A stretch of 38,351 nucleotides of DNA from a virus, in the IMG/VR virus record IMGVR_UViG_3300025466_000093, positions 1 to 38,351 of that record; one strand, 5' to 3'. The notes under the pieces are model-generated. The model had not been told where the DNA came from. It worked only from the letters and a program-made list of their open reading frames with translations, and did not search any database. The first letter of the stretch is position 1. Each line of letters begins with the position of its first letter. The position numbers and the translations under genes were made by a program. Positions 1 through 38,351 of this stretch are shown one piece after another.

Positions 1-2099
1 CCACCTGTACCTGATGTTCCGTTTGCTCCAGTAGTTGTTGAACCAGCACCACCTCCAGTACCACCACCTCCATTACCGCCATTACCGCCAGTGCTACCAG
101 AAGCATTTGTAGCATTATTTCCTGCCGCAGATGCTGATGCACCTCCACCGCCAGCCCCTCTACCACCTGTACCTGAAGCGCTTGATCCATTTCCTCCTAC
201 ACCGCCTGGAGCAGCAGCACCGCCTGATCCACCAGCTCCACTAGAGTATGCTCCTCCATTACCACCAGAAAACTTAACATCACCTATAGAAGCGGATGCT
301 TGCCCTCCTAAACCCCCAGTACTCGTAGCCGAAACTTGTCCACCTTTAGCTAAAATACCTTGTGTTGTCAATGTTGGAGCAGCATTACTTGATATATTAA
401 ACCATGTATCACCACCAGCACCTGATGTTGTACCAGCCCCTACTGAACAGTATGCTGTTGCGCCAGGAGTTAAACCAGAAACAGAAATTGATTTTGCATA
501 AGCTCCGCCTCCTGCTCCACCATAACTAGCTGGATTGGGATTAGCTCCTCCAGCTCCAATACCTTCTACAGAGATAAGAGTTTGGAAGTCACTTGGTATT
601 GTGTAAGTTGTGCCACTTGTAATAAATACAGTTTTTTTGGTGATATTAGTATATGCGTTGTAAGTAAATACAATAATGCCTTGAGCGCCTGATGCTGTTA
701 AATTAGAAGATCCGCCACCACCACCACCATAAAGACCTCCAGCACCACCAGCAGCACCAAAGCCACCACCTCCACCGCCTCCACCACCTGAGCCTGCTGT
801 GCCTCCTGCGGTTGCTGTCCAATATGATCCTGTAGCACCATTACCACCAGTGTAAGATCCGCCTCCAGCACCACCTGCACCACCACCACCAGTGCCTGCT
901 GTACCATTACCACCATTACCTGATCCACCTACACCACCACCAGTTCCAGAACCACCATTACCACCATTAGCTCCGTTAGATCCTGTTGAAGTGCTACCCC
1001 CATTACCTGGAGAATTTAATGATGCTCCGCCACCACCACCACTACCACCAACAGCGCCATCATTTGATCCATTTCCTCCTGCTCCACCTGCACCAGCCGC
1101 ACCACCTCCACCTGCTGTATAATTTGTTGATGTACCTCCAGAACCACCAGAATATTTAGTATTTCCTATAGAAGAACCTGAAGCTCCTCCAGCACCTCCA
1201 TTTGTTGAACTAGCTGACTGTCCTGCTTTAGCAAGAACCCCAGTTGAAGCTAAAGTAGGCGCAGAATTAGAGGTATTAAACCAAGTGTCTCCATTTGCTG
1301 CACCTATAGATACATAAGTAGTTAATCCAGCATATAGTCCAGTAATATTTGTGGATTTGGCATAAGCACCACCACCACCTCCAGCAAAAGAACTATCACC
1401 ATTACCACCACCGCCAATACCTTCAACTGATACTAAGCTTGCATAGTCTGAAGGAATTGTGTATGTCGTACCAGAAGTTATGAATACTGTTTTTTGGGTT
1501 GTATTAGGTAATAAAACAAAAGCAGAAGCAACTCCGTTTACAGATCCAGAACCTGTTTCAGTTGATGTCCTAGCAGTACTAACACCTGCTGTTGCTTGAA
1601 TTTCATCTACTGCTACAAAACCGCAATAAGATCCTGTTTGTAAAGTATTAACAGCTCTTTGTGTTGTTCCTGATGGTGTAGACCATGTAGATGCTTTAGG
1701 GTTATTGCTCCAAAAGCTAACAATCCAAGCATTTGCTATTGGAGTGGTTACTGTATTTGTTGCTAATGAAGTTCCTGCGGCTGTGGCAGCAGTCGCTATT
1801 TTCCCTATACTTGCACCACGATAACAAAGTATTTGAGCAAAACAAGAACTATTACTATCTGATACAGTAGGTGCAGTTTCTGATGCTGTTGCTACTTTAT
1901 AAAATATAGAACTAGATGTATTTGTACTATATTGTGTAGAAATTATTTGTGTATAGCCACTAACAGTAGGAGTTACAGTATTAGCACTGCCAGTAATAAG
2001 AATTAATAAATCGCCAGCTTGATAGCCAGAGGGTAATCCTGGTGTAGGATTGGCTACAGATTGAATCTGTGTACCAGCTGATATAAAGGATATTGCCAT
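1..2099 (-). CDS. Glycine-rich tail adhesin, partial (3' end off window)
   Basis: The frame stays open from an ATG that overlaps the stop of the preceding gene (TAATG) to the window edge, giving at least 699 residues. Residues 1-200 form a beta-rich domain without glycine bias (PSGYQAGDLLILITGS near the start). A module then begins with KTVFITSGTTYTIPSDY at residue 203 and recurs as KTVFITSGTTYTIPSDF at residue 489, a period of 286 residues. Each copy has a short beta domain (SVEGIG, AYAKS, DTWFN, LAKGGQ) followed by a long Gly/Ala/Ser/Asn tract. Such Gly-rich domains are known in phage receptor-binding proteins, where they can pack as polyglycine-II helices, as in the S16 gp38 adhesin. Position at the end of the fibre cluster supports a host-recognition role. 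The 3' end is missing, so a third copy cannot be excluded. Family call is by composition and layout only. Confidence 0.85.
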   Translation of the reverse strand, partial: MAISFISAGTQIQSVANPTPGLPSGYQAGDLLILITGSANTVTPTVSGYTQIISTQYSTNTSSSIFYKVATASETAPTVSDSNSSCFAQILCYRGASIGKIATAATAAGTSLATNTVTTPIANAWIVSFWSNNPKASTWSTPSGTTQRAVNTLQTGSYCGFVAVDEIQATAGVSTARTSTETGSGSVNGVASAFVLLPNTTQKTVFITSGTTYTIPSDYASLVSVEGIGGGGNGDSSFAGGGGGAYAKSTNITGLYAGLTTYVSIGAANGDTWFNTSNSAPTLASTGVLAKAGQSASSTNGGAGGASGSSIGNTKYSGGSGGTSTNYTAGGGGAAGAGGAGGNGSNDGAVGGSGGGGGASLNSPGNGGSTSTGSNGANGGNGGSGTGGGVGGSGNGGNGTAGTGGGGAGGAGGGSYTGGNGATGSYWTATAGGTAGSGGGGGGGGGFGAAGGAGGLYGGGGGGSSNLTASGAQGIIVFTYNAYTNITKKTVFITSGTTYTIPSDFQTLISVEGIGAGGANPNPASYGGAGGGAYAKSISVSGLTPGATAYCSVGAGTTSGAGGDTWFNISSNAAPTLTTQGILAKGGQVSATSTGGLGGQASASIGDVKFSGGNGGAYSSGAGGSGGAAAPGGVGGNGSSASGTGGRGAGGGGASASAAGNNATNASGSTGGNGGNGGGGTGGGAGSTTTGANGTSGTG
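636..1493 (-). repeat. First copy of 286-residue adhesin module
   Basis: This segment of the adhesin gene runs from the first KTVFITSGT motif to just before the second one. The second copy starts at 635 and is cut by the window edge. Both copies keep the same order of short motifs (TIPSD, VEGIG, AYAKS, DTWFN, LAK.GQ, SIG, SGG) before the Gly tract, so this is an internal duplication and not only shared low complexity. Confidence 0.75.
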
Positions 2100-2287
2100 T
2101 ATGCAGTTGCGCTAGTTGGTGCTACGAATATTGTTCCATTCCATGTATCGCCAATATTTGCATTATTGCCAGATGAATCTGGAGTTACAATAAGCTCGCA
2201 ATTAGCTGGTGGAAGGTCTGTAGGCTCAGCTACAATTAAATTAATTACTAAACCATCTGAGATTTGGCATACAGCGCAAGTTGTCAT
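2099..2287 (-). CDS. Small fibre-associated protein
   Basis: A 62-residue protein starting MTTCAVCQ and ending with IGDTWNGTIFVAP. The last part resembles the short C-terminal motif (GDxWDGTxFxxP) that closes many phage tail-fibre and fibre-assembly proteins. It has a good ribosome-binding site (AAGGACAAAAT before ATG) and its stop overlaps the start of the Gly-rich adhesin, so the two are probably translationally coupled. A role as fibre accessory or assembly factor is inferred from position. Two cysteines (C4, C7) form a CxxC pair near the N-terminus. I do not recognise a named family. Confidence 0.7.
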   Translation of the reverse strand: MTTCAVCQISDGLVINLIVAEPTDLPPANCELIVTPDSSGNNANIGDTWNGTIFVAPTSATA

Positions 2288-2296
2288 ATTTTGTCC

Positions 2297-3310
2297 TTAA
2301 GCTTGAGTTGTTACAGCAACTACATCCCATCTTGTGTTATTTGCATTATAAATACATCCTACATAAGTGGTTTTGTTAGCTACTGTTGTTGTGGGTAAAG
2401 TGACACCGATAATTGTATAAGTAGAGTTCCATGATAGTGTTTGAGCAGTACCATTATCAAGGAGTCTAAATATAAGTTTATTGCCATCTACAGGAGTGCC
2501 TGTAGGAGCATTAATAGTTAAAGCAGATGCTAAAGCTGTATAAGCATATTCATCATAGCCAGTTGATACAGAGACATCTGGAGTTAAAGAAGAAGCTGTT
2601 GTAGTAGCAGATACTCTTGGGTTAATTCTCTTATTGCTTAAAAGCTCTAAGCCTGTAGGAGTTGTATAATCAGTACCAGCAGTTGCAGCACTAATTGCAG
2701 TGCCATTGCCTTTTAATACACCAGTAATAGAAGTTGTTAAAGTAATCGCTGGAGTGCTAGTTGCTGTAGCTACAGTACCAGCAAAACCATTGGCAGTTAC
2801 TACAGATACTGAGGTTACAGATCCGCCAGAAGATGTCGCTGTTAAAGTACCGCCAGTGAAAGTAAGACCAGAACCTACAGTGACATTACTAAAACCACCA
2901 GATCCATTACCATAAAGAATAGAAGTTCCAGAGGTTGCTGGAGCATAATCAGTTCCAGATACAGCAGCAGTAAATGCTGAAGTACCATTGCCCTTAATAA
3001 GACCAGTAAGAGTAGTTGCCCCTGTTCCGCCATTGGATACTACTAAAGTACCAGCTAGTGTAATAGCACCTGTAGTTGCAGTAGAAGGAGTTAAACCAGT
3101 AGTTCCACCACTAAAAGTAGTAGAAGCTGAAGCCTTAGAAGCTAGAACTTGAACAGTACCAGCATTATCCTTATAAAATAATTTACCATCGGTATAATTT
3201 AAAGCAAGTTCAGCACCTAAAGATGAGCTTGTTAAATTGGTAGCCGAAGGTGTATTACCAGTTGTGCCACTTGCATATAGTAAAATAGGGGTAAATCCAC
3301 TAGCTGCCAT
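2297..3310 (-). CDS. Tail fibre protein
   Basis: A 337-residue protein. The first 60 residues carry the widespread phage fibre start: LYASGTTGNTPSATNL, then LGAELALNYTDGKLFYKD. The middle is made of Gly/Thr/Ser repeats such as VSNGGTGATTLTGL and VLKGNGTAISAATAGTDY, typical of trimeric beta-fibre shafts. The last 100 residues (YDEYAYTALASALTINAP, KLIFRLLDNGTAQTLSW, TTYVGCIYNANNTRWDV) form a common C-terminal tip domain. It differs at the N-terminus from the three upstream fibres, so it may attach to another fibre or to the baseplate by a different route. Ribosome-binding site AAAGGAATT lies before the ATG. Confidence 0.85.
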   Translation of the reverse strand: MAASGFTPILLYASGTTGNTPSATNLTSSSLGAELALNYTDGKLFYKDNAGTVQVLASKASASTTFSGGTTGLTPSTATTGAITLAGTLVVSNGGTGATTLTGLIKGNGTSAFTAAVSGTDYAPATSGTSILYGNGSGGFSNVTVGSGLTFTGGTLTATSSGGSVTSVSVVTANGFAGTVATATSTPAITLTTSITGVLKGNGTAISAATAGTDYTTPTGLELLSNKRINPRVSATTTASSLTPDVSVSTGYDEYAYTALASALTINAPTGTPVDGNKLIFRLLDNGTAQTLSWNSTYTIIGVTLPTTTVANKTTYVGCIYNANNTRWDVVAVTTQA

Positions 3311-3347
3311 AATTAAATTCCTTTAAAAAATAGATTATAAACCAAAA

Positions 3348-6300
3348 TTAAAATGCCCCACCATTAATACCGCTTGTAATTGCATTATTTGTGTAATTAT
3401 AGGTTAGAGAAGTATTAGTATTCACTGCTGAGTTTCCTGTAGCTGTAGAGCTAAAGTGTAAATAATTTGTAGCACCAGAACCTGCTGTTAAAGCTATATT
3501 AGCTGAATTTGTTGCATTGGTCGCATTAGTCACCGCAGTAGTGCCTATGACAGAGACTACTTGTGCGGCTGTGGCTGCTGTAAAGGCTGAAGTACCATTG
3601 CCATAAGCAAGACCGCTTAGAGTCGCTACTCCAGTACCACCTGAAGATGCACCCAAAGTACCAGCAAGAGTAACTGCACCACCTGTAGCTGTTGAAGGAG
3701 TTAATCCTGAAAGACTTGTTTGAAAGCTAGTTACTTCACCAGTACCATTGACTGCAATAGTGATACCACCAGCACTATTTGTAACTGATATACCAGTTCC
3801 AGCAGTAATAGTTGAAAGAGTATAACCAGTACCATTACCAATTAATAATTGTCCATTGGTAGGTGTTGAAGAAAGACCAGTTCCACCATAAAGAATACCT
3901 ACAGCATTACCATTCCAAGTTCCATTTGTATAAGAACCAGCCCAAGATAAAGTATTTGTAGACCAGCTTACATTACTTGGTGCAACATTATGATAATCCC
4001 AAGAACCAGCCGCAGTTGAATTACTTAACAAAATAAGCTGAATAAATGAACCTGACTGTGTTGTGACAACTGTTGTTGAAGAATTATTTTGAACAACAAT
4101 CGTTCCTGAACTTTGATTGTTATTGAATGTAAATACTGCACCACTAGGCAATGTTGTTGCATCAGGTAATTTAATAGTTTGACCACCTGAACCTGTAATT
4201 ACCCAATTTTGAACAGATGAAGCTGTTAAAGTAATTAATGAGCCAGCCGCTTGACTTGTAAATCCTTCAAATAAACAATTAACTGAAATATTTGCATTAG
4301 CATCACGCAATACAACTGAATTTGCACCACTAGATGATGTGACACCAGTTCCACCATTGGCTACTGGTAATATTCCAGTAACACCAGTTGTTAATGGAAG
4401 TCCAGTTGCATTTGTTAAAGTGCCTGAAGATGGTGTACCTAAAGCACCACCATAAAGAACCATACCACCAGTAGTTGATGTTGCATTTGCTAAAGCAGTT
4501 GCTACACCAGTTCCAAAACCTGTAATAGAGGTAAGTGCTGGAGTTACAGTTGTATTACTTGCAGAAGTTATCTGACCTTCAGCATTGACTGTAAATGTAC
4601 CAACTTGTGTTGCAGAACCATAACTTCCTGCTGTTACTGCTGTGGGTGCTAAAGCAATCGTTACAGCAGTACCACCATTATAAGAAGTGCCTGAAAGACT
4701 TGTTCCAATAGTTAAGGTTGCAAGATTAGAGCCTAAACTTATTCCTGAAATTGTTGAATTAGTTAATCCACTATTAGGAATGGTTGTATTAATTGCACTT
4801 GCAGGAATACTAATTGGTGTATTAGATGCACTTGTTAGCTGACCTTGAGCATTAACTGTATAAGTTGGTACTGAACTTGCAGAACCATAAGAGTTTGCAG
4901 TAACCCCAGTATTTGTAATGCTGAATTGACTACCAGTTAAAGTTAAACCTGTTCCTGCTGTGTAAGTTCCAGCACCACTAAATTGACTATAAGTGATAGC
5001 TGTAGTGCCAATAGTAATAGTAGAAGTATTGGTATTTGCCCAACCTGTATTAGCATTAACAGTACCTTTTTCAATAAAGGTAAATTCACCTTGAATTTCA
5101 CTAGAAGTATTAGAATCGGTAGACCTTGTTAATACATAAGCCACACCAGTAGCACCAGCTACAGTACAAACATAAATTCCATTATTTGCACTTGTTACTT
5201 CATTTTTTACTAAAACTCTATCATTTAAAGCAACTAATTGACCATCAACAGTTAATGTCCCAGTTGCTACACCAGTTAAAGTTGCACCAACTCCACTTGC
5301 ACCATTGTTATAAATATTGGTAGGAAGTGCTGTTGTTGTAGCTTCATTACACGAATCTTTAATAGAAAGATTGGAAACTGCGGCATCTACATAGGCTTTA
5401 TTAGCAATATCAGTTGAAGCCACAGGAGTGGTAGTAATTGAGCCTGTAGTTAAAGTAACTGCATTAATGGTGGTATTAGTTACAGAAGTTAGCTGACCTT
5501 GTGCATTTACTGTTAATACTGGAACTATTAAAGAAGAACCATAAGTTCCTGATGTAACAGCAGTATTGGCAATAGCAATAGTTACAGCACTTCCACCATT
5601 GTAGGAAGTTCCTGAAAGACCTGTGCTAATTGTTAAAGCATCAAGATTAGAGCCTAAAGAAATACCTGAAATGGTTGAGTTGCTTAATGCTGAATTAGGA
5701 ATATTTGTAAAAGTATTGGTAGAACCTGACATTGACTTATTAGTTAAAGTCTGAGTTCCTGACAAAGTTGCAACAACTGTTGTATCTATAGCAGTAGTAA
5801 CAGCAGAAGAACCATTAAAAGATGTTCCAGTAAGACCTGTACCAAAAGTTAAGGTATTTGTTGTATTCGCAGTAATTGTGCCACTTGCACCTAAGGCAAC
5901 ATTAACACCATTGTAGGTAACTGAACTATTTGCTAATTGAGCATTCGTAATAGTTCCACTAAGAGCAGTAGTGGGAATGGTGGTAGAAGCAGTCATTGTG
6001 CCTGTACCATTTCCATAGACATAACCAGTTAGGGTAGTAGCGCCTGTACCACCATAAGCAGGAGTAATTGCAGTTCCATGCCATACACCAGTTCCTATAG
6101 TGCCTACAGTAGTAAGACTTGAATTAACTATAGATGAAGGTAAAGTCGTACCAGTTAAATTAGCAGCAGTTAAATTAGTAAGATTAGCGCCTGATACAGC
6201 ACCAAATAAACCTGACCAAGTTCCTGTAGTCACTGTACCTGTAGTAATAAGACTTGTAGATCCAGCTAAAGGTGAAGCGCCTATAGTATTGTAGGAAATA

Positions 6301-8405
6301 GTATGAGCAATTGAACCATTAAAGGTTACTGGAGAAGCATCTCCTGTACCACTTGTATTAAAGGTTAATGAATTTGTAGTATTGGCAGTAACAGTAGTAG
6401 ATCCGCCAAGACTTACAGAATTACCATTAATAGTGATTGAGCTATTTGCAAGCTGTGCATTAGTGATAGTTCCGCTTAAAGAAGTAGTTGGTATAGTAGT
6501 TGATGAAGTAACTGCACCACTTCCATTACCATATAAATAACCAGTATAAGAATCTAGGGTTAAATTGCCTGTAGCTTCAAGTGTAGTAAATTTACCTGAA
6601 GCAGGTGTGGTAGCTCCAATAGGAGTAGAATTTAAACTATCAAGGATTAAAGCTACGCCTGATATAGAACCGCCTGTAATAGATACAGCATTAGAGTTTT
6701 GAGTACTCATTGTACCTAAACCAGTAATAGCAGTATTAGGAATAGTAGTAGATGCGGTTATTGCACTTGTACCATTTCCATATAGATAACCTGTAAGGGT
6801 TGTAGCTCCAGTTCCGCCACTTGCAACACCTAGTGTGCCAGCAAGAACAATAGCGCCACCTGTAGCAGTTGAAGGAGTTAAACCTGATAGAGTAGTTCTA
6901 AATGAAAGAACCTCACTACTTCCATCAAGAGCAATAGTAATGCCACCTGAGGTATTGGTTACTGAAATACCTGTACCAGCAGTTAAAGTAGATAAGGTAT
7001 AACCTGTAGAATTTCCGATTAATAATTGACCATTCGCAGGGGTTGAATTAAGTCCTGTACCACCAAAGCCAACTCCTAGAGTTCCAGATAAAGTCACTGC
7101 GCCTGAAGTGGTAGTAGAAGTAAGACCAGTAGATCCAGTGCTAAAAGATAGAAGTCCTGTATTGTTTATAGTCACTGCGCTTGAGCCATTATAGCTAGTG
7201 CCACTTAATCCTGTGCCTATAGTAAGAGCATAAGGATTAACTGCGGTGACTGTAGTAGATCCGCCTAATGAAACTGTATTTCCATTAATGGCAATTGAGC
7301 TATTAGTTAAAGCTGAATTAGGTATAAAGGTTAAAGTATTGGTATTGCCATTAATAGTTACACCAGTAAGACTTGTTAAAGTATCGCCTAGATTAACTGT
7401 GCTAGAACCTAATACAAAAGAGCTGTTGGCTAATTTAGAATTAGGTATAGTGCCATTGATTTGGCTTGCTGGAATATAGATACTTGTATTGCCAGCTTGA
7501 GTCAATTGACCTTGAGCATTGACTGTGTAAGTAGGTACTTGAGTTGCAGATCCATAAGAATTTGCAGTCACTCCAGTATTGGTAATAGAGAATTGTGTGC
7601 CTGTTAAAGTAAGACCTATGCCAGCAGTATAAGTACCATAGCCAGAGAATTGACTCCAAACAATAGGAGTGACATTGATAGTGCCTAATTCAGAGGTAAT
7701 TGCTACCCAGCCAGTATTGGCATATAAAGTACCATTTTGTACAAAGGTAGTAGCACCTGGCACTTCATTCCATACTGCCATATCAGCAGATCTAGCCCAA
7801 GATCCAGATTGAGCAATATAAATACCATTGTAGGCAGCATTAGCTTGATTTTTAACTAGGACTCGATCATTAGCTACAACTTGGTATCCATCAAGGACAG
7901 GGAATCCTGTAAGACTTACAGCAGCGGTTGTGGCTACTTGACACTCATATTTAGCAGCAGAAGCACCAGCTACAGAATCGACATATTGTTTATTTACAAT
8001 ATCATGGGCGCTTGTAGGTAAAGTACTAATTTGACCTGTAGTGGTCGCCATATTATTAAATACAGGTGAGTAATAGGCATTGTTTAAAGCATAAATTTGA
8101 GCAAAAGCATTTCCTGTGCCAGCAGTCATTAGATTAACTACAAAGCTACCAACAGCCCAATTTCTAGGCACTGTGCCTTCTTGACCTCTTTGCACTGTAA
8201 AGACATCACCATTAACAGCAGTGACTAAAACAATCTCATTAACAAGATTGTTAAGTGTTGAAACTATAGTAAGCTTAAATGCTTGGTTGGTAGTAGGATT
8301 AGGAAAATTAGCGCCAGTACCACCAGCAACAGTGATAGTAGTAGCTGTGCTTAATGCTGGTAAGGCTAGAGTTGTCTGAGCCTGATTAGCAAATAGTAAT
8401 AGCAT
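3348..8405 (-). CDS. Giant repetitive tail fibre (1685 aa)
   Basis: The largest gene of the window. Residues 1-110 are the anchor domain shared with the two genes before it (FANQAQTTLALP, NEIVLVTA, VQRGQEGTVPRNW). The rest is a long shaft of short repeats: GTGLSGTSYNGSSAVTI, TVNAQGQLTSASNT, LTPSTATGGAIVLAGTLG, GGTGATTLTGYLYGNGT. Two larger modules with NDRVLVKNxxxxxxNGIY and INVTP/ITYSQFSG.GTYTAG each span roughly 150-190 residues, near 7500-7950 and near 4800-5370. The text NSTPIGATTPASGKFTTLEA is a classic phage-fibre motif. The protein ends in beta-rich sequence with NGGAF. Probably a long side fibre for initial host contact. No chaperone or peptidase-like autoproteolytic domain was recognised at the C-terminus. 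Confidence 0.9.
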   Translation of the reverse strand: MLLLFANQAQTTLALPALSTATTITVAGGTGANFPNPTTNQAFKLTIVSTLNNLVNEIVLVTAVNGDVFTVQRGQEGTVPRNWAVGSFVVNLMTAGTGNAFAQIYALNNAYYSPVFNNMATTTGQISTLPTSAHDIVNKQYVDSVAGASAAKYECQVATTAAVSLTGFPVLDGYQVVANDRVLVKNQANAAYNGIYIAQSGSWARSADMAVWNEVPGATTFVQNGTLYANTGWVAITSELGTINVTPIVWSQFSGYGTYTAGIGLTLTGTQFSITNTGVTANSYGSATQVPTYTVNAQGQLTQAGNTSIYIPASQINGTIPNSKLANSSFVLGSSTVNLGDTLTSLTGVTINGNTNTLTFIPNSALTNSSIAINGNTVSLGGSTTVTAVNPYALTIGTGLSGTSYNGSSAVTINNTGLLSFSTGSTGLTSTTTSGAVTLSGTLGVGFGGTGLNSTPANGQLLIGNSTGYTLSTLTAGTGISVTNTSGGITIALDGSSEVLSFRTTLSGLTPSTATGGAIVLAGTLGVASGGTGATTLTGYLYGNGTSAITASTTIPNTAITGLGTMSTQNSNAVSITGGSISGVALILDSLNSTPIGATTPASGKFTTLEATGNLTLDSYTGYLYGNGSGAVTSSTTIPTTSLSGTITNAQLANSSITINGNSVSLGGSTTVTANTTNSLTFNTSGTGDASPVTFNGSIAHTISYNTIGASPLAGSTSLITTGTVTTGTWSGLFGAVSGANLTNLTAANLTGTTLPSSIVNSSLTTVGTIGTGVWHGTAITPAYGGTGATTLTGYVYGNGTGTMTASTTIPTTALSGTITNAQLANSSVTYNGVNVALGASGTITANTTNTLTFGTGLTGTSFNGSSAVTTAIDTTVVATLSGTQTLTNKSMSGSTNTFTNIPNSALSNSTISGISLGSNLDALTISTGLSGTSYNGGSAVTIAIANTAVTSGTYGSSLIVPVLTVNAQGQLTSVTNTTINAVTLTTGSITTTPVASTDIANKAYVDAAVSNLSIKDSCNEATTTALPTNIYNNGASGVGATLTGVATGTLTVDGQLVALNDRVLVKNEVTSANNGIYVCTVAGATGVAYVLTRSTDSNTSSEIQGEFTFIEKGTVNANTGWANTNTSTITIGTTAITYSQFSGAGTYTAGTGLTLTGSQFSITNTGVTANSYGSASSVPTYTVNAQGQLTSASNTPISIPASAINTTIPNSGLTNSTISGISLGSNLATLTIGTSLSGTSYNGGTAVTIALAPTAVTAGSYGSATQVGTFTVNAEGQITSASNTTVTPALTSITGFGTGVATALANATSTTGGMVLYGGALGTPSSGTLTNATGLPLTTGVTGILPVANGGTGVTSSSGANSVVLRDANANISVNCLFEGFTSQAAGSLITLTASSVQNWVITGSGGQTIKLPDATTLPSGAVFTFNNNQSSGTIVVQNNSSTTVVTTQSGSFIQLILLSNSTAAGSWDYHNVAPSNVSWSTNTLSWAGSYTNGTWNGNAVGILYGGTGLSSTPTNGQLLIGNGTGYTLSTITAGTGISVTNSAGGITIAVNGTGEVTSFQTSLSGLTPSTATGGAVTLAGTLGASSGGTGVATLSGLAYGNGTSAFTAATAAQVVSVIGTTAVTNATNATNSANIALTAGSGATNYLHFSSTATGNSAVNTNTSLTYNYTNNAITSGINGGAF

Positions 8406-8407
8406 CT

Positions 8408-9043
8408 TTAGAACCCACTAGGTTGAAAAGATGTACTAATGACATTCCAATTTGTTCCATCTGATTGCAACATACATGAAGTTCCTACAACAGCTTCTAA
8501 AATCACAGAAGTAAGTGTAGTAGATCCAGCAGGGACTATATTAGCTGTAGCGCTTAATACTTGATAGCCTTGTATATTTTTAATATAAAGTATATTGCCA
8601 TTATATGAAGCAGGATTTAATAGTGTAATTGTGCAGTCTGAAGCAATATTAATTGATAAGGTAGTATCAGTAGAAAGTTGTGTATAAAAAGCTGTTGTTA
8701 CTGACTTAACTGTAGGTATATTACTTTGTGTTTGAGCAAAGGCATTAGAAGCAGCAGCAGTTAGATAGTTAGATGCAAAGTCACCAGCAAGCCAAGACTG
8801 AGGTGTTGTGCCTTCTTGACCTCTTATAATGGTTAAAGTATCTGCTGATCTTGCAGTACAAAGACAAATCTCAGATAAAAGACCTGTGGCTGCATCATTA
8901 AAGGTTAAAGTAAATACTTGACCAGTTGATGGGCTAGGAAATTTAGCGCCTTGACCTGTAGCTAAAGTACAGGTAGTAGCACCAGCAGTAATAGGCGATG
9001 CTAATGTCGTCTGAGCATTGTTAGTAAAAAGATAGATTGACAT
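8408..9043 (-). CDS. Short tail fibre / anchor-domain protein
   Basis: A 211-residue protein. Its first 105 residues (YLFTNNAQTTLASPI, GQGAKFPSPSTGQVFTLTF, IRGQEGTTPQSWLAGDFA) match the N-terminal domain of the genes on both sides. The C-terminal half (NIPTVKSVTTAFYTQLSTD, SDCTITLLNPASYNGNILY, MLQSDGTNWNVIST) looks like a compact beta tip with the common fibre ending in which a W-x-V/I strand closes the domain. It may be a short fibre that competes for, or shares, the same attachment point as its larger neighbours. The stop lies three bases before the start of the giant fibre gene. Confidence 0.8.
   Translation of the reverse strand: MSIYLFTNNAQTTLASPITAGATTCTLATGQGAKFPSPSTGQVFTLTFNDAATGLLSEICLCTARSADTLTIIRGQEGTTPQSWLAGDFASNYLTAAASNAFAQTQSNIPTVKSVTTAFYTQLSTDTTLSINIASDCTITLLNPASYNGNILYIKNIQGYQVLSATANIVPAGSTTLTSVILEAVVGTSCMLQSDGTNWNVISTSFQPSGF
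8781..8815. repeat. 35-bp perfect direct repeat, copy A
   Basis: This stretch inside the anchor-domain coding sequence is identical base for base to 10523-10557 in the upstream fibre gene and encodes the EGTTPQSWLAGD region. Flanking codons differ at synonymous and non-synonymous sites, so a 35-bp perfect block suggests recent duplication or gene conversion. Confidence 0.85.
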
Positions 9044-9052
9044 AAAATCCCC

Positions 9053-9331
9053 TTATAGAATGCTATAGGTGTCGTTAGTTGCGCCAGTAAATTTAATAGT
9101 AGTTACAGGAAAATTAAGTACATAAGCTATCTGTGAAGTTTCACTATAAGTAGGTGTCACTGCTGGATAGAAAGTAGCTCCATTATCAAAGCTAAATTGA
9201 ATAGTTCTTCCACCTGCCACTGAGTTTAATACTACAGTTGATGGGATTCTTTGATTGTTTAATGAAGTGGTTGCAGTTGTACCAGTAAGTGTACCTGTAA
9301 TTGGACTGCCATAATTTGATGGGTTTTCCAT
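9053..9331 (-). CDS. Small structural protein between fibre genes
   Basis: A 92-residue protein with no family that I recognise. The sequence is rich in Thr, Ser and Asn with alternating hydrophobics (STVVLNSVAGGRTIQFSF, YVLNFPVTTIKFTG), which predicts an all-beta fold. No signal peptide or membrane segment is visible. It lies between two anchor-domain fibre genes in the same operon and has AAGGAAAAAATT before its ATG. A virion or fibre-accessory role is inferred only from position. Confidence 0.7.
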   Translation of the reverse strand: MENPSNYGSPITGTLTGTTATTSLNNQRIPSTVVLNSVAGGRTIQFSFDNGATFYPAVTPTYSETSQIAYVLNFPVTTIKFTGATNDTYSIL

Positions 9332-9342
9332 AATTTTTTCCT

Positions 9343-10785
9343 TTATTGTTTAATTTCTTGTAGTATGATGCTGTAGTTTCCTACTGGTACATTAATATAA
9401 GCTGGTGTTTGTTGTGCTGTAACAGCAGTTCCACCATAAACTGTACAAGCGTCATTGTCTGCATCAGGATCGTCAATTGATCCAATAACCATATTATAAG
9501 TCACAGTAGAGGTAGTTGCAGGACTATCTAAATAAATACTTGTTAAATTTCCTAATGCTGGTGGTGCATCTTCTGCTCCATTACCTAAATAAGTAGTTGA
9601 TATTAAAGTAGCTCCCCTATAAATATCCATAAATGCACCATTAGACTCACCTTTAAATGCTAATACAGGGCAATTCATTTGAACTAAAATTTTACTATTA
9701 GCATATTGAGGAACAATATTAAGGCTTAAGACATTGATACCTAAAGTATTATTAGTAGAGAATCCAGAAGTGCTACTTGCAGCTTGAGTTTGAATTACTG
9801 TTCCAGCAGGTAAAGTCAATTGATTAGTAAAAGGATTTAATAATATCCATTTACCAAATTGAGTGCTGTAAACAAACTCAGCGACATAACCAGAGCCAGG
9901 AATATCTCCAGGTGTTAAAGGTAAATTATTGCCTTTTACAATAGTAGTTGTTGCTGTTGCAGTAGATCCTAAAGTAAGAGTTAAATTAGGAGTTGCTGTA
10001 CTATTAGCATAAAGAGTTCTTACATACACTTGCATACCATCTGTTAAAGAAGTTAATGGAGAAGGTATAGTTGTAGCAATAGTATTAGCGCCACCTGTAG
10101 CAACACCATAAAGCCAATATTGTTGTTGTAACTGAGTTGGGGTTACAACAGCGCCTTGACCTGTAGCTGGGTTTTGTAAGACATAAGCACTATATACAGG
10201 ACTCCAAGATACAAGCATTGGATAACCAGAATTAGGAATATCACCTAAAACTAAAGGTTGATTATTAGCTTTTACTAAAGGATAAACTCCAGTAGTTGTA
10301 GTTCCCATAGTTAAATTAAGAGTAGTTGCTCCAGTATTTGCATTAGAAGCTTGTAGAGTAAAAGTAAAATTAGTAGGGATATAAGCTAAATTAGAAGGAA
10401 TAGTTGCTGTTAAAGAATTGGCAGTTCCTCCTGCTACAGCAAAGTCATAAGTACCAATTTGGTATTGGTCAATCTGGATATTGTTATTTTGTGTACCTGC
10501 TGTATAAAGCATACCTGCTAAATCACCAGCAAGCCAAGACTGAGGTGTTGTGCCTTCCTGTCCTCGCAGAATAGTTACTACATCGCCTGATCTGGCTGTT
10601 ACCAATACAATTTCATTTAAAAGACCAGTAGCAGCATCTACAAAAGTAAGCTTAAAGCCTTGACCAGTAGAAGGACTAGGAAATAAAGATCCTGTGCCTG
10701 GAGCTAAAGTAGCTGTGGTAGCCGAGCTAGTTAAAGAATTAGCTAGGGTTGTTTGTGCATTATTGGCAAATAAATAGATAGTCAT
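9343..10785 (-). CDS. Tail fibre with anchor domain and SKILV tip
   Basis: A 480-residue protein. Residues 1-105 are the shared anchor domain (YLFANNAQTTLANSL, RGQEGTTPQSWLAGDLA). Two tandem copies of a roughly 100-residue shaft domain follow: each has GGTANSLTATIPS or GGANTIATTIPS, then NTGATTLNLT or NSTATPNLTL, then VKxNNxPLxxGDIPxSGY, ending in LQNP or LLNP. The C-terminal 150 residues carry LGINVLSLNIVPQYANSKIL, the SKILV-type domain common at phage fibre tips. As the first fibre gene after the baseplate gene gpI-like, it is the best candidate for the fibre bound directly to the baseplate. Confidence 0.87.
   Translation of the reverse strand: MTIYLFANNAQTTLANSLTSSATTATLAPGTGSLFPSPSTGQGFKLTFVDAATGLLNEIVLVTARSGDVVTILRGQEGTTPQSWLAGDLAGMLYTAGTQNNNIQIDQYQIGTYDFAVAGGTANSLTATIPSNLAYIPTNFTFTLQASNANTGATTLNLTMGTTTTGVYPLVKANNQPLVLGDIPNSGYPMLVSWSPVYSAYVLQNPATGQGAVVTPTQLQQQYWLYGVATGGANTIATTIPSPLTSLTDGMQVYVRTLYANSTATPNLTLTLGSTATATTTIVKGNNLPLTPGDIPGSGYVAEFVYSTQFGKWILLNPFTNQLTLPAGTVIQTQAASSTSGFSTNNTLGINVLSLNIVPQYANSKILVQMNCPVLAFKGESNGAFMDIYRGATLISTTYLGNGAEDAPPALGNLTSIYLDSPATTSTVTYNMVIGSIDDPDADNDACTVYGGTAVTAQQTPAYINVPVGNYSIILQEIKQ
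10523..10557. repeat. 35-bp perfect direct repeat, copy B
   Basis: Identical to 8781-8815. Together the two copies bracket about 1.7 kb that includes the 92-residue gene, so recombination between them would delete or fuse one fibre gene and swap its tip. Confidence 0.85.
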
Positions 10786-10794
10786 AGCGGTCTC

Positions 10795-11505
10795 TTATGT
10801 CAAAGTTAGATTATAAGTGTATTGAAAGGGTAATTGTAAAACTCCTGCATTAATTGCAGCCTGTAATATAGGAAATAAATTTGTAGGTATATAAGTCTTA
10901 AAAATAGTAGGTTGATTCATAGGCAATTGATCTAGTTCAAAAGTATCAAATAAAGCACCACCTTTAGTGGTTAGAATGCCTTTTTTGACATTAATATTAA
11001 CTACATCGGTTGCAGCAAAAGTAACACTAATTTGATAGGTATTATCAAGCTTAGGATCAGTTCCATTAACACCAGCTAAAAATCTAGCTATTCTATTTTT
11101 AAGCCATCTAATATTAAATTGGTATCCATCGCCTTTATAGAAGTTCCAAGTAATGCACCTTTTAAATATATCGTCAGTGACATTATAAAAAGCTGTAGGA
11201 GCTAATTTTTTTAAAGCATTATAGTTACCTTCATTTAAGTGAGTAGTATTATACTCACCTTTATTTTTGTAGTAGCCTTGTGGGATTACAGGTCTTTTTA
11301 AACCATAAATACCTAGAGCCACCCAGTCTAATAAATTACCTGAGATACTTGTGCTAGTATAAATAGGTAAATTAAGGTTATTGATTTGATCTAAATATTG
11401 TTGTGCAGTTGTATTGTAGGCATCAAAAAAGGCTTGCAAATACTGAGTGCTATCATGCCCTGTATATTGCGAATAAAGATAAGAAGGTAATATCTTGGTT
11501 TGCAT
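10795..11505 (-). CDS. Baseplate protein, P2 gpI / DUF2612-like
   Basis: A 236-residue protein that starts with a helical part (LPSYLYSQYTGHDSTQYLQA, YLDQINNLNLPIYTS) and has GNLLDWVALGIYGLKRP, typical of the DUF2612 and gpI-like baseplate proteins, in which the particle must first recognise it has left the previous gene. The C-terminal half includes FKRCITWNFYKGDGYQFNIR and RWLKNRIARFLAG. In contractile phages this protein follows baseplate J and carries the fibres. The order here, J then this gene then fibres, agrees. It starts two bases after the stop of the J gene. The family call rests on order and these motifs. Confidence 0.75.
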   Translation of the reverse strand: MQTKILPSYLYSQYTGHDSTQYLQAFFDAYNTTAQQYLDQINNLNLPIYTSTSISGNLLDWVALGIYGLKRPVIPQGYYKNKGEYNTTHLNEGNYNALKKLAPTAFYNVTDDIFKRCITWNFYKGDGYQFNIRWLKNRIARFLAGVNGTDPKLDNTYQISVTFAATDVVNINVKKGILTTKGGALFDTFELDQLPMNQPTIFKTYIPTNLFPILQAAINAGVLQLPFQYTYNLTLT

Positions 11506-11507
11506 TA

Positions 11508-12911
11508 TTAGCCTTGAGTAATAGTTACTAAGCTTGTATTAGTTTGGAAATAAGATTCAGGATCACCATAAATCAATAAACTGCCTGCTGCTGGTGATAC
11601 AGATACTCCATTAATTGCAATTGCAAATACTAATTTAGATATTAAGTCTTGAGGAATAATAGATTCAATTGCATTTTGGAAAGCATCTTCTAATGAATAA
11701 GTATTGATAGGCTGACCTACTACAATAGAATTAATATAATTAACAATAGCTGGCTGACCTAATGCAGCTACCGCAGTAGGTGAGATATAGTTAGTTGATA
11801 TAGTATTCCAAGTAAGAGATACTGTTACAGCTTGTTGTGGTGGGTTTACAAAAGTAATATTGTAAGAATCTGGATAATCATTAATAGATACTGTGACATT
11901 TCTATAATTAGGAGTTATGACACCACCAGAGGTATAAGTACCAAAAGTAGAAGTATTCTTGCTTGTAGTTACAAGATTGTTAGCTATAGCAGTTACAGTA
12001 TAAGTACCATTAAATGTAGAAGGAGTAGCTCCTGCCACTGTAATGACTTCACCCACTGTATATTGACCAAAATAAGATCCAGTATTAATGACTGCATTAG
12101 TTCCTGTAGTAATGCTAGATACAGTAATTGTAGAACCTACTAAATTAGATATATCAAAAAGACCTTGATAGATAGCATTGCCTACTTGGTATGGATCGCC
12201 ACCACCGCAAATAACTTCCCATTGATTAGCGCCTGGATTTCTTACAGATACAAGTCTTGATTGAACTCCAGATACTTTATTTAATTGAGCTTTTAAAAAG
12301 GTAGGCATACCTTGAGCAGTTGCTAAACCAGCTTGAATGACTTGAGCTTGATAATCTGCTAAAGGTTGAGCAGTAGCACCTGGAAGTCCAGTAGTTAAGT
12401 TGGTAACTGTTAAGGTTACTGTGCTAGGTACAGAAGTAATGATTTGAGTTACAGTACCTACAGGAACAGCCCAAGATCCAGAAACTGTAGCTAAACAATA
12501 TAATGCGCTACTTTGACCTGTGGCAGCAATAGATCCGCCATCTTGTACGGAGTATTGATGAGTACCATCTGATACTATAAAACCTCTAGGAATAATAAAT
12601 CCTGGAGTGCCTGTAAAATTGACATATACAGAAGTGTTAGATCCTTGACCTTGTTGAACACCATAAACTGAACCTAATTGATAAAGAATATATGGGTTAG
12701 CTGTGTAAGGGCTAATTGAATTAACTAAATCGACATAGGCTAAATCCTGAACCACTACAGCGCCAGCAGCGGTAGAAGCCATATCCTCAACAAGAGATCC
12801 TGGTAAATTTGCAGTGAGTCCAGGAGCTAATGCAGTAGCGGCTGCTATTTCTGCATTTAATAGGTCGGTTGGGCTACTTGGTACTGCACCTGATTTAGTA
12901 ATAATTGCCAT
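11508..12911 (-). CDS. Baseplate J-like protein
   Basis: A 467-residue baseplate wedge protein. The N-terminus has the family pattern SGAVPSSPTDLLNAEIAAA, LPGSLVEDMASTAAGAV and YILYQLGSVYGVQQG; then comes FTGTPGFIIPRGFIVSDG and LADYQAQVIQAGLATAQGMP, also typical. Residues about 264-333 hold an inserted beta domain (VAGATPSTFNGTYTVTAI, YTSGGVI) that also occurs in the tail sheath protein. The end has PTAVAALGQPAIVNYIN and INTYSLEDAFQNAIES, matching the gpJ C-terminus. It links hub and fibre-bearing parts of the baseplate and takes part in the switch that triggers sheath contraction. Confidence 0.9.
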   Translation of the reverse strand: MAIITKSGAVPSSPTDLLNAEIAAATALAPGLTANLPGSLVEDMASTAAGAVVVQDLAYVDLVNSISPYTANPYILYQLGSVYGVQQGQGSNTSVYVNFTGTPGFIIPRGFIVSDGTHQYSVQDGGSIAATGQSSALYCLATVSGSWAVPVGTVTQIITSVPSTVTLTVTNLTTGLPGATAQPLADYQAQVIQAGLATAQGMPTFLKAQLNKVSGVQSRLVSVRNPGANQWEVICGGGDPYQVGNAIYQGLFDISNLVGSTITVSSITTGTNAVINTGSYFGQYTVGEVITVAGATPSTFNGTYTVTAIANNLVTTSKNTSTFGTYTSGGVITPNYRNVTVSINDYPDSYNITFVNPPQQAVTVSLTWNTISTNYISPTAVAALGQPAIVNYINSIVVGQPINTYSLEDAFQNAIESIIPQDLISKLVFAIAINGVSVSPAAGSLLIYGDPESYFQTNTSLVTITQG

Positions 12912-12921
12912 TTTTTATCCT

Positions 12922-13563
12922 TTAAGTCGCTATGACGGATTGAATAGTAGTTCCGTCAGTAAATATTGCTGAGATATTATAAGTCGGTTGAGCTGCTAAT
13001 TGTTGTTTTGATACAGCTAAACTTGCAAAATGAGGTGAATATTGAGATTGAGTTCTTGAAACTGCTGCATCTGGTGCAATTTGAGTATGTACTGATTTAT
13101 ATGCAGGAATGCCATAATTGCCATAAAAAGGACTTTCGCCTTCAATAAGCCTTAAAGTCTGAACAAGGGTAGTAAGCCAAATATAACCTACACTTACTTG
13201 CACTACTTCACCTTGTTGCAAATTCCAAGTATTAAATGATGAATTATTAACAGGTTTAAGAATATATTGTGGGGGCGGTGCAGTTGGCAAAAGTACATTT
13301 TGTGTGACATTTGACCAAGTATTTACTAGAGTATTTCCATAAGAATCTGTAATAGTATTATTTTGAATAGTATCACCTTGATTAATAGTAATAGGTGGTA
13401 AACTAAAATCTATAGTAGCTGTGTAAATAGTACTAGATACTGTAAAAATATCGCCAACACTGTCTGTAAAATTGTAAACAACAGGATTGGAAGCATTTTG
13501 GTATGGAGCTTGAGTTAATAAAGTCCATTGATTTGTGTTTGGATCTATACCATAAGTTCTCAT
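12922..13563 (-). CDS. Baseplate protein, gp25-like C-terminus
   Basis: A 213-residue protein. The first 110 residues are beta-rich with no family that I recognise. The last 90 (TLRLIEGESPFYGNYGIPAY, SPHFASLAVSKQQLAAQ, PTYNISAIFTDGTTI) resemble the gp25/gpW sheath-initiator fold, with its E-G-E-x-P and G-I-P signature and a C-terminal beta hairpin. Its position between spike and baseplate J is where gp25 analogues sit. The start ATG touches the stop of the spike gene. Function as wedge protein or sheath initiator is inferred. Confidence 0.68.
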   Translation of the reverse strand: MRTYGIDPNTNQWTLLTQAPYQNASNPVVYNFTDSVGDIFTVSSTIYTATIDFSLPPITINQGDTIQNNTITDSYGNTLVNTWSNVTQNVLLPTAPPPQYILKPVNNSSFNTWNLQQGEVVQVSVGYIWLTTLVQTLRLIEGESPFYGNYGIPAYKSVHTQIAPDAAVSRTQSQYSPHFASLAVSKQQLAAQPTYNISAIFTDGTTIQSVIAT

Positions 13564-14198
13564 TATATTGGAGTTCCTGTATTTCCAGAGCCTGTTTGTA
13601 CTCCTGAGTGTTCGTGAGTACTACTAATATTTACACCATTATTAGTTAAAGTGCCTGTAGTTTGAATATTGCCATTAATTATAACACTTCCATTACTGAT
13701 ATTTAGAGTGCCACCATTAAGATTAATAGATATTCCAGATGAGTTTAAAGTAAGGGTACAGTCTTGATTAATAGTAGTAAGCTCTACTCCATTAACTCCG
13801 TACATAAATAAATATTTACCATCGACATTAAACCAATTCTTATTGCCAATAGGTACAAAAATAAGACCACCAAGATTGGTAGGATTTACAAGATCAGCTA
13901 ATCCTAATCCTAGTCCAGATATACCACCTAGACGAGCATTAGCGCCCATTACAACACCTTTATCGCCTGGCTGAATAGGTAACCTTGTATATTGACTTTC
14001 AGCGATAGGACAAGTCACTTGTGGCAAAGTAATACCTTCTGGGACATTAACCTCAAAAGCTACAGTAACAATAGCTCCACTAATTGAAACCACAGAGCAA
14101 GGTAAAGCCTGACCAAGATTTTGTAATTGATTCTCAATTTTGTTTTTAGAGAATTTATTAATGGTTTGGGCAAAGGGGACTTTTTGTGAGATTGTCAT
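13563..14198 (-). CDS. Baseplate central spike (gpV / gp45-like)
   Basis: A 211-residue protein. Residues 30-110 fit an OB-fold (PCSVVSISGAIVTVAFEV, PIAESQYTRLPIQPGDKGVV). The stretch after that has the beta-helix character of spikes, with repeating NLNGGTLNISNGSVIINGN. Near the C-terminus it has THEHSGVQTGSGNTGTP with H195-E-H197. In P2 gpV, phi92 and Mu gp45 spikes, an HxH motif in the trimer binds one iron ion at the sharpened tip, so the same is expected here. It pierces the outer membrane during contraction. Located between hub and wedge genes, as usual. Confidence 0.85.
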   Translation of the reverse strand: MTISQKVPFAQTINKFSKNKIENQLQNLGQALPCSVVSISGAIVTVAFEVNVPEGITLPQVTCPIAESQYTRLPIQPGDKGVVMGANARLGGISGLGLGLADLVNPTNLGGLIFVPIGNKNWFNVDGKYLFMYGVNGVELTTINQDCTLTLNSSGISINLNGGTLNISNGSVIINGNIQTTGTLTNNGVNISSTHEHSGVQTGSGNTGTPI

Positions 14199-14208
14199 TT
14201 TTTATCCA

Positions 14209-15180
14209 TTATTGTGAAATATAGGCATCAATTACACTACACCAGCTATTAGCATCTGCTTGGCGACTATTACCTACATGGCGGATCTGTTGTATCTGGA
14301 ATGTACCTTGAAAAGATATATCATTCCTAAATTGAGTAAAACTGTTTGTAGTATTTAATAAAGGTGCGCCTTTAGGGAATTTGATATATTGACCTACAGT
14401 TAAGTCACCTCTCATCACCACTTTAGCCTGTATAGTGTATAAATCTAACCAAGTTAGATTACCTATAATATCGTAATAACTAATCTGTGTAGGATTGGTT
14501 AATGAATTAGATTGACCTGTATCTCCTATACCATCTGATAAAACAAATCCATTAGAAGTAGAAGCAATACTAGCTCCAATATACTTAGGATCTTTAATAA
14601 TATACTTGCTAAGCTCATTCATTTTTTCTGAGAATTGCTGTAGATTGTAATTATAAAAAGGCTGATCTTCTGTATAAACTAAATTGGTAGAAAAATTACC
14701 TGTGATATTTACACCAGGAAAAGCTTGATTTAAGGTGCTAGTTACAAATTTTTGCATAGTTGTGCCTTTATACCAAATACCAGTAAGATTTGGCTCTTTA
14801 GTAGAATCATAAATTAAAGGCACTACAATAAGGTGAAGGCTGACTTCATTACCTTGCCAATTACCAAAAGCTTGCCAAATTGTACCTTGCAATACAATTC
14901 CTCTTTCTTGTGGGTTAGCTAAAGGCAATCCAATATTCATACCTACTGAAACTGATATAGTTTGATTGTTTAAATTAGAAGCTTGGCTGATAGTTTCATA
15001 GGTAACCCCAGTAATTTTTATATAGGGATTTTGAGCTGGAGCATGAAAAAAATTCTGGAACATATCCAGTTCAACTTGAAGCGCAGCACCATTATTAGAG
15101 TTATCACTATTTAAGCTAGTGAACTGATTTATTATTTTTCCTGTTTTAGAATCAGTAATGACAATATCATAGTATCTCAT
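14209..15180 (-). CDS. Baseplate hub protein (gp27/gpD-like)
   Basis: A 323-residue protein. The beginning (MRYYDIVITDSKTGKIINQF, AALQVELDMFQNFFHAP) and ALxVELD-type text, followed by NPYIKITGVTYETISQAS and ISVSVGMNIGLPLAN, are typical of hub proteins in Bcep781-type and related myoviruses. The end, FQIQQIRHVGNSRQADANSW, matches the hub ending in which a disordered loop precedes C-V-I-D. The protein should form a trimeric ring between tail tube and spike. The next gene downstream encodes the spike, which supports the call. Its start overlaps the stop of the plug-like gene by four bases. Confidence 0.78.
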   Translation of the reverse strand: MRYYDIVITDSKTGKIINQFTSLNSDNSNNGAALQVELDMFQNFFHAPAQNPYIKITGVTYETISQASNLNNQTISVSVGMNIGLPLANPQERGIVLQGTIWQAFGNWQGNEVSLHLIVVPLIYDSTKEPNLTGIWYKGTTMQKFVTSTLNQAFPGVNITGNFSTNLVYTEDQPFYNYNLQQFSEKMNELSKYIIKDPKYIGASIASTSNGFVLSDGIGDTGQSNSLTNPTQISYYDIIGNLTWLDLYTIQAKVVMRGDLTVGQYIKFPKGAPLLNTTNSFTQFRNDISFQGTFQIQQIRHVGNSRQADANSWCSVIDAYISQ

Positions 15181-15449
15181 GGTGTCACTTCAAAATTTCC
15201 TGATGAAGCTCTATAAACTAAGGTAGAAGTAAAGAAATAGTTTTTAACTAAATTAATATCGTAATTATCAGGTGAAGCAATAATTGGAATGCTTAATATA
15301 AGAGTTTTAAAAGCATCATAAATATTAATATAGTATCTATTGCCATAACCATTCCAAGTGCAAATTGCAGTGTAAGTTGTGCCATCTAATACAGGGTTAA
15401 ACTGAAAATTAGCTGATGGAGAAGGATTAAAGGCTACAAAAGTGGTCAT
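15177..15449 (-). CDS. Small baseplate protein, plug-like
   Basis: A 90-residue protein with N-terminal FQFNPVLDGTTYTAICTWN and then YGNRYYINIYDAFKTLIL. This short beta pattern (x-F-x-L-D-G-x-x-Y, W-N-x-x-x-x-x-Y-x-x-x-x-x-D) fits the family of small baseplate proteins typified by the Pam3 cyanophage plug gp18 (DUF6983). Its place between a Dit-like protein and the hub is the same as in that arrangement. It overlaps both neighbours by four bases, which implies translational coupling. Family assignment is from memory of the pattern and is moderate. Confidence 0.65.
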   Translation of the reverse strand: MTTFVAFNPSPSANFQFNPVLDGTTYTAICTWNGYGNRYYINIYDAFKTLILSIPIIASPDNYDINLVKNYFFTSTLVYRASSGNFEVTP

Positions 15450-16153
15450 GGTAATGAGATATTAGTTGGTGTGCCTGTTCCATTAGAGAACAAGGAAGCA
15501 TTGCTTTGTGGTTGATAATTTTGTGAAGCGCCAATATTAGCTCCAGTGCCGCCCCAGTTGTCCAGATTAGTAGGAGTTGGAGTGCCATTACCTATTTTAG
15601 TCATTAGATTGTTATAGGTCGCTGTTGCTGCTTGTTGAGTGACTAATGGTTGTACAAAATCCCATTGATACATAAATTGGACTTGTTTATCGCTTAAAGT
15701 ACTTACATCTCTTAAATTAGTCAAAATACAATTTGAATAGGTATAAGCAGGAGTGGCTACAATAAAAGTACCGCCTGCCAAAATATGATTATCTAATTGT
15801 GTTTTTAAATTAGTTAAAACAGCTTGTTTTTCAAAGTATCCATTACCATTGTTTTGTGCTGGACAAGCCATCATTAGACTTACCTTTAAAGGCATTTGAA
15901 TAACAGCATTGGCAGCCATTTGAATAGATGCAAAAGGATATTCAGCGACTTGCCATTCTTGTAATGAATTACCACCCACTACTTTAAAGTGAGCAAAATA
16001 ATCATTGGCATCTGGGTAAAATATATCAGCACCCTCAGTAAGAGTTAATATACTCATTAAACCATTAGGCAAATTAGCAGCTAATCCATTTACCAAAAGA
16101 ATAGGAGCTATTTCATATTGGTATTGAAATTGAATTTGTTGTGAAGTAATCAT
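15446..16153 (-). CDS. Baseplate / distal tail (Dit-like) protein
   Basis: A 235-residue protein immediately after the tape measure. Residues 1-170 (FQYQYEIAPILLVNGLAANL, ADIFYPDANDYFAHFKVVGG, TLSDKQVQFMYQWDFVQPLV) have the beta-barrel character of tail-tip ring proteins and the Q-M-x-F/W-D-F ending that closes them. The last 60 residues are Asn/Gly/Thr-rich and probably flexible. Ring proteins that start the tube at the baseplate occupy this place in Bcep781-type and Pam3-type phages. It starts on the ATGA overlap with the tape measure stop. Confidence 0.65.
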   Translation of the reverse strand: MITSQQIQFQYQYEIAPILLVNGLAANLPNGLMSILTLTEGADIFYPDANDYFAHFKVVGGNSLQEWQVAEYPFASIQMAANAVIQMPLKVSLMMACPAQNNGNGYFEKQAVLTNLKTQLDNHILAGGTFIVATPAYTYSNCILTNLRDVSTLSDKQVQFMYQWDFVQPLVTQQAATATYNNLMTKIGNGTPTPTNLDNWGGTGANIGASQNYQPQSNASLFSNGTGTPTNISLP

Positions 16154-17679
16154 GGATTTCCTACAGTTGCCATACCTACAGCAGAAGCAGTAGCATTTCC
16201 GCCAGTATTGTTATTGATATTAACACTAATAGCATTAGAGTACATCTCTCTTTTATAGGTTTCATAACCCATATTAGCTGGTCTCTCATATTGTTGAGTA
16301 ATGATTTTAGAAGCTTCTGTAGGTGTAGCAGCCTTTTTAAGAGCTTCTCCAGCCATAGCTTCTTTATGATTTAGTTCATATAGGAAGAATTGTAATTGTT
16401 CTTGTAAAGTACTTCCTTTTAATGAATGACCAAACAATGATTCAAATTCTTTTTGACGAGCAGTATCCCATTGAGCAATACCTACACCTGATCCGCCTTT
16501 TTGTAGAGCATTAGGGTTATAGCCACTTTCAGCATAGAAATTACCAAGAACACCAGCGATTTGAGCTTTTGTAAATCCTTTGCTTGCAAGGAAATCAATA
16601 ATTTGTTGTTTATTACTTTTTTGTTGTGCAGAGCTAATAGTCTCAGATCCTGCTGGATTTAAAGTCTTATTAACTTGTGACACTTGACCAAAAGCCCTTC
16701 TAAGTGCATCTACAAGCTCACCTAAGATTTTAATTAAAGGAGCAAATATATATTCTGCAATACCTAATTTAGATGGAGTAAATGCTTGTAAAATTTTTCT
16801 TTCAATAGTTACTTTTAAAGTCGTAAAGAAGGTTTCAATAGTAGTCTCAATAGTCTGCGCTCTTTTTTCTTCTTCTGGGGTAAGACCGACTGCTGGAACT
16901 AATTGTTTATATCGCTCTACTGTCTCTGGGAACTCTTTTTGTAGTTTAAGTATTCTTAATTGCTCATCAAGAGGTAAGACTTGACCATAGCCCTTAACAG
17001 CAGATAGAACTTGTAGTCTTTGTAAGCCTTGTTGTGTATTGACATCAATGCCTTGTTTTTTGACATCTTCAAGGAATTTTTGTACTATGAGTGGGTAGAG
17101 TTGTGCTGCATCTTTACCAATATTTTCTTTGCCTACCATCTGTTGTAGGTAAGGGGATAATTTTGTCTGTAAATCTGCTATTTTGCTTAAATCTGCGGAT
17201 ACATCACCAAAGCGCTTAAATGCAATCTCAGCAGCCCTTAATTCAGCAGTATCTCTTAATCCAAGACCAGCAGCCTGCCTTCTTTTCTCTGATACATCTT
17301 CTACAGTAGATGATATAGCTCCACCAGCAATACCTAATGCTAATGATGCTAAAGCGCCTTCTGTACCAAATAAAGATAGGAATTTACCTGCGATTGAGGA
17401 AATATTATTCATATTTCCACTAATTACTGTAGTTATTTTTTGGGTAAGTTTAAGACTTTCATTGCTATCATCGATAGCTCTCATATAGTCTTTAAGTGAT
17501 TTGGTATGACCTTTTACAGCCTTCTCAGAATCTAGGGATGTCTTTTTAGTTTGCTCATTGATCTTTTGCCAGTCTTTAGGCATTCTTTCAACAGCTTCTT
17601 TGTATTGCTCAAAGGCAACTAGAAATTCTTGGAATTTCTCGTCTAGTACATCTATCTCAATTACTGATTTAATAGCCAT
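16150..17679 (-). CDS. Tape measure protein with tail lysozyme domain
   Basis: A 509-residue protein. Residues 1-85 are helical and charged, residues 98-130 a Gly/Ala-rich hydrophobic helix (LFGTEGALASLALGIAGGAI), residues 130-350 mixed helices. Residues about 355-480 form a tail-lysozyme domain: IIDFLASKGFTKAQIAGVL, then GNFYAESGYNPNA with the catalytic-type Glu384, GVGIAQWD and the end motif YERPAN. This domain should cut peptidoglycan during DNA injection. The length sets tail length; at about 0.15 nm per residue (known rule) a tail near 75 nm is predicted. The gene follows the chaperone frameshift product by 21 bases and has no clear Shine-Dalgarno sequence before its ATG. Confidence 0.88.
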   Translation of the reverse strand: MAIKSVIEIDVLDEKFQEFLVAFEQYKEAVERMPKDWQKINEQTKKTSLDSEKAVKGHTKSLKDYMRAIDDSNESLKLTQKITTVISGNMNNISSIAGKFLSLFGTEGALASLALGIAGGAISSTVEDVSEKRRQAAGLGLRDTAELRAAEIAFKRFGDVSADLSKIADLQTKLSPYLQQMVGKENIGKDAAQLYPLIVQKFLEDVKKQGIDVNTQQGLQRLQVLSAVKGYGQVLPLDEQLRILKLQKEFPETVERYKQLVPAVGLTPEEEKRAQTIETTIETFFTTLKVTIERKILQAFTPSKLGIAEYIFAPLIKILGELVDALRRAFGQVSQVNKTLNPAGSETISSAQQKSNKQQIIDFLASKGFTKAQIAGVLGNFYAESGYNPNALQKGGSGVGIAQWDTARQKEFESLFGHSLKGSTLQEQLQFFLYELNHKEAMAGEALKKAATPTEASKIITQQYERPANMGYETYKREMYSNAISVNINNNTGGNATASAVGMATVGNP

Positions 17680-17700
17680 AGCGAAATTATAGTCAATTAG

Positions 17701-18398
17701 TTAAAAAAAAGAACGACTTTTTAATGCTTTCAAAATATGCCTTTGTCTAAACTCTGTGACATCGGTATATTCTGCACCATACTCTTTCATAAAATCACTA
17801 AAGCCAGAAGTACTTACATAGTTAAAAATATAGGCAACTATGCTATCACTGTCTGCGAGGTAGTTTCTTTCTCTGTCGATGTCTGCAAGCCACTCATGTA
17901 TTCCATAGAGTTGGATGAAGTAAAATCCCAGTTTCTTATCGATCCTGCCGCTGCTAAAAAAGCTTGTCGAAATTGCTTCGGAGCTACCGATGATATTGCT
18001 ATAAAAAAAATTAGGTCAGAAAGCACCTCACTTTCTTCAGCTTCATCAAGTATGCCTTGTTTTTTAGCTACTTCTAAGGGTAATGATTCCCAGCCTTTTT
18101 CACCAGTAAATAAGACATTGGTAAGTCTTATTATTTCATTTACTAATCCAAACTTAACTCCATCCCAAGTACCATTCTTTTTAGTAATGGACTTTAATGC
18201 AGGATAAGCTAATTGTGGGGCTGATAAAGCTAAATGAGCTTCATTCATGCCTGACATACAATTAGTAAATACAGCGCCTAATTCAGAGTAAAACTGCTCA
18301 AACAAATCCCTACTAATAGGGCTTGAGTGAATATATATAGTCTTGTCATCACCAGTTTCAAATGGGATCACAAGATTTAATTTTTGGTTAATTCTCAT
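17701..18398 (-). CDS. Tail assembly chaperone, -1 frameshift product (about 232 aa)
   Basis: Below the zero-frame stop the -1 frame stays open to a TAA at 17701-17703, 21 bases before the tape measure start. It reads as protein-like text (KLGFYFIQLYGIHEW, SGFSDFMKEYGAEYTDVTEF, RQRHILKALKSRSFF). The -1 frame is open upstream only as far as a TGA near 18015. Within this overlap lies U UUU UUA at 17955-17961 in correct phase, the same heptamer as in HIV-1 gag-pol. Slippage there joins residues 1-148 to 84 new ones. This is the G/GT architecture of lambda, in which the long form binds the tape measure and recruits tube subunits. Expression has not been shown. Confidence 0.85.
17838..18398 (-). 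CDS. Tail assembly chaperone, zero-frame product (186 aa)
   Basis: The short form, analogous to lambda gpG. It starts MRINQKLNLVIPFETGDDKT and contains LFEQFYSELGAVFTN and VKFGLVNEIIRLTNV, a mostly helical protein as expected for tail chaperones. It is placed between the tail tube and the tape measure, which is the diagnostic site for this gene pair. The ribosome-binding site is strong (AAAAGGACAGAAA then ATG). The zero-frame end, after residue 148, is short and polar (STEKETTSQTVIA). A terminator lies just upstream between the tube gene and this gene, so its own promoter or read-through is needed. Confidence 0.85.
   Translation of the reverse strand: MRINQKLNLVIPFETGDDKTIYIHSSPISRDLFEQFYSELGAVFTNCMSGMNEAHLALSAPQLAYPALKSITKKNGTWDGVKFGLVNEIIRLTNVLFTGEKGWESLPLEVAKKQGILDEAEESEVLSDLIFFIAISSVAPKQFRQAFLAAAGSIRNWDFTSSNSMEYMSGLQTSTEKETTSQTVIA
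17955..17961 (-). other. Slippery heptamer U UUU UUA
   Basis: On the minus strand the zero frame reads GCT TTT TTA, so the heptamer T TTT TTA fits X XXY YYZ. Both tRNAs can re-pair in the -1 frame as TTT TTT. Codons used are Phe147 and Leu148 of the chaperone. Confidence 0.85.
18003..18009 (-). other. Second possible slippery site U UUU UUU
   Basis: The zero frame reads ATT TTT TTT ATA at a run of eight T, giving T TTT TTT. The -1 frame is open here too, because the nearest -1 stop (TGA) lies just upstream. Slippage would replace zero-frame residues after Phe132 by a different 14-residue link before reaching the same -1 sequence. It is a weaker candidate than the site at 17955-17961. Confidence 0.4.
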
Positions 18399-18410
18399 TT
18401 TCTGTCCTTT

Positions 18411-18447
18411 TAAAAAAATACCCCCAAGCCCAATGACTCAGGGGTAT
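18411..18447 (-). terminator. Rho-independent terminator after tail tube gene
   Basis: On the minus strand ATACCCC pairs with GGGGTAT (7 bp) around a 16-base loop and is followed by seven T. It lies between the tube gene stop and the chaperone ribosome-binding site. Partial termination would make tube and sheath transcripts more abundant than those for chaperone, tape measure and baseplate. Confidence 0.8.
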
Positions 18448-18454
18448 AGATCAA

Positions 18455-18901
18455 TTAAGCACCAGCAGCAAATAATGCAGCATTGATACTGTAAATACCT
18501 CTTAATCGCACAATAAGACCAGCTTGTGTGCCATCAAAAGCAACTTCTTGAACACTTTGTAAAACACAGTTATTTAACTCAAATGGAGATAATGCAACTG
18601 AGTCAGGATGTACTGTTACTGATCCTAGAGTTGTATTAACTTCAATTTGACGCTTATAGGCATCACCTAAAGCTTGAGTTCTTAATAGGTGCATAGTCAC
18701 AGTTCCATAAATATATGGCTCTGGGCTTGTTACAGCGCCTGTTAAAGTACCAATAAGTTGTGAAGTGTCACCATCAAAAGAAAGACTGATAGCTTCTTTA
18801 GCAAGGTAAGAAGCAGTGACATTGAGTTGTTGATAGTTAGCATAGACTACACTTGCTAGTAGTCTATTTAAAGTACCTTGTTGTATTTGTGGATTCGCCA
18901 T
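18455..18901 (-). CDS. Tail tube protein (DUF3277-like)
   Basis: A 148-residue protein that follows the sheath gene. It starts MANPQIQQGTLNRLLASVVY and contains SFDGDTSQLIGTLTGAVTSP and YGTVTMHLLRTQALGDAYKR. This agrees with the DUF3277 tube family (near 150 residues), in which a conserved start (GTLNR...SV...) is followed by beta-strands and a central helix. The end, GLIVRLRGIYSINAALFAAGA, is typical. It polymerises into the inner tube through which DNA passes. Expected to be one of the most abundant virion proteins, in line with the terminator right after it. Confidence 0.85.
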   Translation of the reverse strand: MANPQIQQGTLNRLLASVVYANYQQLNVTASYLAKEAISLSFDGDTSQLIGTLTGAVTSPEPYIYGTVTMHLLRTQALGDAYKRQIEVNTTLGSVTVHPDSVALSPFELNNCVLQSVQEVAFDGTQAGLIVRLRGIYSINAALFAAGA

Positions 18902-18913
18902 TATTTATTCTCC

Positions 18914-20215
18914 TTAAGTTGGGATGTTGCTTGCAGTTAAGTAGATAGTAATTTCAGAGAATCCTCTTTGTGGTACAAAGGTGCAAGCTAGACCATTATA
19001 AGCGCCTGTTGCATAATCACCTGGATTTTCAGTGACATAAGTACTGAAAGGTACTGCTGTTACTGTTGCAGGTGAAAGAATTAATCCAAAAGAAATACCA
19101 TTATTTACTGTTGCTTGTGCTACTTTTTGTAAGGTATTAATACCTGCTTGATTGTAGTAAAGCGGATTAGTAGATAAATTACTGCCATTAATAATAGCGC
19201 CAGCTAAAGATTCAGCGACATTAATTGAAAGCCAATCAACAGCATACCAGTAATTAAATGGATTTAAGTCCATGAAAGTACCACCATAAATCAAGGTATT
19301 TGAAATACCACCTTGTGCGCCTGTACCTACATAATTAACACCAGCTGCTAACAATTGAGTTTCTTGTGTGTTTGTTAAAACAGAGCTGTAATCTGTTACG
19401 CCATAGATATAAGTATATTCAAGTGGTGAAGCTAAATTAGCTGCACTTGGGTTGTAGCTTAGAGTTACCCAGAAGAATGCAGCTGCACTAAATTCTGTTA
19501 CAGGTGCTGCTGGGTTAGGAACTACTGCAAATACTGATTTAATACCATTCCATGCTGTATAAGTAACTAAAGTAGTACTTACATAGAAATAAATTTCTGC
19601 TGTAGTACCATTATTAGCTCTTGCTAATGAAACTGCTGTAGGTTCTGTATCCCAAGCATAAGGTAATAGATAGCTATAAAATTGAATTGTAGGATTAGCA
19701 ATATAAGCTGTTAAAGATGTAACACCTTGCGCTGGAGTTCCTGCACCCAATTCTAGGATATAAACACCTAGAGTTTTGCCTTGAGCAAAGAAGGTTTGAA
19801 CCATAGCATAAAGCTCTTGGCTATCTTCTAAGATCACTGCACCACCAGATACATAATTACCTGGATTAGAAGCTAATGGATAACTAAAGCTAGTTGAGCT
19901 TACATAAGTAGCATTAACTGTACCATTATAGCCAGTAGGATTAACACCAGAAATAACTACTTTAATTGTGTCTCCGCTAGGGATTCCATGAGCTGAAGTT
20001 GTTGTTACTGTAGCTAAACCAGCTGACCAAGTAATACCAGAGATATTAACTGCTGCTTTTAGCAATGGTGTTAAATCAGATGCTTGTGTAAGCAACTGTG
20101 TTGTACCAGTTGTTAAATTTGTTGCGCCTTGAGAAATCAAAGCACCTGTTTGCTGTAAAGTATTAGGAGCGCCTGCTACCTGTTGCCTTACAACGACATT
20201 TACGATATTTGGCAT
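18914..20215 (-). CDS. Tail sheath protein (DUF3383-like)
   Basis: A 433-residue protein with the DUF3383 sheath pattern: MPNIVNVVVRQQVAGAPNTL at the start, then LYAMVQTFFAQGKTLGVYIL, TIQFYSYLLPYAWD and the C-terminal ISFGLILSPATVTAVPFSTY. Residues about 57-127 form an inserted beta domain (IPSGDTIKVVISGVNPTGYN, YPLASNPGNYVSGG) that would face outward on the sheath. The same kind of insert is present in the baseplate J-like protein. A sheath gene proves the contractile (myovirus) tail. The ribosome-binding site is AAGGGGG. Position before the tube gene is canonical. Confidence 0.9.
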   Translation of the reverse strand: MPNIVNVVVRQQVAGAPNTLQQTGALISQGATNLTTGTTQLLTQASDLTPLLKAAVNISGITWSAGLATVTTTSAHGIPSGDTIKVVISGVNPTGYNGTVNATYVSSTSFSYPLASNPGNYVSGGAVILEDSQELYAMVQTFFAQGKTLGVYILELGAGTPAQGVTSLTAYIANPTIQFYSYLLPYAWDTEPTAVSLARANNGTTAEIYFYVSTTLVTYTAWNGIKSVFAVVPNPAAPVTEFSAAAFFWVTLSYNPSAANLASPLEYTYIYGVTDYSSVLTNTQETQLLAAGVNYVGTGAQGGISNTLIYGGTFMDLNPFNYWYAVDWLSINVAESLAGAIINGSNLSTNPLYYNQAGINTLQKVAQATVNNGISFGLILSPATVTAVPFSTYVTENPGDYATGAYNGLACTFVPQRGFSEITIYLTASNIPT

Positions 20216-20232
20216 AATGCCCCCTTATTAAA

Positions 20233-20550
20233 TTAATTGTAGCTTAAAGAAACAACTTGACCTGTACCTGGCTCAAATACGATACCATTTTTGCATGGAA
20301 AATCGATTAAATAAGTGCCAATTACATCAGGAATAACTGCTACTAAATTAGCTGCTGCTACGCCAGCGATTGTTGCTGAATCATAGATAGCGCCATTTGT
20401 AGAACCTGCTGTTGTTACATTTACTTTAACAATTCGACCTTTAAATGCTTTAACAACTGTATTAGCTGATAGATTTAATGCTGAATTGATACCTTGTGCT
20501 GTTATTGCTGCACCATTGATTACTGCTGGTTGATTTTGACCTACTGCCAT
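20233..20550 (-). CDS. Small beta-rich structural protein
   Basis: A 105-residue protein: GRIVKVNVTTAGSTNGAIYD, SATIAGVAAANLVAVIPDVI, GTYLIDFPCKNGIVFEPGTG, then QVVSLSYN. This reads like a compact beta protein with the ending PGTGQVVSVSY seen in many small phage virion proteins near capsid or tail genes. I know no defined function for that group. It may be a head or neck decoration. It sits between the neck protein and the sheath, in the same operon, with a ribosome-binding site of AGGAGAAATATT before ATG. Confidence 0.72.
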   Translation of the reverse strand: MAVGQNQPAVINGAAITAQGINSALNLSANTVVKAFKGRIVKVNVTTAGSTNGAIYDSATIAGVAAANLVAVIPDVIGTYLIDFPCKNGIVFEPGTGQVVSLSYN

Positions 20551-20560
20551 AATATTTCTC

Positions 20561-21559
20561 CTATAAGTTTGTTTCTGTTATTGTCATAAATGCACTTTCA
20601 ATCAACTTTCTGGCAATGTCATTAATCGTAGACTGATAATAACTTACTTCAAAAGTAATTGTCTTTTTCATAGCTAATATACCAAATTCAGGTTGAGTTA
20701 CTTTTTCATCTTGAATGATTGGCATATTCATCATACCAATATTATCGGTATTTCTACTATAATCAAATACATAATTCGCAAAATTAAGTGCAGCATTATT
20801 GCGAATCCCATAAATGGTTATTCTAACAGTATCATGGGTTAATTGATACGGATTTGAATTAGCATCTAGCAAAGGAAATTGCTGTAAAGCTCTTGTTTCC
20901 TTAGGATCAATGTCCACTACAGCATAAGGTGGCTGTAAATTTTGTGGAGCTAGATAAGATGGATACATCGGAAAGTATTGGTTTAAAGTAAGCCAGATAG
21001 GTAAACTATTAGAGACTATAGGGCTTGTAGTATCAAAACCTGTCATGGAATCAATAAGTTGAGTGTCCATGATGGAGTAAAGTGCATCACCTTTATAGTG
21101 GAAAAGGTCAGCTTGTTTGTAATAATTATCTCTACGACTAAAGGCAAATTTTAAGCCTTCATAGCTTGCTACATAGATTAATGAGTTATTTACAACATTA
21201 AAATCTTGTATAAGCTGTGGTGAAGTAAAGATGACATGATTGTATGCTGTAGTTCTATCTTCTAATTGATGCAACTCTGAATTAAAGTGGAAAGAACCAG
21301 TCACAGTTAATGATCTTGGTGGAATAGGAGTAGATTCTAATTGGTCATACTCCAATCGGTTATATTGAGCCACATTGTAAATAGCTGAATCTGTTAAAAG
21401 AGCTGCATTTACCCAGAATACATAACCATCAAGAGGTAAAACAAGCTTTACATATAGAGTAAAGGTAACTTGCTCATTGGCGGATAAGGTCTGTATGCCC
21501 TCATTTAATCCAGCCGCTAATTGTGGTTTGGCTTGTGCTGATTCGCTTACTGTTGCCAT
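20561..21559 (-). CDS. Neck / tail terminator-like protein
   Basis: A 332-residue protein. The N-terminal half has FTLYVKLVLPLDGYVFWVNA and RSLTVTGSFHFNSELHQLED, beta-rich. The C-terminal half has LTHDTVRITIYGIRNNAALN, FANYVFDYSRNTDNIGMMN, FEVSYYQSTINDIARKL, matching what I remember of neck-terminator gp12-like proteins of this phage group, with a Y-G-x-R-N turn, an alpha helix and D-x-I-G. It lies where the connector and terminator proteins should be, between the gp10-like gene and the sheath. Probably caps the tail tube or joins tail to neck. The start overlaps the previous stop. Confidence 0.62.
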   Translation of the reverse strand: MATVSESAQAKPQLAAGLNEGIQTLSANEQVTFTLYVKLVLPLDGYVFWVNAALLTDSAIYNVAQYNRLEYDQLESTPIPPRSLTVTGSFHFNSELHQLEDRTTAYNHVIFTSPQLIQDFNVVNNSLIYVASYEGLKFAFSRRDNYYKQADLFHYKGDALYSIMDTQLIDSMTGFDTTSPIVSNSLPIWLTLNQYFPMYPSYLAPQNLQPPYAVVDIDPKETRALQQFPLLDANSNPYQLTHDTVRITIYGIRNNAALNFANYVFDYSRNTDNIGMMNMPIIQDEKVTQPEFGILAMKKTITFEVSYYQSTINDIARKLIESAFMTITETNL

Positions 21560-22005
21560 TATTCAATCCAAGTCTTTAAAGAGTTAATAAATATACCGCT
21601 ATCAATAAATGAAGGTCGTCTTACACCATAAGTCACTTGACCTTTTGGTCTAGCTCCCCTTCTTGCCTTACCTTTAAATCGAGTTGATTTACCCATTAAA
21701 GCAGCTTGAGTTGGTACACCAGGAAGCCCTACTGTTTCAGCTTCTTGTGAGCTAATAAAATGCTTAAAATCGGCTGTAATCTGGTCTGTACCAGCAGCAA
21801 AAGGATCAGATACTTTATTGCCTAATAAAAGGGTTTCTAAAGCTCCTTGTGCGCCTTCTGCGAGGTTTTTAGCTATCTTTTCACCATAGGTATTAGCAAA
21901 AGCTGAAAATAGCCCATAGCGAGCTTCTAGGTCTTTTCCTACAGTATAAGAAGTAGAGCCTTCTTCAATTTCAGGTACTTCAATAACTCCGAGATGTAAT
22001 TTCAA
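21559..22005 (-). CDS. Tail completion / neck protein, gp10-like
   Basis: A 148-residue protein that probably starts at TTG, which overlaps the upstream TGA as TTGA; GGGGA lies about nine bases before it. The middle is helical (KIAKNLAEGAQGALETLL). A basic segment (STRFKGKARRGARPKGQV) precedes the end, PSFIDSGIFINSLKTWIE, which is the F-x-D-T/S-G-x-x-x-x-S ending of HK97-gp10-like tail completion proteins. An alternative ATG start would remove most of the protein, so TTG is preferred. Function is from this end motif and from gene order. Confidence 0.65.
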   Translation of the reverse strand: MKLHLGVIEVPEIEEGSTSYTVGKDLEARYGLFSAFANTYGEKIAKNLAEGAQGALETLLLGNKVSDPFAAGTDQITADFKHFISSQEAETVGLPGVPTQAALMGKSTRFKGKARRGARPKGQVTYGVRRPSFIDSGIFINSLKTWIE

Positions 22006-22460
22006 GTAATTCCCCAGAGAGTGCCAAGAGTTTGCATATAAAGCAAAGCTTGCCTTCCATAGGGATTCTTAATAGCTTGTAAGTCAAATAGAGTAAGATT
22101 TTTAAGACCTGCGCCTACTGATAGTGTCTCACTTGTGGATACATCATTAGCGCTATCTACAACACCAGCTACAAAGCTATTCATACTATATGAAGCTCTT
22201 GCATCGGCAAAAAAGGTCTGTCCTGTAATATCTTGTTGCCATTGTAATAAGTTACTTCCGCCTAGATTATATACAGTCAAAGTATATATATCTGGTGAAG
22301 CTTGGGTAAAATCTAGGGGTACTATATCGAGTGCTACCTGATAGGCATATTGATAGCCTATATCATTATCAGGAATAGCTGAGGTAGGAATACCCATTAC
22401 TGCTCTTGTCCAAGCGATAAATCCAGTTAAAGTTGGGGGAGAAGTAATGGGATCTGTCAT
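22002..22460 (-). CDS. Head-tail adaptor, DUF4054-position protein
   Basis: A 152-residue protein, largely helical: GFIAWTRAVMGIPTSAIPD, YQYAYQVALDIVPLDFTQA, then YNLGGSNLLQWQQD and LFDLQAIKNPYGRQALLYMQ. It stands where phages with DUF2213, DUF2184 and DUF3383 genes carry the DUF4054 head-tail adaptor, and length and alpha-helical start agree. I see no decisive signature, so the assignment is by synteny. It should connect the portal ring to the neck. Overlaps the next gene by four bases. Confidence 0.6.
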   Translation of the reverse strand: MTDPITSPPTLTGFIAWTRAVMGIPTSAIPDNDIGYQYAYQVALDIVPLDFTQASPDIYTLTVYNLGGSNLLQWQQDITGQTFFADARASYSMNSFVAGVVDSANDVSTSETLSVGAGLKNLTLFDLQAIKNPYGRQALLYMQTLGTLWGIT

Positions 22461-22489
22461 AAGTTAATTTCCTAAAATTGCATTATATA

Positions 22490-22996
22490 TCATTTCTTCT
22501 TTCTTGAAGCCTTGCTTTGAGGTTGTAATCCTTCTCTAACTACCTCAATAGTTTGCTCGAATTTAGGTGAATTATCACCTGCATTCTTTTTTTCTTCCAT
22601 AATTTCTACTTCAAGACCTGCTTTTTGCTTTAAGCCCATTTCTTGAGCTTTATCAGTCAAGATTTTATCAGCTGCCGCAGCAGTATTCTTACGAGCTTCT
22701 AATGCTCTGTCAATCATTTCTTGATCTCTTTGGTCAAGACCAGCTTCAATAGCTTCAACACTAATTGGCTTTTCTAATTGATATGCAATACCGCCAAAGC
22801 CCTTTTTGACTTTAGAAGCTTCCATTAATCCATAGATAGATAATTGATTAATGATTGAATCGACTGAATCTTGATTACCTGGAATCTCAACTTGTCCACC
22901 AGCACGAATATGGTGCATAAATGGTCTTGGATTCTCAGGAAGCATATAAGTAAGATTAAACTCTTGCTTACTGCAATTCGCTATATATAGTTTCAT
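22490..22996 (-). CDS. Hypothetical head/neck-region protein
   Basis: A 168-residue protein, not recognised. Residues 1-75 form a folded part (MKLYIANCSKQEFNLTYMLP, HHIRAGGQVEIPGNQDSVD, IINQLSIYGLMEASKVKK); this start, with Y-I-x-N-x-x-x-Q and a G-x-Q-x-x-I/V turn, recurs in small phage proteins next to capsid genes. Residues 95-168 are helical and highly charged with a Lys-rich tail (KASRKKK), predicted coiled coil or disordered. It is the first gene after the capsid terminator, with a strong ribosome-binding site (AAAAGGACAACAAT). Possibly a head-decoration or head-tail protein. Confidence 0.7.
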   Translation of the reverse strand: MKLYIANCSKQEFNLTYMLPENPRPFMHHIRAGGQVEIPGNQDSVDSIINQLSIYGLMEASKVKKGFGGIAYQLEKPISVEAIEAGLDQRDQEMIDRALEARKNTAAAADKILTDKAQEMGLKQKAGLEVEIMEEKKNAGDNSPKFEQTIEVVREGLQPQSKASRKKK

Positions 22997-23109
22997 ATTG
23001 TTGTCCTTTTAAATAAGGGTGAGGGATATATGATGCTCTAGTTTTTTTATACTAGAATACCCCTCATGGTTGTTATCCTTGCATCACTAAGGTTTTAGTA
23101 CTATACAAC

Positions 23110-23136
23110 AAAAAAGCCCACCTAAGTGAGCTTTTC
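23110..23136 (-). terminator. Rho-independent terminator after major capsid gene
   Basis: On the minus strand AGCTCAC pairs with GGTGGGCT-type sequence (7 bp with one G-U pair) around a four-base loop, followed by six T. It lies 18 bases after the major capsid stop. The + strand also has a short T run after the hairpin, but there is no + strand gene to terminate. Confidence 0.8.
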
Positions 23137-23153
23137 TGCAAAACAACTAACTA

Positions 23154-24179
23154 CTAATAAGCAGCTGACAAGATTGTCAATGCTTCAGGTCTGATACCCC
23201 AGCCTGATGTACTTCTCATTGTATAGAGAGTAGTAATTCCACCATCTGCAATAGGTGTTGGAATTTCAGTAGGAGCAGATACATCTGTAAGCATTAATGA
23301 TGTAGCTGTTTGGTTAGGTGTCAATGTAGCAAAAATGTTAGTATTAATAGCATTGTTTGCTTTAGGGATCTTAAGTTCTGGAGCAATTAAGATAATTGCA
23401 TCAGTACCACCGAAGCCTTGACCGATTAGTGTGTCGTCAGCTGCGAAGCTAACATCATCACCACCTGCCCATTGAGCAACTGTTTCAACTAAACCAGCAG
23501 CAGTTTCAACACCAGCACCAATTCTTTGGAATTGTGTTAAAGACACTACGCCAGAATATGAAATTTGGCTAATGAATCTTTGTGGTGCTAAGAAAACTAA
23601 GCGGAGTGGTTGTCCAATTTGAAGTGTACGCACTTTTAAAGCGCCAATCATATTCAATAGATATTGAGCTAATTGACCGCTATCCCAAGTACTGTAACCA
23701 GTGTTGCCATTGGTATCAGCACCAAGAACTTGAGTAGTAGCACCTGAAGTGTTTAATAAACCTTCTCCGTTTGCTGGGTTAAAGCCATAAAGTAGAGCAT
23801 TACGCAATTGTTGAGCGATACCTTGACGAGCAGCTAAGCGCATACCTTGTGGTAGTGCATAGCCCCAAGCGCCAGTAGCAGCTTCATCGAAATTATCGTA
23901 TTGCGCTCTAGTTTGTAGGCGGTAAGTAGCAGTACTAATCATTGAAGGAATGATAGATGCACTTGGCAACTGATTCACTTGTGATTGATTAGCTTGTACT
24001 TGTGTTGTTAATTGTACTTTTTTAGCATATACATAAAGATCCGCTTCACCAAGTCTTGGCATAGGATTTTCTGTTGCTAAAGTTGTGAAAGCACCTGAAG
24101 CCAAACTGTATTGCATAATGAGTTCTGGCATCATGTAGTGCGGATTTACTGTTACAAATGATGGTGCAAAGCCTGACAT
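23154..24179 (-). CDS. Major capsid protein (DUF2184-like)
   Basis: A 341-residue protein with the features of the DUF2184 capsid family: an N-terminal arm with YASG-like LASGAFTTLATENPMPRLGE, then VYAKKVQLTTQVQANQSQ, ARQGIAQQLRNALLYGFNPA, LVFLAPQRFISQISYSG and the ending GWGIRPEALTILSAAY. HK97-type fold is expected. The length fits. Codons are typical of the window and the gene is followed by a strong terminator, consistent with high expression. It is preceded by a cement-like protein gene and by scaffold-like and protease genes, the usual head operon. Confidence 0.88.
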   Translation of the reverse strand: MSGFAPSFVTVNPHYMMPELIMQYSLASGAFTTLATENPMPRLGEADLYVYAKKVQLTTQVQANQSQVNQLPSASIIPSMISTATYRLQTRAQYDNFDEAATGAWGYALPQGMRLAARQGIAQQLRNALLYGFNPANGEGLLNTSGATTQVLGADTNGNTGYSTWDSGQLAQYLLNMIGALKVRTLQIGQPLRLVFLAPQRFISQISYSGVVSLTQFQRIGAGVETAAGLVETVAQWAGGDDVSFAADDTLIGQGFGGTDAIILIAPELKIPKANNAINTNIFATLTPNQTATSLMLTDVSAPTEIPTPIADGGITTLYTMRSTSGWGIRPEALTILSAAY

Positions 24180-24195
24180 AATTATTTCTCCTCGA

Positions 24196-24840
24196 TTAGA
24201 TTAGGCAAAGTGCCACATATTGATTGTAAATCCAGTTAGCAGCATTAGTAGTTCCATTGTATGAAACTGTCTTGTTGCCAGTGGTGCTTACACCAATTAC
24301 TTTCACAGGGAAAGCAGCTTGTGTACCAGGATTATTAACAGTTACCCAGTTATTTGTGTAATCAAAATAAACTGTTGTGCTGATTAATTGACCATCAATT
24401 GTTACAGATGCTGGATCAAGAATCAAAGGGATTCTAGCGCCAGAACCAAATCTGTAGAAATTAACAGACATACCTGGTGAATAAAGTGGTGCAGTACTTT
24501 GCGGTGTTGTAATACCAGCGAAAGCTTGGTTATAAACAGCGATACCTGTTGGGTTAGCTGAACCAGTCGCTTGTAAAACTGTTGAACCAAGAGTATCTGT
24601 GCCTGGTTGTTTATTACCAGAGAATACACCTGCTTGACCTACAGCAGAAAACTCTTGAATTGGAATACCACCCCAAATAGGAGAAGTAGCAGATGTACTT
24701 AATACACCACCAGCTAAGTAGAACTTAACCGCTGGATCATCAAGTGCATCACCTTGCGTAAAACCAGCAGAGTTTGTATTAAACAAACCTACTGCATTGG
24801 TTGTTAGCATAGGATTTAATGAGATTAGATTTGCTGACAT
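24196..24840 (-). CDS. Capsid cement / decoration-like protein
   Basis: A 214-residue protein with N-terminal NPMLTTNAVGLFNTNSAGFT and beta-rich text: YLAGGVLSTSATSPIWGGIP, FYRFGSGARIPLILDPASV, VKVIGVSTTGNKTVSY. Position directly before the major capsid gene, the size, and the statement G-x-R-I-P-L-x-L-D-P-A agree with the Gp24-like structural cement proteins of DUF2184 phages. It should bind the outside of the capsid shell and stabilise it. Assignment from synteny and pattern, without an alignment. Confidence 0.72.
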   Translation of the reverse strand: MSANLISLNPMLTTNAVGLFNTNSAGFTQGDALDDPAVKFYLAGGVLSTSATSPIWGGIPIQEFSAVGQAGVFSGNKQPGTDTLGSTVLQATGSANPTGIAVYNQAFAGITTPQSTAPLYSPGMSVNFYRFGSGARIPLILDPASVTIDGQLISTTVYFDYTNNWVTVNNPGTQAAFPVKVIGVSTTGNKTVSYNGTTNAANWIYNQYVALCLI

Positions 24841-24851
24841 AGCTATCTTCC

Positions 24852-25676
24852 TTATCTTTTATTGTTATTTAAGTGAAACTCTTTAACTCTTAAAGATGGC
24901 ACTTTAAAATCACCGAGCCATGCTTCTACAGAACCTTTGAATTTCGTAATTGTGCGACCAGCTCTATCTTTTTCGTGAAGCTCGATTAATTGGTCAGCAG
25001 CATAGTGCAATGGAGCTTTTGAAGCTGCAAGTGCATCAGCAAAAATTTGCTTTTCTGCTAAATCAAGTAATTTTGCATCTTTGATAGAAGCAAGGTTGAT
25101 ACCTTTGTAAGCATCGGAATAGCCTTGTACGCCACGCAATAATCTTTTGCGATAAGCCATTAAGCTTTCACCTTGTAATGGGCGAGTTGCAGATTTGCCA
25201 AAACCAGCTAATACTGAATCAGCCTTAGCTTGTGCATCAGCATATTTAGTTTCTTCTTCATCCATCTTAGCAGCTTCGTCATCATCTTTCTTAGCTTCTT
25301 CTTCTTCGTCATCATCATCTTTCTTAAATTCCATGTGACCTGGTTCTTCGATTTTACCTTCGTCATCTGGTTTAATTTCGCCTGCTTTTCCATGCTCTTT
25401 TGGATCAGAGCCTTCTGCATCTTTTTTAGCTTTCTTATCTGCTTTTTTAGCTACCATTTCTTCTTCGTCATCATCTTTCTTAGCGTCATCATCACAAGCT
25501 TCCATATCATCGTCATGCTTAGCTTTTTTATCAGCTGCTGTGACTAATGGTGGTGCAGGTAGATTTTTTTCCATCTCATCAACTCGAACAGCAATACTAT
25601 TCAAAGCGGATAAGATAGCGTCTAATTTTTCGCCTGAAGCATCTGCTTTAGGCTCAATCATTGTTTCTTTTGTCAT
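24852..25676 (-). CDS. Scaffold-like acidic protein
   Basis: A 274-residue protein. Residues 13-42 predict a coiled coil (AILSALNSIAVRVDEMEKNL). Residues 47-150 are extremely charged, with runs of Asp/Glu and Lys (DDDEEEM, KKADKKAKKD, DDDDEEEEAKKDDD). Residues 155-274 form a folded C-terminal part (GFGKSATRPLQGESLMAYRK, LHEKDRAGRTITKFKGSVEA). Scaffolding proteins often have disordered acidic cores and a small capsid-binding end, and the gene lies between the protease and the capsid genes where scaffolds sit. Inferred function. No cleavage site can be assigned. Confidence 0.65.
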   Translation of the reverse strand: MTKETMIEPKADASGEKLDAILSALNSIAVRVDEMEKNLPAPPLVTAADKKAKHDDDMEACDDDAKKDDDEEEMVAKKADKKAKKDAEGSDPKEHGKAGEIKPDDEGKIEEPGHMEFKKDDDDEEEEAKKDDDEAAKMDEEETKYADAQAKADSVLAGFGKSATRPLQGESLMAYRKRLLRGVQGYSDAYKGINLASIKDAKLLDLAEKQIFADALAASKAPLHYAADQLIELHEKDRAGRTITKFKGSVEAWLGDFKVPSLRVKEFHLNNNKR

Positions 25677-25677
25677 A

Positions 25678-27093
25678 TTAAGACACCTCTTGGTTAGTTA
25701 ATAAAACTCCAGTGGCTTCGCCACCTTTGTCCCAAACTCCTTTTGATCCTCTCGCTTTCGTAACAATTGCTATATGATCTAACAGGAATGGTACGCCTTC
25801 AATCAAGAGCGGCTCGCCACTCTCGGTTGTCAGTGTTGTATTTCCAGCGGATTGGTCAAAGACCACCGATGGTGAAGTCGATATTTCGCCTTCTAAAATC
25901 TCATCGACAGAAGCTTGGTCATAAATCTTGGCTATGCCCCAAACCTCGTCACCTTTGATATATGGTAGCATGATACTACCAACTGCCCTATCTTTAAACT
26001 CTTTAGAGGTCAAGACAGCGCTCTCAGGGTGATCCATAATGACTGTTAAGCCATTACATCTCTTTAAAAATTCTTCATTTAGGTAAAGTGATGGATCTCT
26101 CCATACATGCTCGCCAATAGATGATCTATAAGCTAAGCCAGTACCTGTAATTCTAATAGCTAGTAAACAGATATTCGCATACATCTGTGGACTAGGTAAT
26201 ACATCATCCTTTATAAGCTCTGCAATATCATATTCAGTTTTTGCAGCTGCCACTCTAAATGCAGTAGCAAGACCTGGATGCAATGGCATAGGTGGATTGC
26301 TTAAATGACTCCAATCATAGCCTGTAGATTCATCACATACTTTAACAGGGAACTTTTTAATATCTCTGGCAATATAGGTGCAAAATTGACCATCGTCATG
26401 CAATATCTCTAAATCGCCTTCATATCTTCTGCCAGTTTCTTCTGCTGCTTCTCGTCTAGCGCAATCTTCTAATGTTTCGCCTTCAATTTGATGTCCGCCT
26501 GGTACGCACCACATATTTGGATAATCGCCACCATTACCTCTGCGAACTAATAGAGTTTCATTGCTTTCAGTCAAAAATAAGATTCCAGATGCTCTACCTT
26601 CAGCCCCTGCCATTTTATCTATTGGTTTCTCATCAACTGCTACAACTGATCCTTCAACTGCTGAATCTGGTACACAGTTAGGCACTTCTTTGCCGCCTTT
26701 TTCCTTCATACCTATTTGTTGATAACCTTCCCAGCAAGGGTCAGCATCTTGACCAAATCTAGGTACAGGCTCTCCAGCTCTTACCATGATTTCATTCTCA
26801 TTCATGGTCTTTACTTTGTCTAAAAGAGTATCTGTCTTATAGGCTCTAAGGATTTTTGCGATTTCCGCAATTTCACCCTGTACATTTTGCAATTCTTCTC
26901 TTGGATCTGCAATTTCTTCTTCTACTTTTGCATTTTCTGCAAATTTTTTAGGAGTAAGCAATACTGGAGCTGATAATTCATCTTCTCCATGCTTAATAAA
27001 CTTCTTAGCAACTTCTTTAGGTATTCCTATATTGGATTTACTTTTAGCGGCTGCATACATAGCTTTTCTTTGTTTTTCTGACTCAAAGGGCAT
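25678..27093 (-). CDS. Nudix hydrolase - DUF2213 prohead protease fusion
   Basis: A 471-residue protein with four parts. Residues 1-36 (FESEKQRKAMYAAAKSKS) are a common phage head motif. Residues 118-142 have CWEGYQQIGMKEKGGKEVPN followed by CVP, also a recurrent motif. Residues about 167-290 are a Nudix domain with a full Nudix box: Gly200, Glu206, Arg214-Glu215, Glu218-Glu219, Gly221. Residues 315-460 are a DUF2213-type protease: VIMDHPES with His355, STSPSVV with Ser408 and FLLDHIAIVTKARG with His440. DUF2213 proteins mature the prohead. Why a nucleoside-diphosphate hydrolase is joined to it is not known to me. The Nudix box is intact, so activity is plausible. Confidence 0.85.
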   Translation of the reverse strand: MPFESEKQRKAMYAAAKSKSNIGIPKEVAKKFIKHGEDELSAPVLLTPKKFAENAKVEEEIADPREELQNVQGEIAEIAKILRAYKTDTLLDKVKTMNENEIMVRAGEPVPRFGQDADPCWEGYQQIGMKEKGGKEVPNCVPDSAVEGSVVAVDEKPIDKMAGAEGRASGILFLTESNETLLVRRGNGGDYPNMWCVPGGHQIEGETLEDCARREAAEETGRRYEGDLEILHDDGQFCTYIARDIKKFPVKVCDESTGYDWSHLSNPPMPLHPGLATAFRVAAAKTEYDIAELIKDDVLPSPQMYANICLLAIRITGTGLAYRSSIGEHVWRDPSLYLNEEFLKRCNGLTVIMDHPESAVLTSKEFKDRAVGSIMLPYIKGDEVWGIAKIYDQASVDEILEGEISTSPSVVFDQSAGNTTLTTESGEPLLIEGVPFLLDHIAIVTKARGSKGVWDKGGEATGVLLTNQEVS

Positions 27094-27101
27094 AGAAATT
27101 C

Positions 27102-27896
27102 CTAAATTTTTAGAGATTGTAAGGCTTTTTCGCCTTTATTTGTTAATAAATCTTTAACTTGCCTTAAATTATACAGGTAGGTGTAGTTGCATCGACAGTA
27201 AACTTCTTCGCCTGGCTGTGTAATTTCATCGGTATAACCATTAGGGGCTGAGATATATCCTTTTTCTACTGCCCAACTACCTTTGATCACATAAATCTTC
27301 TCATCTCGTTCTTTATGGTCTTTTCGATAGTTGTAATTGAGTTCTTTCCAGTGTGAATGCCATCTAGCAGCAATAGCGCCATTATCAATAGCTACTATGT
27401 CATTAATATTGGATACAAGCTTATGAGTCTGATCAATAATGACTCGTCTTTGCTCAAAACTGATTTTGCCTAATGACTTTCTAATATCTTGCTTTTGTTT
27501 TACTTTATCGACTGCATCTGATCCGCCTTTTGGAATAGAAGTCGCCCATCCTTCAAATCTTCTTAATAGATTATTGATACATTCTTCTCGATTGTATTTA
27601 ATAAGGTCAGTAGATGCCATAATTCTACGATCAAGCTCTGATCTTAGTTTAGGCTTAAGCTTTTCTATATCAAATTTAGATACATGGGATGATATAAGAC
27701 CGCCTTTAGTTACAAGTCGGTTATAGGCTATTTCAAGTGCCTTTTTTAGTTCTCTTTGGATTTGTGCTTCTGGGATTAACTCTTTTAGTGCTGCCTTATG
27801 GATCTTTTTCATCCAATCATCGATTCTTTTCTTAGAATCAAAGCCATGCTCTATGATGTCATTGACAGCAGCAGTTAATACTTGAAAAAATGTCAT
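27102..27896 (-). CDS. Head morphogenesis protein (Mu gpF-like)
   Basis: A 264-residue minor head protein. The N-terminal and middle parts are helical (IDDWMKKIHKAALKELIP, KLRSELDRRIMASTDLIK, RFEGWATSIPKGGSDAVD). The C-terminal part has the MuF pattern: ARWHSHWKELNYNYRKDH, then KIYVIKGSWAVEKGY and QPGEEVYCRCNYTYLYNLR, where the H-x-x-x-D/E...G-E-x-x-x-C-R-C ending is the family hallmark. Such proteins sit inside the head near the portal and may be injected. It starts on the ATGA overlap with the small acidic gene and follows portal and metalloprotease-like genes, as usual. Confidence 0.85.
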   Translation of the reverse strand: MTFFQVLTAAVNDIIEHGFDSKKRIDDWMKKIHKAALKELIPEAQIQRELKKALEIAYNRLVTKGGLISSHVSKFDIEKLKPKLRSELDRRIMASTDLIKYNREECINNLLRRFEGWATSIPKGGSDAVDKVKQKQDIRKSLGKISFEQRRVIIDQTHKLVSNINDIVAIDNGAIAARWHSHWKELNYNYRKDHKERDEKIYVIKGSWAVEKGYISAPNGYTDEITQPGEEVYCRCNYTYLYNLRQVKDLLTNKGEKALQSLKI

Positions 27897-28078
27897 TTTG
27901 TTACTTCTTGAGATTCTTCAGCAGCTTCTTCTTCTGGTGATTCAGGTTGCGGATTATCTTCGTGATTCCATGCCCCAGTTTTAAGCAATCTTTCATCTTC
28001 ATCGCCTGTTGGGTTAAAAAAATCATGCTCGCTTACTGGCGGTATTTTAAAATTTGGATCTTTTGGTATTGGTAGCAT
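27893..28078 (-). CDS. Small acidic protein
   Basis: A 61-residue protein with Pro-rich start (MLPIPKDPNFKIPPVSEHDF) and an acidic tail (PQPESPEEEAAEESQEVTK). No fold or family recognised; likely disordered. Its ATG overlaps the stop of the preceding gene (TAATG), it has AGGACAAAATA before it, and it overlaps the MuF-like gene, so translation of the three is linked. Possibly an internal head or assembly factor. Confidence 0.65.
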   Translation of the reverse strand: MLPIPKDPNFKIPPVSEHDFFNPTGDEDERLLKTGAWNHEDNPQPESPEEEAAEESQEVTK

Positions 28079-29538
28079 TATTTTGTCCTCATAAATAATT
28101 CATCTACATGATCTTCAAGTTCTTTAGGTAAAGTACCTCTTACATAATCAGGCGCAGTTACCATAGCTGCTAATTCTGCATCTGTTTCCTTAATATTTTC
28201 TGTGGCATATTCACTAATATTAGTCTTAATCCACTCTCTCATATTGCCATAGTTCTTATCAAACTGTTTATCTAATATGGCTTTTAATTTAGCTGGAGAA
28301 TTAATATGAGGCTGCATTCCTAAAGCATGGGCTAATTCATGGACAATAGTTGCTCTAGCTTGATCTTCTGATCCGCTTGATACTGTCCATCTAGGTTTAC
28401 CTTCTTCTTTTCTTCTTTGAGCATATTTAGTCTGTTCAGGATCTGTTTCAAGTCTTTTTGTAGTAGATAGTGAAAAATAACCAACTCCATTGCTTTGCCA
28501 AGCATGACCATTAGCTCTGCCTGTAGTTCCAGCTGCAAATTGTACATTGCCTTTAGCTAAGGCTTCTTTGACATTAAATCCTAATGATTCCATGTGAGTT
28601 AATGCTGAATCTACATGACCTAATAGTTTTCTTACAGCTTTTCCACCTGTTGATCCACTTGTAATGTCATAAGGTGTATGGCTTCTTATATTAGCCCCAG
28701 CAACTGATCTGTATTTGCCAATTAATTCGTGATATTTATTTTTATAATCTTCTGCATTAGGATCGCCTTGCCTTCTAGCTGATACATAATTTTTCCATGC
28801 TTTATCAGCTTCTTTTTTAGCTTCAGATCCATTAGCAAAGCCTAAATTAAATTTACTTCTAAAATGATTATCAATTTCTTGAACTGATTGAGTAGCAAAC
28901 ATAGCTTCTTTTGCAGCTTTAGATTTTCCTTCTTCTGTTTGAGCAAATTCTTTCTTTTTAGCCCTAGATTCTTCTCTTTTTTGTTTTGCTAATAGTTGCT
29001 TAGCTTGTTCAAAATGATATTTATATTTTTCATAATGATGCTTATATAAATCTGCATTATTTAAGCCTACATATTTATAAGATGCTTCTAAATGAGCTTC
29101 TTTAGCTTTTTGATGATCTTCTAAAGTATGAGCTTGTTCTGATAATTGATTAGCATGCTTGCTTAATCTTTCAGTAATTTGCTCTGGTGTCTCAATAGGA
29201 GTTTCAGCTATTGTTTTAGGTTCTTCTTTAGGTTTTTCAGGTTCTTTTGGTGGTTCTGTTGGGGTTTCTGTTGGCTTAGATACATCTTTAGACTTAGATT
29301 TGACATTGCCTAATTCTTTGCCATTAAGCTTTCCACCTGCACCGCCTACAACTTGACCTGCGCCATTAATTAATACATGCTGACCTTCACCTTCGCCACC
29401 ATGTAAAGTAATCCAATGCTCTGAATCGTCATTTTTAATAAAAATATACTCATCTGATCGAATAAGGCTTGTGACAATAGGAATATACCTATCTGGTACT
29501 GAAATAAATGAGCCTGTCTTTTTATTTAAGAATCGCAT
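28078..29538 (-). CDS. HExxH metalloprotease-like head protein
   Basis: A 486-residue protein. Residues 38-78 have WITLHGGEGEGQHVLINGAG and GGAGGKLNGKELG, a phage motif often found at the start of proteins encoded next to the portal. Residues 80-125 are Pro/Glu/Lys-rich linker, residues 125-250 a long charged helix or coiled coil. Residues 395-408 (ATIVHELAHALGM) carry HExxH (His400, Glu401, His404); ISEYATENIKETDAELAAMV after it supplies candidate third ligands such as Glu455, as in gluzincins. The His at 411 is one residue off the metzincin pattern. Could act in head maturation, or be carried in the head and injected. Function not established. Confidence 0.75.
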   Translation of the reverse strand: MRFLNKKTGSFISVPDRYIPIVTSLIRSDEYIFIKNDDSEHWITLHGGEGEGQHVLINGAGQVVGGAGGKLNGKELGNVKSKSKDVSKPTETPTEPPKEPEKPKEEPKTIAETPIETPEQITERLSKHANQLSEQAHTLEDHQKAKEAHLEASYKYVGLNNADLYKHHYEKYKYHFEQAKQLLAKQKREESRAKKKEFAQTEEGKSKAAKEAMFATQSVQEIDNHFRSKFNLGFANGSEAKKEADKAWKNYVSARRQGDPNAEDYKNKYHELIGKYRSVAGANIRSHTPYDITSGSTGGKAVRKLLGHVDSALTHMESLGFNVKEALAKGNVQFAAGTTGRANGHAWQSNGVGYFSLSTTKRLETDPEQTKYAQRRKEEGKPRWTVSSGSEDQARATIVHELAHALGMQPHINSPAKLKAILDKQFDKNYGNMREWIKTNISEYATENIKETDAELAAMVTAPDYVRGTLPKELEDHVDELFMRTK

Positions 29539-29540
29539 AA

Positions 29541-30959
29541 CTAGCTACGACTAGGACTTGGTACTTTTTCTTCTGGCATAGTTCCTTGAGGTGGCTCATA
29601 TTCTGCAATTAAGTCTGGATCAAGGTTAAGCTGGCTTTTAAAGAAATCTTGCATTTCATTGACATTATCTTGCGCCCATTGAAGTGCAATCGCTCTATTT
29701 TGTGGATCGATTACTGGCAGCATAGTTCTTAATAATTCGGTAACACCTTTAAGCTTGATTTCTTCTACTTTAACCTTTTCTGATTCTGGTTCTTCAAGTA
29801 GTGATTCCCATTCGGCTTTAAATTCATCTTGCCATTTATAGAAGGCTTGCTCATAGGACATCTTGCCATAGACATCTGGGTATTTATTTTGGATAGCTTC
29901 AAAGAACTCTCTATTCCATGCTCGGTGCATTACAATCTTATCAAAGAATTTGAATAGACTTTCCATATCTGTTCTAATGCCTTCGACATATTGAACTATA
30001 GCTTTTGCATCTTCTGTGCCTTCGCCAAATCCTTGAGTAAAGGCTTCATCTTTTAATAGCATAGCTGGGACATCTGAAGCTGCGGCTACATTGGCAATAA
30101 TATTATCTCTGGCTGTAGTCATAGCAGTATTAGTGTTATTCATATCTACAGCTTCAATAGATTCATCAATATCTATGGATAATACATTGCCAGTAGCGCC
30201 TTCTTGTAAATAGGTTCTTTTAATGCCAGCGGCAGTTTGCATTAACCTATTCACGATTGAGCCTGCTGGTTTTTGTTTAGCGATTAAGAGTCCAGCCTTG
30301 AAAGTCACCAAGTCATCGGTAATCATAGATTGGATAAAAGACTTCATTGGGTATAAAGCTCTTAAAAATACTGAGCGACCAGTGAAACCAAATGCGGATG
30401 CCTGGAAGCTTAAATAGATTGGTGTGCCATTAAATACTACACAAGCTCTTGAAGGATGATAAGGCTGACCTGCTGCTGTGGTATATGGTAATGGCTTTTG
30501 AAAGTCTGGTGCATTAGGATTCTGATTAGTAACAATCGATCCTGCTAAATTTAATGGGTCGAGTTGGTTGAAGTAAAGATTGAGGTCTTGTAGTTTCCAT
30601 GGGTCGATAGGTTTATCTGTTGGCTCACCTTCAGCACCAAACACAATAGCACCAGCGCCATAGGCACGATTGATAAACATAGTATCCCTAATATGATTAG
30701 TTGCACCTAATTTCTCCCATTCTTTCTCAAATGCTTCGACCAGCATATCTTTTGGTTCTGCATCTACTGTAATTATTCTTTTTTTAGATAGAGCAAGTCT
30801 AATTGGTTTTTCAACTAGCTTACCGCCAAGTGGATGATATTCCCATAGTACTTTGCAAAGGTTATATCCTACATCTGTGCCTGGTTGAATCTCACCAGCT
30901 TGTAGAATTTGCATGAGTTGTGAACCGACTTCGGTACTATTGACTGTTATATCTGACAT
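29541..30959 (-). CDS. Portal protein (DUF1073-like)
   Basis: A 472-residue protein of the DUF1073 portal type. It starts with helix and GYNLCKVLWEYHPLGGKLVE, then has FINRAYGAGAIVFGAEGE, ACVVFNGTPIYLSFQASAFG, LLKDEAFTQGFGEGTEDAKA and a C-terminal helical clip-like part (WQDEFKAEWESLLEEPESEK). DUF1073 proteins act as dodecameric portals. TerL lies upstream, separated only by an inserted homing endonuclease gene, and the MuF-like gene follows. The ribosome-binding site is AAAGGATAGTT. The end is acidic and Pro-rich. Confidence 0.9.
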   Translation of the reverse strand: MSDITVNSTEVGSQLMQILQAGEIQPGTDVGYNLCKVLWEYHPLGGKLVEKPIRLALSKKRIITVDAEPKDMLVEAFEKEWEKLGATNHIRDTMFINRAYGAGAIVFGAEGEPTDKPIDPWKLQDLNLYFNQLDPLNLAGSIVTNQNPNAPDFQKPLPYTTAAGQPYHPSRACVVFNGTPIYLSFQASAFGFTGRSVFLRALYPMKSFIQSMITDDLVTFKAGLLIAKQKPAGSIVNRLMQTAAGIKRTYLQEGATGNVLSIDIDESIEAVDMNNTNTAMTTARDNIIANVAAASDVPAMLLKDEAFTQGFGEGTEDAKAIVQYVEGIRTDMESLFKFFDKIVMHRAWNREFFEAIQNKYPDVYGKMSYEQAFYKWQDEFKAEWESLLEEPESEKVKVEEIKLKGVTELLRTMLPVIDPQNRAIALQWAQDNVNEMQDFFKSQLNLDPDLIAEYEPPQGTMPEEKVPSPSRS

Positions 30960-30968
30960 AACTATCCT

Positions 30969-31514
30969 TTAAATATATTGCCAATGATAACCATAGGCAG
31001 ACTTTAATCTTTTGTTTAAGGCATTTCCAATAGCGCTTATATGAGCTTTAGGTTTGCCATTTTTTTTTAGCCACTTGGCAGAATCGTGCAATGCTTCAAA
31101 TTTTAATCCAGTTTCGATGCAAATAAAAGGTTTATTCTTATGAGTTCTTAAATACTTCACAAGTTTAGCTTTGGCTGAATCTGTTAATTTATTCCCAATA
31201 TGGGACTTTTTAAGATTATTGATATGCTCATCACTAAATTTTAAACCGCTTAATCCTTCACCACCATTGGTAAGATTAGCTAATTTATGTCCTAAATTTT
31301 TATAATATGCGATTAATTGTATTTCATGGTTTAGAGCATCTTGCTCATATTCCCATCTTGAAACAATTTCTACATCAAATTCATGCTTTTGAGCTATATG
31401 CTTCCAATATTTATTTCTACCGCTTAATTTCCATGCTCTATTACTTGTACCTTTGCCAATATAAAATGGCTCTTTAGTATCTGATTTGTAATGAATATAA
31501 GTATAGAATTTCAT
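30969..31514 (-). CDS. GIY-YIG homing endonuclease (free-standing)
   Basis: A 181-residue protein. Residues 4-9 and 17-22 give YTYIHY and FYIGKG, the GIY-YIG signature; Arg26 and Glu64 fit the catalytic Arg and Glu. Residues 92-118 form a NUMOD3 DNA-binding motif (FSDEHINNLKKSHIGNKL). Residues 145-181 look like a NUMOD1-type helix-turn-helix (SAKWLKKNGKPKAHISAIGN). It sits between terL and portal genes, which normally adjoin, so it is a mobile insertion. No Shine-Dalgarno sequence precedes its ATG, and the upstream sequence is a short AT run with TATAAT. I see no intron boundaries in the flanking genes. Confidence 0.9.
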   Translation of the reverse strand: MKFYTYIHYKSDTKEPFYIGKGTSNRAWKLSGRNKYWKHIAQKHEFDVEIVSRWEYEQDALNHEIQLIAYYKNLGHKLANLTNGGEGLSGLKFSDEHINNLKKSHIGNKLTDSAKAKLVKYLRTHKNKPFICIETGLKFEALHDSAKWLKKNGKPKAHISAIGNALNKRLKSAYGYHWQYI

Positions 31515-31526
31515 ATTAATATTATA

Positions 31527-32822
31527 TCAATAACCATACTTATCACCTACGCCTATCGCAATTCCATAGGTAAAACAATCAAGTAAATCATCGGCTCTTT
31601 TATAGGCTTCTTTATCTCCAATGCGGAAGCTTGTGACCTGACTAATCAAATGATTTCTTGAAGCATTTTTGAAAGTCATAGTCTTATCAAAGGCATATTG
31701 GCTAATTTTAATCTTCTCTTGATGGAAGTGACCAGAGACTGAAATAGCTCTCTCATCTTTACCCACTGAAGTAAGTCCAGAGTCTATCGCATGGGTATTC
31801 CATCCTCTAGTTCTACCTTGCTGGATAAGAATAGATCCTGCTGCTGCATCTTCGATAAAAGTACCGACTGATCCATGTCTTGCCTGTGTGACTTTGGCAA
31901 ATTCTTCTAATCTTTCAAAGACTGAAGGCATCCATGATTCTAATAATGCGCCATCTATCTGGATTATATCCCAGTCCAAAATAATAATAGGTTGCCCATA
32001 GAGTTTATTTAATGCAAAGTAAATAATAGCTGTACCATCATTTTCTTTACCGCCTTTTACTGCGGTATCGATCACTGCATATACTGCATCGCATTTAACT
32101 GGATAATCGACTGGCTTTCCATCAACTAGCATTTTGTCCAGGCTAAAAAATGCTTCCCCTGACCAATCTACAAATTCTGCTAAATACTCTTGTCTGAATA
32201 CTAAGGGATGATTTTCCTTCTCAAGCTTTAATAGTTCTTCCTGTGGCAAAAATGGGTTTGTGTGTGTGGGTGCGTGGTAACTTGTAAATCCATGCTCAGG
32301 ATCATTGCATACTTGCCAAAAGAAATTCTCACTATCTACACCATTAGGAGTTGAGGCTGTAATACAACTTCCTTGATAATCAAGTAATGCTGGTTTGATA
32401 GCGGTCTGCCATACTTTAAGCATATTGGGTTTTGTAAAGGCGGCTTCATCGATAAAAGCTTTATGATACTTTCTGGATCGACCAGCTCTTTCATTTTCAA
32501 GAGTCCAAAAGTCTATTCTGCCACCAGTATAGGTCTGAATAATCCCATCTATCTTGGATGATGATTTAATCATGGGGGCTAAATAGTCGGTAATCTCTCT
32601 AAAGGCTTCGGATTGAATCTTATAGTCTGGTGCAAACCATCCTATCTTTTCACCTAAGGCAGCGGCAGCGCAAGCTATATTTTGCATCATAGCTGTTTTA
32701 CCCCATCGCCTTCCACACCTTACCGCAAAGAATCGAGTAGAAGCATCGAATGCGTCTTGCTGTCCTTTGTGAAATGGCGGTAAATTAATCGGCTCTTTGA
32801 TTAGTTTTGGTTGGGATGCCAT
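31527..32822 (-). CDS. terL: Terminase large subunit
   Basis: A 431-residue packaging motor. Walker A is CGRRWGKTA at residues 36-44, Walker B is FIDEAAF at 123-129, and the coupling motif is ITASTPNG at 154-161. The nuclease domain shows VIDTAVKGGKENDGTA (Asp252), FIEDAAAG (Glu324, Asp325) and DDLLDCF (Asp411-Asp412, Asp415). Length and motif order are as expected and all catalytic residues are present. The gene overlaps terS by 38 bases. It cuts concatemeric DNA and drives it into the prohead through the portal. The packaging strategy (cos or pac) cannot be read from the sequence alone. Confidence 0.95.
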   Translation of the reverse strand: MASQPKLIKEPINLPPFHKGQQDAFDASTRFFAVRCGRRWGKTAMMQNIACAAAALGEKIGWFAPDYKIQSEAFREITDYLAPMIKSSSKIDGIIQTYTGGRIDFWTLENERAGRSRKYHKAFIDEAAFTKPNMLKVWQTAIKPALLDYQGSCITASTPNGVDSENFFWQVCNDPEHGFTSYHAPTHTNPFLPQEELLKLEKENHPLVFRQEYLAEFVDWSGEAFFSLDKMLVDGKPVDYPVKCDAVYAVIDTAVKGGKENDGTAIIYFALNKLYGQPIIILDWDIIQIDGALLESWMPSVFERLEEFAKVTQARHGSVGTFIEDAAAGSILIQQGRTRGWNTHAIDSGLTSVGKDERAISVSGHFHQEKIKISQYAFDKTMTFKNASRNHLISQVTSFRIGDKEAYKRADDLLDCFTYGIAIGVGDKYGY

Positions 32823-33249
32823 TCACTGTCCAGTTATTTTCTTCTTTAACTTCATCGGCTCTATCGCCATATTTTTTAGGAGCTAACTTAGAAATAATCC
32901 ATTTTCTGGTATCAATTCTTAATCTTGATCTATTGACTACTTCCCAGTTAGTTCTGATATTGCCATTCTTATCTTCTATTGCATCATTGAAGGTATCATC
33001 GGCAATATCTAATAGTTCTTCAAATAGGTAATCTGCTTGGAGTTCTCGGGCGAGTGCGTATCTGTCCCTGAAATAAGTATGATTTAATAGCCACCTCATC
33101 GCTGTGGATCTGCCTGGCATATCTTCTCGCTTGCAAATCTTGACTAAGCTATTCCCTTCAGCAATCAATTCACAGATTTCATCTGCTTTCTTGTCTGAAT
33201 AGTCGGTTGGTCTGCCTTTATCGGCTTTTGTAGTGATAGTATCTGTCAT
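32785..33249 (-). CDS. terS: Terminase small subunit
   Basis: A 154-residue protein. It starts TDTITTKADKGRPTDYSDKK, then ADEICELIAEGNSLVKICKR, and STAMRWLLNHTYFRDRYALAR. This is a DNA-binding helix-turn-helix N-terminal part of the Sf6-type small-subunit family, with the conserved G-R-P-T-x-Y start. Residues 75-125 (LFEELLDIADDTFNDAIED, RLRIDTRKWIISKLAPKKYG) are the usual oligomerisation part and C-terminal end. It recognises the packaging start site. There is no Shine-Dalgarno motif before its ATG, unlike most genes here; a structured RNA element ends nine bases upstream. Confidence 0.9.
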   Translation of the reverse strand: MTDTITTKADKGRPTDYSDKKADEICELIAEGNSLVKICKREDMPGRSTAMRWLLNHTYFRDRYALARELQADYLFEELLDIADDTFNDAIEDKNGNIRTNWEVVNRSRLRIDTRKWIISKLAPKKYGDRADEVKEENNWTVNGIPTKTNQRAD

Positions 33250-33257
33250 AGTTATAA

Positions 33258-33319
33258 TGTCAGGATACTACCAGATTGCTCTGATATGAGCCGCAAGGAC
33301 AGTTGCGTGTACCCTGACA
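33258..33319 (-). ncRNA. Candidate structured RNA before terS (three-way junction)
   Basis: On the minus strand this sequence folds into three helices. P1 is 11 bp (33258-33268 with 33309-33319; ten Watson-Crick pairs and one G-U). P2 is 5 bp (33292-33296 with 33303-33307) with loop CUGUCC. P3 is 7 bp (33269-33275 with 33280-33286; one G-U pair) closed by GCAA, a GNRA tetraloop. P1 and P3 are adjacent with no linker; the linkers are A and GCUCA. The element lies in the only intergenic gap between the HNH gene and terS. It could be a leader RNA that controls terS translation, or part of a packaging site. I do not recognise it as a tRNA or known ribozyme. Folding was done by hand. Confidence 0.55.
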
Positions 33320-33348
33320 GCTCGAATATTAACACAATATATTAAAAA

Positions 33349-33618
33349 TCAAGCTAATTTAGATAGTATGATAGCCAATAGATCTTCTTCTGTTGTGTTA
33401 TAAGTCTGCTCGAATCGCTTTCTTCCTAATCCATGAATGCCAGTTTGACCTCTATGGTGTTCTGGGCATAATGGAATAGCTGGGGCTTGATCTCTTTTCA
33501 TGCCAAATCTTCTAATATGATGGATTTCGGCTGGAGTTCCTATATATCCAAGTGTATAGCATAATATACAGCCAAAAGATGCTAACTTATTGTATTGTTT
33601 TTTTTCTTCTTTTGTCAT
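33349..33618 (-). CDS. HNH nuclease, Ref-like
   Basis: An 89-residue protein with Zn-binding and HNH features: Cys17 and Cys20 (FGCILCYTLG), EIHHIRR with His33-His34, then PLCPEHHRGQTGIHGLGR with Cys51, His54 and His55 and G-x-x-G-I-H. This is the pattern of the P1 Ref-type HNH nuclease family often found in phages near recombination or packaging genes. Some HNH proteins next to terminases are required for packaging (HK97 gp74), so that role is possible here. The gene overlaps the upstream small gene and is the last one before the structured RNA. Activity is inferred from the motifs. Confidence 0.85.
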   Translation of the reverse strand: MTKEEKKQYNKLASFGCILCYTLGYIGTPAEIHHIRRFGMKRDQAPAIPLCPEHHRGQTGIHGLGRKRFEQTYNTTEEDLLAIILSKLA

Positions 33619-33757
33619 TTACTGGTATTACAAATCCATATACCCATACTTTTTGTCCTTTATAGTAACTTTTTTCTCTTGAATGATTAAATACTAGCCA
33701 AAAAGCTAAGAATGATAGTTTTAAGTCTGCATAGAGTTTTCTAACTGGATTCATCAT
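33587..33757 (-). CDS. Small basic/hydrophobic protein
   Basis: A 56-residue protein starting MMNPVRKLYADLKLSFLAFW followed by LVFNHSREKSYYKGQK and VWVYGFVIPVNDKRRKKTIQ. A strong ribosome-binding site (AAAAGGACAA) precedes a double ATG. The hydrophobic stretch SFLAFWLVF is short, so it may be an amphipathic or membrane-contacting helix. It overlaps the HNH gene by 32 bases in another frame and the upstream small gene by 17 bases. The ribosome-binding site and the open frame filling the gap support it. No family recognised. Confidence 0.55.
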   Translation of the reverse strand: MMNPVRKLYADLKLSFLAFWLVFNHSREKSYYKGQKVWVYGFVIPVNDKRRKKTIQ

Positions 33758-33908
33758 TTGTCCTTTTTAAATTGTTTATATAAATCTTGCGCCTTTTCTG
33801 AAATATATTGTGGTATTTCCTTTTATTCTTATCTGAGCTTCTAACTGGATACCATCTTCGCATTAATAATTGACCGAATGCGCCATTCTTACACCTATAA
33901 TTTATCAT
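33741..33908 (-). CDS. Small highly basic protein
   Basis: A 55-residue protein: MINYRCKNGAFGQLLMRRWY, PVRSSDKNKRKYHNIFQKRR, KIYINNLKRTNDESS. It starts inside the end of the FlbD-like gene in another frame (14-base overlap) and its end overlaps the next small gene. The protein is rich in Lys and Arg and could bind nucleic acid. No ribosome-binding site of the common AAGGACA type, so translation would depend on coupling. If this gene were not real, the stretch between its neighbours would be the longest unfilled gap on this side. Moderate confidence. Confidence 0.45.
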   Translation of the reverse strand: MINYRCKNGAFGQLLMRRWYPVRSSDKNKRKYHNIFQKRRKIYINNLKRTNDESS

Positions 33909-34104
33909 TCATCATCTCATAGATAGTATCGACTGATTCTTTAACTAACCATGATTGTTGAGTGACTGCATATATATTAGTTGCGGTGATCTTGACACTA
34001 TCGCTTATATCTTGAGTATATTCAAAAATAGTCAATATATGCTTTGGGTTTATAAGGATTGGGTTTCCATCGTGTTCAGGTGAAGCATTAGTGAGTTTAA
34101 GCAT
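33895..34104 (-). CDS. FlbD-like small protein
   Basis: A 69-residue protein: MLKLTNASPEHDGNPILINP, then KHILTIFEYTQ, and IYAVTQQSWLVKESVDTIYE. The pattern L-T...G-N-P-I-L-I-N-P-x-x-I-x-x-I-E...V-K-E-S-x-x-x-I matches the short flagellar FlbD family (about 60-70 residues), whose members are also found in phages. Its role in a phage is unknown. A strong ribosome-binding site (AAGGACAGAAA) precedes the ATG. It probably encodes a single small beta domain. The resemblance is by eye and may be fold convergence. Confidence 0.68.
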   Translation of the reverse strand: MLKLTNASPEHDGNPILINPKHILTIFEYTQDISDSVKITATNIYAVTQQSWLVKESVDTIYEMMNDKL

Positions 34105-34125
34105 TTTCTGTCCTTAGAGTTAAAA

Positions 34126-34350
34126 TTAGTGTAATTGGTTAGGGAATTTAGCCATATTGATAGTTTCTAGGATGGTTTTGAAGTCATCCACTGATCCGAA
34201 TGAAGCATTAAAGTGAAATAGTCTTGCGGTCATTATGGCTGTGAGTGATGCTGGGCTAATTTTATAGTCCACAGCTTGTTCTGCCATAAAATGATCTATG
34301 ACATAGGATAAATCTTCTATTTGTTTATCGGTTAATTCCATTCTGACCAT
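34126..34350 (-). CDS. Hypothetical small helical protein
   Basis: A 74-residue protein, predicted helical (MELTDKQIEDLSYVIDHFMA, SLTAIMTARLFHFNASFG, FKTILETINMAKFPNQLH). No family recognised. It overlaps the NinB gene end by 19 bases and has AGGGGAG five bases before the first ATG, which decides the start in favour of MVRMEL over the internal Met. Located in a recombination-type gene group; role unknown. Confidence 0.7.
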   Translation of the reverse strand: MVRMELTDKQIEDLSYVIDHFMAEQAVDYKISPASLTAIMTARLFHFNASFGSVDDFKTILETINMAKFPNQLH

Positions 34351-34712
34351 TTTACTCCCCTTTCACTACCAAATGCTTCAATTAAAGTTTGTAAATCTAT
34401 CATTTCTTGTATTGACATTTTGCTTGTAGATGTACCTAGCATAACAAATCCATTTCCTTCAATATTTGGTACAACATCTTGTTTTCTAAGCGATGCTGTA
34501 AAAATATTCTTCCAATCATCTGGTTGAAGGAATCTTCCATACCATTCGACTTGTTTACTTATATCGGTTAATAATGCCCAGAGTCTTGAATTTTGTTCTA
34601 ATGATCTGGTTGCTGGTTTAATTTCGACTACTGATCCCTTATCTGCAAGATTAATAGCTTGTTGTGCGCTTCTTCTAGCATTGTCATGTATTAATATGAA
34701 TAGTTGTTTCAT
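34332..34712 (-). CDS. ninB: NinB recombination protein
   Basis: A 126-residue protein with the NinB pattern: KPATRSLEQNSRLWALLTDI, SKQVEWYGRFLQPDDWKNIF, then SLRKQDVVPNIEGNGFVML, and MIDLQTLIEAFGSERGVKW. In lambda, NinB (Orf) binds single-stranded DNA and helps load recombination proteins, replacing RecFOR. The family length is 120-145 residues and key features (R-S-x-x-Q-N, W-K-x-x-F) are present. The ATG overlaps the methyltransferase stop (ATGA), so the genes are translated together. The neighbouring HNH nuclease belongs with it in a small recombination group. Confidence 0.88.
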   Translation of the reverse strand: MKQLFILIHDNARRSAQQAINLADKGSVVEIKPATRSLEQNSRLWALLTDISKQVEWYGRFLQPDDWKNIFTASLRKQDVVPNIEGNGFVMLGTSTSKMSIQEMIDLQTLIEAFGSERGVKWSEWN

Positions 34713-36133
34713 ATTAGTCTATGCAATCTTTCATCCTGAAGGTTTTTGTATTCAGGGTTTAATTCGCATCCAAGATACTGTCTATTATTATCTAAAGCTA
34801 CTTGTGCTGTAGTTCCTGAACCCATGAACGGATCTAAAACTATTCCAGCTTTAGTTTCTTGAGTATTACATTTGCATTGCTTTACTAAACCTTTGTCCAA
34901 ATAATTATTTGCGCATTTTAATCCGCTCTTATAAAAAATTTCAGTCATTGCTTGATCGTATTGGTCATCAAATTTCATTAATGCTTTTAATTTTAACCAA
35001 TCATTTTTGTCTGGATAGCTTCCGTTTTTTTCAAACCAATGATGCGGGGCTTGCGTATCAAAGTAATCTTCAATTTGTTGAATAGTTAATTCAGCTTTTA
35101 ATCTTGCTTTTTGCAAATACATTCTTAATTCATCATGGCTTGGTAAATTTCTGTATTCCACAACTTGATTTCTAAATTCTGCATCTAGCACAGCATATGG
35201 TTTACATTCCTTATCAGTTTCAATAATGTTCTTACGAATTTCTTCAACTTCTTTTAAAGTAAAATTTTTTTCTACAATCTTTTCTCTTTTGTATGGCGTT
35301 TCACATTCAATACATATTTTTTCAGGCGATCCAGCTTTAATACATGGTTCTATTAAATTTCTTGGAAAAGTAGCAAAGTGTGCGCCTTTATATGGTTTAG
35401 TTGTTACAGTCCATACACTTCTTTTGTTTTTAAATTCATTTATTGTTACAAAAGATTGTTGCCCATTAGCTGAAGCTTCTCCTTCAGTTCTTTTTCCTTC
35501 ATATCTAATATTACCTTTGTCTGACCTATTATCTTTGTTGTAATAAATAGATGGTTCTTTTATAGATTCATTATCATAATAATATTTATCAGATTTAGAT
35601 AACAAAAATATATATTCATGGGCTTTGGTGCATCTATCTGTAACTGATTCAGGCATTGGATTTGGTTTATGCCAAATAATATCCTGTCTTAAATACCATC
35701 CATCCGCTCTTAAAGCAAAAGCTAACATCCAAGGAATACCAATTAAATCTTTATTTTTTAATCCTTGTGATTTAAGCATTTTAGAATCTCTTACTCTTGA
35801 CTTACCAATTTCCATTACAGGAGCATTTTCTTTAGGTGTTCCTTTAGCAAAACTTTGTGGTGTGCTTTTACAATCTTTATGGCTTGAATAACTATCACCA
35901 ATATTTATCCAAAGAGTTCCATCGTCTGCAAGTATGTCTTTAACACATCTAAATACTTCTACCATTGCATCAATATAAGCTTGTGGAGTTTCTTCTAAAC
36001 CTATTTGACCATCATGTCCATAATCTCTTAATCCATAATAAGGTGGTGAAGTAACACACATCTGAACTTTCACACCTTTATCTTTCCACTTTCGCATTGT
36101 ATCTCTACAATCGCCAAATTCTATTTTATTCAT
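34709..36133 (-). CDS. DNA methyltransferase (beta-class, N4C or N6A)
   Basis: A 474-residue enzyme. The motif-IV TSPPYYGLRDYG lies near residue 30 and the AdoMet-binding motif LDPFMGSGTT near 433-442, an order typical of beta-class methyltransferases. Between them are WYLRQDIIWHKPNPMPES and FPRNLIEPCIKAG, then an inserted region with CIECETPY and CKC that suggests a zinc site, and a helical segment (ELRMYLQKARLKAELTIQQI, APHHWFEKNGSYPDKNDW, LKLKALMKFDDQYD) that resembles a HTH-like target-recognition part seen in such phage enzymes. No restriction gene is nearby, so it probably protects phage DNA or tunes packaging. I prefer the second ATG: AAGGAC lies seven bases before it, but only one or two before the first. 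Confidence 0.88.
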   Translation of the reverse strand: MNKIEFGDCRDTMRKWKDKGVKVQMCVTSPPYYGLRDYGHDGQIGLEETPQAYIDAMVEVFRCVKDILADDGTLWINIGDSYSSHKDCKSTPQSFAKGTPKENAPVMEIGKSRVRDSKMLKSQGLKNKDLIGIPWMLAFALRADGWYLRQDIIWHKPNPMPESVTDRCTKAHEYIFLLSKSDKYYYDNESIKEPSIYYNKDNRSDKGNIRYEGKRTEGEASANGQQSFVTINEFKNKRSVWTVTTKPYKGAHFATFPRNLIEPCIKAGSPEKICIECETPYKREKIVEKNFTLKEVEEIRKNIIETDKECKPYAVLDAEFRNQVVEYRNLPSHDELRMYLQKARLKAELTIQQIEDYFDTQAPHHWFEKNGSYPDKNDWLKLKALMKFDDQYDQAMTEIFYKSGLKCANNYLDKGLVKQCKCNTQETKAGIVLDPFMGSGTTAQVALDNNRQYLGCELNPEYKNLQDERLHRLI

Positions 36134-36342
36134 AACCATTGTCCTTTTTGCCCAGTGTTACCCAGTTTATATTGCTCTTTAATATCTTTTTTTAATTGTT
36201 CAGCTCTTGATTGAACTTTTGGTTTAGATAGAAACTCTAATACCCTATCCCAATTGCCATCTTCAATGCGCCATCGAATTATGGTACGAACTTCTGATCT
36301 GTGTAATTCAATAAGGTGCTGGCTCAAACTTGTCCAAGTCAA
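36130..36342 (-). CDS. Hypothetical small protein, TTG start
   Basis: A 70-residue basic, helical protein: HLIELHRSEVRTIIRWRIED, GNWDRVLEFLSKPKVQSRAE, LKKDIKEQYKLGNTGQKGQW. No ATG is available in this frame before the helical part; TTG at the first position has AGAAGAACC upstream, so I use TTG. It overlaps the preceding small gene by 35 bases in another frame. Possibly nucleic-acid binding. No family recognised. Confidence 0.6.
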   Translation of the reverse strand: MTWTSLSQHLIELHRSEVRTIIRWRIEDGNWDRVLEFLSKPKVQSRAEQLKKDIKEQYKLGNTGQKGQWL

Positions 36343-36463
36343 TTTTAGGTTCTTCTATCTTTTTATAAGTCCATCCTGGTCTGTGGACAATTAAAGCTTT
36401 AGCTTCTTGTTTAAAGGTAACCTTTCGCATTGCATAACCTTCCTCATCAAATACTAGATACAT
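36308..36463 (-). CDS. Small hypothetical protein
   Basis: A 51-residue protein: MYLVFDEEGYAMRKVTFKQE, AKALIVHRPGWTYKKIEEPK, IDLDKFEPAPY. It overlaps the winged-helix gene by 17 bases and the following small gene by 35. The G-W-T-Y-K-K/R-I-E-E-P-K-x-D-L ending occurs in small phage proteins of unknown function. AAGGAAAG lies before the ATG. Too short for sure assignment, but the frame fills the gap and the amino-acid composition is protein-like. Confidence 0.6.
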   Translation of the reverse strand: MYLVFDEEGYAMRKVTFKQEAKALIVHRPGWTYKKIEEPKIDLDKFEPAPY

Positions 36464-36698
36464 TTAATCTTTCCTTATGGTAGGTATAGCTCCATATTTG
36501 TTTGCGACCATACTTTAGTGGATTGTTTACAATCTCTCTGGTTAAGTATCTTTGTTTCATTAAATAACAAACAGCCATAGATATTTGTGGAGCTTCTAAT
36601 TGAGTGGCTACACGAATATCAGTAATAGTTAATGGTTTGTTAGAGGATAAAAATGCAGCTCTCACTTTGGATGCTGCATTAATTTTTGGTTTGTCCAT
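36447..36698 (-). CDS. Winged helix-turn-helix DNA-binding protein
   Basis: An 83-residue protein. Residues 10-55 read as a winged helix: KVRAAFLSSNKPLTITDIRV, ATQLEAPQISMAVCYLMKQR, YLTREIV, with helix 2 ITDIRVATQL and recognition helix APQISMAVCYLMKQ. The rest (LKYGRKQIWSYTYHKER) fits the wing and last strand. Such small proteins repress or activate phage promoters. Its own ribosome-binding site is AAGGACAACC. It may control the small-gene operon, but no operator is identifiable. Confidence 0.72.
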   Translation of the reverse strand: MDKPKINAASKVRAAFLSSNKPLTITDIRVATQLEAPQISMAVCYLMKQRYLTREIVNNPLKYGRKQIWSYTYHKERLNVSSI

Positions 36699-36723
36699 CG
36701 GTTGTCCTTAAAATAAAATTATA

Positions 36724-37005
36724 TCACTCGTCAGCTTTGAGCTGTACATCACCTGTAGATTTATTTAATTCATACTCTGCTAATTCTTTTATCTTAGCAT
36801 ATTGTTCATCTGTTAATTGACCATCATCAAGTTCATACTCGGGTAAAACTTCTTTCCCTACGGGTTTCATTTGGTCCCATTCTTTATCTATAGGTAATTC
36901 TTTTTTGTTTTTCTTACCAAATATCAAATCAAAGCGCTCATCAAATACATCTTGAGGTACACTCAATGGTCTTGGTTTAGATCCTTTTCCTGCTTCATTT
37001 GCCAA
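36724..37005 (-). CDS. Conserved small phage protein (GSKPRP motif)
   Basis: A 93-residue protein: KGSKPRPLSVPQDVFDERFD, LIFGKKNKKELPIDKEWDQM, then an acidic part with ELDDGQLTDEQYAKIKELAE. The G-x-K-P-R-P-x...F-x-x-x-F/W-D-x-I-F-G/K start is a common one for small proteins in many phages; no function is known to me. Acidic C-terminal helix. It overlaps the upstream basic protein gene by 11 bases. Only the pattern, not the function, can be claimed. Confidence 0.72.
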   Translation of the reverse strand: MANEAGKGSKPRPLSVPQDVFDERFDLIFGKKNKKELPIDKEWDQMKPVGKEVLPEYELDDGQLTDEQYAKIKELAEYELNKSTGDVQLKADE

Positions 37006-37183
37006 TTGGTGTTCTCCTTACAATCTCTCTAGCTATTTTTGCTTTTTCTTTGCCAGGTTCTAATTTATCTAATTTTGCATGTAAATCTTTTATGCTCATT
37101 GCTTTAAGTCTAGGCTTACCATTTTTAGTAAGCATAGGATTAGCTTTTCTTTTGCCTGGATGTACTCTAGGTGCTTGTGCCAT
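36995..37183 (-). CDS. Small Lys-rich protein
   Basis: A 62-residue basic protein: MAQAPRVHPGKRKANPMLTK, NGKPRLKAMSIKDLHAKLDK, LEPGKEKAKIAREIVRRTPIGK in total, with Lys and Arg making up about a third. I start at the Met that follows the upstream stop, because the longer form would overlap the secreted-protein gene. May bind nucleic acid or serve in DNA condensation; the helical part KLDKLEPGKEKAKIAREI is amphipathic. No family recognised. Confidence 0.65.
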   Translation of the reverse strand: MAQAPRVHPGKRKANPMLTKNGKPRLKAMSIKDLHAKLDKLEPGKEKAKIAREIVRRTPIGK

Positions 37184-37185
37184 AA

Positions 37186-37512
37186 TTAATACCAGCAATA
37201 ATTGTTAGTGGTGTAAACACCATTAATGATTTGATTTCTAATCTCGCATCGCATACCAGCAGGTACAGGTACTCCCATAGGATATACATATACTTGATTA
37301 GATGGATATACAGGTGGAGCTGCATAAATTGGTGGTGGTGCATAATAATGCGGTTGTGCTAATCCATAACCAATAACTCCGCCAATAATAGCTGGTGCAA
37401 TCCATCCGCCACCGCCATGATGATAGCCACCATATCCGCCACGATAGCCTTCATGCGCCATAGCTATTGATGATAATGGTGCGATTAATAGTGCGATTAA
37501 TAGTTTTTTCAT
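37186..37512 (-). CDS. Secreted Gly/Tyr/Pro-rich protein with signal peptide
   Basis: A 108-residue protein with a clear Sec signal peptide: KK, hydrophobic LLIALLIAPLSSIA and AMA before HEG, so cleavage after residue 19 is expected. The mature part is rich in Gly, His, Tyr and Pro (EGYRGGYGGYHHGGGG, PHYYAPPPIYAAPP, VYPSNQVYVYPMGV) and has two cysteines (MRCEIRNQ and NNYCWY), perhaps a disulfide. There is no lipobox. The product should reach the periplasm or outer membrane. Possible roles are superinfection exclusion or envelope modification, neither shown. It follows a small gene by ATG/TAA overlap and has GGAGAAATAAA before the ATG. Confidence 0.75.
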   Translation of the reverse strand: MKKLLIALLIAPLSSIAMAHEGYRGGYGGYHHGGGGWIAPAIIGGVIGYGLAQPHYYAPPPIYAAPPVYPSNQVYVYPMGVPVPAGMRCEIRNQIINGVYTTNNYCWY

Positions 37513-37513
37513 T

Positions 37514-37678
37514 TTATTTCTCCAAAATTATAAGATACTCAGATCCAGTTTCATCTTCAAGCTCATCTAGGAAATTATCCAAAGCTTTAGATTTGTAATC
37601 TATTTCTTCAATAGTGCCATCGCTCCACTCTACAGTGATCCAATAGCCTACAATTTGTCTTGGTTTAGGCTTAGCCAT
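37514..37678 (-). CDS. Small acidic protein
   Basis: A 54-residue protein: MAKPKPRQIVGYWITVEWSD, GTIEEIDYKSKALDNFLDEL, EDETGSEYLIILEK. The first half (VGYWITVEWSDG) is beta-like, the second helical. Short overlap with the following secreted-protein gene. No family recognised; open frame, composition and tight spacing support it as a gene. Confidence 0.6.
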   Translation of the reverse strand: MAKPKPRQIVGYWITVEWSDGTIEEIDYKSKALDNFLDELEDETGSEYLIILEK

Positions 37679-37680
37679 CA

Positions 37681-37851
37681 TTACTCCTTGATAATTTCAA
37701 TCATGCGATTGGTGTGAGCTGCATTACTGGCTAAAAAATCTACAAGGGTATTAAGCTTAAATTCAAGGTCTGATACTTTATTGACCATATTATTATGAGC
37801 TTTAGTAAGCTTTTCAATAGATAGCCTAGTTTCTTGTTGTACGATTTCCAT
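37681..37851 (-). CDS. Small coiled-coil protein
   Basis: A 56-residue protein: MEIVQQETRLSIEKLTKAHN, NMVNKVSDLEFKLNTLVDFL, ASNAAHTNRMIEIIKE. Heptad spacing of Ile, Leu and Val over almost the whole length predicts a coiled coil. Start is two bases after the stop of the membrane peptide gene. AAAGGATAATC precedes the ATG. No family recognised. Confidence 0.6.
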   Translation of the reverse strand: MEIVQQETRLSIEKLTKAHNNMVNKVSDLEFKLNTLVDFLASNAAHTNRMIEIIKE

Positions 37852-37853
37852 GA

Positions 37854-37964
37854 TTATCCTTTAAAGTAATTAATAAGAATTGGGAATAAAAAGTATAACC
37901 AAAGTGCGAAGTAAGCATACAAAGCGATAACATACACTATAATTTTTTTATTTTGATTAGTCAT
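37854..37964 (-). CDS. Membrane peptide, 36 residues
   Basis: A 36-residue protein: MTNQNKKIIVYVIALYAYFA then LWLYFLFPILINYFKG. A basic N-terminus precedes one hydrophobic segment of about 24 residues with a Pro near its end, so a single membrane span is expected. A full ribosome-binding site (AAGGACAGACAAA) precedes the ATG. Could act as a holin-like or superinfection factor, but its size and neighbours do not decide this. Confidence 0.6.
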   Translation of the reverse strand: MTNQNKKIIVYVIALYAYFALWLYFLFPILINYFKG

Positions 37965-38232
37965 TTTGTCTGTCCTTTTGCATTAAATCAAATACAATTG
38001 CTTTAGCGCAATTAATATATTGTCTTGCTTGGTTGGCTTGCTTAGGAGCTACCCATCCTTCATTGCATTCATTAAGATCCGCACCAATAAGCTCTTGTGC
38101 ATCGCTTAACATACCCATTGCAAACATCAACTCTTGACCTGGGAAAGCTTGTTGTTTAACCATAAGCTGTAATTGAGCTTTTGGCATTCCATAAGCCTGC
38201 ATTTCCCAAGCTAACTTTTCTTGTGCTTCCAT
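37957..38232 (-). CDS. Hypothetical helical protein
   Basis: A 91-residue protein: EAQEKLAWEMQAYGMPKAQL, QLMVKQQAFPGQELMFAMGM, SDAQELIGADLNECNEGWV, KQANQARQYINCAKAIVFDL. Helical, amphipathic, rich in Gln and Ala. First gene of the right-hand small-gene group, with an AAGGAG ribosome-binding site seven bases before ATG and a promoter-like -10 upstream. Stop overlaps the start of the membrane peptide. No family recognised. Confidence 0.7.
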   Translation of the reverse strand: MEAQEKLAWEMQAYGMPKAQLQLMVKQQAFPGQELMFAMGMLSDAQELIGADLNECNEGWVAPKQANQARQYINCAKAIVFDLMQKDRQND

Positions 38233-38270
38233 GATTTCTCTCCTTATTGATGATTAATACCGCAATAACT

Positions 38271-38276
38271 ATTATA
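38271..38276 (-). promoter_or_regulatory. Promoter-like -10 (TATAAT)
   Basis: A consensus -10 hexamer on the minus strand lies 38 bases before the first ATG, with an AT-rich block upstream. No good -35 sequence is found at 16-18 bases distance, so it is weak or needs an activator. It would start the leftward operon. Confidence 0.4.
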
Positions 38277-38351
38277 CAGAACTATGATAAAAATACTATT
38301 ATTTTTTTAATTATTTTAAGTGGTTTGGCATGGATATTGCTAGTGTAAAGT

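Follow-up and report, generated by a model that had tools for sequence, protein, structure and literature searches.

The window is the whole stretch of viral DNA analysed here, 38,351 nucleotides corresponding to positions 1 to 38,351 of the IMG/VR record IMGVR_UViG_3300025466_000093. Its tail genes are arranged on one strand in the order sheath, tube, G, extension and tape measure, with the following features in window coordinates.

16150..17679, minus strand: tape measure protein, 509 residues, with a phage tail lysozyme domain (phrog_9570, 1.7e-33; PF18013, 1e-29)
17704..18003, minus strand: -1 extension of 100 codons, a T-like domain (phrog_14324, 3e-7)
17838..18398, stop included, minus strand: zero-frame gene for a predicted G-like tail assembly chaperone, 186 residues (phrog_11810, 8e-34)
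17841..18002, minus strand: dual-frame stretch of 54 zero-frame codons past the shift site, with an intermediate substitution pattern in relatives
17955..17961, minus strand: second in-phase heptamer, T TTT TTA, non-conserved, a possible minor extra shift site
18003..18009, minus strand: slippery heptamer T TTT TTT, conserved at one codon in 63/66 loci, where the -1 shift most likely takes place
18418..18447, minus strand: intrinsic terminator-like hairpin in the tube/chaperone gap, 13 pairs followed by T7 (z -3.4)
18455..18901, minus strand: presumed tail tube protein, 148 residues (phrog_6566, function unknown; role from position)
18914..20215, minus strand: tail sheath protein, 433 residues (phrog_205, 3e-30)

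The location of the 148-residue phrog_6566 protein between the sheath and the chaperone suggests that it forms the tail tube. The sheath had been read from sequence as a DUF3383 protein. It gave no match to Pfam DUF3383 (PF11863) over the curated cut-off and was assigned to phrog_205 instead. The true DUF3383 sheath of Acinetobacter phage AB1 sits in the same PHROG, so the label was near, if unsupported by a Pfam match. The same 14 phage records encode relatives of both the sheath and the chaperone. Five related Yersinia phages have contractile tails by electron microscopy, in a paper that does not mention a frameshift (PMC9224151). The terminator-like hairpin has counterparts in HK97 and N15, which have annotated putative terminators between the tube and chaperone genes, and attenuation between the tube and the chaperone/tape measure genes may therefore be a shared feature. 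The tape measure protein is short, with its Phage_lysozyme2 domain near the C-terminus, and in several relatives a lytic transglycosylase is annotated in the tape measure gene. Elsewhere in the window, the product of 25678-27093 (minus strand) matches head maturation protease families and also has a NUDIX-like segment, and is possibly a NUDIX domain fused to a prohead protease.

The sequence-only reading had described a 186-residue gene with T TTT TTA in phase at 17955-17961, a -1 frame open for 84 codons from there to within 21 bases of the tape measure start, and a further heptamer, T TTT TTT at 18003-18009, leading into the same frame. This anatomy was confirmed throughout, the gene running from 18398 down to 17838. 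The T TTT TTT heptamer lies in zero-frame phase within a T8 run (18003-18010). The -1 frame has a stop 6 nt upstream of this heptamer and is then open to a TAA at 17701-17703, which gives 100 codons counted from T TTT TTT. It continues 137 nt past the zero-frame stop, and the tape measure ATG (17679) lies 21 nt beyond its end. A shift at 18003-18009 is predicted to yield a fusion product of 232 residues with FFYSNIIGSSEAISTSFFSSGR in its junction peptide. A second T8 run (17703-17710, minus strand) ends the extension just before its stop (SFF-stop). As an in-window control, we examined 30 ORFs of 120 residues or longer on the same strand, with 45 in-phase heptamers of the A/T type between them. 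Only from the two heptamers of the chaperone gene does the -1 frame stay open beyond the end of the gene itself, the runner-up having an extension of 24 residues. Together with the retention of the extension and of T TTT TTT in distant relatives, this excludes chance.

Homologues, which the sequence-only reading had proposed comparing for conserved heptamers, distinguish between the two sites. A family scan with one degenerately back-translated peptide pattern containing FF, run on viral contigs, gave 80 loci, which together with those of the phage records come to 66 distinct loci; a scan of genome contigs found no relative. T TTT TTT is in phase at the homologous codon, with a -1 extension behind it, in 63 of the 66. 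The run at the site is T8 in 57 of these loci and T7 in 6, and the next base is always A. These 63 loci form 23 clusters at 70% identity, with a minimum pairwise identity of 26%; the p-value computed at this step counts clusters as independent and leaves the exceptions out. At the homologous codon, T TTT TTT is present in all the isolate phages, whose zero-frame proteins are 24-36% identical to that of the window, and T TTT TTA occurs in none of them; in the isolate records that we read, the gene is annotated just as 'hypothetical protein'. The T TTT TTA heptamer is confined to the window and two contigs with an identical gene, and was absent from all non-identical relatives examined. It had been put forward as the primary site. 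Since T TTT TTT is conserved and T TTT TTA is not, the weighting of the two sites is reversed, and from sequence comparison the main shift site is most likely T TTT TTT at 18003-18009.

The exceptions in the first set are C TTT TTT A (L039), TCT TTT A (L063) and a locus in which the T run is present and the zero frame is interrupted upstream (L030). Further scans found relatives with A, G or C preceding TTT TTT. With L063 and L039 as queries and patterns that did not contain FF, 29 distinct loci were interpretable, some of them already in the first set: T TTT TTT is present in 22, and the remaining 7 have T6 or T4 and keep the extension. In all, the run is T6 in L039/L119, L101, L102, L104, L105 and L107 and T4 in L063/L100, and none of these relatives has lost the extension or has less than T TTT. 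At the first Phe codon of the site, the third base is free to vary and yet is always T; among Phe codons upstream in the same genes, 50 are TTT and 40 are TTC. In L063 (2501-3103, the contig of L100), TCT TTT A leaves only a T TTT tetramer with the -1 extension retained, and this locus offers a naturally occurring case in which slippage of a single tRNA could be tested. In L030 (510-1029, the contig of L117), the zero frame is broken after 72 codons with the shift site and the extension intact; the interruption is probably an assembly or sequencing error.

The extension has a length of 96-123 residues in all 63 loci. Its end lies no more than about 50 nt from the tape measure start and often overlaps it. 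It aligns family-wide, and YG, D, F and R-x-R are conserved in it. We compared the distribution of substitutions over zero-frame codon positions 1, 2 and 3 along the gene. Upstream of the site, the mean shares are.19/.07/.74. In the overlap region they are.15/.37/.49, and past the G stop the excess falls on position 2, the wobble position of the -1 frame; the largest cluster, for example, has 741/1407/411. As judged from these substitution patterns, the -1 frame is coding and both frames are under protein-coding selection.

The zero-frame protein matches phrog_11810 (8e-34 for the window, 21/21 family members), and the extension matches phrog_14324 (3e-7 for the window, 20/21 members). Both families are labelled 'unknown function'. 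Pfam searches with both halves of the 21 members gave sporadic unrelated matches and none to a chaperone family, and searches of the PDB by sequence and by fold gave only chance-level matches. AlphaFold2 models the 186-residue protein with confidence (pLDDT 87) and the extension as a helical domain with fair confidence (pLDDT 75). In Foldseek searches against viral models (BFVD), the top match was one unnamed protein (2e-5) and the second was gp01 of Acinetobacter phage AB1 (E 4e-3, TM 0.40), which falls in a PHROG named tail assembly chaperone (phrog_1932). Further down, at E values of 0.03-0.7, came numerous entries under the names 'tail assembly chaperone' and 'pre-tape-measure frameshift protein G'. 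No single fold match is strong, but on these models the agreement of chaperone names is unlikely to have arisen by chance. In a second look with VIA-align, the top solved structure was Bacillus subtilis YqbN (PDB 3klu), with a Z score of 3.6 that is too low to establish a common fold. YqbN is one of the XkdN-like phage tail chaperones.

Taken together, we consider it highly probable (about 0.9) that the tail assembly chaperone gene of the window undergoes a -1 frameshift of the lambda G/GT type at 18003-18009. Most ribosomes would read straight through and produce the 186-residue G-like protein. A minority, with their P and A sites occupied by the two Phe codons of U UUU UUU, would slip back one base, both tRNA-Phe re-pairing with UUU in the -1 frame. 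The slipped ribosomes would then read 100 more codons, giving a 232-residue GT-like fusion of G residues 1-132 with a C-terminal domain that is largely helical. If lambda is a guide, the tape measure protein would be coated by many copies of G and few of GT, with the extension recruiting the tube protein.

The slip point falls inside a predicted helix of the AlphaFold2 model (residues 119-138 of G), so GT would have a different domain in place of the C-terminal end of the G fold. We lean slightly towards a broader reading in which G and GT are alternative C-terminal forms, as opposed to a protein and its extended version, with some 160-260 bases of functional dual coding maintained across a large phage group and the U run as sole RNA stimulator. 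Assays in E. coli identified heptamers of the form H_HH.U_UU.Y, U_UUU_UUU among them, as efficient motifs; U_UUU_UUU shifts at more than 0.1% without stimulators, and T TTT is a working tetramer motif when stimulated (PMC4066793). An older comparison, as cited in a review, placed U_UUU_UUU far below A_AAA_AAG (PMC5009743).

We folded the region downstream of the site in 23 representatives and found no conserved RNA structure, z being near 0 for most, and RNAalifold gave no consensus pair there. Upstream Shine-Dalgarno sequences show weak enrichment (mean rank 0.19), partly due to conserved E-G-E codons, and the window itself has none at the right spacing. Given no conserved stimulatory structure and this weak enrichment, the efficiency of the shift is not predictable. 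An Rfam search returned nothing, and literature searches yielded no account of this frameshift in the relatives.

Other explanations differ in where, or at what level, the change of frame would take place. The main shift could be at T TTT TTA, or both heptamers could be used to give two fusions distinguished by 16 residues at the junction. T TTT TTA is in phase with access to the same -1 frame, and shift sites of the U UUU UUA type do exist, the AB1 chaperone having T TTT TTA near its 3' end. We regard this as quite unlikely, since all non-identical relatives lack it and keep T TTT TTT alone, since U_UUU_UUA lies outside the class that is efficient in E. coli (PMC4066793), and since a zero-frame ribosome arriving at T TTT TTA has already gone past the conserved heptamer. 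RNA polymerase, instead of the ribosome, might slip on the T8 run and add one U to some mRNAs. The prevalence of T8 among the 63 loci would suit such a mechanism, as would the lack of a conserved RNA structure to stimulate a ribosomal shift, and in E. coli genes both UUUUUUU and AAAAAAA are under-represented in every frame, with transcriptional slippage among the reasons proposed. Slippage by RNA polymerase is expected to be weak at runs of 7, 6 or 4 T. The site is T7 in 6 loci and T6 or T4 in some relatives that keep the extension, which argues against transcriptional slippage as the general mechanism, though it may occur at the longer runs; overall, we think it unlikely. The constant heptamer phase of the run follows from coding and is not independent evidence against it.

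Two further explanations do without a shift. The -1 frame could be a separate overlapping gene with its own start, as a short separate CDS annotated at the extension in phage RothD would have it, and gene calls on ORFs of this sort are presumably the source of phrog_14324. None of 23 representatives has a start codon with a Shine-Dalgarno sequence within the first 35 extension codons, and in the window that interval is free of start codons altogether, which makes a separate gene unlikely. In most members, moreover, the -1 frame first becomes open at the slippery site or a short way 5' of it. With these observations combined, we give a separate gene very little credence. The layout could also be a chance open frame or a sequencing error that split one gene, homopolymer runs being error-prone. 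The same layout recurs in dozens of independently sequenced phages, isolates included, and both frames are under selection; conservation over loci and dual-frame selection refute this explanation, to which we assign a negligible probability.

The -1 shift at the conserved T TTT TTT heptamer suggests a likely function for two PHROG families listed as unknown, phrog_11810 and phrog_14324, and corrects a gene carried in phage records merely as hypothetical proteins. The shift site is identified by comparison and places the frameshift deep inside the first domain of the chaperone. This makes it possible to ask which region of G the fusion requires and whether an unaided U run is enough to set the G:GT ratio.

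Among known frameshifted chaperones, lambda G/GT (GGGAAAG) is similar in having its gene between those of the major tail protein and the tape measure protein and in a -1 shift that joins G to a second domain (PMC5009743). In lambda, however, the shift occurs 5 codons before the G stop, so that GT keeps nearly all of G, whereas 54 G codons are replaced in the window and 54-86 in its family. The heptamer is also different, and the window's protein has no Pfam match to a lambda-type chaperone family. Thus the claim that the locus reproduces lambda G/GT holds for the principle of a -1 fused chaperone and fails for the geometry. P2 E/E+E' (T TTT TTG) and SfV orf13 (T TTT TTC) resemble the window in having a contractile tail and a U-rich site in the gene preceding the tape measure, but their sites lie 6 and 3 codons from the stop, respectively, and both proteins are shorter. 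In Acinetobacter phage AB1 (Obolenskvirus, gp01/gp85, phrog_1932), T TTT TTA opens a -1 extension, although within a few codons of the stop, and hhalign detected no similarity to the two AB1 proteins in either half. The AB1 -1 frame (L092/L093) contains gp85, and the record annotates two genes across its origin. The distance from heptamer to G stop is 3-8 codons in lambda, P2, SfV, TP901-1 and AB1, and for HK97 and N15 the extent of the open -1 frame allows an overlap of at most 17 and 12 codons, respectively; this comparison covers seven reference phages, and longer overlaps may occur elsewhere. A shift near the 3' end of G, as in lambda and P2, is a frequent trait of these systems and not a defining one. 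The window's frameshift is of a known kind, and its early position and long dual-coding overlap make it a variant of that kind.

Follow-up and report, generated by a model that had tools for sequence, protein, structure and literature searches.

Several described RNAs resemble parts of the structure reported here. The leaders of ompA and papA are 5'-terminal stem stabilisers of bacterial mRNA; they are simple hairpins that place a base-paired 5' end before the start codon, at +1 or close to it, with a Shine-Dalgarno (SD) motif downstream. For both RppH and RNase E the 5' end must be single-stranded, and structure at the 5' terminus stabilises mRNA (review PMC3997798). The putL RNA of phage HK022 is about 70 nt long and located just downstream of PL, and the put architecture consists of two stem-loops in tandem and has no closing helix (PMC9378689). 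The cabRNA of staphylococcal phages is derived from inside terS/terL, and its sequence is not conserved between phages (PMC10686824). The pRNA of phi29 is a small structured RNA with a three-way junction.

The locus studied here belongs to IMG/VR record IMGVR_UViG_3300025466_000093, of which the whole stretch of 38,351 nucleotides (the window) was analysed. It contains a structured element, the leader RNA, on the minus strand upstream of terS (Table 1). Like the ompA and papA leaders, this element would provide a paired 5' end before a start codon; however, it is built from three helices with an invariant loop, and an SD is absent. Both HK022 put and the leader RNA are structured phage RNAs of approximately 60–75 nt that need no nearby gene; put stands at the start of a long transcript or close to it, as is predicted for the leader RNA. 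In contrast to put, which is carried on early transcripts and occurs twice per genome, the leader RNA belongs to the predicted late transcript, occurs once per genome and has, in place of tandem stem-loops, a three-way junction with a closing helix of 10 bp. Both it and cabRNA are structured RNAs from the terminase region, but the leader RNA is a covarying element upstream of terS, not a part of terS/terL. The comparison with phi29 pRNA is limited to a small structured RNA with a three-way junction in a packaging phage, whereas the terminase is of another type (Sf6-like TerS/TerL), the element sits in the terS leader, and the phi29 pRNA family gave no Rfam match in the element region at E<=10.

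Table 1. Coordinates of the leader RNA, its helices and neighbouring features in the window
Feature	Position	Strand	Description
Leader RNA	33319-33258	minus	62 bases, structured; fold z, covariance model matches and compensatory changes
P1 helix	33319-33309 with 33268-33258	minus	11 bp including U1-A62
P2 helix	33307-33303 with 33296-33292	minus	5 bp; loop CUGUCC (33302-33297)
P3 helix	33286-33280 with 33275-33269	minus	7 bp; loop GCAA
Extended -10 element of predicted late promoter	33326..33334	minus	TGTTAATAT; consensus match, same geometry in groups A-E
Spacer between P1 and terS ATG	33250..33257	minus	TTATAACT; 8 nt, without SD motif (sequence)
terS	32785..33249	minus	First late-operon gene here; PF20901, Sf6-type small terminase, Pfam E 5.4e-41
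terL, large terminase	31527..32822	minus	tblastn similarity to annotated TerL proteins (about 50% identical to those of Pantoea, Klebsiella and Yersinia phages)
Ref-like RecA-dependent nuclease, upstream gene	33349..33618	minus	PF16786, E 2.2e-11
GIY-YIG-like gene, terminase-portal region	30969-31514	minus	By-eye sequence call
Intrinsic terminator inside late operon	18447-18418	minus	Strong; 13 bp and T tract

The window represents most of a phage genome of about 47.6 kb. A second contig (G006, IMGVR_UViG_3300025369_000001) is the same phage in circularly permuted form, with 99.995% identity over the matching window stretches 1-17167 and 17069-38351; the approximately 9 kb of early region absent from the window were read from it. 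Judging from the sample sets in the IMG/VR contig names, this phage and its relatives are apparently freshwater phages. Genome comparison also gave matches of about 77% identity between the tail-gene segments 8774-8969 and 10516-10711, which are parts of 3348-8405 and 9343-10785 and suggest a repeated module. The T tract of the terminator in Table 1 abuts the SD of the following gene, so that a promoter would not fit behind it. A further intrinsic terminator follows the gene 23154-24179, and equivalents with a different stem sequence follow the same gene in G001, G002 and the RNA-less G005. The Ref-like nuclease gene is not a constant neighbour of the leader RNA, being absent in L003 and in group B (groups are defined below).

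The fold drawn in the first-pass annotation, with the three helices of Table 1, a GCAA loop and two G-U pairs, was reproduced at -26.9 kcal/mol (z = -5.07), and none of 200 shuffled sequences was as stable. The element lies, as annotated, in a real intergenic gap (33250-33348, 99 nt) between the Ref-like nuclease gene and terS, but the distance to the terS ATG is eight bases and not nine. No SD motif precedes this ATG, though many other genes of the phage carry one. When 59 nt of downstream sequence were added, a single alternative fold was obtained that was about 1 kcal/mol (1.1) better, and this fold is missing from the close relative L003. No tRNA or tmRNA was found in the window. The first-pass annotation could not place the element in a described RNA family, and Rfam 15 agreed: the whole window had no match at the gathering threshold, and at E<=10 the element region had only chance eukaryotic matches.

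Homologues were sought among TerS relatives in IMG/VR, by pattern scans and among TerL relatives, and were checked with covariance models. About 30 IMG/VR contigs of uncultured phages carry the element, in every case at the start of the terS/late operon, and they fall into five sequence groups: A (the window, L001-L003), B (L028-L031, L167, L169, L172, L173, L175-L177, L181), C (L053, L061, L101, L144, L163, L180, L182), the GC-rich group D (L004-L009) and E (L193/L294, L314, L322). Model R1, built without groups D and E, recovered group E at E = 2.3e-7 and group D, with filters off, at the expected place at E 0.023-0.04, the E-values of covariance models built here being rough. Each contig with an R1 match has one copy; additional matches fall at that site on the opposite strand. 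A search of cultured phages gave no relevant similar sequence, and the pattern used on 85,000 prokaryote genomes gave 12 matches, none of them credible. These 12 and most viral pattern matches, considered as remote members, failed in P1 or with the covariance model, and L396 and L428 were rejected because their sites are antisense within a coding gene. Relatives without the leader RNA also exist (L199-L207, G005); thus, it is dispensable in the wider phage group.

The alignment of groups A, B, C and E revealed compensatory (two-sided) changes at 9 of the 16 pairs of P1 and P2. In it 97.5% of the P1 and P2 cells are paired, where cells are sequences from five groups only and not independent events; neither value was reached by any of 500 shuffles. 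Sliding the partners by 1-3 columns lowered pairing to 20-44%, and the result held when group D, which aligns imperfectly in P2, was added. The covarying positions are the inner part of P1 and the P2 stems, and the invariant parts are the P2 loop CYGUCC and outer P1 (UCAG/CUGA). P3 is present in all groups but varies in length and sequence, its covariation being judged by eye; its GNRA loop is confined to group A, and the other groups have loops of the types UCAAAAG (B), CCAAAA (C) and CCCAAAAAGG (E) or a pyrimidine-rich loop (D). G-U pairs are confined to the sense strand, and the fold z was better on the sense than on the antisense strand in all seven sequences compared. A protein-coding origin was rejected, since the length varies out of frame (about 58 to 68 nt across homologues) and the changes follow the pairing; a ribozyme was rejected on account of junction residues that are not conserved. 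Compensatory change in related phages and conservation upstream of terS, the two observations on which the first-pass annotation had staked the element, were both made. The leader RNA is thus a structured RNA kept in shape by compensatory mutations and without an Rfam family.

In addition, the element has a fixed relation to a promoter-like sequence. In groups A-E an extended -10 (TGNTANNNT; variants TGTTAATAT, TGCTAATAT, TGATAATAT and TGATACTAT) ends 6-7 nt before P1, and from this spacing we infer that +1 is the first base of P1 (about 33319). The late mRNA probably begins with the leader RNA. Between L294 and L322 the flanks of the -10 differ, and TGATAATAT and the leader RNA are kept. In the RNA-less relatives L199, L205, L206 and L207, which have the same gene order and TerL proteins 65-80% identical, the terS ATG itself stands 6-7 nt behind the extended -10. 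Among 738 other ORFs, 2 show this arrangement, and in L200 and L203 a plain -10-like hexamer occupies the position of the extended element. A leaderless terS mRNA is therefore predicted for the RNA-less relatives, and the leader RNA would lie exactly between promoter and start codon. Where it is present, the start codon in groups A-E follows the last conserved pair of P1 after about 9-23 nt.

We propose, at a probability of roughly 0.4, that the leader RNA is a cis-acting leader at the 5' terminus of the late mRNA that pairs and protects the 5' end and shows its conserved loop to a partner. Transcription from the extended -10 promoter would begin at the first base of P1, and the nascent 58-68 nt would fold into the three-way junction, in which the closing helix includes the very 5' end. 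The paired end may shield the long late transcript from 5'-end-dependent decay of the RppH/RNase E type, the leader RNA may insulate the SD-less start codon, translation of the first gene would begin about 10 nt downstream without an SD motif, and the invariant loop CYGUCC may bind a protein or RNA. This proposal is favoured because of the covariation with an invariant loop, the spacing of 6-7 nt from TGNTANNNT to P1 across five diverged groups, a -10 and an RNA that persist between diverging flanks, the single copy at the late-operon head, the RNA-less relatives with the -10 at the terS ATG, the sense-strand G-U pairs and the better sense z. A helix from +1, as predicted in all groups, is the arrangement that hinders RppH and RNase E (PMC3997798), which supports a stabilising leader. 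However, the existence of RNA-less relatives and a start region that is only moderately unpaired in silico (mean 0.47-0.79) argue against it, and an invariant loop sequence would be superfluous in a pure 5' cap.

The invariant loop requires an additional partner, and the main rival is therefore a nascent-RNA antiterminator like HK022 put. More broadly, the leader RNA could represent a new class of cis RNA acting on RNA polymerase or the ribosome at a phage late promoter, either as an RNA-only late antiterminator or as an SD-independent leader that replaces leaderless initiation; this is conceivable but on balance doubtful. As a processive antiterminator of the put/nut kind, the nascent RNA, with or without a factor, would bind RNA polymerase and let it pass the terminators of the late operon (about 30 kb), a possibility that we regard as rather unlikely. 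The size and place of the element resemble HK022 putL, there is a single element with an invariant loop at the operon head of each genome, the late operon contains strong intrinsic terminators (at 18447-18418 and behind the gene 23154-24179), and neither N nor Q was recognised among 20 non-late proteins scanned. On the other hand, the conserved 10-bp P1 encloses both hairpins, unlike the tandem put architecture, model R2 showed nothing convincing in HK022 26-33 kb (a stretch within which the put coordinates were not confirmed), and the RNA-less G005 has a terminator behind the syntenic gene as well. Owing to this last terminator, at the same place, a correlation of the leader RNA with internal late terminators was uninformative.

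A trans-acting small RNA or SD-mimic, based on pairing between the loop CUGUCCUU and the SD motifs AAGGACAG of the phage, is improbable. The exact loop complement AAGGACA does occur, as the SD motif AAGGACA(G), before approximately 10 of the 73 genes of the window phage (G006 / L183-L185). This pairing suits the window phage but does not hold for groups B, C and D: phages of groups B and C mainly use GAAAGGAA (CACGAAAGGAA in B phages), and the D-loop complement GAGGACGG is not enriched in D phages. Moreover, no terminator follows the leader RNA.

A translational operator for TerS, whether for autoregulation or as a switch that hides the start codon, fits the position of the element 8 nt before the terS ATG, and a hairpin at the start codon is possible in the window sequence. 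That sequestering hairpin (1.1 kcal/mol) was rejected, being restricted to the window; it is missing in L003 and is not the predicted fold in groups B-E. Pairwise comparisons placed the element at mosaic joints. The window and L003 are 51% identical upstream, 100% in the element and 89-97% downstream, and the pairs L028/L173 and L101/L144 are 98-100% identical upstream, 98% in the element and 52-66% downstream. In L101 the leader RNA directly precedes terS, whereas in L144 the 98% identical RNA is followed by a GIY-YIG gene and then a different terS. The GIY-YIG-like gene directly behind the leader RNA of L144 (3043-3519, called by eye) is, like that of the window, in the terminase-portal region. 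Since the downstream genes differ in groups B and C, the leader RNA belongs to the promoter and operon and not to TerS. Its retention where terS was swapped (L101 against L144, L028 against L173) makes the operator quite improbable. Of the annotated leader RNA controlling terS, the leader thus stands as the best reading, and control specific to terS does not.

A DNA-level site (pac, operator or recombination joint) with the pairing as a DNA palindrome, akin to the packaging site once suggested, would suit the mosaic joints and the DNA recognition by Sf6-type TerS but is very improbable given the compensatory changes in P1 and P2, the one-strand G-U pairs, the better sense z (7/7), the promoter geometry and the RNA-less relatives that still have terS, and a cos/pac or HNH-linked site was rejected because the adjacent nuclease gene is not constant.

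To our knowledge, few phage-specific covarying RNA structures are tied to a late promoter. The leader RNA, which would be an RNA family missing from Rfam, covaries clearly, has a precise promoter geometry and comes with natural controls in the form of close RNA-less relatives with a predicted leaderless terS. Thus, a simple reporter could test whether it acts in mRNA stability, in antitermination or in SD-less translation.
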